From a virus: a stretch of 41,611 nucleotides of DNA. Location of the stretch: IMG/VR virus record IMGVR_UViG_3300006790_002240, positions 1 to 41,611 of that record; one strand, written 5' to 3'. Below the pieces are notes generated by a model. That model saw only the letters and a list, made by a program, of their open reading frames with translations. It was not told the origin of the DNA and ran no database searches. Both the position numbers and the translations under genes were made by a program. Shown here piece after piece: positions 1 through 41,611 of this stretch (position 1 is its first letter; every line of letters starts with the position of its first letter).

Positions 1-3000
1 CTAAAGTCTCTTTGTCCTAATCCGTTTGAGCCAGTATTATCAAGCGTTTCAGCGTAATTAATTCTAGTTCTTGTTCCAGATAAGAAAGAATTTTCATTTC
101 GTGGATATATTTTTTGCGAGAATTTAATATTGTTAAATTGAATTCCTTTTTGATTGTAAAGATTTATTGCTGTTAAATAATCAGAGCGAGCTTGATCTAT
201 ATTTTGAAGATTATTGTCTCCAAATTGGAAATAATACAAAGCTTCTTCGCTTGCAAAACTTTGTAAATTATTGCAGTATGGAACATTCAATAAAATTTCT
301 TGATTTGCACGATTAGTTTGATTTAGCATTAGCGATAGCTTTAAACTATTATTGCTATCAACAATCACTGGCATTCTAATATTCTTAAACTCAAGATCAT
401 TTTTATACTTTGGTGCTAAGCCTTTTATTCTTGTCTTAAACTGCTGTGTGGATTGTCTAGTGATTGCAGAGAATATATTGTTTTGTCTGTGAAGTCTAAC
501 TATCGGATTATCGTGTTGCCTAATTTGTCTCCACGTTGCATCTCCATAGGGCCCATTCCTGTGTAGCAATAGAGCATTAAGGCCACCAGATGCCATAGAA
601 GGAATAGATGCTAATGAAGTATTGATATAATCTCCAGTAGAAGATCCTATGGTATTTGTATCAATGTTTGTGGGATCGTAAATTAATGTATTCAGTCCTA
701 CAAAATCTGCGTATATATTCCCCGCAGAAACTTCTCCAATCGTCTGAAATGTCGCTGACGAAGTATTTGTAATATATCCAAAAGGAGTACTGCCAGACTC
801 TAAAGAATCATAAATCCATCTGTACTGGCGGTCACTTTGAGGAATTGCGTGCTGTATAAATCCATTATCATAGACGGATTGTGTTATTACTGTACCACCA
901 CTTGACTGTAGTCTTAGCTTGCGATTACCGTTTATCTTATGGTATGATGGAATGTCTGTTATTATTCCATTGTATCCATAACTTCCCATATGGTCTCTCC
1001 AGAGAGAATTCAATGGCTGACTAGCAGTAATTGTTCTAAATAATATGTGCTCATAGTCTGAAGAGGACGTGTATTGTAAACCATTACCTAGACGAACAGT
1101 TGTGTTTCTAAGATTTATAGTATTATACACTGAAAATGTATGCGACGCCGGGTCTAAAAAGCCAAGTGCAGATGCTTGAGGACTCTTGACTGCCGAGAAT
1201 CTGTCGTTAAACGTTACACTTTTTTGACTAGAATCTCGATCAGGATATGTATTGTAGTCGTAATTTCCTATGAGATTTAAAATCTCTGCGGTATTTTGCG
1301 TTAATGCATTGGAATTTTCTTTAAGCCAGGTTCTTTGGGCATTAGTTCCAACTGTTTGTATGACTTCGTAATTATTAGTATAATTTCCAAGAGTTTCTAA
1401 TTCTAATGTATTTGTTGTCGCATTATAAGACCCTGTTCTTGTTTTTATGTTATTCAAGACAACCGGGCGCTTAGCTATTGAATCTCTATAGTATTTTGAT
1501 TCTGCCTGCGTTGTTTCTCTATTTTTTAATACAATCGAGCCTGTTTCTATTTGTAGATTATATAATTCGGATCGGTTGTCAACAAAGTTGAGATACTCAG
1601 TAGTCTGCACTATTGGCTGATGTCTGTGCGGCATTCCTCCAACCCATCTTTCAGCAAATGGTCCCTGTAGAGGAGAATTTTTAAAATTACCATATCCATC
1701 TAAATGGTTATGTTCTATCTGTGCACCGGATAAAAATGGATCTAAAGAAACACTATATCCACCGCGATTAGATGATGAATAAATAACAAATGGAGCAATT
1801 GTTTTTGCTAAATGATTTTCATTTTGTGTCGCCGAGACAACAGTTTGCAAATTAACCAATTGAGTCTTGGGATTTATTTTGTTAATTTCAGTTCTATCAA
1901 TATCAATTTCTTCATACGTATTATTAATTGTTATTGTTTTTTGAGTACCATCCTTGTTAAGGGCTGTTCTTGTGAAATCTAAATTCAAGCTGTTGAGATC
2001 ATTTGGTGTAAAAGCTTTCTTAATTCTTATTTTGCCATGGCCCGCAAAACGTGTATTCTTTCCGGAAATAATATCTCTAATTTGATTTCTTTGTGCATCA
2101 ATTGTTGGATCGCCTGAACTAATAGGTGATTCAGTTCTATCAGCTCTCGAACGCCACCACAATGGATCTTTTCTTTGTTCTGTTGGAGATGTCGATGTTG
2201 GATCTGTTGGGTTTGATTTCCAGAAAGAGCCAATTTGCCATGTAAAATAATTAGTCTTATCATTACCACCAGCCATAAAGCTACTTTGGCCTTGGCCGGC
2301 GCCTTGATGCATATTTATTTTTTCAAAAGATACAGTAGGATTACCATGAAGATGCTCAACTTGACCTGGGTCAGCTGTGAAAGGCGATTCTAAATCAGTT
2401 AGATCTTTGTGTTCAACAATAGGAAATTTATTTTGATATTTATTTCTTTCTAATATATGGCTTTCGATAATATCTCTTGCCATAGGTGCGAATTGTGCCG
2501 TTGCTGGTATCAAATGATCAAGCATACCTGTTATGCTCAAATCAATCCATTTGTAGTATTCTAGAAACTTATCTAAATCAGGAATATTGCTTACTCTTTG
2601 AAAGAAAAGTTGTCTAATTTTCTCAATATCCTTGTATTCGTAACGATATCTGTTAACAGGGCTACCTATTAAACTATGAAAATCTTTAAGAGTAGCAAAG
2701 AGATTAATCATATCTTCTGATACTGCTCTATACATGCTTTTCTCAAATGCATAGAAGTATTCTATAGGCCTAGATTCTCGTGTAAATATTTCTCCTTCAA
2801 AATCAACAACCCTGACTTGATCATCTGTGTTTATGACTTCCGGTAGATTTTGTTTAAAAGCATAAATATTTTTTCTCTCAACAACATCAGAAGCAGAAGA
2901 CTTAAAAAATTCTCCTCTAGCTGTATGCTGTTTGTTTAAAATTCTTGAAATCACTCCATACGAGGATGTTGAAGAATTTCCATATGAAAAATCAACAACA

Positions 3001-5921
3001 TTGAAGCGACCAGATGCGCTACTTGTCTGAACAGTATCAAAGTTCCAATTGAGAGCCAAGGATGCCATATTTGGAACTTCTACAGAAGAAAGAGTACCAG
3101 TCTCAAACAAGAATGTATTTTGATATGGATGTAAAGAGCCGTAATTTTCATCATCTATCGCGTGTGCTTTTACAGTTTCGCTATCTAATTTAGACATCCA
3201 ATATTTAACATTAGTGACATATATATCTGATGATTTTAAAACAGAACCCGTAAAGTCTTGACGATGGGCGCCGGCATATAATCTCGTTGAAGTATTAAAC
3301 ATTCCGGAAACATTATTGATTGTTCCGGATACTTTAAAGCTATTTAAGATTTGATTTTCTAATACGTTATACCCTTCGTATGTTATAACAGATGCCGAAG
3401 TTGAGCTTACCGTCCCAGATACAAGATTTGCGAAGGGATATCCAGCTGGTGTAAGGCTCACTGCAAAATTCCATTTTGAATTTTGATAAACATCTTCAAA
3501 AACCGGGCTCTCTAAAGATGCGGTAGCACCAGGTGCGTTTAAAACAAATCTTACACCTGCATTTGCATCAAGAGCGCTTGTTCGAACCGCATATGTCTGA
3601 AAACCTGATGTGTCTCCGGTTCTCCAGCTAGTATCAGTCTGACTATCAACTACTCCATGTTTGCCAAAGATAGAAGAAGATAATTCAGAAAATGGAGGAG
3701 AATTTCTTCTAAAAAGTTTTTCATAAGATGTCTCATCCGGATATCTTGGAAAAATTACTTCACATTCTACGGTATATGGCGCTATGTTATCAAAACCATC
3801 TGCTGAATTGCTAGCAGAAATATAGCCTGTTGAATTTGGATTAGATGCATCTCTATAAGAATATACTGATGCAGTTAGATTATTGTAAAAATCTGCATAC
3901 TTTCTTTTTGAATTTATTTTTCGATAACTTGTTTCAAGTATCTGGCCTTGACCATTGGCATATGTATTTAAGCGAACAATCTCTTCATCGATACCAATAC
4001 ATCTTAATAAATTTCTAAATGATTTTTCTGTTCCCTTTGTTTTATTAATATGAATTAAGTTATTATAAATATTTTTGTAAATCTGATTCTTTACATCGTA
4101 AAGTTTTTCTTGGAATAGTATCTGCTCATCTCTGTTAAATGCATAAGAAAATAAAGAATTATCTGTCAAGATTTCTTCCACATTAAATCCAACATCTGAT
4201 AGCAATTTTTGATTAAAGAAATAGGGTTTCTCCCTTTCTCGTATGTAATCTTTGTTTTTTAATGTTGGGAGTGCTTCAATTTGTAAATAAAGAGTATCTA
4301 AATATGTGGCCAATATTTGAATTAGGTTTTCTAATCCTCTAGCTTCCTCACTATCTTGTTCTCTAATCCATCCGGGAATATTATTAATTAAAGCAGAGGT
4401 ATTGTAGTTGTCGTAGAAATCTCCTTTCGTAGCAAGATCAGCTAAAGTTGATTGCACATCAGGATGAAAATCATAAATAATTGGATCCCTAAACTCAATT
4501 GTTGTTGCAGAACTTTCGATCATCGCTGATCCTGTGGAGCGAGCACCTGATGTATAGCCTACCCACGCACCATTACTAATTCTTCCAGAATAATCTAATA
4601 CTGTAGCATCAACACTTGTATTGGTTATGCCCTCATTAAATTTATAATATACTCCTAGATCAGTGTTTGAAGTATCGGTGTTTGTGCCGCCATTAATTTG
4701 ATCAATGTAAAAGCGACCAATTTGTTTTGCACTTCTTTCCCTTTTCCAATAACGAAATTCATCGAATGAAGAAGATAGGACTTTGCCCCATCCAATATCA
4801 CCACCAGAGCCAACACCATTTTCATAACTTGGAGCTACATTGGCGCCAATTGTTGCCACTAGGGCCCCATTTATTTCTGCTGGTAGTATGCTTGTAACTA
4901 CATCCGTATTAACACAAGTGCCATCTACGTATAACTTCATTGCAGTTGAATTTGTTTCATTGTGCACAAATGTTACTGCGTAATGATGCCAGCTATCATC
5001 TGCGATGTCTGTCAGTCCTGAACTAGCGCTATATTGTTGACTAAACGTTCCGGAAGTAAATGTCATAAATATTTTATCAGGATCAGTACCATAACAAAAT
5101 ATTCTGAAATCTCCTCTGTCGACTCCTCCAGTTGTTCCTAAGTTTACCAAATGGAATAATGTTTCTTGTCTTTCTAAAGCTTCACTAATCCAAGCGCTTT
5201 TTTTCATCCAAAATTCTACTGTTGCGCCGACAGATGGATCTAGCTTTAAATTTGATTGTCTGTTGTCGTTAGCATTATAATAATTTGCTTTTGAAAGAAA
5301 ATTTGAACTAGGACCGGATCCTATGCTATTTTTAAAATTAGCATTTGGATCTGCATTAGGGCCACCCTTGATGTAGATATACTCTGGAATACTGCTGCTA
5401 AGTAGGGAGAAATTAGCAGAGGGTGCACCAGTATAACTACTATTTGTTCCAATTTTAACATATCCATTCGTTCTAGGATATACGTAATCAAAAATATAAT
5501 TGTCTAAATAAGAAGAAGATACTTCCCACTCAATCTTTTCTTTCTTTGAACCATCATATGGATAAAAATTATAAATTCTTTTATAAGAATCTTCATAATA
5601 CTTTTTTGCAGAACCAAACTTAACAAAATTTGATGCAGTGCCAAAATCTACATGCGGAATAAACCTGCTTTCTTTCAAATTTGTCAGAGCAATTGTATCA
5701 ATAGACTCTGCTTCTTGATTATAAACATTGGCTACCGTGCCGCTTCCAACAGTAAATAATTTCTGGGGATTGTAAGAAATTGTTTTATGATGAGTGGAAT
5801 CATCAACATATCCATCTCCAATAAGGGAAGCATTATTGCCATGGCCGCCGACATATGTAGTTTTGCCTGTACCTTTATCTATGGGGGCGCCCAAGCCATT
5901 ATCAATATCGAAAATTGGCAC
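1..5921 (-). CDS. Giant LamG-domain tail/baseplate structural protein, 3' end outside window
   Basis: One open frame runs from a GTG at 5921 to the left edge without a stop (more than 1970 codons). The start is supported by an AGGAG about 7 nt upstream and a one-base overlap with the stop of the preceding gene. Residues about 195-400 look like a LamG/concanavalin A-type jelly-roll: an EFWMK strand, then DDSWHHYAVTFV and KLYVDG, ending in FDEFRYWKR, the usual order in this fold. The rest is Ser/Thr/Asn-rich and beta-prone, as in phage fibre and baseplate-periphery proteins, with an alpha-helical patch around residues 490-660. It is last in a gp25-gp6-structural series, the place where T4-like phages put outer baseplate and fibre components. 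LamG folds often bind glycans, so an adhesive role is likely but inferred. No signal peptide or transmembrane segment was seen. Confidence 0.85.
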   Translation of the reverse strand, partial: MPIFDIDNGLGAPIDKGTGKTTYVGGHGNNASLIGDGYVDDSTHHKTISYNPQKLFTVGSGTVANVYNQEAESIDTIALTNLKESRFIPHVDFGTASNFVKFGSAKKYYEDSYKRIYNFYPYDGSKKEKIEWEVSSSYLDNYIFDYVYPRTNGYVKIGTNSSYTGAPSANFSLLSSSIPEYIYIKGGPNADPNANFKNSIGSGPSSNFLSKANYYNANDNRQSNLKLDPSVGATVEFWMKKSAWISEALERQETLFHLVNLGTTGGVDRGDFRIFCYGTDPDKIFMTFTSGTFSQQYSASSGLTDIADDSWHHYAVTFVHNETNSTAMKLYVDGTCVNTDVVTSILPAEINGALVATIGANVAPSYENGVGSGGDIGWGKVLSSSFDEFRYWKRERSAKQIGRFYIDQINGGTNTDTSNTDLGVYYKFNEGITNTSVDATVLDYSGRISNGAWVGYTSGARSTGSAMIESSATTIEFRDPIIYDFHPDVQSTLADLATKGDFYDNYNTSALINNIPGWIREQDSEEARGLENLIQILATYLDTLYLQIEALPTLKNKDYIREREKPYFFNQKLLSDVGFNVEEILTDNSLFSYAFNRDEQILFQEKLYDVKNQIYKNIYNNLIHINKTKGTEKSFRNLLRCIGIDEEIVRLNTYANGQGQILETSYRKINSKRKYADFYNNLTASVYSYRDASNPNSTGYISASNSADGFDNIAPYTVECEVIFPRYPDETSYEKLFRRNSPPFSELSSSIFGKHGVVDSQTDTSWRTGDTSGFQTYAVRTSALDANAGVRFVLNAPGATASLESPVFEDVYQNSKWNFAVSLTPAGYPFANLVSGTVSSTSASVITYEGYNVLENQILNSFKVSGTINNVSGMFNTSTRLYAGAHRQDFTGSVLKSSDIYVTNVKYWMSKLDSETVKAHAIDDENYGSLHPYQNTFLFETGTLSSVEVPNMASLALNWNFDTVQTSSASGRFNVVDFSYGNSSTSSYGVISRILNKQHTARGEFFKSSASDVVERKNIYAFKQNLPEVINTDDQVRVVDFEGEIFTRESRPIEYFYAFEKSMYRAVSEDMINLFATLKDFHSLIGSPVNRYRYEYKDIEKIRQLFFQRVSNIPDLDKFLEYYKWIDLSITGMLDHLIPATAQFAPMARDIIESHILERNKYQNKFPIVEHKDLTDLESPFTADPGQVEHLHGNPTVSFEKINMHQGAGQGQSSFMAGGNDKTNYFTWQIGSFWKSNPTDPTSTSPTEQRKDPLWWRSRADRTESPISSGDPTIDAQRNQIRDIISGKNTRFAGHGKIRIKKAFTPNDLNSLNLDFTRTALNKDGTQKTITINNTYEEIDIDRTEINKINPKTQLVNLQTVVSATQNENHLAKTIAPFVIYSSSNRGGYSVSLDPFLSGAQIEHNHLDGYGNFKNSPLQGPFAERWVGGMPHRHQPIVQTTEYLNFVDNRSELYNLQIETGSIVLKNRETTQAESKYYRDSIAKRPVVLNNIKTRTGSYNATTNTLELETLGNYTNNYEVIQTVGTNAQRTWLKENSNALTQNTAEILNLIGNYDYNTYPDRDSSQKSVTFNDRFSAVKSPQASALGFLDPASHTFSVYNTINLRNTTVRLGNGLQYTSSSDYEHILFRTITASQPLNSLWRDHMGSYGYNGIITDIPSYHKINGNRKLRLQSSGGTVITQSVYDNGFIQHAIPQSDRQYRWIYDSLESGSTPFGYITNTSSATFQTIGEVSAGNIYADFVGLNTLIYDPTNIDTNTIGSSTGDYINTSLASIPSMASGGLNALLLHRNGPYGDATWRQIRQHDNPIVRLHRQNNIFSAITRQSTQQFKTRIKGLAPKYKNDLEFKNIRMPVIVDSNNSLKLSLMLNQTNRANQEILLNVPYCNNLQSFASEEALYYFQFGDNNLQNIDQARSDYLTAINLYNQKGIQFNNIKFSQKIYPRNENSFLSGTRTRINYAETLDNTGSNGLGQRDF

Positions 5922-7519
5922 TAAACTTCTCCTTCTACTCTAAACTTGAAACTTTTATTGACACCAACAAATTGATTGTTATTAAAGTGTATAAGTTCAA
6001 TTCTATACATATATCCAGGCTCTAAATATGACATATCAATATCAAAATATGAATTGTTTTCGTCATAAGAAAGTCTAGTATATGAAGAGGCGCTTCCTAC
6101 TGCTTCAGGAGATACTGCAGACCCTGTTCCAAAAGATATTGCTTCCTGGTTGTCTATGACTCTTGTAATTCTATAATACATATTATCAATTATTACATTT
6201 TCTGGATCTGCATCTGCTACAGTGTAGATTGTTGGGCTCCAATTTTTAAGTCTAGAAAAAACTTTAAATCGTGCTTTTTCAGTATTCATATAGGAAGAAC
6301 GCAAATTACTTATATTAAATACATAATCTTGCTCTATCGCTTGACTTGATATACTATAAACTTGGGGCGCCATAGAGCCTGTTTTTACCTGCATTCCAGG
6401 CTGTCCAGAGTCATCTAAGGACCAGACATCATAAATTGTCGTAAAAGGCGTTGAAGCGGCCGTCAGGGCGAAAGAAGCAGAATATATTCCTGTTGAATAG
6501 AGGCCGCCAGTAATTACTGTTGGACTAGAAGAATTAACGTGTTCCGTTGTTGTTACCAAATTCAAAGGATTGCCCGTGGGAGCAGTAGAAGATCCTGAAT
6601 AGATCTGGACAAACACTGTATTGCCGCCAGGTATATTTTTTAATTGTCCATTGACGTAATTGTATAAAAATATTGTATTAAGATTATCTTCTGCTGTCAA
6701 CAAGCTGCTGCTATAATTTATCTTTCCTCTGTCATCTTTTATCGTTGAATCCCATCTTGCTTCAACCAATGGCTTCATAAAGAAAAACTCTGACGACCTT
6801 GCAAAAAACTTTTTCGTATAGTACGATCTTATCGCACCACTTACATTTTGTATTGAGTTATCCACACCAATCCCTGTGGAACTTGAAAAATATGCTTCCT
6901 GGCTACTCGTGAGACGGACGCCCAATCCGTAGTTTTCATATCCTCCGCCAGACTGACCTTTAATCCAATTTTCTACAATATCGGTAATATCAACTTCCAG
7001 ATTTTCAGTTCCTTTCGGCAGTGTTTTAACCTTATTGTAGGCTGTTAAATAATCGCCACCAATATTTTGCCATGAAGTCGATCCAGCTCTTTTAATCCAA
7101 TTCGATCCTATACTATTTTTAGTTTTATCAGCGTAGTTGTCCATATCTAAGCCTAAGCCCTCTTCCCAAGAGGAGCTAATTGGCGAAACAATATATGTTG
7201 CTGCTTTAGGTGTAGTATTGCTATGTTCAGCATTAAAAAGCCTTAAATAGAACTCAACATTTCCAGAGGCTGGAAGTTCTCCAGAAGCTCTATCTGTAAC
7301 AATTGTATCAACAGGAAATTGTACTAGAACTCTTGACAATTCTTGTGTTTTTGCAATTCCAGTTGTGGATCCGGATCTCGTTGTTTGGCCATAAATTGAG
7401 AATACTTCTAAAATATCAGAGGCGCCCATATTTGAGCCTGTTCCTCTTGTTGTCAAATTTTCATTAAAAGCATTTGTGATTGTATTGTCTTTATTAGCTA
7501 TGTATCTTTTAATACCCAT
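5921..7519 (-). CDS. Baseplate-associated structural protein with DNRLRE-like domain
   Basis: This 532-aa protein starts at an ATG that overlaps the stop of the gp6-like gene by one base (TAATG), so translation is probably coupled. Residues about 50-215 are beta-rich and end in EVDITDIVENWIKG followed by ENYGLGVRL. That resembles the closing part of DNRLRE/TGF-propeptide-like jelly-rolls, which end with a V-D-(V/I)-T-D-x-V-x-x-W signature and a G-L-x-(I/V/L)-R strand. The C-terminal half is also beta-rich, with repeated short strands like those of fibre or wedge-periphery proteins. From its position directly after gp6 it could be the functional counterpart of T4 gp7 or gp8, but I see no clear similarity to either. 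The domain call is pattern-based; the structural role rests mainly on context. Confidence 0.75.
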   Translation of the reverse strand: MGIKRYIANKDNTITNAFNENLTTRGTGSNMGASDILEVFSIYGQTTRSGSTTGIAKTQELSRVLVQFPVDTIVTDRASGELPASGNVEFYLRLFNAEHSNTTPKAATYIVSPISSSWEEGLGLDMDNYADKTKNSIGSNWIKRAGSTSWQNIGGDYLTAYNKVKTLPKGTENLEVDITDIVENWIKGQSGGGYENYGLGVRLTSSQEAYFSSSTGIGVDNSIQNVSGAIRSYYTKKFFARSSEFFFMKPLVEARWDSTIKDDRGKINYSSSLLTAEDNLNTIFLYNYVNGQLKNIPGGNTVFVQIYSGSSTAPTGNPLNLVTTTEHVNSSSPTVITGGLYSTGIYSASFALTAASTPFTTIYDVWSLDDSGQPGMQVKTGSMAPQVYSISSQAIEQDYVFNISNLRSSYMNTEKARFKVFSRLKNWSPTIYTVADADPENVIIDNMYYRITRVIDNQEAISFGTGSAVSPEAVGSASSYTRLSYDENNSYFDIDMSYLEPGYMYRIELIHFNNNQFVGVNKSFKFRVEGEV

Positions 7520-9324
7520 TATTTAACTGTACCCTCAAAATCTGAATTTTTGTACTTGAATTCGTATGACGCGTCAAAAGGCATCAATAAATATCTTCTA
7601 TCTGCAGAATAATTTTGTTCTATATCATATGATGCATCGGAATAGTTTGCACCCACCTTTTGAATGATTTGTACACTAAGTGTATCCGCAACTCCAACAA
7701 CAGAATTTAAAACTTTAGTAATCCTAGTGACACTCAAGGGCTCTCCAATATCTGGCTTCATTTCGAATAAATCTGCCAATGCATTTTGGCATCTCTGTAA
7801 AACAACAGATTTAGTAACAGTATTTTCCCCCAAGACTTCAAAAATAATTCCTAGATTAACGATTCTAGCATCTAAAATATCAACAGAATCATTAATCATT
7901 CTATGCCTATTAATCCAAAATTTTAAATTTTGTTTCAAAGTTTCATTAGCTTGTGTTAATTTGCCATTACGATCTTTAGCCAAAACATACAAATTTAAAT
8001 TTCTTGTAAATGAATTATTGTCTCTGACTACTGCACATCTAGAAATGCTTCCAAATTGCTCTGGCATTGAGTAAACCATTGTCTTATAATCTTGCGCTGT
8101 AACAGCTCTATTTTGGCTATAAAATGATCCATAGGCGCGCTGTTTGACTTCTTCTACTGTAACGTCTAAATTATCGCCTACAATAGGCTCTTCATTGACG
8201 CATTCTAGACTTGTATTAACTGCTGTCAATAATGTATCGTCTAAATTATGTCTGTCTGTGAATACAACTTTTGCATTAACAATTTCAGAGATAGTCCCAA
8301 CTGGTGCATTAAGGAGATCTCCGGTTATTTGTCGATATATAATAGTTAAGGTCGTATTTGAAGGCGCAACTCCTAATTTATCACTACTGATTAGGTTTGA
8401 TGGATCGAATGTTTGTTCAGAAATAAAATCTCTACCGTGTAAATTTAAAACAGTCTTGTTTGGCTCGGCTATTGGGTCAGTCTTTATTTCTGCCTCGCTT
8501 CCATGGCCAAATTGTAAATATACACTATTTGCGTCTCTTTCAACAACAAAACGTCGTGGAACGGAAATCGGTTTTATTATTTGTGGGGCTAATCCAGATG
8601 ATGTAATGTCAGGATTCTTTATTTCTTTATAAACCACATCTTGTGAAAGATAATCTACTTCAAAATATTGATTTCCATTTGAATCATAAACTGAAACAAT
8701 TTCTGCAATTGAGCGACCACCAGGAACTTCAACCTTAAGAAATTTCTGAAATTGGCCTATCTCTATCTCTTGAATATTTAATTTGCCAGAAATTACTTTT
8801 CCTGATTGCTTGACGGCATATGTTAGTGGTAAGCCAGTGGTATTATCTACTGTTGCAACAACAATCTCATCACTATTTTGAAAATTTATATCTTCCGCCA
8901 ATGTAAAAATACTGCCGCCGGGCGTTCCAACTAAAGTACCTCTTTTAACCAAAGGAAGATAACGAGTATCTGGGCCATTAGCTGTTCCTTGGGCCGGCAC
9001 CAAGGCAAAGAAAGATACATCACCGTGAGAAGTAGGTACTCCATTGTAATTATAGCCCATTTGCTTGGCAATTTTGGTAACGTTATCAAACTCTAGGGCT
9101 GTCTGCAAGAAACTTTCGTTTGCCTGATAATCTAAATAAAAGGATAACATATCTCCGACATATGCAACCATATCAATCATCAAAGATCCAAATGAAGCTT
9201 CATTAAAATCTTTGAAAGAATTTGGATAATATCTTTTTACAAATGTTGTAATTTCATTCCGAATAGAGGAAAAATCACGGGCTGTATAATCGATTGCTAA
9301 TTGTTCTGTTTTTTTTACCGCCAC
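7519..9324 (-). CDS. 6: Baseplate wedge protein, gp6/baseplate J-like
   Basis: This 601-aa protein is close to the length of T4 gp6 (about 660 aa). Its N-terminus carries the conserved start of the family: DYTARDFSSIRNEI, then NEASFGSLMIDMVAYVGDML and a YQANESFLQTA segment. The central part contains the Baseplate_J-like region, including AVTAQDYKTMVYSMPEQFGSI around residues 405-425. In T4, gp6 dimers form the ring that ties the wedges together around the hub and drive baseplate rearrangement at sheath contraction. The start is GTG at 9324 with a GAGGT ribosome site 5 nt upstream. The gene lies 42 nt after the gp25-like gene and overlaps the next structural gene by one base, the usual wedge-operon order. 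Confidence 0.93.
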   Translation of the reverse strand: MAVKKTEQLAIDYTARDFSSIRNEITTFVKRYYPNSFKDFNEASFGSLMIDMVAYVGDMLSFYLDYQANESFLQTALEFDNVTKIAKQMGYNYNGVPTSHGDVSFFALVPAQGTANGPDTRYLPLVKRGTLVGTPGGSIFTLAEDINFQNSDEIVVATVDNTTGLPLTYAVKQSGKVISGKLNIQEIEIGQFQKFLKVEVPGGRSIAEIVSVYDSNGNQYFEVDYLSQDVVYKEIKNPDITSSGLAPQIIKPISVPRRFVVERDANSVYLQFGHGSEAEIKTDPIAEPNKTVLNLHGRDFISEQTFDPSNLISSDKLGVAPSNTTLTIIYRQITGDLLNAPVGTISEIVNAKVVFTDRHNLDDTLLTAVNTSLECVNEEPIVGDNLDVTVEEVKQRAYGSFYSQNRAVTAQDYKTMVYSMPEQFGSISRCAVVRDNNSFTRNLNLYVLAKDRNGKLTQANETLKQNLKFWINRHRMINDSVDILDARIVNLGIIFEVLGENTVTKSVVLQRCQNALADLFEMKPDIGEPLSVTRITKVLNSVVGVADTLSVQIIQKVGANYSDASYDIEQNYSADRRYLLMPFDASYEFKYKNSDFEGTVK

Positions 9325-9366
9325 TTTTGTACCTCAATTTCAATAATAATAATTAGTTAAATCATA

Positions 9367-9738
9367 TTATAATTCTAATAGTAAAATATCTTTCTCACTA
9401 ATGCTTGGAACATTATATGTTAGTGAAACACTTAATAAATTTAGAAATTCATTTTTAAAAAATTCTATTTTTTCTATTTTTACAAAAGGCATATATTGAT
9501 TTACCTGACTGTATATGCGGGCTTCAATTTTTTCTTCTGTTTGTGGCATCATCTGTTCAAACAAGAACCTTCGCAAACCGACACCAAAATCAATATCCAT
9601 TATTCGCTCACCGGGAGAAGTTAAAATTATATGAGTTAGATTTTGTTGAATTTCCTCTGCAACGGTCTTAACTAATCCGAAGCCGGCACCGTCAATATCA
9701 TTTGGCGCTAATGGTAATTTTGGTCCTATTCCTTGCAT
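9367..9738 (-). CDS. 25: Baseplate wedge protein, gp25-like
   Basis: This 123-aa protein matches the size of T4 gp25 (132 aa) and the GPW_gp25 family. The signature is visible: a VAEEIQQNLTHIILTSPGER segment, then DIDFGVGLRRFLFEQ, where the EER-like part of the fold packs, and a C-terminal beta-strand region. In contractile systems gp25 is the core wedge protein that initiates the sheath at the baseplate; its old label 'lysozyme' is not supported in the family. It sits between the 3071-aa giant gene and gp6. The upstream gap of about 40 nt is very AT-rich (runs of AATAAAT) and holds a GGAG 9-10 nt before the ATG. Confidence 0.93.
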   Translation of the reverse strand: MQGIGPKLPLAPNDIDGAGFGLVKTVAEEIQQNLTHIILTSPGERIMDIDFGVGLRRFLFEQMMPQTEEKIEARIYSQVNQYMPFVKIEKIEFFKNEFLNLLSVSLTYNVPSISEKDILLLEL

Positions 9739-9779
9739 CTGTGTTTCTCCAGTTATTAATAAATATCAATTTATTTATT

Positions 9780-12700
9780 TTATTCTTGCTCTGCTTGATC
9801 AAAAACATCTTTATTGATCCAATCTTGTTGTGGACTTTGTGGATCTGGGCTTTGTCCAGCTTTAAAACCTTCTGTTCCTGGCTCACAACTATAAGATCCC
9901 ATTTGATCAATTGGAATATTATCTCCAACTACTATATCTGGGTTGTTAATTTGATTATACGTGCTAAACGGCTCAACATAGCCAGTAGCCAAATAAGTCA
10001 TACCTAGGCCGGTGATGGGATATCGAATATCGCCAAAAGGCCAAAATAATCTAATAAATTCATTATATTCTTCTTGAGCTTCCTCTAATTCTTCTGGTAA
10101 AACACCTAAATTTTGCAATCCTTGGATTGTTGGAGGTGTTATGCCAAATGGAGCTATAGGAAACAGAGGTACTGGCTTTACACTAAACATAATCTTGGTG
10201 AATAATTCTAGTTCACTAGCACCAGTTTGCTTTTGTATTTCAAAAGCTTTTGCCCATGCAGGATCTGTCAAGCTTACTAAATATCTCATAATAAATCTAG
10301 GAGTAAGCTTCTGGAAATATGAAACAATTGGATTATCGGATTTGCTAGCGCTTAATTTATCAAGCTCTTCTTTAAACTTTGCTGGGGCGCCGCCTTGTTC
10401 AGTTAGTTCACTTTCTATGAATGATTTGTTCTGTGGCTCTTCTGATACATTTATCAAATTAACACTTGCTTGTTTTGATGCTTTGAAAATAGTATTTTCC
10501 GCCATTTCCGGCTTAGGAAAATTAATAACGTGCATCAATGCCATTGTTTTTAACACTTTATCAGGAAAAATATAATTTTGCACTAAATTTGAGACTTTCT
10601 TTTCAGAGTCACCCAATAATTTATTTGTCATATATTCATCTGCTGACAGGTTACTATTGGGCCCATTTGCTATGTAAATCTTATGTGCTATAAAAGATCT
10701 TTTGTCGTTGCCAAAAAATAGATTTTCAATTTGACCAGTGTTGTCTTGCTTGTCCACATACCAGTCTAAGATATCTCTTATTTTTAAGTCTTTTGTGCCT
10801 GCCAAAGTTAATTCAACTGGTTTTCCGATAGGTATAGAATATATTCTCTTAATATTCGCCTCTTTTTCAAGAGTGTATTTTGATTTTTCAGGATTGCCAA
10901 TAGAATTACCAGCTAGTGTCTTCTTTTGTTCATCAGTAGCTGTTTCGAAAACTAATTCCGCAGTCCTATATTTTCTTTCGCTAAAGCATTTTTGTGTTAA
11001 TTCATCGTTTCCTATTTGTATTAAGCTATCCCCAAGCATACCAGCGAATGAACCATTTAGAGTTCCAGAATCATCAGCAATGTCTTTTGTTTCATCTGTT
11101 GTGTCTAAAATATAGCTACGATCTACAAAATCTTGTTTTATAAATTTTTTATTCTTTAGTTTAAATTTTTCATTTTTTGGTGATACAGCCGAGCCACCAG
11201 AAATACTTTTTTCTATTACTTCTAATTGTTCAGCCGTTATGTCTCCATAAGGCCCATCGTCGATAATGTCCATATTATGTGGAAAGACATACACTAAACG
11301 CTGGCCTATCTTAATATCTCTAAAGTAATCTCCTAATTTACTATGTTGTAAGTTACCTAAAAGCTCAAGTTCGGAAAGATAATCCACTGAATCTGTCCAT
11401 CCATCAGGAGTTGGTTTCGTAAATCTATTAGAGAAAAAGTCATTTTCGCTCTCATCGTCTAAATCAAAGTTTTGGCCAACTAAACTATTCAAAATAGCGA
11501 TATCCAAAGCGTTAATATTTACTATAAATCCTTCTTCTTCTATCATAAGATTTACGTAGTCTTTCTTATGTATGTTTTCATAATTTAATGTATTATCTAT
11601 AATGTCAATTGACTCCGGGGAAGATTTGAAAGCCCAATACAAGTCTCCCTCATATTCAGAAGTAAAAGCGTTTGATTTTGATTCATCAAGATCATCTGGA
11701 TCTTGAATTGGGCCCCCATCAGGAGGAATATCATCTTGTAGCGCTTCAATGCTGCCTTTCCAGCCAGTTTCTGATCCTACTGATGGAGTGTCTGCTTGAA
11801 GTTCCCAAGGGGGTCTATTATAGATTGCTCCTCCATCAAATCCAAAATTAAAGCATGCTTTAAAATTTAATGCCTTTTGAAATTGCATCTTGTGAGGAAT
11901 TAATTTCAAATATTTTTGAATTACAAAGCCACCATTTTTTGTAGCATCTCCCAAAGAAGTTAAGTTTGTTCGAATGTCATATTTTAAATCACCGCTATCG
12001 AGGAGATCTCCATCTTCATCTTCCTTTTTCTTGAATTTAGTGGATCCCGGCAGATAAGTAATTTGTATAGTTTCTGATTCTTCTGCCTTCCCTGTATATT
12101 CTTCACTGTCAGACCACTGAGTTTGATAAAACGTAGAATTGTTTTTTTGTAAAATTTTTCTAATCATCATATCATTGCTTTTAACATTTGTAGCAGATAC
12201 AGGACCCAATGTTGGGATATCTAATTCTTTTGTTGTAAGGTTCGCTAACCAATTATCAAGGTTAATTTCAGGAATATTTCCTAATTTTGCTTGTGCAAGA
12301 TAAATTTTTCCTAATGCTTCTTGATCTGCCGGTATCTTAAGCCAGCGCCATGGCAAGAAAGTATCTAAACTATTACCAAGAAAATGAGAATAATCTGTCA
12401 ATTGATATGGCACATCCATATATTCTTCTGTTGCTAAAAATGCATTTTTGACGCTTATTTTTTCTTTAATAGGTGTTTCCAAAGCTTCAGACAATGGTCC
12501 TAGAATCTCATCAATTTGTTTTAATATGACGTAGAGTACTGCTGATTGTTCTACATCAGACAAATATTTTCTTGCTGCTTTTGTTTTCAGTATAAATTTA
12601 ACGTTATAAATACCAGAACTAATATTGTTATATTCATCCGCCATTTCAGATTTTTTATAACTCTTAAACATAAGTTTTTTACCATCAATGCTTACTATTT

Positions 12701-15700
12701 TTCCTTTCGTCAATTCCTTGACTAAGATGTCAAAACAAACATTTACGATTTTGGTATAGTAATCACCGACAAATTCATTAGCACTTTTTTCTATTGATTT
12801 TGCTAGAATATGAGCAAAAATAATATTATTTTTCAAAAGTTCCGACAACTCAAATGATGCAAAAATCAACAAACCACGTATAATATTTTCAAGTATAACA
12901 ACCCTCATAAAGGCTAAAATAGAAGTTACCTTAATCGATTTTGATAAAACATTTGGATCGTTAGGGCTGTCTAAGTTTGTTTTACATAATTGATCTTTAT
13001 ATGCTTCATTCGCAGACTGCTTTAAGGAGTTGGAATTTAATATATCACTCAATGTTGCTGCAGCGAGAGCCCCATCCTGTGGGAAACAAATCTTTGCCAA
13101 AAACTGCTGCGACGTTGTATTGTTAGAGAGATTTAGCTTGTCAAAAATATCAATATTGAAAATCTCTGAGTCGGCAATATTTTTTAACATTCGATCAACT
13201 GCAGAAGCAAAAACTAAATCATAAATCTTTAAGCATGATTTTTCAAACTTTTCTCTACGGCCAGTGAGAGGAGAAATTACTTGGACATCTTCTGGCATTG
13301 GTACCACTAGATCATCAACTCCGTCGCCGTCAGTATCGAGCCCAAATGTACTCAACAGAATATTTGTTTGAAGGTTTTTATCAGAAAAAGAAAGATCTTG
13401 CAAAGAAGTCGATAATACTTTGCTTAAAAGATATTGTTGTAAACTTAAACGCTTTGCAGTATCAATATCATCAATATTTAATCCAGATTCATTTTTTACA
13501 TTTTTTGTTTCTGCTGCTCGGCTAAAATCTTCAATATATTCAAGCCACTCTGTGTTTAATCCAAGTCTAAAATTTAAATCTACATTAACTAATTGAACTT
13601 CAAAAGGTATATTATCTGCGCTATTGGCTGGGGGTGATGTCGGAGTAAAATTACTATTATGATTATATAATCTAAAGTGTATCTGATCCAAAGGTATGTT
13701 CGAATAAATCGATTTTAATTCTTCGCTTGATTTAGGGGCAACCTGTTGAATAAAATCATTTGCTTTTAATTGAATATATTTAGGATAATTAATTTCCACT
13801 AGTTTTGACGTCTCAGGAGTATTTTCCTTTAATTCATTGACCGTAAGTTGGGCTGCTGCTTCTATATAAGGCAACATAACAACATCATTTGTATAAAATA
13901 TATCTTTTTCTAGCGCCCCTTTTGGACTAGGGAATAAATTTAAACTATAGTAATATAATTTGCTCCAATCTGGGCCATATTGTTTTTGTAAATATAGTTG
14001 TAATTCTTGACTAAGACTAGATTTTTCATCATCGTTTAGGCCACCGAATAAATCTGCTCCTTCAGAAAGGATTTGATCAAAATCTTGTTCTTCGGCTGCA
14101 AAGCCTGTTCCCCCAATTGATCCTATATAATCTGGTGGTGAATAAGGAAGATTATCTTTTATGTTTTCAATATAATTGTCTATAACATCCAAGAAGCTCG
14201 GTATTTGATCTTCATCAATACTGAAGCCATCAATAGTTTCATCCCATGCTTCTTGCGGCAACAACCCAGCTGAGTCTTCGCCGAAATTAATATATTGCTC
14301 TTTCAAAAATTGCACAGCGTCTTCTCTATATTTAGAAGTATATACTTTTGCTTGTATATCTACTGGAAGATATGTGGAATAGTTTGCCTCTATTAATTTA
14401 TGATTATCAATCATAGTAAAATGACGTTTTGCTGGTTCGTTGCTGCTAAGTAAAAATTCTGTTTCTGGCTTATAACCATTTAGCATATTTGGAATTATGT
14501 TAATTGGGCTTCGTGAAAGAATATTTGAATTATCTATTTTCAAGCTTGTTTGTAGTTTTTTATTTACAACTCTCTTGTTTATATCATTTCGTGGCCACGA
14601 TTTTCTTGATTGTTTACCAAAATCAACGAGATAAGGTTTCTTACCTTCAAATGCCAATTTGACAGCTGTTGGTCCGTCAGCCGGGAATAAATACGGCTCC
14701 AATGCCTCTTCTGGCACAAAACCTTCTGGCGCGCCATCTGGTTGTTTAGTTTGATTATCTATAATTTCTTCTAGCTCGCTGGTGCTTTTTCTATCTAAAT
14801 GAGGTGGCAAGAGCGCTCTAGAATAAGAACCAGCCCCTAGGCCATTAGTAGTTAAATAATCTCTTCCAAGCTGGGGCTGCCTAGGCAAGTCACCACCTCC
14901 AGGTATATGCTCGACATCCACAAATAATTCTTTTGCACCACGAACTTCCATATCGAATTTTACGGCGACACCATCTACCATTTGGCCAATCACTGAGTCT
15001 GCCATTTGCTCCATATGGGGTGTATTTAAAATACTTTCATTTCCAGTATTACCTACCGCACATAATATGGGAGTGACCTCTGATAAAAGCTCGTCATTCA
15101 ACAAGTCATTTAATGCTTCGAGGCGCCTCTTGTCTCTTTCGGTGTTTCCAGAAATAATTTGTTCACACTCTTCCTTGGAAAAGCCTTTCTTTTCTAATTG
15201 TTGACAATACCATTCATCTTGTAATTTATTTTCACAATAATTTGCAACATTAGACAAATTTTTTGAAAGCTCAATGCAAAAAGAAAGGTCGATAAACATA
15301 CCCAAGCCTTTGAAAAAAGCTTTTATTTTATCAGTATTTGATAATACTATTTTAATATTTTCCAATTCGGAAGTTCGAACAATTTTTAAAACTAATTTAT
15401 AAATTGGACTTTTGGCTGTGCCCAATAGCATAGCGCATACCTCTGAGGGTCTTAGGGCTAATGATAGTTCATCCATTAGTTCTAGCGCCTCACTTGTCAA
15501 TATGGTTGTTGGGATCTCATTCATCGTCTCCAAGATATGACTTATGATATCGATATCAGTTCGAGGATCTCTTAAAAGACGATATATATCAAGTGTGCCT
15601 GGCTTATTTGTTTGCAATCCATCCAGCACTGTAGGAGGCATCAACACTGATCTCGTTGCAAATCTTTGCTCATCTGTTAGATCTTCTGCAAAAGTAGAGT

Positions 15701-18700
15701 CTACACCTAGATTATCATTTGCATTATTTTCTTTACTGCCTATGTTGGATAATATAGCACCCAAGTCAATATCTGCACAAGTATTTAAAAATTCAGTCAT
15801 AACAGATTTAAAAAGTGAAGTAATCGTATCAACAAGGGCCGCAGCTGCAGATTCAACTACAACATCAATCTCTAACAATGGATCATCATTATCCATTGGC
15901 AACTCTGCCATTTCAAAAGTTGGTGGGGCTACCGAAATCTTAAATACATCATCAACTTCTGCTTCCAAAGTCTTATCAAATGTTGAAGCTTTTAATTTTG
16001 CTCCTAAATCAAAACCAAGCACTTGCGCATCAAGCTCAGCAGAAATTTCTGTGCCCGACATCTCGTCTAGTAATTCTAATACACAATCTTCAATGCCCAT
16101 TTCTTTTAAGATGCCCATCAATCTATTTGTTAATTCTTTATCTAGGGCATCTTTTTTGTCTTTTGCAGCGGAAGAATCAGATACTAAATTTTTCACTGCA
16201 TTTGTAGGTTGTTCTTCAAACTCTGTTGTTAGGTTGTCTATTTCACTAAAATCTTCTACAATCAATTCCTGTTCTTGTACAAAAGATCCTAAATCTTCGC
16301 TATTTACATTAATCCCAGTTTCTAATCCTGCTAGCTCAATTTCAGAATATATTACTTTATTTTCATAGAAATCATACTCCGATTCCAATAATTCTATTCT
16401 AGAAGCCAATTCAGGGCTTATATTTTCTACTTGACATTTTACAGCTAAATCTGCTTGGAATTTACTATTGAAGAGTAGTTTTTTAAGATCAACATATCCC
16501 AAAGACTTAAGAGTTTGTTTTCTAGCTAATAAATTAATTTCTGCTTGTGGAATAAATTTCATAACGCATGATTGAGCCGCAAAAACAAATTCTTCAAAAT
16601 TAACTTTGTTTAAGACAGTATCATACATCATCTCTGAATTTGATATTCTTTGCAGTGCCTCAAAATCGTCTAGAACCGAATCGTTATTTGGTATTTGAAC
16701 ACTTCTTCTTTCCTCATATTTTTTTTCTTTCAATACAGGATCGATAAGCTTTTCGTTTTCTTTTTGAACCTCTGCTTTTGTTTTATAAGTCTTGGCTTCC
16801 GTTGACAAAAGATCTTCTTCTTTAGGCGTCTTAGGTTGTGTTGGGAATTGTTTTTTCTTTGATGCATCAGAAGCTTCATTAAGAACAATTTCAGGAGGAG
16901 GATAAGTAAACTTTACTACCATATCTAAGCCATGGTATTTCTTTTTATTTATCGCATCTTTTATCTCCGGGTAGTAGCGTAGATATGCGTTAATATTTGG
17001 CTTAGAAAATGGCTCTTCTTTGCCAAAACAATTAATACCTTTTCTTAGATATTTTGATATTATCTGGCCATCTTCTTTTCTCTGCAATATGGCAGTTTTT
17101 AATCTATATTCTTGATCAAATCCAATTGCTAATACATCTCGTTTTTTTAGATCTAGTTTTTCATCGTTTAACTTTAATAGATCCTGTAATTTTGGCAAAA
17201 CTTGATCAAATATTTTTACATCTTCATCGAAATTAGGTTCCGGAACTAATGCATATCCGTCTTTTGCAGCTCGGGTGGCGCGTCGCTTAAAATCCTTGCC
17301 AATAATCTTCTTTAGTCTCTTTATTGTTGTTTTTAATCTATTTGTCTTTATAATCCACCAGAAACCTACATCTTGAACCGCAAGACCTTCTGTTTTTTCA
17401 GTAAGTTTTTCTAATCTTGGGACGGCTGCTCTAAATTCATTAATTTCGAGAGATGGATGTTCAAAATATGTACGCGGAATAGCTACAAGATATTTTATTA
17501 ATTTATCTTGTCTATCAGATGACCATCTTTCTTTAATGGTTGCAAATAGACCATTGTTCAATTTGAGCAACTTTCCTACAAACGATACTGGCTGCTGATT
17601 AGAAGTGATCGCGGTCTCAGGAGGCAAAGTTATATTTGACTTTTTGCCATAATATGATAAAAGCTGTGCCGCGCCTTTAAAAATTATATCATAATCAGAT
17701 GCGCTGCTATCAGTTTTGTATTCTAGCGCAATATTATAGGTGTTCTCTTTTTCATCTAGATATGGTTCGTATTCATCTAGATTTGTCCAATCTGGAGCGA
17801 TATAGCTTTCATTTGGCTCTGGTACTTCAATTTTAGGTAATTCCAAATCAAAAGAAAAATCTGTGTCCGGCTGTATTGTTACGTAAGACCTCATCTCATT
17901 AATGTAAGATGAATATCTCTTCAAAACTCTAGAATCAACAAATCCAACTAGGCCAATATTATTAACAAAATCTTTTGAGTTCGGAGCATCTAAAATTCTT
18001 ACTTTAGAAAAAATTGCATTTTTTCCAAAACCCTCCGCCAATACTTCAACTTTGGTATGATGTGATAATTGAGCCAATACTCTGGAGGCTGCTCCTTTAA
18101 ACTCTGTTTGATCAAGATTAAAAGTCTTTTCTTCTACTTGCTGAAAATTTTCAACTTGTTTTTGTATAAAGATGGTATCGTATCCATCTTTTAGTTTTGA
18201 ATTCGTAACCGAAGACTTTACATACCCTTCTCTTAAGAGCAGTTTTTGATTTTGATTTTTGTTCGGATCCGAAGAAATATCAACAAAGTGAGTGCCTATT
18301 ATTGTACCATCTGGAGGATCTTCATAACCAGGGTTTAAAAGTAATGCAGTTCCAGATGGAATTACGTTTTCAACAGTTGATGTTGTGACTGTTGTATAGG
18401 GTTCTTTTGAGAGAGCCTCAATTATATTAATTCTAGTTTGCCCTATTTCAAACACGTGTGGATATTTTGAAATAAATGCAACATAATCTGCCTCGTTGAC
18501 TACCCTCTTGTCATTATTGATAGAAATTTCAATTTTTCTATTTTTAAACTCTGGGTTCTCTTCTTCGCCCTCGGGTGTTTCTATTGTTGCCGGCAATAAA
18601 GTTCCTTCAGATACTCCCTTAAAAGAATTGCCAAGCACGCTTTCTAGTACATTTTCAACATTGAAAGGGGGTCCAAATTCAACAATTTGTCTAACTAAAT

Positions 18701-18995
18701 AATAGATTGTTAAAAAGCCATTATTTTTGATACTACTTGGAGCATTGGGATCTTCAATTAAATTTTTACCATTAAAATCATATAACGTTTCTTCTAATGT
18801 TTTATCTTCAAAATCGCCGGTAATATAGGCATTTTCATATTGAGTTAAATTGACACCTTCGAGCTGTGTTGGTAATACAGTAAGCCGCTCAAGATCCGCA
18901 GTTCTTCCTAATGCTTCAAGTCTCTCAAGATAGTTTGCTGCTTTTGGGGCATCAACTAATTTTAAATCATCTAATGTTATTAATTTTTCTGGCAT
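9780..18995 (-). CDS. Giant virion-associated protein (3071 aa), function unknown
   Basis: A single uninterrupted 9.2-kb frame encodes 3071 aa, acidic overall and without a signal peptide. I do not recognise a family over its length. What can be seen: two N-terminal beta-rich stretches (around residues 200-370) with an SH3-like look; a Lys/Glu-rich helical part around residues 640-780; a helical, partly hydrophobic stretch around 1040-1100; a calcium-loop-like LDTDGDGVDD near residue 1890; and a strongly hydrophobic helical stretch around residues 2015-2070. The C-terminus is Gln/Pro-rich. Position between a spike gene and gp25 makes a baseplate hub or tail-associated role likely. A tape-measure role is possible by length, but the long beta-rich portions argue against a simple coiled ruler. 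The ATG at 18995 has no clear ribosome-binding site and follows the spike gene stop by 8 nt. Confidence 0.8.
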   Translation of the reverse strand: MPEKLITLDDLKLVDAPKAANYLERLEALGRTADLERLTVLPTQLEGVNLTQYENAYITGDFEDKTLEETLYDFNGKNLIEDPNAPSSIKNNGFLTIYYLVRQIVEFGPPFNVENVLESVLGNSFKGVSEGTLLPATIETPEGEEENPEFKNRKIEISINNDKRVVNEADYVAFISKYPHVFEIGQTRINIIEALSKEPYTTVTTSTVENVIPSGTALLLNPGYEDPPDGTIIGTHFVDISSDPNKNQNQKLLLREGYVKSSVTNSKLKDGYDTIFIQKQVENFQQVEEKTFNLDQTEFKGAASRVLAQLSHHTKVEVLAEGFGKNAIFSKVRILDAPNSKDFVNNIGLVGFVDSRVLKRYSSYINEMRSYVTIQPDTDFSFDLELPKIEVPEPNESYIAPDWTNLDEYEPYLDEKENTYNIALEYKTDSSASDYDIIFKGAAQLLSYYGKKSNITLPPETAITSNQQPVSFVGKLLKLNNGLFATIKERWSSDRQDKLIKYLVAIPRTYFEHPSLEINEFRAAVPRLEKLTEKTEGLAVQDVGFWWIIKTNRLKTTIKRLKKIIGKDFKRRATRAAKDGYALVPEPNFDEDVKIFDQVLPKLQDLLKLNDEKLDLKKRDVLAIGFDQEYRLKTAILQRKEDGQIISKYLRKGINCFGKEEPFSKPNINAYLRYYPEIKDAINKKKYHGLDMVVKFTYPPPEIVLNEASDASKKKQFPTQPKTPKEEDLLSTEAKTYKTKAEVQKENEKLIDPVLKEKKYEERRSVQIPNNDSVLDDFEALQRISNSEMMYDTVLNKVNFEEFVFAAQSCVMKFIPQAEINLLARKQTLKSLGYVDLKKLLFNSKFQADLAVKCQVENISPELASRIELLESEYDFYENKVIYSEIELAGLETGINVNSEDLGSFVQEQELIVEDFSEIDNLTTEFEEQPTNAVKNLVSDSSAAKDKKDALDKELTNRLMGILKEMGIEDCVLELLDEMSGTEISAELDAQVLGFDLGAKLKASTFDKTLEAEVDDVFKISVAPPTFEMAELPMDNDDPLLEIDVVVESAAAALVDTITSLFKSVMTEFLNTCADIDLGAILSNIGSKENNANDNLGVDSTFAEDLTDEQRFATRSVLMPPTVLDGLQTNKPGTLDIYRLLRDPRTDIDIISHILETMNEIPTTILTSEALELMDELSLALRPSEVCAMLLGTAKSPIYKLVLKIVRTSELENIKIVLSNTDKIKAFFKGLGMFIDLSFCIELSKNLSNVANYCENKLQDEWYCQQLEKKGFSKEECEQIISGNTERDKRRLEALNDLLNDELLSEVTPILCAVGNTGNESILNTPHMEQMADSVIGQMVDGVAVKFDMEVRGAKELFVDVEHIPGGGDLPRQPQLGRDYLTTNGLGAGSYSRALLPPHLDRKSTSELEEIIDNQTKQPDGAPEGFVPEEALEPYLFPADGPTAVKLAFEGKKPYLVDFGKQSRKSWPRNDINKRVVNKKLQTSLKIDNSNILSRSPINIIPNMLNGYKPETEFLLSSNEPAKRHFTMIDNHKLIEANYSTYLPVDIQAKVYTSKYREDAVQFLKEQYINFGEDSAGLLPQEAWDETIDGFSIDEDQIPSFLDVIDNYIENIKDNLPYSPPDYIGSIGGTGFAAEEQDFDQILSEGADLFGGLNDDEKSSLSQELQLYLQKQYGPDWSKLYYYSLNLFPSPKGALEKDIFYTNDVVMLPYIEAAAQLTVNELKENTPETSKLVEINYPKYIQLKANDFIQQVAPKSSEELKSIYSNIPLDQIHFRLYNHNSNFTPTSPPANSADNIPFEVQLVNVDLNFRLGLNTEWLEYIEDFSRAAETKNVKNESGLNIDDIDTAKRLSLQQYLLSKVLSTSLQDLSFSDKNLQTNILLSTFGLDTDGDGVDDLVVPMPEDVQVISPLTGRREKFEKSCLKIYDLVFASAVDRMLKNIADSEIFNIDIFDKLNLSNNTTSQQFLAKICFPQDGALAAATLSDILNSNSLKQSANEAYKDQLCKTNLDSPNDPNVLSKSIKVTSILAFMRVVILENIIRGLLIFASFELSELLKNNIIFAHILAKSIEKSANEFVGDYYTKIVNVCFDILVKELTKGKIVSIDGKKLMFKSYKKSEMADEYNNISSGIYNVKFILKTKAARKYLSDVEQSAVLYVILKQIDEILGPLSEALETPIKEKISVKNAFLATEEYMDVPYQLTDYSHFLGNSLDTFLPWRWLKIPADQEALGKIYLAQAKLGNIPEINLDNWLANLTTKELDIPTLGPVSATNVKSNDMMIRKILQKNNSTFYQTQWSDSEEYTGKAEESETIQITYLPGSTKFKKKEDEDGDLLDSGDLKYDIRTNLTSLGDATKNGGFVIQKYLKLIPHKMQFQKALNFKACFNFGFDGGAIYNRPPWELQADTPSVGSETGWKGSIEALQDDIPPDGGPIQDPDDLDESKSNAFTSEYEGDLYWAFKSSPESIDIIDNTLNYENIHKKDYVNLMIEEEGFIVNINALDIAILNSLVGQNFDLDDESENDFFSNRFTKPTPDGWTDSVDYLSELELLGNLQHSKLGDYFRDIKIGQRLVYVFPHNMDIIDDGPYGDITAEQLEVIEKSISGGSAVSPKNEKFKLKNKKFIKQDFVDRSYILDTTDETKDIADDSGTLNGSFAGMLGDSLIQIGNDELTQKCFSERKYRTAELVFETATDEQKKTLAGNSIGNPEKSKYTLEKEANIKRIYSIPIGKPVELTLAGTKDLKIRDILDWYVDKQDNTGQIENLFFGNDKRSFIAHKIYIANGPNSNLSADEYMTNKLLGDSEKKVSNLVQNYIFPDKVLKTMALMHVINFPKPEMAENTIFKASKQASVNLINVSEEPQNKSFIESELTEQGGAPAKFKEELDKLSASKSDNPIVSYFQKLTPRFIMRYLVSLTDPAWAKAFEIQKQTGASELELFTKIMFSVKPVPLFPIAPFGITPPTIQGLQNLGVLPEELEEAQEEYNEFIRLFWPFGDIRYPITGLGMTYLATGYVEPFSTYNQINNPDIVVGDNIPIDQMGSYSCEPGTEGFKAGQSPDPQSPQQDWINKDVFDQAEQE

Positions 18996-19003
18996 TGTTT
19001 TGC

Positions 19004-19927
19004 TTAATTTGTGTTGTTATTTCTAGAGTTTATATACTTTTTGGCGCCTTTATTTAAGTAATTATTACTTAATTTTTTTAAATTCGATTTATGTCTTGCT
19101 AAAGAAGCCGCCGTATTTCCAAACTGCTTGTTTGCAACACTTGGCCCAACGAACGGTAAGACGTCAATATCAGGACTGGTTACTATTGCCCCGAAAGGAC
19201 TTCGATGATAATGATTCATAACACCTTCGTTAAATTGAAGCTGATAGTTAATATAATTAATTAATGTTCCATCTAAAACAGATATCTTATGCACAAGTTG
19301 CTCTAGGAAATCTGCTAAATTATCTCCCTTTACTAAAGGCTGCATATCTGCATCATCATTTCCGGCTATTAAATCAATTCCGGAAGCAGATTTAACAAGT
19401 CCACCTTGTGAGTTTTTTGGATCGGTAGCAGTTACTAATTTTATACCTTGTCGCGAAATAATACGAATATCATCTGCTTTTATGGCAATTGCAGATTTAG
19501 CTACAGAATTGCCTAATTTACCTTCAGCCAATTTAAAATAGCTATCAATATCGGCCTTTTGAGATATATAGATCCTGGCAGCGTCTCTTCTTAGATCCGG
19601 ATCTGCATAAAGCTTTTCGCCTTTTTTGTTGACATCTTTCGCATCTGCACCCATTCGGCCGACGCATATATCAATCATTCCTGCTTGTGTATCGCCTTTG
19701 CCTCCATATCCACTAGTACGATCGCCTGGGCGGTCGCGACCCATAATAATAAAAGTATTGTTTTTGCCTTCTCTGACAATTTCACAATCAGCTTTTATAT
19801 ATGAAGGAATTGGTTCTACCAGATCCGAATTATTTATTCCGCGGCCTTTAGTAGTGCCAGCCGTTTTTTCAAGAAATTTTTTTTTAAAAAGCGATAAAAA
19901 ATTTAATTGTATTGCAAATTTAGCCAT
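19004..19927 (-). CDS. Putative baseplate central spike, gp5 C-terminal-like
   Basis: This 307-aa protein contains short alternating polar/hydrophobic strands, including ARIYISQKADIDSYFKL and AIAIKADDIRIISRQGIKLV (residues about 115-180). These resemble the repeats of intertwined trimeric beta-helix spikes such as the C-terminal part of T4 gp5. The C-terminal third is helical and then Ser/Asn/Lys-rich, and a histidine-containing NHYHRSPFG motif follows the helix. In T4 the lysozyme and the spike are one protein; here the OB-fold/hydrolase part is the preceding 957-aa gene and the spike is separate. The start codon overlaps the stop of that gene (TAATG), so the two are probably made together. 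The spike assignment is inferred from repeat pattern and position; no metal-binding apex motif was identified. Confidence 0.7.
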   Translation of the reverse strand: MAKFAIQLNFLSLFKKKFLEKTAGTTKGRGINNSDLVEPIPSYIKADCEIVREGKNNTFIIMGRDRPGDRTSGYGGKGDTQAGMIDICVGRMGADAKDVNKKGEKLYADPDLRRDAARIYISQKADIDSYFKLAEGKLGNSVAKSAIAIKADDIRIISRQGIKLVTATDPKNSQGGLVKSASGIDLIAGNDDADMQPLVKGDNLADFLEQLVHKISVLDGTLINYINYQLQFNEGVMNHYHRSPFGAIVTSPDIDVLPFVGPSVANKQFGNTAASLARHKSNLKKLSNNYLNKGAKKYINSRNNNTN

Positions 19928-22800
19928 TATTCAAAAGGACTTCCCGACCATATTTTGTCATTAGTTAAGCGATTAGTTTTAGTACTTTTTTCAACTACTT
20001 TTACAGCATAATTACCATCTGTTACGAAATCTTCCCCAGTATACCATGCTTTTCTGGTTAGTTGAACTTCCCAGTGCCAGGCTTCTCCTTTATAAGGAGT
20101 AATCCCAAACTTATGTGCATTTTTCATCATCCAAATATGTAACTTTGTTTTTCTTTGTGCACTATTTGTTTTTGAAACCGGCTGTACAATAGTGCCAGTT
20201 GAATCTTTATAATATATATCAAACGCACATCCTGTTTCGTGCGGACTATTAAAAGCTCTATAAGTACGTCCAGCCCTAACACTCCCATATTCGTCAATTA
20301 AATATAAATCGAATAATGCTTTAATCGAAATGTTTGGATCTCTTTCTAGTGCTTTTTTGACTGATGGATAATTTTTTCCTCTTCTACCTCGAAGCCACTT
20401 ATATCTTAATTCGCCGGGTTCTCTAATCCCAGAAGCCAGATGTATTTTTGGCCTTCCGGTTTCCTTTACCCAAGCTTGATTCATTAATTCAATTCTTTTA
20501 GCTACTAGCGTATGAACTTGGCGGCCGCGATATTTTACCAGCAATTCAGGTTTTAAAAATTTTTGAATAAAAGCACCATTTCTTACACGATTTTCCTCAT
20601 ATGGTGTCGCAGGCAACAACTCTACAATAGTATTATCAAATTTATATTCTTTTATATGTTCAAAGCCAATTGATGATGGCTGAAAGCCGCCTTGATTTCT
20701 ACCCGAACTTTTATCACAACCGGGTGTGGCGGAATTTGATAAGTTAGGAGATACAACTGCTGGGGGTAGCGGCGAGGGTGAGGCTGCTTTAGCTAGAATT
20801 CCTAATTTTTTTTCGTATTTCCGCAATGGAGTTTCAGCATATTTTAATTCTTGCTTTTTGATATTAAGCAATTTTTTTACTTTTTCTGCTTCTGCATGCG
20901 CTGGTGTTCCCTTTACAGCAGTACTTGTTAATCCTTCTATTTGAAGTTCCAAATCCTCGACTTCTTTTCTTTTCATCTCGTATATTTGTCTATAAGCATC
21001 TAATTTTTTCTGCTGCATTGTTGACAACTTAGGAGTTTGTTTGACATTTTTTGCTTCAGAAGCCTCATCAGATTGTTTGATACTATCTGCAGTTACGTCG
21101 GCTGCAGTTTGAACAAAAGTACTCCACTCTGATGTTTTTACATTTTCTGTAACTTTCTCGTCAATTGCTTTTTTTTCTGCTGCTGATGCATCCGAAATTT
21201 CTTTTTCGGCTGTGCTTAAAGGAGGATTGGTTGATCCAGGATTTTTCTTAAATCTCTCAAGCTCATTTGCTATATTTTTTAGTGTTACAAATCGACCATG
21301 AGGCCATACGGCGTAACGAACACGAGAGGTTTCCCAGCTCCAAAAACCTAATGCTTTCTTGTAGTCAACACGCTTTTGTGCTTCATCACCTAATAGCCAG
21401 CCGGTTCTTCTGATAATCTCTTCCGGTGGCTTAGGAGACTTAGCATATTGAGGATACATTGTTTCATATCCACCTCCATACGTACTTCCCATAGCTAATA
21501 TATTTTTAAAGCCTGCATCTTTATATGCTTGCAGACCTATAATCATACCTCTTGGTTTGTATTTAGCCTTTGCCCGATAAGACTGGGGGATTACAAAGTC
21601 TGCACCATTCATAGATGATAAGGCCAATTTTTTAAACCATATTGGCATTTCATAGCTCGAAACACCACAACACAAACCATATTTTCTGGCTTGTTGCATA
21701 CTTTTGTCCATCCAATTCTTTGTTAGACGCGCAATAGTCTCTTTGCTGTCTTTTCCCATCATATCAGCTTCCGGATCATAGATGACCCCTAGACATCCAG
21801 TTTCATATGCCAAAGGAAAGATAAAAGATATCATTTCATCAAGTTTTCTAAGATTAGGATAAGCCCAAAGATAGACTCTGATGCCCGCATTATGAAAATC
21901 TTTGACAAATTGTCTCAATTTTTCTTTATCCGCTACTGTATCTTTCTTTCCCTTGGCATTGACGCTTGGCCATCGTTGCCACAGGCCCAAAACAGCAACC
22001 CAATCTAGGCCGGCTTCAACTGCTATCTTAACAGGGTATCTCTTTCCTCTAGACGGTGTTAGGTTGGTAAACAAGCCTTTACCTACAGGCAACGTACCTC
22101 TTTCTTTTTCTAAATTAACAGGTGTTCGAATGTTCTGTAAATCGGGAAAATTCCCAACAATGTCGACATTAATCTTGCTGAGAGATAAACCTTTAGCAGA
22201 CGAGGCGCCAAATATCGCATTTCCACAAGCATCAAAACTTGAGCGTGCAGTCTGTGTTGATATTTGCTCCTCTATATTATTGATTTGCCCTTCTTTGAGA
22301 CCTCCAAGTAAAACTCCTTGATCTAGATTTTCAATATCCTCGAAAGTAACCCAAACAACTTCTCCAGGCTTTGGTTCATTAACACCAGTATTTTGTGCTG
22401 TGAACGTTGGAAACTTATTGATGGCTGAATGATCTGCGCCTACTCCGTCTTCAGTACCTAAACTTTTTGGAGTTGGCAAGATAGAGCCATGTATCTCAGG
22501 AATCATTGCTTTAATCGCTACTAAGCGTATTTCTTCTTCAGATCCAAATAGTTGTGCTAATTGATCTGCCCAAGACATTGCCGCTTCTTTATCTTCACCG
22601 ATAGGATTCTCAACGCGAAGAACGATTGCTTTAAAGCGCGTAACTCCCTTGGTACTATCGTTTTTAAAACGATCTCTAAGTTCTTTTCTTAAGATTTCAA
22701 GCGGATCAGAGTTTGTAGTATAGATTGGCTGTGATTTCTTCTTCCATAAAGGATTTAAAGTACCATACGAGTATCCCAATTCGGTAAGAATATCGGCCAT
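19927..22800 (-). CDS. Baseplate hub/tail lysin: gp5-like OB fold, TIM-barrel hydrolase-like domain, M15 peptidase
   Basis: The 957-aa protein reads as four parts. Residues about 50-170 look like the gp5-type OB fold, ending in GEVVWVTFEDIENLDQGVLL. Residues about 235-520 look like a TIM barrel of glycoside-hydrolase type: AVEAGLDWVAVLGLW, GIRVYLWAYPNL, GVIYDPEADM with acidic candidates, then VIPQSY and LGFWSWE. Residues about 595-670 are a charged coiled coil. Residues about 760-930 match peptidase M15/VanY, with zinc motifs SPHETGCAFD and EAWHWE; such enzymes cut peptidoglycan stem peptides. The likely job is local wall digestion during tail penetration. Position before the spike gene and the gp25/gp6 block supports a hub role. 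The barrel's activity is uncertain; the M15 assignment is strong. Confidence 0.88.
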   Translation of the reverse strand: MADILTELGYSYGTLNPLWKKKSQPIYTTNSDPLEILRKELRDRFKNDSTKGVTRFKAIVLRVENPIGEDKEAAMSWADQLAQLFGSEEEIRLVAIKAMIPEIHGSILPTPKSLGTEDGVGADHSAINKFPTFTAQNTGVNEPKPGEVVWVTFEDIENLDQGVLLGGLKEGQINNIEEQISTQTARSSFDACGNAIFGASSAKGLSLSKINVDIVGNFPDLQNIRTPVNLEKERGTLPVGKGLFTNLTPSRGKRYPVKIAVEAGLDWVAVLGLWQRWPSVNAKGKKDTVADKEKLRQFVKDFHNAGIRVYLWAYPNLRKLDEMISFIFPLAYETGCLGVIYDPEADMMGKDSKETIARLTKNWMDKSMQQARKYGLCCGVSSYEMPIWFKKLALSSMNGADFVIPQSYRAKAKYKPRGMIIGLQAYKDAGFKNILAMGSTYGGGYETMYPQYAKSPKPPEEIIRRTGWLLGDEAQKRVDYKKALGFWSWETSRVRYAVWPHGRFVTLKNIANELERFKKNPGSTNPPLSTAEKEISDASAAEKKAIDEKVTENVKTSEWSTFVQTAADVTADSIKQSDEASEAKNVKQTPKLSTMQQKKLDAYRQIYEMKRKEVEDLELQIEGLTSTAVKGTPAHAEAEKVKKLLNIKKQELKYAETPLRKYEKKLGILAKAASPSPLPPAVVSPNLSNSATPGCDKSSGRNQGGFQPSSIGFEHIKEYKFDNTIVELLPATPYEENRVRNGAFIQKFLKPELLVKYRGRQVHTLVAKRIELMNQAWVKETGRPKIHLASGIREPGELRYKWLRGRRGKNYPSVKKALERDPNISIKALFDLYLIDEYGSVRAGRTYRAFNSPHETGCAFDIYYKDSTGTIVQPVSKTNSAQRKTKLHIWMMKNAHKFGITPYKGEAWHWEVQLTRKAWYTGEDFVTDGNYAVKVVEKSTKTNRLTNDKIWSGSPFE

Positions 22801-22803
22801 TGA

Positions 22804-23106
22804 TTATTCTACTCCTATCAGATCATATAGGGATTCTTTATCCGCATCAGATAAACCTTCTTTATTGGAGGTCTTCTTGTGGACCAAGGTGCTTATTTTT
22901 ACTAATTGTTCGTTTGATCTTTGTAGGGTTTCAAGATATTTAGCAGCTACTTGTCCAATCTCTTTATGTTCGTGCTTATCATTTTGTATATGATTCATCA
23001 CGTCAATCAACAACGTTGAGGCCATTGCTCGATCTTGTCTTATGTTTTGGAGACCTTCTTCTATTAGCGCGTCAATATTGTTATCTAAATTTCGTCTTTT
23101 TCCCAT
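22804..23106 (-). CDS. Small helical protein, possibly small terminase-like
   Basis: This 100-aa, almost wholly helical protein has a middle segment (about residues 25-75) with a heptad-like pattern including AAKYLETLQRSNEQLVKI and a C-terminal LSDADKESLYDLIG. That arrangement recalls the central helical hairpin of T4-type small terminase subunits (gp16), which are longer in T4 (164 aa). The resemblance is from memory of pattern, not a verified match. It starts inside the end of the sigma-factor gene (22 nt overlap) and ends 3 nt before the hub/lysin gene. It could equally be a regulatory or scaffold protein. Confidence 0.7.
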   Translation of the reverse strand: MGKRRNLDNNIDALIEEGLQNIRQDRAMASTLLIDVMNHIQNDKHEHKEIGQVAAKYLETLQRSNEQLVKISTLVHKKTSNKEGLSDADKESLYDLIGVE

Positions 23107-23822
23107 TTATTTTTAAAAGCCCTATATTTTTGTCTTATCTTATTAAGGTTGTTGACAACTTGTTTAGTGTTTAAGCCAGTGATTTCCCTAATGTATAGAT
23201 AAATAGCTTTTTTATTAAAAATTTGAATATCCGGGGCTGAGTCAAATAATATTTTTATCGCTTCTAGGACTTTTCTTTCATTTTCTTTTAAATCAAGATT
23301 TTCCCACTTACAAATCTCATTTTGAAGATGTTGCATAAACTCTTGTCTTGTTCTATCTTCTATGTAGCTATTTTCAATTACTAAGTTTTCATATTTGTCT
23401 GTAGCTACGTGCACACAATCATCAATATTCCTTTCTCTTTTTAGCTTTTTTGAATTTTGTTTAACTTTGTGAATAAACCAATTTTTCGTAATAACACTAA
23501 AATAAGAGAAAGCTTTTGACTTTCTATTCGGATCATATTTGTCCAAGATAGTAGTGAGCCAGATTTTACAATCATCTTTTAGGTAATCAATATTGGGCAA
23601 ATTTGTAAATTTGTAAGTATAAACAATTTTATCCACCATTTCGCTAAATGCTGGTCCTATAAATTCACCGTAAAGTTTTGCTCTTTCTGCCTTTGAGTCA
23701 CTGAGGGCATATGCTATGATTGCATCCTCATGAACTTTGGTAAAATATAAATTTTTAGTTCTTTTTCTCCTAGTTTTTTTAAACTTTGGAGGATTAGTTT
23801 TCGTTTCTTGTTTCGAGGTCAT
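23085..23822 (-). CDS. 55: Late-transcription sigma factor, gp55-like
   Basis: This 245-aa protein, longer than T4 gp55 (185 aa), shows the conserved core of the phage late sigma family: LYFTKVHEDAIIAYALS, then FSEMVDKIVYTYKFTNLPN, DDCKIWLTTILDKYDPN and KAFSYFSVITKNWFIHKVKQ at about residues 25-130. This is a sigma-region-2-like fold. The part after about residue 170 ends in a helical region that may be a region-4-like or accessory element. In T4, gp55 replaces sigma70 on host RNA polymerase and recognises the TATAAATA late promoter; such a site is visible in this window at 36148-36155. The N-terminus is highly basic. It starts within the last 29 nt of the membrane-protein gene. Confidence 0.9.
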   Translation of the reverse strand: MTSKQETKTNPPKFKKTRRKRTKNLYFTKVHEDAIIAYALSDSKAERAKLYGEFIGPAFSEMVDKIVYTYKFTNLPNIDYLKDDCKIWLTTILDKYDPNRKSKAFSYFSVITKNWFIHKVKQNSKKLKRERNIDDCVHVATDKYENLVIENSYIEDRTRQEFMQHLQNEICKWENLDLKENERKVLEAIKILFDSAPDIQIFNKKAIYLYIREITGLNTKQVVNNLNKIRQKYRAFKNKWEKDEI

Positions 23823-24195
23823 TTAATTCATCTTCTTGTTCTATCATCATTTCTTCATCATCAGAAGAAAAATATTTCTCGTAGTAATCGTAATAGTTGT
23901 CGATAAGCCTCTTTGAGTGTTTCATAAGTCCTTCTAGGGTCTCATCTCCATAAAACATTTCAAGCTCATATATCTGTACTAAATGTTCAGCAAAATCTTC
24001 GTTTTTAGATATTAAATCAGTAAAGTCTTCTTGTATAGTTCTCTTCTCATTAACCAAAAAAAACACATAATAGACAGAAAAAATATTCAAAAGCAAAGAA
24101 ATAAATAAGAAAAAGTGCAAAAAGCCAAACAAATATACCAACAAGCATGAATTCAGGATTAAAGATAGACTTATAATAAAATTATTAATTTTCAT
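23794..24195 (-). CDS. Small membrane protein with two N-terminal transmembrane segments
   Basis: This 133-aa protein has a strongly hydrophobic N-terminus: two apparent membrane helices at about residues 5-25 and 26-48 with almost no loop, so it likely forms a hairpin in the inner membrane. The rest is charged and acidic, ending in a Glu/Asp-rich tail, and is presumably cytoplasmic. I do not recognise a family. It is not obviously a holin: holins are similar in size but usually end in a basic tail, whereas this tail is acidic. It overlaps the zinc-ribbon gene upstream by 11 nt and the sigma gene downstream by 29 nt. Confidence 0.72.
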   Translation of the reverse strand: MKINNFIISLSLILNSCLLVYLFGFLHFFLFISLLLNIFSVYYVFFLVNEKRTIQEDFTDLISKNEDFAEHLVQIYELEMFYGDETLEGLMKHSKRLIDNYYDYYEKYFSSDDEEMMIEQEDELNDLETRNEN

Positions 24196-24448
24196 AAATT
24201 ACACTCTTGGCTTCTTTTTTGTTGGTTCTTAAGATTTCTCTATTTTCTTCTATAGCTTGTCTTGTGATTTCTCCAACTTTATGATCAACGACTTTCGGAT
24301 CTTCACTTTTTATAAAAACTTTATTAATTTGTTTTTTTAAGCAATTTGCTTGTTTGCATTCAGGACAGTCAAGCAAATTTTCTTTTATACCATGGTATGC
24401 TCGAAAGACGTGATCACATTTTTCACACGAATAATAGTATTTAGGCAT
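24185..24448 (-). CDS. FmdB-type zinc-ribbon protein
   Basis: This 87-aa protein begins with YYYSCEKCDHVF and continues with CPECK, giving paired CxxC sites (C8/C11 and C28/C31), the layout of the FmdB/putative regulatory zinc-ribbon family. In bacteria these are small proteins of unclear function, once linked to regulation of formamidase. The C-terminal half is helical and charged. Its ATG overlaps the stop of the preceding small gene by 8 nt. Whether it acts in transcription, for example with the adjacent late sigma factor, is only a guess from position. Confidence 0.78.
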   Translation of the reverse strand: MPKYYYSCEKCDHVFRAYHGIKENLLDCPECKQANCLKKQINKVFIKSEDPKVVDHKVGEITRQAIEENREILRTNKKEAKSVIYEN

Positions 24449-24641
24449 CAGTATCAGTCAAAGTTTCATAATCATCGTGATTCATTTTAACAACAGGAGG
24501 ATTCATAACAAACAATTCTTGATTTTCATTTGCTTTAAAATTGAATCCTTTTAGCACTGGTACAATATCACTCTGCTCCATTAAAGACTTTTGTAGCGCC
24601 ATCATAACTGCGCCAAGGGCTTCATCTGAAAGTTTAAACAT
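24441..24641 (-). CDS. Small acidic protein of unknown function
   Basis: This 66-aa protein has an N-terminal helix (about residues 3-28), a short beta-like middle and an acidic tail ending in Asp-rich residues. A good ribosome site (AGGAG) lies 7 nt before the ATG, which supports expression. I recognise no family. It opens the small-gene run that leads to the FmdB-like protein and the sigma factor. Confidence 0.72.
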   Translation of the reverse strand: MFKLSDEALGAVMMALQKSLMEQSDIVPVLKGFNFKANENQELFVMNPPVVKMNHDDYETLTDTDA

Positions 24642-24653
24642 TATTAATCTCCT

Positions 24654-24755
24654 TTAAAATATATTTTTTAATAATTCTGCACATTCCTGCGCAGTACTGT
24701 TTACTGTATCTGTTACACAATTATTTTTTGTTTCTAAAATTATCATTTGCTTCAT
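24654..24755 (-). CDS. Possible 33-aa small protein overlapping the dehydrogenase end
   Basis: A 33-codon frame starts at an ATG inside the 3' end of the nucleotide-sugar dehydrogenase gene (plus-one frame) and ends just before the AGGAG of the next gene. It fills the otherwise empty 79-nt gap. The translation has two Cys and a helix-like C-terminal half ending in CAELLKNIF. No clear ribosome site precedes it, so it may be either translationally coupled or a chance frame. It could also be a remnant of a longer dehydrogenase tail, but no similarity to that tail is visible. Confidence 0.3.
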   Translation of the reverse strand: MKQMIILETKNNCVTDTVNSTAQECAELLKNIF

Positions 24756-25515
24756 TTACTGCATTCAAAACTACAGATTTTACATCTGCTTTTTCAGCAA
24801 TTTTTATCATCGCATTGACATCTTTAGGAAAACACTTTCCTCCATAGCCACGATTATTAGCAAAAACAGCGGTGTGCATACGATTAACGCGAGGGTCATT
24901 AAGCCACAACTCCCTAACCCTGTTCCAATCAGTCCCCAGGGCTTTACATATATCATACATTTCATTGCAAAAAGTTACCTTAGTGGCATAAAAAGTATTA
25001 GCTACATATTTTACCATCTCCGCTGTATTGTGGTCTGTGACCAAATATCTTTTAGTTGGGCCACCTACTTTCATATAAAGATCTAATACTTGAGAACAAT
25101 CAGAGCCATTGCCGCCAAAAATATAATGCGGCATCTCTTTAACATCAGTATCAAACTTATATGGACTCCAATATTTTGATTCGCCGGCGAACTCTGGTGA
25201 GAAAACTATTTTTTTATTATACTTCATCGCCAATGCTTTGGTAGTGCCAACTGCGACAGTAGATTTAATAATTATCAAATCTGTCTCTAATTTTGAAACG
25301 GCATTCTCTACTAAAGAAATATCACAAGATCCGTCAGGCAACATCTCAGTTGGAAGACAAACCACTGCACAATCTGCTTTTTCATTTATTTCTTCTATGG
25401 AATGAGTACAAACTTCCGGATTTAGATCATACGTCATCATATTATAATGATTCTCGAAAAACCCAAACATAGCGTTTCCTACATATCCACGCCCGATGAT
25501 TGCAATTGTTTTCAT
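24721..25515 (-). CDS. Nucleotide-sugar 6-dehydrogenase, short form (Ugd/WbpA type)
   Basis: This 264-aa protein has the NAD-binding start GRGYVGNAM, a KSTVAVGTT segment, FSPEF with Glu108, AEMVKYVANTFYATKVTF with Lys169 and Asn173, and the catalytic cysteine motif GYGGKCFPKD (Cys228). This family oxidises UDP-glucose, UDP-GlcNAc or GDP-mannose to the uronic acid in two NAD-dependent steps. Usual length is 390-440 aa. Here the protein stops about 36 residues after the catalytic Cys, so the C-terminal UDP-binding domain is missing. It directly precedes no other sugar gene in the transcript but follows wbpB, so UDP-GlcNAc is the most sensible substrate (WbpA step). Whether the short form is active alone is unknown. 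An AAGGA site precedes the ATG. Confidence 0.85.
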   Translation of the reverse strand: MKTIAIIGRGYVGNAMFGFFENHYNMMTYDLNPEVCTHSIEEINEKADCAVVCLPTEMLPDGSCDISLVENAVSKLETDLIIIKSTVAVGTTKALAMKYNKKIVFSPEFAGESKYWSPYKFDTDVKEMPHYIFGGNGSDCSQVLDLYMKVGGPTKRYLVTDHNTAEMVKYVANTFYATKVTFCNEMYDICKALGTDWNRVRELWLNDPRVNRMHTAVFANNRGYGGKCFPKDVNAMIKIAEKADVKSVVLNAVNEANDNFRNKK

Positions 25516-25526
25516 ATTCTATCCTT

Positions 25527-26459
25527 TTACAGTTTTTTTAAAATTGGATGCGAGTCTTTTACTACTCCAGTTGGAATATTATACTTCATATTATGAACTA
25601 ATTTAATAGATGTTTTTACATCATCAATATTAAATCCATTTCCTTTTAAAATCTCTTCATAACTTTTTGTATGCAACTCGGTAAATCCAGTACTAAATTC
25701 AAATTCTTTCTCATCGATGCTTAGAGACCGATAAGTTGTTTTTCCTTGCTTTTTTACTTCGATAGGAAGATACTTTGAGTTGCAACTCAAAAGCCATCTA
25801 ACATTGGCATTCTCTAAACGAAGTATCCCAGACCATATATCATTTTTAGCAACGTGTACTTCATTTTTAATTACATCGCCAAAGATCCATGTAAGCATAT
25901 CAAAAAAGTGTATACCTATATTGGTTGGTAATCCGCCGGATTTATTTTTGTCTCCTTTCCAAGAATAATGATACCACAAGCCTCTTGAAGTAAGATAAGT
26001 TAAATCAACATCATATACTTTGCTCTTGTCAACTGTCTGTTTCAGCTCTCTAATTGAATCGTGAAGTCGCAATTGCAAAATATTATTAATCTTCTTGCCA
26101 CTTTCATCCTCTAGTAATTGTAAGTAATCTAGATTTTCAGGATTTAAAACCATTGGTTTTTCACAAATTACATTTACTTCATTTCTTAAAGCTAAGCGAA
26201 CATGTGCATCGTGTAAATAATTCGGAGAACATATACTAATATAATCTAATGCTTTTCCTTTTCTTCTTAGCTTATCTACATGTCTATCAAACCTCTCAAT
26301 CTCCGTAAAGAAAGACGCTTTAGGAAAATATGAGTCGATTATACCTACTGAATCATTAGGATCTAAGGCAGCTTCTAATGTGTTGCCAGTCTCTTTTATT
26401 GCTTTCATATGACGTGGAGCAATATAACCTGCTGCTCCTATTAAACCAAATTTTTTCAT
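25527..26459 (-). CDS. wbpB: UDP-N-acetyl-glucosaminuronate 3-dehydrogenase (WbpB/WlbA type)
   Basis: This 310-aa Gfo/Idh/MocA-family oxidoreductase matches the WlbA/WbpB subgroup in length and motifs. It opens with FGLIGAAGYIAPRHMKAI, a start very characteristic of WlbA, then ICSPNYLHDAHV, the ICEKP motif with Lys101, and GGLPTNIGIHFFDML with Asn180 and His184 in the catalytic positions. WbpB oxidises C3 of UDP-GlcNAc-uronic acid to a 3-keto sugar with tightly bound NAD, which is recycled with 2-oxoglutarate. The WbpE-type aminotransferase that uses this product lies 2 nt upstream, and a dehydrogenase that could make its substrate lies downstream. A GAGGT ribosome site precedes the ATG. Confidence 0.9.
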   Translation of the reverse strand: MKKFGLIGAAGYIAPRHMKAIKETGNTLEAALDPNDSVGIIDSYFPKASFFTEIERFDRHVDKLRRKGKALDYISICSPNYLHDAHVRLALRNEVNVICEKPMVLNPENLDYLQLLEDESGKKINNILQLRLHDSIRELKQTVDKSKVYDVDLTYLTSRGLWYHYSWKGDKNKSGGLPTNIGIHFFDMLTWIFGDVIKNEVHVAKNDIWSGILRLENANVRWLLSCNSKYLPIEVKKQGKTTYRSLSIDEKEFEFSTGFTELHTKSYEEILKGNGFNIDDVKTSIKLVHNMKYNIPTGVVKDSHPILKKL

Positions 26460-26461
26460 TA

Positions 26462-27547
26462 TTACCTCGTAAAGAAATTTATTACTGTTTCAACAATTAT
26501 ATCACGTTCTTCTTCTGAAAGTCCAGGATAAATTGGTAAAGAAAGCACTTCATTGCATCTTTTTTCTGCTTCAGGTAAAGATATATCGCAATCAAAAACT
26601 TTCTGTTTGTGTAAAGCTTTCGGATAATATATGGCATTTCCGATCTGGTGCGTATCGAGCCATTTTTTTAATTCATCTCTTTTGTCTGTCCTTAATGTGT
26701 ACTGATTCCAAGAATGGCCGTGAACAGCGTGAGGTAATTTTAATGCCTCTAAATCTTTAAAATGTTTAGTGTAATACATTGCATTATCTCTTCTTTTGTC
26801 TATCCAAGCATCCAGCTCAGGAAGCAAAACCGACAATATTGCTGCTTGTAACGTATCTAATCTAAAATTGCCGCCCAATATTTCGTGTTCGTATTTTTGC
26901 TTTGAACCGTGACTTCTGACCATTTTGACTTTTTCTGCCAGATTATCCCGCGAAGTAGCAACAGCTCCTCCGTCGCCAAAACAACCTAAGTTTTTAGCAG
27001 GAAAGAAACTAAACGTTGAAATATCGCCGTATGTGCCAACTTTTTTATTTTTCCACTCACTTCCTAAAGACTGTGCGCAATCTTCAATTAGATATATACC
27101 TTCTTGATTGCAATACTCTTGTAAGTCGGATAAATTATTTGGCTCTCCAAATAAATGTACAGCTAATATACCCCTAGTTTTTGCCGTTTTAGCGGCTTTA
27201 TAATCCTCAATGGAGGGATGGAATGAATCAGCACTTAAATCAACGAAAATAGGCCTTAAACCAGCGCGTATGATTGATGTAGCCGAAGCTGCGAAAGTGA
27301 ATGATGTGACTAGGATTTCATCACCTCTTTCTAAACCAAGGGATAAAAATGAAGCTAATAGTGCATCAGTGCCACTTGAAACTCCGATTACATTTGAGAT
27401 ATTTAAATAATTTGATAATTCATCTTCAAATTTTTTTACATCTGGTCCGTTGATAAATTTAGCTTCTCGCAGGCATCGATCAAATGCACTTTTTAATTCA
27501 TCCACTGATTTATTTAAAATTCGATTTAGATCAAATAAGGGTATCAT
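26462..27547 (-). CDS. wbpE: UDP-3-keto-sugar aminotransferase (WbpE/WlbC type, PLP)
   Basis: This 361-aa DegT/DnrJ/EryC1-family aminotransferase is full length. Visible motifs are GVSSGTDALLASF (phosphate-binding), TSFTFAASATSI, EDCAQSLGS and STFSFFPAKNLGCFGDGGA, with Lys185 as the PLP Schiff-base lysine. The family includes several sugar aminotransferases. Assignment as WbpE, which transfers an amino group from glutamate to C3 of UDP-3-keto-GlcNAc-uronic acid, relies on its being between WbpB- and WbpI-type genes. It overlaps the epimerase gene by 4 nt (ATGA). Confidence 0.88.
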   Translation of the reverse strand: MIPLFDLNRILNKSVDELKSAFDRCLREAKFINGPDVKKFEDELSNYLNISNVIGVSSGTDALLASFLSLGLERGDEILVTSFTFAASATSIIRAGLRPIFVDLSADSFHPSIEDYKAAKTAKTRGILAVHLFGEPNNLSDLQEYCNQEGIYLIEDCAQSLGSEWKNKKVGTYGDISTFSFFPAKNLGCFGDGGAVATSRDNLAEKVKMVRSHGSKQKYEHEILGGNFRLDTLQAAILSVLLPELDAWIDKRRDNAMYYTKHFKDLEALKLPHAVHGHSWNQYTLRTDKRDELKKWLDTHQIGNAIYYPKALHKQKVFDCDISLPEAEKRCNEVLSLPIYPGLSEEERDIIVETVINFFTR

Positions 27548-28545
27548 ACATAAATCTTTGTTTTTATAGATTTATATATTACACTAGAAGGATCTAAATG
27601 TAAATCTAAATAGAATCTTTTTTTTCGTTTTGGCGCGGGGGATAAAAGCCATTTTATATCTTCATCTTCTAGGCTTGATCTTTTAACAAAGCCTTCCTGC
27701 TCTGTTTCTATCCATTCTATTTTATTTCTCAATATTAAAGCTTTTTTTCCAAAAAACGGAGTAGTTTTTTGTATACCACCAGAATCAGTTATAAAAAATT
27801 TAGAATTAGATAAGTTTTCTACCATTTTGGTATAGACGCAAGAATCATAAATTTCAATATTTTCCGGAATACATATTTTTTTTAAAAACGGCTTTGTTCT
27901 ATGATGTACAAAAAATTTTATTTTATATGGAATTCTTGAACAAAAATTCATTACACTTTTTAAACGTTCAATATCGATATTTGATTGTCTATGGAGTGTC
28001 ATAATGCCAAAATTACCAGACGTTATCTCCGGATCCAAGCTGTTAAGAAGCTCATATTCTAGATCTCCACAATATATTCCATCTTTTAAATTTTTTAATG
28101 CGCCCGTAGAAGAACAAAATTTTAAATCAGCCACAGTATCTGCGAATATTCTATTAACTTCTTCCGGAACCTTATGATCGCCACATCTTAGTCCTGCTTC
28201 TATATGAACCACTGGTATTTTTAATTTGTAAGATACTAACGAAGCGCATAAAGAAGAATTTGTATCTCCATAAGTTAAAACAACATCTGGTCTTTCTTTG
28301 TTTAGGATATCTTGCAATTTTAAGAGTGAGGTCGCCATAAAAGATATTTCATTTTCTTTGTCAGCATCAATAGAATAGTCTATTTTTAAATTTAAATCCT
28401 CTATTAGATTTTTTGAAACGTTATCAGAATAATGCTGTAAAGTATCTACGATCTTGTGATTGACACTCATCTGTAAACAAAAATCATAAAATGGTTTAAC
28501 CTTGATATATTGAGGCCGGGTACCTATAATAGATATTATTTTCAT
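27544..28545 (-). CDS. wbpI: UDP-GlcNAc(3NAc)A 2-epimerase (WbpI/WecB family)
   Basis: This 333-aa protein belongs to the non-hydrolysing UDP-GlcNAc 2-epimerase family. The start GTRPQYIK carries Gln12 where WecB has Glu, a variant I associate with WbpI/WlbD-type members. Other motifs are TYGDTNSS (Asp94), HIEAGLR (Glu116), VPEEVNRIFAD (Glu128/Glu129), MTLHRQSN (His185) and DSGGIQK. After the last comes LRNKIEWIET, similar to the EW variant of WbpI rather than the TERPE of WecB. WbpI inverts C2 of the di-N-acetylated uronic acid, giving UDP-ManNAc(3NAc)A. It is somewhat shorter than usual (about 350-380 aa). The assignment to WbpI over WecB is by motif and neighbours. Confidence 0.85.
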   Translation of the reverse strand: MKIISIIGTRPQYIKVKPFYDFCLQMSVNHKIVDTLQHYSDNVSKNLIEDLNLKIDYSIDADKENEISFMATSLLKLQDILNKERPDVVLTYGDTNSSLCASLVSYKLKIPVVHIEAGLRCGDHKVPEEVNRIFADTVADLKFCSSTGALKNLKDGIYCGDLEYELLNSLDPEITSGNFGIMTLHRQSNIDIERLKSVMNFCSRIPYKIKFFVHHRTKPFLKKICIPENIEIYDSCVYTKMVENLSNSKFFITDSGGIQKTTPFFGKKALILRNKIEWIETEQEGFVKRSSLEDEDIKWLLSPAPKRKKRFYLDLHLDPSSVIYKSIKTKIYV

Positions 28546-28625
28546 TTTGTTTCAACATCTCCTCGAAATTCAACGGTGCACGTTTGTCTTCCATTCGAAA
28601 AAATAGAATTTTGATCGATCTTCAT
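28542..28625 (-). CDS. Possible 27-aa leader-like small ORF
   Basis: A 27-codon frame fills most of the 108-nt gap between a glycosyltransferase gene and the epimerase gene. Its TGA overlaps the epimerase ATG (ATGA), the layout of translational coupling used elsewhere in this operon. The ATG at 28625 has no clear ribosome site. The peptide has no recognised motif. It could couple translation of the epimerase, be the tail of a decayed gene, or be chance. Confidence 0.3.
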   Translation of the reverse strand: MKIDQNSIFSNGRQTCTVEFRGDVETK

Positions 28626-28653
28626 ATATTATTTTATTGTCAATATAGTAGAG

Positions 28654-29472
28654 TTACGGTATTAACTTATTTTTTCTTGCAGCAGAATAACAATCATATA
28701 ACATAGATAATATATCAGAAGGAATATATTTCTCTAATTGTTCTCCCTTGGGAAGCGCTACAAAAGGAGGTTTAATTCCGCATATTAGCCGACTTCGATC
28801 GCGAGAAATGTTATTTAAGCCGTCTGTGTCAAATCCTAGCCTCCAATTATCAGAATGATTCCATTCAACTTTTAAAGAGGAACCTTTTTGACTAGTCAAA
28901 TTTTTAAACAAAAAACTATCTACGCTGCGTCTGACATGTTGTGGAGAAAGCCTTTTGATTAAATTAGTTTTTATAGCCATGTTCAGGGAACATGGATGAA
29001 GACTATGGTCGGGTATGTGGGAAATCCGACATAAATTATGATCAAATATTGCACTTTTTTTATTTGTAATATCATAAAAGAAGCCATTTTTAGATTGAAC
29101 CCAGTCAATATTTTTATCTTTCTTAAAGATATCATTTGTTTCTTTTAAACGATATGGTTGTGCATAACAATCAGCTGCCTGTAACAAAAAACATTTTGAA
29201 GAGTCACTGGACATATTAGCTAGCTGCTTCCATTTAAGTGATAATGGTATCCATTGTTTTAAAGAAATATATTCCAATCTCGTGCAGCCATTTTCTTTTA
29301 ATCTTGAAACATACTCTTTTACTTTTTCTTGACCGAAACATTCTTCTTCTTCTTCGATTATCAATAACTCCCATTTAAAATCAATATCTTTTTGTCGACA
29401 TAAGCTTTCTAAGGCTAGCCATGCTATTTCTCTACTTCTGTACATTGGAAGACCAACTGTTAATTCTATCAT
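28654..29472 (-). CDS. Putative GT-A (family 2-like) glycosyltransferase
   Basis: This 272-aa protein starts with ELTVGLPMYRSREIAWLALES, the typical first strand and helix of family 2 glycosyltransferases, followed by WELLIIEEEEE where the nucleotide-binding acidic residues usually lie. The expected metal-binding DxD is replaced by LLQAADCYAQP near residue 100, so the metal site is reduced or altered. The C-terminal half is less typical. It sits between the epimerase gene (108-nt gap) and the acetyltransferase gene (4-nt overlap), so it may use the pathway product. No membrane segments, so it would act in the cytoplasm. Confidence 0.75.
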   Translation of the reverse strand: MIELTVGLPMYRSREIAWLALESLCRQKDIDFKWELLIIEEEEECFGQEKVKEYVSRLKENGCTRLEYISLKQWIPLSLKWKQLANMSSDSSKCFLLQAADCYAQPYRLKETNDIFKKDKNIDWVQSKNGFFYDITNKKSAIFDHNLCRISHIPDHSLHPCSLNMAIKTNLIKRLSPQHVRRSVDSFLFKNLTSQKGSSLKVEWNHSDNWRLGFDTDGLNNISRDRSRLICGIKPPFVALPKGEQLEKYIPSDILSMLYDCYSAARKNKLIP

Positions 29473-29867
29473 TTTTTTATGTTCCTCGCTGGGTTGCCAG
29501 CCATTATGCTATTAGATTCTACATTTTTTGTAACTACGCTGCCGGCGCCTATCTTAGAGCTTTGACCAATAATTAAATTTGGCAGAATTGTTGCATTGGC
29601 GCCAATAGATACATTAGATTCAACAATTGTTGGGGGCTCTTCTTTCCACTTGCCTTTTGATGGTGCATATTTATCGTTTGTAAAAACTGTTCCAGGACCA
29701 ATAAAGACGTTATCTTGGACTATTACATTTTCCGGAATAAAAACACCAAAGCCTATGGAACAATTTTTGCCAATTATTACTTTATGTCCAATTTCTGCAA
29801 AAGCACCTACTTTAGTACCTTCGCCTATTTGGGCAGAATCATATATATTCGCAGTCGAATGAATCAT
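29469..29867 (-). CDS. wbpD: UDP-sugar 3-N-acetyltransferase, hexapeptide-repeat (WbpD/WlbB type)
   Basis: This 132-aa protein is built of left-handed beta-helix hexapeptide repeats (IGEGTKVGAFAEIG, IGKNCSIGFG, IGANATILPNLIIG, IGAGSVVTK), ending in AGNPARNIKK. The motif VFTNDKYAPSKGKW at residues 61-74 is the insert typical of WbpD/WlbB, where the Asn (Asn64 here) is in the active site. The enzyme acetylates the 3-amino group using acetyl-CoA. The family is usually about 190 aa; the phage form is shorter, mainly at the C-terminal end, but keeps the active-site loop. It overlaps neighbours by 4 nt on both sides. Confidence 0.86.
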   Translation of the reverse strand: MIHSTANIYDSAQIGEGTKVGAFAEIGHKVIIGKNCSIGFGVFIPENVIVQDNVFIGPGTVFTNDKYAPSKGKWKEEPPTIVESNVSIGANATILPNLIIGQSSKIGAGSVVTKNVESNSIMAGNPARNIKK

Positions 29868-30520
29868 TTTCTATTATCCTGTCTATCCCCAAGATGATAA
29901 GCTCGTGCTAAAGGATTGAAACTAATAGGAAAACCACACTGTCTTATGGATAAGCTCCATACGACATCGGGAGCGCTCCCATATATGCCAAATGGTTCCA
30001 CCATCTTTAAAACATCTTGATGAACAACGCAATTAGCTACATACGCAGTCAAAGAATCTTCAATTTCACCAGTAGTAGTATCATAATTTAATCCCCTATG
30101 GGTAGCACCAGTTTTTCTACTAGGAAACTGCATCCAGTCTTCGCCAAATTCATGACGCTTTCCCTCTGCATCTGTTAATCGAAAGCCGTACTGGCCGGGC
30201 TGTTTATCTTTTAGATATTTAGACATATTAGTATACCAGTCATCATCGGGCAATATGTCATCAGCCAAAAAAGCTATCCATTCTTCTTTTCTTGTCTGCA
30301 AGCCTTGGCGCCATTTTCTTGACATATCTTTTTCCCAAGCAGTATAGTTTGAGAATACGCCGCCCAAATCTTCAACTAAATTTTTTAATTCTTCATTGTT
30401 AGGCGCAACTAAAGTATAATTTCCATTACAGATCTCTATGCACTTAGGAATAATTTTGCTTAGCAATAATTTCCTTCGTATAGGATTTTGATTTGTAATC
30501 TGTACTATTCCTAGATTCAT
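29864..30520 (-). CDS. Small GT-A glycosyltransferase-like protein
   Basis: This 218-aa protein has a GT-A-like outline: an N-terminal strand-helix unit, EEWIAFLADDILPDDDWY with an acidic DDxxPDDDW motif (Asp87/Asp88) that fits the metal/nucleotide site, and a C-terminal part ending in a histidine-containing RAYHLGD. The last pattern is common in family 2 enzymes where a late His helps bind metal. A Trp-rich centre may form the acceptor site. It shares a 4-nt overlap with the acetyltransferase gene. Donor and acceptor are unknown. Confidence 0.7.
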   Translation of the reverse strand: MNLGIVQITNQNPIRRKLLLSKIIPKCIEICNGNYTLVAPNNEELKNLVEDLGGVFSNYTAWEKDMSRKWRQGLQTRKEEWIAFLADDILPDDDWYTNMSKYLKDKQPGQYGFRLTDAEGKRHEFGEDWMQFPSRKTGATHRGLNYDTTTGEIEDSLTAYVANCVVHQDVLKMVEPFGIYGSAPDVVWSLSIRQCGFPISFNPLARAYHLGDRQDNRK

Positions 30521-30524
30521 AACT

Positions 30525-31805
30525 TTAAATTAGACTCTCGACTGCAGCCATCTGCATCGCATCTTTATAGATATCTACTTCTTCTGGCAGTGCTTTTCGA
30601 ATTGATTCAACTAATGAAACATTTTGCTTTTTCTCGTTGAACTCTTCCGTGACCCAATCTTGTAGTTGTCTAGCTTGTTTCTTGAATCTACCGTGATCTT
30701 TAAAAACTTCTCTAATTTGTTTCTTGAATGATCCTTCTTCGGCATATGCCCACTTAGAGTCTGCTTCCAATACTCCTTGCCAAACAGCTTGCTTTTGTAT
30801 ATTCTGTAGTGTGTAATTAACACACGCAAACATAGGCTTAATTCTTTCTTTGCCCTTTTTATTTTTTACGGGCATACAAAGAAAATCTAAGTAACCACTC
30901 CACTCCGGAGCAATAATAGGCAATCCTTCATACGCTGCCTCAAACATTGGCAAGCCATAACCTTCACCATGAGAGGTTGACAATAAAGCTTTTATTTTTG
31001 GATTACGATAAAGTTCGTGCATCTCTTGGTCAGAAAAGTCACCATGGAGAAGATAAATTTTACATTTTTTATCTTTATAATTCTTTTCTTGCAATATATA
31101 TTTAATTTTATTTTCTACTGCTGTTCGATCTAAGAAAGAATTTTTTGATAAATTAGTTTTAAGAATTAAACCAACATTTTCTTCATCATAGAATTCCTCA
31201 ATAAACCATCGAATACAGTTTTCTATATTTTTTCTTGGGCCCCATTGCGCAACATTTAAGAAATTGAAATCTGTCTTTAAATCTAGCTCTAGATCACAAC
31301 TATCATATTGTTTTACAGGATATCCCACGACATCAATAGGAGTTTCACATATATATTTAATCATCTCTCCTGTATTCGTTATTTGCGCGTCAACTACTGT
31401 TTTTTGATAAACTTCTTTTGAATGCTGAGATGGTACAACAATTCTATCCATCAAGTTACCTTTCTCTAGCCAGCCAGGAGCAACTTTAGTTGTTTCAATG
31501 CCGGCCGTAACTCCAATATTTACTGGGCATAACTTTTCCCATTCATTAGGAATTGAAACTTGTACACTTACATCGAATGTCTGCTTGTTCTGCAAGGCTG
31601 CTTGCGTTTTTTCTATCACACTATCAAGCCAGATACGTTCTTCATCTTTTTCTTCTGCGAGGGCCCAGCCAGTAGTTCCCCAAGATGTAGGAATAAGATA
31701 GAGATCTAAATCTTGTTCTTCTCTAAGAGATCTCATAATAAACCTTACGTGCTCGCCATACCCACTTCTAGTTAAAGCAGGTCCTCTAACAATTACTTTT
31801 CTCAT
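30525..31805 (-). CDS. GT4-like (GT-B) glycosyltransferase
   Basis: This 426-aa protein opens with a Rossmann-type start RGPALTRSGYGEHVRFIMR and has the GT4 C-terminal signature STSHGEGYGLPMFEAAYEGL, with the E-x7-E pair that binds the nucleotide-sugar, followed by PIIAPEWSGYLDFL. A GAGGTGG ribosome site lies upstream of the ATG. It lies next to a second GT4 protein, so the two may add successive sugars. Soluble, cytoplasmic. Members of this type are common in large marine T4-like phages; the acceptor is not known. Confidence 0.83.
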   Translation of the reverse strand: MRKVIVRGPALTRSGYGEHVRFIMRSLREEQDLDLYLIPTSWGTTGWALAEEKDEERIWLDSVIEKTQAALQNKQTFDVSVQVSIPNEWEKLCPVNIGVTAGIETTKVAPGWLEKGNLMDRIVVPSQHSKEVYQKTVVDAQITNTGEMIKYICETPIDVVGYPVKQYDSCDLELDLKTDFNFLNVAQWGPRKNIENCIRWFIEEFYDEENVGLILKTNLSKNSFLDRTAVENKIKYILQEKNYKDKKCKIYLLHGDFSDQEMHELYRNPKIKALLSTSHGEGYGLPMFEAAYEGLPIIAPEWSGYLDFLCMPVKNKKGKERIKPMFACVNYTLQNIQKQAVWQGVLEADSKWAYAEEGSFKKQIREVFKDHGRFKKQARQLQDWVTEEFNEKKQNVSLVESIRKALPEEVDIYKDAMQMAAVESLI

Positions 31806-33074
31806 TTATACCACCTCTTTTAAGGACCAACTTTGATATCCTTTTCTGTTGCTATATGAGCCATATTTTTCATAAGCTTTATCCATAATATCGACCCAAC
31901 CTTTTTCATAATCTTCAAAATTATAATTTTTATTAACGTGTTCTAAGCCTAGGCGACCAAGTTCTTGGCGCTCTTCGGGAGACATTTCATAGATCTTTAG
32001 CAAAGCCTCAACAACTTGCTTGTTATCGAGTCTATCCTCATAAATATAAGGTACATCTTGGGAACCAATTATTGCTTTAGATGATGGTGTAAGGCCAATT
32101 CCAAAAAAGTTTTCACCATCAGTTACTTGTTCTTGCAAGCCACCGGTCATATTAGCAATAATAGGAGTTCCACAAGCTAATGATTCTAAAGTAGCCAGAC
32201 CAAAACCCTCGGCATCAGAAATATTAATAGTACAATCTGCAGCGTTATATAGTTTTGCTAGTATTTGTGGTTCAACTGCTGTTGTCGAAAACATAACTGT
32301 GCCATCCATAAGGCCTAGCTCTGTAATAATAGCATTCAAATCCTGACCGTGAGGATCTCTTGGGTTTGTATGCATAATGAGACCCACATTTTCTTTTCCA
32401 ACTTTTTCAGCAAATTCTGCGAACCAAAATAATAAAGATCCGCTTTGTTTTCTTCTAGCATTTCTATTATTCCAGAAAAATAAGAATTTATCTTTCATTG
32501 AAGGTAAGAGTTTAGCTATGTATTCTTTACATTCTGCTTTATCTTGTGGTTTAAAGATATCTTGATTAACAGCATGCGGAAGATAACAAGAATCAACCTC
32601 AGGGGCTACCGTTTTGACAATATCGTGAGTTACTTTTGATATTGCAACAATCTGATCACAAGATTTATACCAAACTTTATTAAACTTTGGATAAGGATAG
32701 TTATCCCAAACGTGATAATAAATCATTGGGGCTACTGCTCGAATTTCATTTTCAATTTCCCACAGCCAACCAAAAAATCTAGGATCTGTCATAAACCAGA
32801 CAATATCAGGCTTGAATGTTGCCAGCATACCACGAACCATATCGTGATTTCCATATCCATCAACAGGGTAAATAATCATATCATCTCCCCATTGATCTGT
32901 CTTCATTGGCCTGTAATCTTGATGTTTAATCGCTCCACCAAAACAAGCAAACTTATATCTTCCTGTTTTAAGACAGGCTTCGATCATATATTTAGTTTGT
33001 GTGCCAACTCCAGATGGTGACAATGGATGATCGCTCAAAACTAAAACTTTAATTTTCTCTACAGAAGCTTCCAT
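31806..33074 (-). CDS. GT4 (GT-B) glycosyltransferase
   Basis: This protein of 422 aa has the typical N-terminus VLVLSDHPLSPSGVGTQTKYM (a Gly-rich loop) and the C-terminal signature INISDAEGFGLATLESLACG, then TPIIANMTGGLQEQV. I place the start at ATG 33074, which has an AAGG about 8 nt upstream. The longer frame from 33095 would use TTG and overlap the nuclease gene by 13 nt, so it is less likely. It heads the sugar operon in the direction of transcription, directly after the nuclease gene. Confidence 0.87.
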   Translation of the reverse strand: MEASVEKIKVLVLSDHPLSPSGVGTQTKYMIEACLKTGRYKFACFGGAIKHQDYRPMKTDQWGDDMIIYPVDGYGNHDMVRGMLATFKPDIVWFMTDPRFFGWLWEIENEIRAVAPMIYYHVWDNYPYPKFNKVWYKSCDQIVAISKVTHDIVKTVAPEVDSCYLPHAVNQDIFKPQDKAECKEYIAKLLPSMKDKFLFFWNNRNARRKQSGSLLFWFAEFAEKVGKENVGLIMHTNPRDPHGQDLNAIITELGLMDGTVMFSTTAVEPQILAKLYNAADCTINISDAEGFGLATLESLACGTPIIANMTGGLQEQVTDGENFFGIGLTPSSKAIIGSQDVPYIYEDRLDNKQVVEALLKIYEMSPEERQELGRLGLEHVNKNYNFEDYEKGWVDIMDKAYEKYGSYSNRKGYQSWSLKEVV

Positions 33075-33082
33075 ATTACGCC

Positions 33083-33859
33083 TTATTTTATACAATGTTT
33101 GGTACCATCATATGGACAGTACGTGCAAGACAATTTATTTTTAATAAAATTTTGTCTTTCAACATTATATAACATCTTTTTAATTAATTTAAGAGCGTTG
33201 TCGATTTTTTTTGGGCCGGCCTTTACTTCAAATATTTCAACTTGATTATTTTTAGCAGTTCTTTTCAATAAAGCGAAATGAGTCTTTATCTTTGAAGGAT
33301 CAATATTATGCTTCTTGGCATAAAAGTGCTTATATAAAGTTAATTGATATGACAGCATTCGATCGGTTTTCTTTTTTGAATTCCATCCCCAAGAACAGGA
33401 TTTCCAGTCAATTATATGGTAATACTCATCTTTTTTTAGTACAAGGTCAATAAAGCCTTTAAAATTATAATCTACTCCATCGATCGGCACCATTAGTTCT
33501 TCTTCGGTAGCACAAACTTCATATTTTTCAAAATATTCTTCTAAACCCGGAAGAAGCTGTGGGGCCAATTGGAGGCCTTGGGCGCGCATATCATTAACTA
33601 ATTTTGCATCGAAGGTGACTGCTTTATCTTCTTCCTTTAAAATCTTAAGTTCATTCAAGAAATTATTTTCAAATAAACTTTGTGCGTCCTGCTTATCATC
33701 AAAAACTAATATCTCTCCAACCGTATGGATTGCTTTTCCAAAGGCAGTATATTCATTGCCTTTAAAGACTTTAATCTTGTCAATGTAATCTAGTTTGTGC
33801 TTCCAGGTGCACTCATCCCAAGTTTTTACCTCGGAAAACGAAACGTGTGTTTTTTTCAT
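33083..33859 (-). CDS. PD-(D/E)XK nuclease, Cas4/RecB-like
   Basis: This 258-aa protein shows the PD-(D/E)XK core: His46 in AFGKAIHTVGE, Asp138 in FKGFIDLVL and IIDWKS with Asp151 and Lys153, the classical metal-binding set. The four cysteines Cys17, Cys245, Cys248 and Cys256 are arranged like the iron-sulphur cluster cysteines of Cas4/AddB nucleases (one N-terminal, three C-terminal as CxxC and a distal Cys). Such enzymes act as single-strand exonucleases in recombination or repair; phages often encode them. No CRISPR genes or arrays are present, so a CRISPR role is not suggested. It lies 4 nt from the next upstream gene. Confidence 0.87.
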   Translation of the reverse strand: MKKTHVSFSEVKTWDECTWKHKLDYIDKIKVFKGNEYTAFGKAIHTVGEILVFDDKQDAQSLFENNFLNELKILKEEDKAVTFDAKLVNDMRAQGLQLAPQLLPGLEEYFEKYEVCATEEELMVPIDGVDYNFKGFIDLVLKKDEYYHIIDWKSCSWGWNSKKKTDRMLSYQLTLYKHFYAKKHNIDPSKIKTHFALLKRTAKNNQVEIFEVKAGPKKIDNALKLIKKMLYNVERQNFIKNKLSCTYCPYDGTKHCIK

Positions 33860-33863
33860 AATA

Positions 33864-34523
33864 TTAAAATAGGCTTCTTATCTTATTAAATAATTTAGGA
33901 CTTATAGTAACTAATTCCTGATCATCTCCAAGGGCATATTCTTCAAAGCCAGTTGCAAAATATTCTCTTAAAGACGTTGCAGCATATGGATTAATAAAAA
34001 GTCCATACTTAGTTAAATTATTAAACTTTTCATATCCTACCACATTTAATAAAAAATTGTCAAGCTTTTTATTGTAACTAATATTATCGAAATCATATTT
34101 TTGTGTTTCAAATCCTTCGTATCTAAGAATTTTTTCTAATTGGTCACGCTTAGATAGAAATTCGTCCATAATGTTACGATCGCCATATATTTCTTTAGCA
34201 TATTTTTTTTCTAAAGCATGCGCATATTCGTGAACTATATCATCCAACATATCCATAAGATTATCTTGCTCATTGGTAAGATACAGGCTATCGTTGTGAT
34301 AAAACGCATTAACTTGTTTCTTGGCAAATATAGGACTATCCAAGACAATAATCGATTTAATTAAATCAGCCGGCGGTTTTGGTAATGTATTGTGTATTGA
34401 AACTATTAATTCATCAATATCAATCTCATTTGTTAATTTATCTTTTAAAAAAAGCGGTATTGATCCAAATAAGATATATTCTTTTTTCTGATGTTTCTTT
34501 ATCTTATCAAGTATCTTGTTCAT
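33864..34523 (-). CDS. Putative zinc metallopeptidase (HEXXH)
   Basis: This 219-aa protein carries DDIVHEYAHALEKKY, a zinc-binding HEXXH (His98, Glu99, His102). A later SLREYFATGFEEY offers Glu187 as the third ligand, the order of gluzincins and of the anthrax-lethal-factor-like peptidase fold. No signal peptide, so a cytoplasmic target or virion-related processing is possible. It overlaps the next upstream gene by 17 nt. Substrate unknown. It is not similar to the T4 prohead protease, which is a serine enzyme. Confidence 0.75.
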   Translation of the reverse strand: MNKILDKIKKHQKKEYILFGSIPLFLKDKLTNEIDIDELIVSIHNTLPKPPADLIKSIIVLDSPIFAKKQVNAFYHNDSLYLTNEQDNLMDMLDDIVHEYAHALEKKYAKEIYGDRNIMDEFLSKRDQLEKILRYEGFETQKYDFDNISYNKKLDNFLLNVVGYEKFNNLTKYGLFINPYAATSLREYFATGFEEYALGDDQELVTISPKLFNKIRSLF

Positions 34524-34761
34524 CTTCTATGTTTAAATCAGTTAATGCCTGTTCATAGCCTCTAAAGAAGTTCTCTTCAGCGACAACTAATAAAAATTCA
34601 GGAAATTCCTCAGCCATCACGTTGACAATCATTTCAACTGTCACATTACCATCTTTTGGGCCCAATGAATTTCCAACGTACTCAACTAGCCATCTTTTTA
34701 ACTCTGTATCTGGCATTGGAACTTCCATCAAAAGAGGGTTATTTTCTTCTTGTATATTCAT
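34507..34761 (-). CDS. Small acidic protein of unknown function
   Basis: This 84-aa, strongly acidic, probably helical protein includes ELKRWLVEYVGNSLGP and a C-terminal part with FFRGYEQALTDL. I recognise no family. An AAGGA site 7 nt before the ATG supports it. It sits between the PIN-PhoH and metallopeptidase genes. Confidence 0.72.
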   Translation of the reverse strand: MNIQEENNPLLMEVPMPDTELKRWLVEYVGNSLGPKDGNVTVEMIVNVMAEEFPEFLLVVAEENFFRGYEQALTDLNIEDEQDT

Positions 34762-34806
34762 TTTATTTCCTTTTAGTATGGATAGATACCAACTCTAGCA
34801 AAAGCA

Positions 34807-34826
34807 AATACTTTTGTTAAAGTATT
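34807..34826. repeat. Perfect 8-bp inverted repeat at the end of the PIN-PhoH gene
   Basis: The arms AATACTTT and AAAGTATT are separated by 4 nt and span the PIN-PhoH stop codon. The stem is weak (A/T-rich) and has no long U-run on the minus-strand side, so it is at best a poor terminator. A plus-strand T-run follows, but no plus-strand gene precedes it. It may reduce read-through or protect the mRNA end; it may also be chance in AT-rich DNA. Confidence 0.3.
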
Positions 34827-36127
34827 TTTGATGCCAGTGTAGCCACTCTTGATCTCTCACCCTTCTGTAGGGTAATGTGCCCTGCTATTTCGTGTTCTTT
34901 AAACTTCTCAATAGCGTATGAAAGACCATTTGAAGTAGCATCAATATAGGTGTTATCAATCTGTTCAATGTCGCCAGTGAGAATAATCTTTGAGTTCTCG
35001 CCAATTCTTGTGACAATTGTTTTAAGCTCGTGAACAGTAAGATTCTGAGCTTCATCAATGATGACAAAAGCATTGGAAATAGAGCGACCACGAATATAAG
35101 TGAGAGCCTCAATCTCAATTGTGCCTTGTTCCATCATTAGAGCCATTGTATCTTTGCGATCTCCCATCAAGAACTCTAGGTTGTCTTGTACCGGCATTAA
35201 CCAAGGATGCATTTTCTCCTCAAGGGTTCCCGGCAAGAAACCAATATCCTTGCCTAGCGGCTGTACAGGGCGCGATACCACAAGCTTCTTGTATATATTC
35301 TGCTCTAAAACCTGATCTAATCCAGCAGCTATAGCCAGAAGTGTTTTACCACAGCCTGCGGCGCCAATCATTGAAATCACAGGGATATCTGTGTTCATTA
35401 GCATATCAAGAGCAAATGCTTGTTCTTTATTTCTTGCTCTCAAGCCCCATATACCTTTGTTTTTGTACTCGTTTATCTTTTTGAGTGGAGTATTGGTGTT
35501 AATAAATTTTGCCAAAGCAGTATGTTTTGGATTTGAGTTTGATATCAGCATTATGTATTGATTGGGACTGAAGGTGCCCTCAATATCCTCATCCGTGATA
35601 TTCTCCCCAGCATAGAATCTATCTACGATCTGATCGTCAACTAAATGGCTCTTAAAGCCCTCGTAAAGCTCTTGGACATTAGATACTACCTGATCCTCTA
35701 TATAATCCTCTGAAGGTATCATTAGTGCGTCGCATTTAATGCGCATATTGATATCTCGCGAGATAACGATAACCTTTCTTTTAGGATTATCTCTTTTTTC
35801 AGTTAGCGCAGTTGTAACAATTTGATTATCTGCGTTGGTTTCGTCTAGACCAAGAGGCATCATTTCAGGATCATACATTTTGACTGACAAAATGCCTTTT
35901 CCTTTGCCTAGGCGGATTCCTTTGTGTAGGTTTCCTTTCTCTCTTAGTTCATCTAATATGCGAATTGATGCTCTAGCGTTTAATCCAACTCCATCTTGTC
36001 GTTTTTTGTGTTTATCAATCTCTTCTAAAACTTTTAATGGAATTACGATATCGTTATTGTTGAATGAAAATATAGACTTAGCATCAGTTAAGAATACATT
36101 CGTATCAAGCACGTAAGTTTTTTTCAT
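34817..36127 (-). CDS. phoH: PIN-PhoH fusion protein (PhoH2-like)
   Basis: This 436-aa protein has an N-terminal PIN domain (about residues 1-150), beginning YVLDTNVF with Asp8 and a later acidic pair, and a C-terminal PhoH ATPase. The Walker A motif GAAGCGKT lies at about residues 253-260, followed by VVSRPVQPLGKDIGFLPG, the PhoH signature, and Walker B AFVIIDEAQN. PhoH2-type proteins couple an RNase-like PIN domain to an ATPase/RNA helicase. PhoH genes are widespread in marine phages; a phosphate-stress role is often quoted but unproven. A TATAAATA late-type promoter lies about 20 nt upstream, and an AAGGA site precedes the ATG. It is divergent from the plus-strand protease gene. Confidence 0.92.
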   Translation of the reverse strand: MKKTYVLDTNVFLTDAKSIFSFNNNDIVIPLKVLEEIDKHKKRQDGVGLNARASIRILDELREKGNLHKGIRLGKGKGILSVKMYDPEMMPLGLDETNADNQIVTTALTEKRDNPKRKVIVISRDINMRIKCDALMIPSEDYIEDQVVSNVQELYEGFKSHLVDDQIVDRFYAGENITDEDIEGTFSPNQYIMLISNSNPKHTALAKFINTNTPLKKINEYKNKGIWGLRARNKEQAFALDMLMNTDIPVISMIGAAGCGKTLLAIAAGLDQVLEQNIYKKLVVSRPVQPLGKDIGFLPGTLEEKMHPWLMPVQDNLEFLMGDRKDTMALMMEQGTIEIEALTYIRGRSISNAFVIIDEAQNLTVHELKTIVTRIGENSKIILTGDIEQIDNTYIDATSNGLSYAIEKFKEHEIAGHITLQKGERSRVATLASKIL

Positions 36128-36147
36128 TGTTTTCCTTTTGTCACAAG

Positions 36148-36155
36148 TATTTATA
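36148..36155 (-). promoter_or_regulatory. T4-type late promoter (TATAAATA)
   Basis: On the minus strand the octamer is a perfect match to the T4 late promoter recognised by gp55-type sigma factors. It lies 20 nt upstream of the PIN-PhoH ATG, leaving room for a start site about 6-8 nt downstream and then the AAGGA ribosome site. A gp55-like gene is present in this window. It is the only exact match I found in an intergenic position. The 33-nt gap is shared with the divergent protease gene. Confidence 0.6.
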
Positions 36156-36160
36156 GTACT

Positions 36161-36895
36161 ATGAAATACTTAAAAATTCTTATACTATTATTTTTTCTTG
36201 CAAACATAACTAGTTGCGCAACCTCAAATATTCAAACAATGGATCCAGTGGAAAAGCTCTTGGAGACAACCAAGAGGTCTTTTGTGAAAATTGAAGTTTC
36301 CGTATGGAGTCTAACTTGCGTTGATAAAGGAAAGGAAAAGGAGTGCACCAAAGAAAAGATAGGCGGAGCTTGGGGCTCGGGATCAGTTATTAAGTATAAA
36401 GGCAAAAAACACATCCTAACTGTTGCTCACATATGTGAAAGCGAAAGAATGAACGCAGTAGCACACATAACCCAGCAGAAACTACTATATGATTTCGCTG
36501 CTACAGTTGAAGCCAATAGTTGGAATTCATATGGTGCCATACCAATAAAAATTGACCATCAAAATGATATCTGCATCATGTCTGTTGAGGAGATCGATGC
36601 GCCTTACCTTAAGATGTCCAATAAAAAGCCAGTATATGGCGAAAAAACATACACTGTGGCCTCTCCGGGAGGGTTGGCTAGGGATGGTATGGTACCGACG
36701 TTTGAAGGACGTTTTCTAGGCATCACAGACAATAGAGCATATTACAGTGTGCCGGCAATGGGAGGATCCTCCGGATCCCCTCTAGTGAATAGAAAAGGTG
36801 AAATAATAGGCGTTACTCACTCTGTTTATGCTTACTTTCATCATGTTACAGTATCTTCAACGTTTGAAGAACTATGGAACTTCGTCAGCAATTAG
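36161..36895 (+). CDS. Secreted lipoprotein trypsin-like serine protease
   Basis: This is the only plus-strand gene seen. The 244-aa product starts with a lipoprotein signal peptide (hydrophobic core, lipobox ITSC, Cys19), so the mature protein should be anchored in a membrane, facing the periplasm or outside. The chymotrypsin-like triad is visible: His90 in ILTVAHICE, Asp136 in HQNDICIM and Ser204 in GGSSGSPLV. This is the S1 fold of DegP or trypsin-like type without a PDZ domain. No ribosome-binding site lies before the ATG. It converges on the next minus-strand gene and overlaps its 3' end by 24 nt. A phage-encoded surface protease could alter the host envelope or act on exported proteins. 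A small unrelated moron is the simplest explanation. Confidence 0.86.
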   Translation: MKYLKILILLFFLANITSCATSNIQTMDPVEKLLETTKRSFVKIEVSVWSLTCVDKGKEKECTKEKIGGAWGSGSVIKYKGKKHILTVAHICESERMNAVAHITQQKLLYDFAATVEANSWNSYGAIPIKIDHQNDICIMSVEEIDAPYLKMSNKKPVYGEKTYTVASPGGLARDGMVPTFEGRFLGITDNRAYYSVPAMGGSSGSPLVNRKGEIIGVTHSVYAYFHHVTVSSTFEELWNFVSN

Positions 36896-37147
36896 AACTT
36901 CATAGATTAATGGTTTTTCTGTCTTATAACGTACTGCTTTAAAGTGCGTCCATGTTGATTTTACTATATGTCGAACTTTAGATATTGATTCTACAACGTC
37001 AATTTCTATGTTCTTGCAAGTACATGTACCTTTATATAACTTATATAATTCTTTATCACCGCATAACGGACATTCTATAATGGTACGATATAATGGAACA
37101 TATTCTTCTTCGACTTCTTCTTCTTTAGATGTAAAGCCTAATCCCAT
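36872..37147 (-). CDS. Small zinc-ribbon protein
   Basis: This 91-aa protein has a ECPLCGD motif (Cys26, Cys29) and a later TCTCKN (Cys42, Cys44), fitting a small zinc ribbon. The N-terminus is Glu-rich and the C-terminal part is beta-like. Unknown function; phage proteins of this type often bind nucleic acid or RNA polymerase. Its 3' end overlaps the convergent protease gene by 24 nt, so their mRNAs could pair at the ends. Confidence 0.68.
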   Translation of the reverse strand: MGLGFTSKEEEVEEEYVPLYRTIIECPLCGDKELYKLYKGTCTCKNIEIDVVESISKVRHIVKSTWTHFKAVRYKTEKPLIYEVLIADEVP

Positions 37148-37159
37148 ATAATAATTAGC

Positions 37160-37378
37160 CTATTGATTATCAGTGTAGAAATATTCTTTTAAAACTTTTA
37201 TGTTTTCTTGTGCTTCTGCTAATTTTGAGGTCCACTTTTTGATCTCATCTAAGATTTGAGAATGATCAGCAATACCTACACTGTGTTGAAAATATAATTC
37301 TAATGTGGCGATCGCCTCTTCTCTTTGTGCCTCAAAACTTTTAATCGCTGCTCTATAAAAATGATTATCACAATTCAT
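37160..37378 (-). CDS. Small helical protein of unknown function
   Basis: This 72-aa protein is largely helical with a coiled-coil-like stretch around residues 8-55 (ATLELYFQHSVGIADHSQIL, then KKWTSKLAEAQENIKVL). I recognise no family. It overlaps the upstream gene by 11 nt. Confidence 0.65.
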   Translation of the reverse strand: MNCDNHFYRAAIKSFEAQREEAIATLELYFQHSVGIADHSQILDEIKKWTSKLAEAQENIKVLKEYFYTDNQ

Positions 37379-37649
37379 TAAATTCTTCCGCCTCTTTTGT
37401 CTTCTCTGTATAAATGATTCCCACTCTATATCTGGGATTGATCTCTTGAATTCGTTTTTGTAGCTTTTCTAACATATAAAATTCTACTGAATTTGGAGAA
37501 GCCATATGTTCACGCACATATACAGTCTGTACATCACTGTCATAATGGCAAAAGTCAAACTCTACATTATAATCAATAAAACAATCTGTTGATTCTTCCT
37601 GTGTTATTTTTTTTAACAGAGGAATATGTTTACTTTTCTTTTTTCCCAT
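37368..37649 (-). CDS. Small protein of unknown function
   Basis: This 93-aa protein has a basic N-terminus (GKKKSKHIPLLKK), a middle with a FCHYDSDVQTVYVREHM stretch and a charged helical C-terminus. I do not recognise a family. It is packed one base away from its upstream neighbour and overlaps the downstream one by 11 nt, consistent with a real operon gene. Confidence 0.65.
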   Translation of the reverse strand: MGKKKSKHIPLLKKITQEESTDCFIDYNVEFDFCHYDSDVQTVYVREHMASPNSVEFYMLEKLQKRIQEINPRYRVGIIYTEKTKEAEEFNEL

Positions 37650-37835
37650 TTATGCCAACTTACTATTGACTTTAATCACGTCCCAATTACTCTTGGGATG
37701 CCTTTTGTTTAGTTCAGTTTTATATACGTGTGCTGCCGGCAAAGATTCCGCAAACGTTTTGGCTCTAACCTCTAAAGTTTCAGATCTTTGAGTTAATTGA
37801 TCAAAAAAAATAAAATAATATAACTTGTCTTTCAT
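37650..37835 (-). CDS. Small protein of unknown function
   Basis: This 61-aa protein begins with a hydrophobic strand (LYYFIFFDQL) and has a helical middle followed by a strand, so it may form a small alpha/beta fold. No family recognised. It sits directly next to its neighbours without gaps. Confidence 0.6.
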   Translation of the reverse strand: MKDKLYYFIFFDQLTQRSETLEVRAKTFAESLPAAHVYKTELNKRHPKSNWDVIKVNSKLA

Positions 37836-37836
37836 C

Positions 37837-38007
37837 TTAATCCAACAATAATTTTTTATCTTTCTCTTTTATCTCAGAGATCTTTTCATCAATGACGTAT
37901 TCTTCTAAGTGCATTTCTGCTAAATGAGGATATTTTTTAATCACTTCTTTGAGTGTCAAATTTTCCGTCGCCATTATTTCTTTTATTTTTTTTGCTACGT
38001 TTGACAT
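37837..38007 (-). CDS. Small helical protein of unknown function
   Basis: I place the start at ATG 38007, giving 56 aa, because AAGGA lies 8 nt upstream. The longer frame from 38031 would need TTG. The product is helical and begins SNVAKKIKEIMATENLTLKE, a look often seen in small DNA-binding or HTH-like proteins, then EEYVIDEKISEIKEKDKK. It overlaps the next upstream gene by 71 nt, unusually long for this region. Confidence 0.6.
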   Translation of the reverse strand: MSNVAKKIKEIMATENLTLKEVIKKYPHLAEMHLEEYVIDEKISEIKEKDKKLLLD

Positions 38008-38251
38008 TTTTCTTTTCCTTGACCGGTTCAAAATCAGGATGCAATCTTGTCTTAACCACGAATTGATCTCTAGACGGTAAATAATGTACTTTTACTTGCA
38101 TTCCTTTGTGGTTATCATCATCTTTCCAGATGCGCAGTAGTTTATTGCGAATTGCATCCGCCGACTCAAACGTTTGATGGTATGAATCTTTTTTCCACGG
38201 CTTGTTTAATTTTGCTGGCTTTACTTCTGTCGCTTCTAATTCTTCAGACAT
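37937..38251 (-). CDS. Small basic protein of unknown function
   Basis: I use ATG 38251 (104 aa), with AAGG 7 nt upstream; the frame could begin at a TTG two codons earlier. The protein has an acidic start, a central part with GMQVKVHYLPSRDQFVVKTR that looks like two beta strands, and a basic Lys/Arg-rich C-terminus that could bind nucleic acid. Its end overlaps the next gene by 71 nt, and that overlap codes the basic tail. No family recognised. Confidence 0.62.
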   Translation of the reverse strand: MSEELEATEVKPAKLNKPWKKDSYHQTFESADAIRNKLLRIWKDDDNHKGMQVKVHYLPSRDQFVVKTRLHPDFEPVKEKKNVKRSKKNKRNNGDGKFDTQRSD

Positions 38252-38260
38252 ATCCAAACC

Positions 38261-38440
38261 TTACTTGCTCTGCAATGTCTTTACAACGCGATTCATATCG
38301 TTGGCCACTTGAGTCTTAAAATTACCTACTTCTCTTCTTAAGATAGCCAACTCATCAACAAGCTGGCTTACTCTATTTGTTAAGTGAGCAATAGTTTCTC
38401 TTTGTGCTGTAACGGTTTTATTAAGTTCTGCATTAGTCAT
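38261..38440 (-). CDS. Small coiled-coil protein, 59 aa
   Basis: This gene has one of the strongest ribosome sites in the window (AGGAGGT, 5 nt before the ATG). The 59-aa product is a likely coiled coil (TIAHLTNRVSQLVDELAIL, then REVGNFKTQV), with heptads of Leu/Val/Ile. It lies just below a possible sigma70-type promoter. Function unknown. Confidence 0.7.
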   Translation of the reverse strand: MTNAELNKTVTAQRETIAHLTNRVSQLVDELAILRREVGNFKTQVANDMNRVVKTLQSK

Positions 38441-38479
38441 AATTGACCTCCTTTAATACAAAGCCAATATAACACACAA

Positions 38480-38509
38480 ATTATACAATGTTAATCTTTA
38501 ATAAACCAA
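38480..38509 (-). promoter_or_regulatory. Possible sigma70-type promoter
   Basis: On the minus strand TTGGTT, an 18-nt spacer and a perfect TATAAT lie 40 nt upstream of the 59-aa coiled-coil gene. The -35 box falls inside the 3' end of the preceding gene. The match suggests host-polymerase transcription. In AT-rich DNA such matches arise by chance, so confidence is modest. Confidence 0.35.
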
Positions 38510-38850
38510 TTTTCTGTTTCAAACTGTTTTAAAAGTTTTCTCAACTCATTTTTATTGATTCCCAACATTGCTGCAGCTTCATTTTTTGTTCTGCATGCGC
38601 TATGAGCATATTTCAAAACAGCATCTTTTACGATTGTTGGCAGTTCTTTCCAGAGGTTTAGACCATAGAGTTTACCGTTTACAGCATTTGCTGCTAATTC
38701 TAAACGAAGCGCAATAATCTCTTCAAGGGTCAAAGAAGAAAGCATAATTTCAAAGTCAGTTGTAATTTTAGCTTCAGACTTTAGTTTGCTTGAGATAGAA
38801 TAATAGTCTTGTCCGGGTTTGGAATATTTTTTTCTTTTAAATTTCCACAT
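38491..38850 (-). CDS. Small protein with possible helix-turn-helix
   Basis: This 119-aa protein has an N-terminal basic stretch, a helical centre (LTLEEIIALRLELAANAV) and a C-terminal segment RTKNEAAAMLGINKNELRKL that looks like a Fis-type helix-turn-helix (about residues 86-106). A DNA-binding regulator is possible but not certain. Five bases separate it from the 262-aa gene upstream. Confidence 0.65.
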   Translation of the reverse strand: MWKFKRKKYSKPGQDYYSISSKLKSEAKITTDFEIMLSSLTLEEIIALRLELAANAVNGKLYGLNLWKELPTIVKDAVLKYAHSACRTKNEAAAMLGINKNELRKLLKQFETENWFIKD

Positions 38851-38855
38851 TTAAA

Positions 38856-39644
38856 TTAACGATTTAAAATATTTCCTACTGCATCACCTTGGTTAGCTTT
38901 GCCTGCCAAAGGTCTTAGGCTTTCTGCTTGATCATCAGTAATTTGATTTTGCTCTAAAGCTAAGTCAATTAATTCAGCATCAAATCCACTATCTCCGCCG
39001 GCAGTAGCAAGTATCTGGTTTCTATAGTTTGCTCTAGATTGCTCTTCTCCGCCTTTTCTTTCTGGTGGGGTTACTTTTCTTTCTAAGATTTGTTTAAATA
39101 ATTCTTTTGCAAGTCTTATTTCTCCACTTTTTGACAATTGCATTAATTTTTGCTGACCTTTATCACCGACGCCTTGATCCACAAGAAAATCTTTCATTTT
39201 TGTTTCGGCAGCTTCTAGAGCTTTTTTATCTTCTTTTGTTGCGCCGGCGCCTGATTGTGATAATTCTAGCGCTCGGATGTCTTGGGCGTTTGAGACAAAC
39301 TGAGCTACGTCTTGCATTCTTTGATCGTCAGATGCTACCACTTGTGTTGTGGGGCTTGAGGGGGCTGCCTTTACATCTGCTGGCGCGCCAGCAAGTAATG
39401 TAGCAATTGTTGCAGCGCTAAGTCCAAGCTTTCTAAGCTTCCCGCCTAGGTCCGTCAAAAAACCTTCGGCCAATTCTTCGCCATATGCCTCGATAAGAAA
39501 AGATTTAAACTCTTCTTTGTCTAATTTCCCTTCAGCAAATAACTTAAATTCATTTGTTTCTTGGATCTCGTTGATCTTTTGCTCAAACAAAACTTCTTTT
39601 TCGTAGCGATCAAAGCGCTCCATAATTAACTTCATATTATTCAT
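38856..39644 (-). CDS. Protein of unknown function (262 aa), possibly virion- or scaffold-related
   Basis: The protein begins with a charged helical part (residues 1-70, including EKEVLFEQKINEIQETNEF), then an Ala-rich patch KLGLSAATIATLLAGAP at about residues 70-87, and a helical, Gln/Ala/Lys-rich remainder. The Ala-rich patch is short for a membrane helix and lies too far in for a normal signal peptide. An AGGAG lies 10 nt before the ATG. It shares an operon with the nucleotidylyltransferase-domain protein. I recognise no family. Confidence 0.72.
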   Translation of the reverse strand: MNNMKLIMERFDRYEKEVLFEQKINEIQETNEFKLFAEGKLDKEEFKSFLIEAYGEELAEGFLTDLGGKLRKLGLSAATIATLLAGAPADVKAAPSSPTTQVVASDDQRMQDVAQFVSNAQDIRALELSQSGAGATKEDKKALEAAETKMKDFLVDQGVGDKGQQKLMQLSKSGEIRLAKELFKQILERKVTPPERKGGEEQSRANYRNQILATAGGDSGFDAELIDLALEQNQITDDQAESLRPLAGKANQGDAVGNILNR

Positions 39645-39682
39645 TTTAATTTTTCTCCTAGAAGGGGTTTATATTAAATAGT

Positions 39683-41602
39683 CTAGAGTTCTAGACCAAG
39701 TTCTTTTTCTTGATTAACTGTCTCGGGCGCAACTTCTGCACTCTCTGCTTCCCTATCCATCTGTGTGGGATCATAATCTGGACTAGCCGGCTCTTCAACC
39801 GGTGTCATATCATTTTCAAATTTGTCAAAATACAATTTAGTATTTGTCAAGAGATAATCATAAAACAAATCTTGGTCTTCTGGAGATCCGCTTAATTCAT
39901 CATATTTGGAAACAATTTGTTTTGAGATCTTTTTAAATGTGTCAAAAGCCGCATTTCTTCCAACTTCATTTTCTCCTTCAATTGCAAATTCTTCCTTTTC
40001 ATCTTCAAGACTTTTTGGTTCGTCTAATAGTTCAGCCTCTTCATCTGCAATTTCTTTATCAGAGCGAATATCAATAAAATCTGGATCATCTTCTACTCTT
40101 ACGGCTAGATCTTGTTCTTCTAATTCTTCTTCCGCTAGAGCAACTGTCATTCCAGCTTGGGAAGTAACTTTAAGGGGCTCAATTGTATCCTCAATGGCTC
40201 TTAAAATATGATTTCTAAAAGACTCTCTTTGATCTTCATCGGAAGTAAGTGTCTTATAATCATCTTCTAGAGTTGGAACAATATTTTTTAGAAGTTTCTC
40301 AAGAAAATTAATCCCGGTTGATCTATGAGGGGCAGGATCTGTGTCTCCAGTTGTTGTTCCCTCATTAATTATTAAGCGACGAATAATCTTTCTTAAACGC
40401 TGTTCTTCTAAAACTTTTTGCTTTTTTTCATTTTCAATCTTTTGATTGATTTTCTTGATTCCCTCGCGAATAATCTTACGCAAGCGAATTTCTTCATATA
40501 TTTCGTGTCTGTTCATCAGTTCCATCCCTTCTCTAATTAGTGTCTCATTTTCTCTTTTTCTATGGGCCGGCCCAGAAGGTCCTTGAACCGAAGGTGAGGC
40601 GCCTCCTGCGGCAGAGATCTCTTCTAACTCTTCTGTTTCTTCTTTAGCCTCTTCGAATGCATCTTTAAATGTTGTTCCTGGGCCAGCAGAATCTGATATT
40701 GCCAAATCTTTAGTATAATCTTCTTCTAATTCGCCTTCTTCTTCGCCCAGCATTCCAAGTGCTTTTCCAACAGCTTGTTTCTGTGTTAAGCCTTCTTTAT
40801 CTTTTAGAAATTTAATTTTTTTAGATATTTTAGCTTGTTTTTTTTGCTTTTTAGTTTTTTTCTCATCAAGCATTACTTCTTCAATTAACCGAAGAAAGAT
40901 ACCGAGAGGCATTCTCTCTACCTCCTCGTTAAGTTTACCAGATTCAAACTTTTGTTTAAAGAGATTAAATAAATCTTCATCGAAGAAGCCCATAACATTT
41001 GCAAACAATTGACGATCACCATCGGCAAGAGCTGCTCTACAGGTTGTGCCGCACATTTCACCATATCCAGCGATATCCAATGATACGTGAGGAGCAACAA
41101 CCAAATATCCGTGCTCGCCAAAAGGTCTAAGATTTTTTATATTTGATTCAAACTCTTGGAAATAAGTGGGTCCACCACTTTTCTTTTCTCCAACTCTAAA
41201 TCTAGGATCCTCTTTCATATCCTTTTGACCAACCATAAAAACGACAGCTGTCGTCTCTGGATTATAACTGCCTAGAATTTCTTCTGCTTTGTATGGATTC
41301 TTAACTTGTACAATCTGGCTTTCTGGAACTCCTTGAGCTAGCATTGCCTGTTTTTTCTCTTCAAAATTTAATGGAGATTTTGGAGGAGCAACTTTATTTG
41401 AGGTTGCAATGTAAACGTTCTCTTCACCAAATTGACTTTGAAGCCACCTAAAAGCTTCTGCGTGGTGCCTTCCCATTGGCTGAAATCTACCAGGATAGAT
41501 AGCAACAACATTTTCAATCGCATCGCCCTCGGCTTCTGACAACATTTGCATTGCTGGAATTTTGCCGCGTCCATACTTAAACAATCCAAGAAGCTGGTTC
41601 AT
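39683..41602 (-). CDS. Nucleotidylyltransferase-domain protein with long acidic tail; start may lie outside window
   Basis: The N-terminal region (about residues 30-225) is an HIGH-type nucleotidylyltransferase: VVAIYPGRFQPMGRHHAEAF with His46/His47 at the (H/T)xGH position, a central FMVGQKDM, and GEMCGTTCRAAL at residues 181-192, matching the late (S/T)TxxR motif. This fold includes NMN, phosphopantetheine and glycerol-phosphate nucleotidyl transferases. The remaining 400 residues are Glu-rich and helical, with RLRKIIR present twice (373-379 and 402-408), and an acidic C-terminus. The ATG at 41602 is the last possible one here, but the frame is open to the edge, so the gene may begin further right. 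A virion-associated or NAD-related role is possible; neither is shown. Confidence 0.8.
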   Translation of the reverse strand: MNQLLGLFKYGRGKIPAMQMLSEAEGDAIENVVAIYPGRFQPMGRHHAEAFRWLQSQFGEENVYIATSNKVAPPKSPLNFEEKKQAMLAQGVPESQIVQVKNPYKAEEILGSYNPETTAVVFMVGQKDMKEDPRFRVGEKKSGGPTYFQEFESNIKNLRPFGEHGYLVVAPHVSLDIAGYGEMCGTTCRAALADGDRQLFANVMGFFDEDLFNLFKQKFESGKLNEEVERMPLGIFLRLIEEVMLDEKKTKKQKKQAKISKKIKFLKDKEGLTQKQAVGKALGMLGEEEGELEEDYTKDLAISDSAGPGTTFKDAFEEAKEETEELEEISAAGGASPSVQGPSGPAHRKRENETLIREGMELMNRHEIYEEIRLRKIIREGIKKINQKIENEKKQKVLEEQRLRKIIRRLIINEGTTTGDTDPAPHRSTGINFLEKLLKNIVPTLEDDYKTLTSDEDQRESFRNHILRAIEDTIEPLKVTSQAGMTVALAEEELEEQDLAVRVEDDPDFIDIRSDKEIADEEAELLDEPKSLEDEKEEFAIEGENEVGRNAAFDTFKKISKQIVSKYDELSGSPEDQDLFYDYLLTNTKLYFDKFENDMTPVEEPASPDYDPTQMDREAESAEVAPETVNQEKELGLEL

Positions 41603-41611
41603 TGGAGCAAA

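Follow-up and report, generated by a model that had tools for sequence, protein, structure and literature searches.

The window analysed here, the full 41,611 nucleotides of the viral record IMGVR_UViG_3300006790_002240, carries a baseplate operon on its minus strand, in which a single open reading frame (ORF) of 3071 aa takes up 22% of the whole stretch. The genes concerned are:

7519-9324, minus strand: gp6 baseplate wedge, downstream of gp25, used below as marker gene for a tree (phrog_219, E 1.2e-20)
9367-9738, minus strand: gp25 baseplate wedge, directly downstream of the giant (PF04965, E 3.9e-11; phrog_261, E 1.4e-18)
9780-18995, minus strand: giant ORF, 3071 aa, 346 kDa, pI 4.7, present in all informative giant-clade loci
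19004-19927, minus strand: 307-aa putative needle or spike part, directly upstream of the giant, assigned by position
19927-22800, minus strand: 957-aa putative tail-tip protein with a VanY-like C-terminal end (20.2 bits, cut-off 25)

The giant frame starts with ATG, and the G+C content of the window is 35%, so that a stop-free run this long cannot be chance; the 9.2-kb frame of the preliminary description is borne out. It lies 8 bases from the upstream 307-aa ORF and 41 bases from gp25, and scans for T4-late and sigma-70 promoters gave counts at or below chance. An identical giant (100% identity) occurs in an independent contig, the sole copy in an exact-peptide search of IMG/VR, and two further contigs carry giants at 31-36% identity to the window protein. 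Closer pairs within the family have pN of 0.19-0.38 versus pS of 0.72-0.82, i.e. the giant gene is under strong purifying selection.

The frame had been described as lying between a spike gene and gp25. The gp25 end of this statement is confirmed by PF04965; the spike is a spike by position, by the sub-cut-off VanY-like end of the neighbouring gene and by motifs recognised by eye, with no family match. The 307-aa ORF has a weak profile match to the spikes of the sister group (7% identity, E 0.005), and the 957-aa candidate matched nothing in PHROGs or PDB. The VanY-like peptidase end of the latter contains HETGCAFD...HWE and its middle part resembles, by eye, a glycoside-hydrolase barrel; it is possibly a tail-tip protein carrying two cell-wall enzymes.

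By its size, and by its long and partly lineage-specific insertions, which are often seen in outward-facing parts, the giant could be taken for a tape measure or for a tail-fibre or receptor-binding protein. Yet another gene (673 or 854 aa) fills the tape-measure role by position in the two long contigs G002 and G003, near the tube and sheath genes and beside gp26-like genes. The lectin-like sequence lies instead downstream of gp6, where a second very large ORF (3-5921; 1973 aa in the window) has a laminin-G-like domain (PF13385). The conserved part of the giant is moreover helical to alpha/beta with invariant cysteines, and not repetitive, and we regard a tape measure or fibre as quite improbable. 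The large ORF after gp6 reaches 3355 aa in G003 and 3847 aa in G002, and has no blastp similarity to the large protein VrlC of phage HTVC008M or to the cyanophage giant at the corresponding place.

The window and the long contigs have other features of interest. A sugar-related gene island (24721-33095) adjoins the structural genes; it includes glycosyltransferases (PHROG match) and, by eye, dehydrogenase-, aminotransferase-, epimerase- and acyltransferase-like ORFs, and in G002 and G003 the baseplate genes likewise have such islands on their upstream side. The ORF at 36161-36895 runs on the plus strand, opposite to the surrounding genes; it matches a protease (phrog_9683, E 8e-5) and has a signal like that of lipoproteins. 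In both long contigs, a solitary plus-strand ORF of similar kind adjoins a PhoH-like gene. At 39683-41602, a 639-aa ORF joins a cytidyltransferase-like N-terminus (phrog_395, E 1e-5) to a long acidic tail. Many ORFs of G002 and G003 start with the near-identical motif MKLL(F/M)E(N)WR, perhaps a common targeting or assembly tag.

Comparisons with known proteins gave the giant no name. Nothing above noise was found when the whole protein, its blocks and its small alignment were searched against Pfam, PHROGs and PDB sequences. The weak PDB rows (a haemagglutinin stem, a calcium-channel subunit, an adaptor, ribosomal proteins) had E-values of 0.04 or worse and were discarded as chance or helix-composition matches. 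When five members were compared by tblastn with 50,697 phage records, the only match was one of 36 residues (E 0.2). In profile comparisons by hhalign, and for VrlC by hmmsearch as well, the giants resembled none of the HTVC008M proteins gp5, gp6, gp8, gp25, gp26, gp48, gp53, gp54, VrlC and putative tape measure; the 994-aa protein and the downstream giant proteins of ACG-2014d gave no similarity either. The statement that the protein has no recognisable family therefore holds for sequence, profile and fold searches, none of which gave a significant match of the whole protein to a characterised family.

The T4-type gp53 (PF11246) and gp8 (PF09215) were not found in G002 and G003, while the positive control, ACG-2014d, gave both (gp53 at E 5.7e-12). 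Yet the sister phages without a giant equally lack gp53 and gp8 matches, and hence this absence does not show replacement by the giant. The profile of the gp48 tail cap (PF11091) matched nowhere, ACG-2014d included, i.e. the positive control failed.

The window protein is no one-off, but a conserved member of a large positional family. We searched loci by the neighbouring gp6 (52 loci) and by gp6 alignment (at least 508, 80 kept). Some 60 relatives, 1650-3280 aa long, were found at the giant's position in the viral contigs scanned in this way with gp6. Where gp6 is at least ~41% identical, the gene before gp25 is a giant of this size or its two halves, and no giant-clade locus that extends far enough upstream lacks one or the other immediately ahead of gp25-gp6. 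Most pairs of clusters have little or no blastp similarity; profile-profile alignment reveals collinear homology (cluster A versus B E 5e-15, A versus D E 1e-19). An iterative profile seeded by the window's cluster joined 62 of 65 giants in one family, with E-values that are too favourable since the searched giants were pre-selected by position. As a control, the same profile was run over every ORF of the sister loci and of two contigs (151 and 191 kb); it hit the giants alone (next best E 0.13), with a single copy in each of the two contigs. Judged from profiles and gene order, the giants are one previously unnamed family, located between the tail-tip genes and gp25. A host look-up by genome bins gave mostly short contigs in unrelated bins.

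The window giant shares with this family the position before gp25-gp6 and four collinear blocks with conserved cysteines, always in the same order (aa ~400-905, 1000-1400, 1870-2165 and 2340-3071 in window-protein numbering). Its parts are:

17799-18995, minus strand: N-terminal arm, aa 1-399, confined to the window's sub-cluster apart from a partial match in cluster D
16881-17798, minus strand: first part of block I, aa ~400-705, family-wide, predicted alpha/beta by AlphaFold2 in the relative L015 (residues 1-310, pLDDT ~90)
16281-16880, minus strand: second part of block I, aa ~706-905, predicted helical, conserved C810 (30 of 42)
14796-15998, minus strand: block II, aa ~1000-1400, predicted helical, C1073 (42 of 42) and C1254 (39 of 39)
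12501-13388, minus strand: block III, aa ~1870-2165, predicted helical, C1970 (26 of 26) and C2004 (24 of 28)
13311-13337, minus strand: DTDGDGVDD loop, aa 1887-1895, part of an insertion that the relatives do not share
9783-11978, minus strand: block IV or C-terminal module, aa ~2340-3071, with GxRL..P, DP and PGxxTPxG motifs and C3037 (22 of 26)

The N-terminal arm has no Pfam or PDB profile match. Across clusters, which are 13-17% identical, few columns are near-invariant; several of them are cysteines, and G1318, P2722, D2911 and P2912 are also conserved. Disulfides or metal binding would be the obvious reading of the cysteines. Other traits noticed in the preliminary description fared less well. 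The DTDGDGVDD calcium-loop is real as a sequence, but only the window protein and its identical copy have it; the two closest relatives do not. The SH3-like parts were not confirmed by Pfam or PDB profiles. Hydrophobic helices are neither in excess (one segment versus a mean of 2.7 in shuffled sequences) nor a conserved feature of the family.

AlphaFold2 models were made of L015, a shorter relative chosen because its cluster is better sampled, in two halves. Residues 1-1010 have a mean pLDDT of 70.5; the first 310, at about 90, are predicted to be alpha/beta and the remainder helical. Residues 1010-2110 (pLDDT 61.4) are predicted mainly helical with short strands, the last 210 being of very low confidence. 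Neither half had a Foldseek match in the PDB at E 0.001, the C-terminal model being of low confidence. Within the same scope, the folds proposed earlier for this search (gp27, gp48, gp53, gp54 or tape measure) found no PDB match, and the same goes for the gp5 OB domain. Among predicted viral proteins (BFVD), residues 1-1010 have five matches at E 1e-15 to 2e-5: A0A516MAR9, A0A1B1IUZ9, A0A516M7H3, A0A1B1IUR6 and A0A516LBU8. No name or function is given for these proteins. Hence, the fold of the first half recurs in other viral proteins, none of them characterised.

The history of the giant can be read against that of gp6. The gp6 tree has 77 rows, and a branch with SH-aLRT support of 98 separates the 49 with a giant from the 28 without it; among the 28, L157 and L160 start too near gp25 to show the preceding gene, and L058 and L059 have long branches. 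The giant was gained once on this tree and has been inherited with gp6 as one clade. This co-inheritance and the strict gp25-gp6 synteny support the earlier assignment of the protein to the virion or baseplate region, synteny being the one source from which we infer a place in the virion. One might argue that a non-virion protein merely happens to be located in the operon, as no family names the giant and no proteomics or cryo-EM of a member turned up in the material searched. But throughout a strongly diverged clade it keeps its place among the baseplate genes, as one gene per genome co-inherited with gp6, which makes this extremely unlikely.

Some loci among the 28 have in the giant's place a protein of about 120-195 aa, in certain cases with a helical protein of 484-971 aa ahead of it. 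The latter, unrelated-looking and lying between spike and gp25 (L162:7237-9093, L164:4556-7471, L172:6011-7465), could be a functional counterpart of the giant.

Such long helical proteins at the giant's place in some sister phages might also suggest an ejected or pilot protein travelling through the tail, or a membrane-penetrating factor, as might the very large size, acidity and largely helical predicted blocks of the giant itself. Yet the protein is not enriched in hydrophobic segments, the fold searches gave no match of enzymatic or pore-forming kind, and the strict linkage is to gp25-gp6 and not to capsid or tape-measure genes. We found no evidence for the ejected protein of the preliminary description and hold this role to be very unlikely.

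In five loci (L102, L111, L117, L118 and L171) the giant is encoded by two genes. The first, which L111 and L171 show in full, is about 1670 aa long; the second contains block IV, measures 566-632 aa and has its own start codon. The C-terminal third is thus a separable module. The five loci form a nested clade in the gp6 tree (support 99). Since this clade lies inside the fused one, the two-gene state is a derived fission and does not represent ancestral parts. L116 also looks split but was left out of this count: its relative L114, at 80-88% identity, has the unbroken gene, and a frameshift is the likelier cause.

These loci bear on the proposal that several T4 baseplate proteins (gp7/VrlC, gp48, gp53, gp54, gp27) were fused into the giant and have diverged beyond recognition. 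The location in the baseplate operon, a length close to that of several such proteins combined and the independent gene for the C-terminal third all fit this idea. But from the fission one cannot conclude that T4 genes were fused to make the giant, none of its blocks matches HTVC008M gp5, gp8, gp26, gp48, gp53, gp54 or VrlC, and Foldseek matched no chain of the PDB library, which presumably holds the T4 baseplate. With no positive evidence in its favour, we consider a fusion unlikely.

The new baseplate component is the best fit among the three options first put forward (hub, fusion, ejected protein), the data being compatible with a hub and with a wedge. We think that the giant is probably a structural scaffold of the baseplate, in the inner wedge or hub, of the contractile tail in T4-related phages of one uncultured and mostly marine clade. 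Such a multi-domain scaffold would be made in one gene run with gp25 and gp6, and assembled with both proteins into the baseplate. Its alpha/beta head and helical blocks might be arranged about the wedge of gp6 and gp25 and about the tail tip, bridging the two, and it might do work that T4 divides among smaller wedge and hub proteins. The conserved cysteines would stiffen the chain by forming disulfides or binding metal, the C-terminal third would be an add-on domain able to work as its own polypeptide, and the variable insertions would face outward. The bridging blocks, outward insertions and stabilising cysteines are guesses from anatomy. What speaks against a scaffold is that neither sequence nor fold comparisons tied the giant to any baseplate protein. 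A bolder version, in which a marine T4-like clade builds its baseplate round one disulfide-locked, new-fold chain of ~350 kDa replacing several T4 wedge and hub proteins, is conceivable but doubtful.

Baseplates of contractile tails are thought to have a small conserved core made of gp25, gp6, gp7, the hub and the spike. If a clade has added or substituted a giant family without solved relative, then this core can be rebuilt. The family is also a target for structural biology, since one of its domains is predicted with confidence and has no match among solved structures, and it labels a large clade of uncultured phages whose giant genes current family libraries do not recognise.

Comparisons with known systems put the giant in perspective. 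The closest cultured gp6 (31-33% identity), from Immutovirus (Flavobacterium) and Microcystis phage Mel-JY01, belong to gp25-gp6 pairs as in the window, but only small genes precede gp25 in these phages and their gp6 lie across the supported branch from the giant clade. The operon context of gp7, gp27, gp48, gp53 and gp54 in the T4 baseplate is common to the giant through gp25 and gp6, whereas their folds and profiles do not match it. VrlC (2001 aa in HTVC008M), which appears to replace gp7 in pelagi- and cyanomyophages (PMC7029224), is also very large and also encoded in the gp25-gp6 baseplate operon of T4-like marine phages. It differs in that its gene follows gp6 and gp8 instead of preceding gp25, and it has no profile similarity to any giant cluster tested. 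For the cysteines, phage Milano offers a precedent: its contractile tail is reported to be held together by a network of disulfides (PMC10811340).

Follow-up and report, generated by a model that had tools for sequence, protein, structure and literature searches.

Gene content and borders of the island

The window, i.e., the entire 41,611-nucleotide stretch analyzed here, is a contig of a large, T4-like tailed phage. Six open frames with intact catalytic residues, all on the minus strand, occupy positions 24721–29867 (Table 1), where the preliminary description had placed an operon with homologs of all five enzymes of UDP-2,3-diacetamido-2,3-dideoxy-mannuronic acid biosynthesis. The operon is confirmed by the open frames and by Pfam matches to UDPG_MGDP_dh, GFO_IDH_MocA, DegT_DnrJ_EryC1, Epimerase_2, and Hexapep, and every key residue that had been named was found (WbpB K101 and H184, aminotransferase K185, acetyltransferase N64 in FTND, GTRPQ and EWIET in the epimerase, dehydrogenase C228). 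Homology to the pathway enzymes holds for WbpB, the WbpI-type epimerase, the aminotransferase, which groups with WbpE, and an N-acetyltransferase compatible with its step; it does not extend to a WbpA-type dehydrogenase.

Table 1. Genes of the island, its two borders, and the adjoining module
Feature	Position	Strand	Characteristics
p66, small conserved protein, right island border	24441..24641	-	directly after p218 in empty-site relatives
Short two-domain nucleotide-sugar dehydrogenase	24721..25515	-	264 aa; PF00984 3e-26, PF03721, no PF03720
WbpB/WlbA-type UDP-GlcNAcA 3-dehydrogenase	25527..26459	-	310 aa; GFO_IDH_MocA; PDB 3oa2 E=1.9e-98
WbpE-like DegT-family 3-aminotransferase	26462..27547	-	361 aa; DegT_DnrJ_EryC1 (PF01041) 6e-103
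WbpI-type non-hydrolysing UDP-sugar 2-epimerase	27544..28545	-	333 aa; Epimerase_2 2e-56; best PDB match 8sxv
Probable GT-A-like glycosyltransferase, island protein	28654..29472	-	272 aa; by-eye GT2 resemblance
Short hexapeptide N-acetyltransferase (predicted WbpD role)	29469..29867	-	132 aa; Hexapep (Pfam), FTND motif
p218, probable GT-A glycosyltransferase, left island border and module part	29864..30520	-	weak PF00535 (0.005)
GT4-type glycosyltransferase 2, constant module	30525..31805	-	PF20706, PHROG 2170 glycosyltransferase
GT4-type glycosyltransferase 1, constant module	31806..33095	-	PF00534 8e-13, PHROG 2170 3e-27
PD-(D/E)XK (Cas4/RecB-like) nuclease adjoining module	33083..33859	-	PHROG 69 exonuclease

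The sixth gene, between those of the epimerase and the acetyltransferase, encodes none of the five pathway enzymes; its 272-aa product had no match in Pfam, NCBIfam, or PHROG, and is probably a GT-A-like glycosyltransferase, judging by an N-terminus (VGLPMYRS...LLIIEEEEE) that resembles GT2 by eye; the protein recurs at 54% in the related viral locus L005. AlphaFold models of this protein and of p218 were of unusably low confidence (mean pLDDT 37 and 41, respectively).

Upstream of the island lies a conserved module with the order PD-(D/E)XK-GT4-GT4-p218. The nuclease is the same neighbor of the glycosyltransferase module in many relatives, the slot of GT4 glycosyltransferase 2 is conserved in L164-L169 and in Flavobacterium phage immuto, and glycosyltransferase 1 has homologs in Flavobacterium and Microcystis phages. 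In L164/L165, L166, and L169 the site between p218 and p66 is empty; p218 is kept at 65–66% in these relatives (L164-L166, L169), and p66 lies 60 bp from it (e.g., L164 10651/10711). Other contents, including other sugar genes, fill the same site in L187, L189, L199, L218, L225, and further loci. A new finding is that the segment 24721–29867 coincides exactly with an exchangeable island between p218 and p66. Phage immuto (NC_055915) has the nuclease and the GT4 pair in common with the window, in the same PD-(D/E)XK-GT-GT order, followed by a variable sugar cassette; Microcystis phage Mel-JY01 shows the same module order and a variable cassette, except that one gene separates the nuclease from the transferases. 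Their cassettes contain aminotransferases, epimerase, or methyltransferases and differ from that of the window in the absence of WbpB and WbpI.

A foreign base composition of the island was considered and rejected (GC content 33.3%, vs. 35.1% elsewhere). Promoter and terminator scans remained at chance level, an Rfam search gave no match, and none of the anti-phage-defense models matched the glycosyltransferases.

In IMG/VR, about 59 distinct viral loci contain WbpB, and viral wbp genes had already been reported singly (PMC13211439, PMC12783922, PMC12016548); the earlier statement that a whole pathway is much rarer therefore needs care. The full set was found in six of the WbpB-bearing viral loci, one of them the twin of the window. 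L005 and L108 share the gene order of the window; L123, L124, and L126 have an independent one (AT-WbpB-HexNAT-DH-EPI). A WbpA-type dehydrogenase was found in no viral locus. Since L005 retains each gene as an open frame in the same order, at 36–76% identity, the island is more than a chance assembly. The virome reports of wbp, gnnA, and ugd auxiliary genes (same three references) concern the same gene families on viral contigs; they describe single genes, whereas the window holds a linked set with specificity residues in a defined island.

Enzymes of the predicted Wbp-type pathway

By sequence, the phage WbpB is a clear ortholog of bacterial WbpB, as proposed: it is 56% identical to the Pseudomonas aeruginosa protein (PDB 3oa2) and matches WlbA (PDB 3o9z) at 4e-95, the next family reaching only 1e-8, and the catalytic Lys/His pair K101 and H184 is invariant in an alignment across 8 viruses. 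The nearest bacterial homologs come from Bacteroidota and Campylobacterota. The aminotransferase forms a sister lineage to the WbpE clade (support 97/91) and is not nested within it; this position, apart from QdtB/DesV, together with K185 bears out its designation as a WbpE-type 3-aminotransferase.

The epimerase has UDP-GlcNAc3NAcA 2-epimerase 8sxv as its best PDB match, and its signature Q14, Y96, R242, and W307 is conserved along with the catalytic Asp/Glu/His. Trp307 in place of Arg and Tyr96 in place of His/Gln separate UDP-GlcNAc3NAcA from UDP-GlcNAc epimerases (PMC10622841). The phage enzyme carries both diagnostic residues, and its WbpI-type assignment stands, though at the third position, where Ala18 replaces Leu/Met, it has Val (Ile in L004/L005); the ribose-binding Glu290 is lost, with Thr in its place.

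The acetyltransferase, previously called WbpD/WlbB-type, is a hexapeptide N-acetyltransferase that fits the step and contains FTND. It scores 102 bits against the WbpD profile but lies nearer WxcM/QdtC in the PDB, where the best matches are WxcM 4mzu, 7s43, QdtC, and WlbB 3mqg; at 132 aa it is about 60 aa shorter than bacterial WbpD (about 190 aa). It is best regarded as a short, general sugar N-acetyltransferase that would suit the pathway step, and is not clearly WbpD.

Orthology and specificity residues suggest that WbpB, the WbpE-like aminotransferase, the short N-acetyltransferase, and the WbpI-type epimerase would together convert UDP-GlcNAcA to UDP-2,3-diacetamido-2,3-dideoxy-mannuronic acid or to a sugar nucleotide very close to it. 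The island resembles the bacterial Wbp/Wlb systems (Pseudomonas aeruginosa wbpA-B-E-D-I, Bordetella wlb, and Thermus thermophilus) in its adjacent WbpB ortholog, WbpI-type epimerase signature, WbpE-like aminotransferase, and C3-type N-acetyltransferase; it differs in being phage-borne, in its short acetyltransferase and epimerase, in its soluble transferases, and in having neither a WbpA-type dehydrogenase nor Wzx/Wzy genes.

The short dehydrogenase and the source of UDP-GlcNAcA

The WbpA-type identity proposed for the dehydrogenase is rejected: the protein branches outside the WbpA/WecC clade, scores 25 bits against the WbpA profile, compared to 110 for UGD and 406 for a short phage dehydrogenase family, and is about 150 aa short. 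Of the three domains of the UDP-glucose/GDP-mannose dehydrogenase family (PF03721, PF00984, PF03720) the C-terminal one, PF03720, is missing here and in all eight viral records searched. The catalytic Cys in GGxCxPKD is present with the accompanying Lys, Asn, Glu, and Asp, and E108, K169, N173, C228, K231, and D232 are invariant in 10 viral homologs. If the reading preferred below is right, a phage dehydrogenase may function although it lacks the domain by which the nucleotide-sugar site is normally completed. Microbacterium and Campylobacter phages have short UDP-glucose dehydrogenases (257–259 aa) of about the same two-domain length, but these are 26–28% identical to that of the window and have no adjoining wbp genes.

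The short dehydrogenase is not specific to wbp islands, since among the 80 best viral loci 79 lack WbpB within 8 kb, and the window's copy groups with copies from WbpB-less loci rather than with the ones in its wbp-bearing siblings. Yet the family has been recruited beside viral WbpB several times: it lies within 6 kb of WbpB in 14 of the 59 loci, in several separate lineages, and between wbp genes in L123, L124, and L126. Given a family that mostly stands without WbpB and yet was repeatedly recruited beside it, this enzyme may or may not make UDP-GlcNAcA. There is nearly an even chance that the pathway is split, the dehydrogenase making UDP-GlcA for another glycan and WbpB-AT-HexNAT-EPI relying on host UDP-GlcNAcA; the UGD-like rather than WbpA-like character of the enzyme, its grouping, its occurrence without wbp genes in same-slot relatives and often beside SDR-type epimerases elsewhere, and its absence beside WbpB in L004 are consistent with such a split, against which its recurrent proximity to WbpB and its position between wbp genes have to be weighed. 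The split touches the first step only, and overlaps with the explanation preferred below. The converse, a self-sufficient phage diacetamido-uronic acid pathway in which the independently recruited two-domain dehydrogenase replaces WbpA, and whose product coats virions via the constant glycosyltransferase module while the donor island is exchanged like an O-antigen cluster, is doubtful.

Destination of the sugar

The preferred reading, with a probability of about 0.5, treats the phage glycosylation locus as constant and the island as an exchangeable part of it that supplies the sugar donor, here a Wbp-type sugar for an intracellular acceptor. The phage probably decorates something with diacetamido-uronic acid, although the first step may need the host: UDP-GlcNAcA would be supplied either by the host, through its WbpA, or by the short dehydrogenase that the phage itself encodes. 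Soluble phage glycosyltransferases, namely the GT4-GT4-p218 enzymes of the constant module and the 272-aa protein of the island, would then attach the sugar to an intracellular acceptor, for which a tail or capsid protein of the virion is the likeliest candidate and phage DNA a less likely one. Relatives have no island or a different sugar set in its place, as would be expected of a variable outer decoration.

The acceptor is suggested solely by missing genes. The cassette proteins contain no hydrophobic segment (best 19-residue mean below 1.4) and do not form a Wzx/Wzy-type O-antigen cluster; neither island nor module encodes a membrane flippase, polymerase, or initiating (undecaprenyl-phosphate) transferase, within the 41–61 kb seen of a genome that probably exceeds 130 kb and may hold membrane-assembly or DNA-modification genes elsewhere. 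This lack of any membrane protein, flippase, or polymerase speaks for a soluble acceptor, either DNA or a virion protein, and makes host LPS the least supported of the acceptors suggested earlier. Remodeling of the host surface by the phage (at the LPS, the capsule, or a Bacteroidota Wbp-type anchor glycan), for example in a superinfection block, is accordingly unlikely, even though the bacterial pathway serves O-antigen and A-LPS, Bacteroidota included (PMC10622841, PMC4031482, PMC7468200), the nearest bacterial WbpB proteins are from Bacteroidota and Campylobacterota, and the best isolate relative infects Flavobacterium. That many hosts already have the pathway also speaks against such remodeling.

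DNA glycosylation occurs in other T4-like phages, whose DNA may be glucosylated or arabinosylated. Placement of the sugar on hypermodified phage DNA would agree with this precedent, with the GT4-conflict similarity of the soluble glycosyltransferases, and with the nuclease gene adjoining the module; it is improbable, as a charged, bulky uronic acid would be unusual in DNA and no thymidylate synthase/hydroxymethylase-type gene was found in the window or in the available parts (incomplete fragments) of its four nearest relatives. Non-functional passengers or genome filler, an idea once raised for cyanophage P-SSM2-type LPS clusters (PMC3037559), are very hard to reconcile with the open frames, the invariant catalytic residues, and the low dN/dS across diverged phages (about 0.1–0.25 for the epimerase, acetyltransferase, and glycosyltransferase genes against L005, with dS near saturation).

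If the preferred reading is true, this is a phage glycosylation island with a predictable sugar, which siblings carry, lack, or replace at the same site, and the long-standing question of the role of LPS-type clusters in T4-like phages becomes testable. The clusters of the T4-like cyanophages P-SSM2, S-SM2, and S-SSM7 (PMC3037559) likewise combine sugar and glycosyltransferase genes, that of P-SSM2 also near phoH, and their function is unproven; here, by contrast, the product can be named and the borders are set by empty-site relatives. The hosts of the window phage are probably not marine picocyanobacteria. Locus L004 contains an extra AsnB-type amidotransferase, of a family (WbpS) that turns the Wbp uronic acid into its uronamide in Porphyromonas (PMC7468200).

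WbpB and its neighboring genes

All six genes of the preliminary description (short dehydrogenase, WbpB, aminotransferase, epimerase, a 272-aa protein and acetyltransferase) were recovered on the minus strand, and the window's proteins contain all the residues that it had named. The same region is carried by a 60,865-bp contig, L002, with protein identities of 99.8-100%. The window, a 41,611-bp virus record from IMG/VR, also contains T4-like genes, which encode two baseplate wedge proteins (gp25 and gp6), a late sigma factor resembling gp55, and PhoH.

The 310-aa WbpB matched WbpB of P. aeruginosa (3oa2; 1.9e-98, 56% identity) and WlbA of T. thermophilus (3o9z; 4e-95); the next-ranked Gfo/Idh/MocA protein reached only 1e-8. 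K101 and H184 were unchanged across eight viral copies. A WbpB tree that took in approximately 80 bacterial relatives united the four viral copies nearest to the window in a single clade and placed other viral copies elsewhere; the gene has thus entered viruses on more than one occasion. No full-length WbpB was found among 50,697 GenBank phage records.

The best structurally solved relative of the phage epimerase was the UDP-GlcNAc3NAcA 2-epimerase of T. thermophilus. Three changes set this enzyme apart from UDP-GlcNAc epimerases: Arg is replaced by Trp307, His/Gln by Tyr96, and Leu/Met by Ala18 (PMC10622841). At these positions the phage epimerase has the Trp and the Tyr, with Val at position 18, and it also has Gln14 and Arg242; the UDP-GlcNAc pattern is seen in E. 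coli WecB and also in the Yong-DA phage enzyme. Equivalents of the catalytic residues Asp98, Glu120, Glu132, and His208 are retained; the ribose-holding Glu290, present as Glu in all compared epimerases, is replaced by Thr in the phage epimerase clade.

In pairwise scores the phage aminotransferase ranked QdtB and DesV ahead of WbpE; in the aminotransferase tree it grouped with the WbpE clade (97/91), apart from the QdtB/DesV group. The nearest solved relatives of the acetyltransferase, a hexapeptide protein of 132 aa that has the FTND motif, are WxcM, 7s43, QdtC, and WlbB; it would suit the acetylation step of the pathway without being a clear WbpD.

Coordinates of the sugar gene island, related loci and further window genes (AT, aminotransferase; HexNAT, acetyltransferase)
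Feature	Contig	Position	Strand
Border gene p66	window	24441-24641	
Stretch separating p218 from p66	window	24721-29867	-
Epimerase	window	27544-28545	-
Border gene p218	window	29864-30520	
Giant open frame	window	9780-18995	-
Trypsin-like serine protease	window	36161-36895	+
639-aa protein	window	39683-41602	-
Sibling island	L004	2236-6251	
WbpD, WbpE, divergent WbpB, dehydrogenase	L009	2192-8071	
AT-WbpB-HexNAT-short dehydrogenase-epimerase	L123, L124, L126	about 8.9-13.1 kb	

The short dehydrogenase

The dehydrogenase, previously assigned to the WbpA type, does not belong there: in a tree it falls outside the WbpA/WecC clade, and it scored 25 bits with the WbpA profile and 110 bits with the UGD profile, compared to 406 bits with a profile of short phage dehydrogenases that was built with the window protein itself included. 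At 264 aa it lacks the PF03720 C-terminal domain, which was also missing from all seven related records searched; the short phage family retains a complete catalytic set.

Among the best 80 viral members of the short phage family, only one had WbpB nearby; viewed from the WbpB side, the short dehydrogenase was found within 6 kb in 14 of 59 distinct viral WbpB loci, and a WbpA-type dehydrogenase beside WbpB in none of the 59. The window copy clusters with copies from loci without WbpB, apart from those of its wbp-bearing siblings. Short dehydrogenases have thus come to lie next to viral WbpB several times. Such repeated arrival is compatible with the replacement of WbpA and also with an unrelated role of the short dehydrogenase.

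Three viral contigs (L123, L124, L126), reaching 231 kb, carry a second, independent phage arrangement of five consecutive genes, in which the short dehydrogenase is flanked by wbp genes. On a further 135-kb viral contig (L009), bacterial-type WbpD and WbpE adjoin a divergent WbpB and a 358-aa dehydrogenase.

Variable cargo and constant module

In the window, the wbp set fills exactly the stretch that separates the border genes p218 and p66, and it occupies the same site in two related loci (L005, L108). Relatives with an empty site (L164/L165, L166, L169) show the order PhoH, p219, PD-(D/E)XK nuclease, GT4, GT4, p218, approximately 60 bp, and p66, followed downstream by small genes and then the sigma factor. 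In further relatives (among them L187, L189, L199, L214, L216, L218, and L225), the site holds a dehydrogenase but no wbp genes. A PD-(D/E)XK-GT-GT module is also present in Flavobacterium phage immuto and in Microcystis phage Mel-JY01, where other sugar genes come after it. Since relatives have either an empty site or other cargo behind the module, the variable cargo can be separated from the constant module.

The set at the island site of the sibling locus L004 is longer: an AsnB-type amidotransferase is accompanied there by a methyltransferase, a GDSL hydrolase, a formyltransferase, and three GT2-like proteins; the sugar of this sibling island is suggested to be a uronamide or an N-formyl sugar.

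Single wbpD, wbpE, gnnA, and ugd genes have already been described from viral contigs (PMC13211439, PMC12783922, PMC12016548), and LPS-type clusters have long been known in T4-like cyanophages (PMC3037559). A search of the open-licence literature gave no prior account of viral wbp genes linked in one set and bearing the specificity residues of WbpI, and none that describes the exchangeable island or raises the question of the short dehydrogenase.

Acceptor, host and neighboring genes

The cassette proteins all appear soluble, and a flippase, a polymerase and a lipid-linked initiating transferase are absent from the island and the glycosyltransferase module; these features favor a sugar acceptor inside the cell, either a virion protein or phage DNA. 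The Flavobacterium phage relatives and the Bacteroidota-type WbpB provide hints only of host affinity.

Elsewhere in the window, the giant open frame of 3071 aa lies in the baseplate region, between gp25 and a 307-aa gene. The serine protease gene (PF13365, 1.8e-12) is divergent from PhoH and is the sole clear plus-strand gene of the window's right half. The 639-aa protein combines a cytidylyltransferase-like N-terminus with a long remainder without assignment, and has homologs in the empty-site relatives (38-41%).
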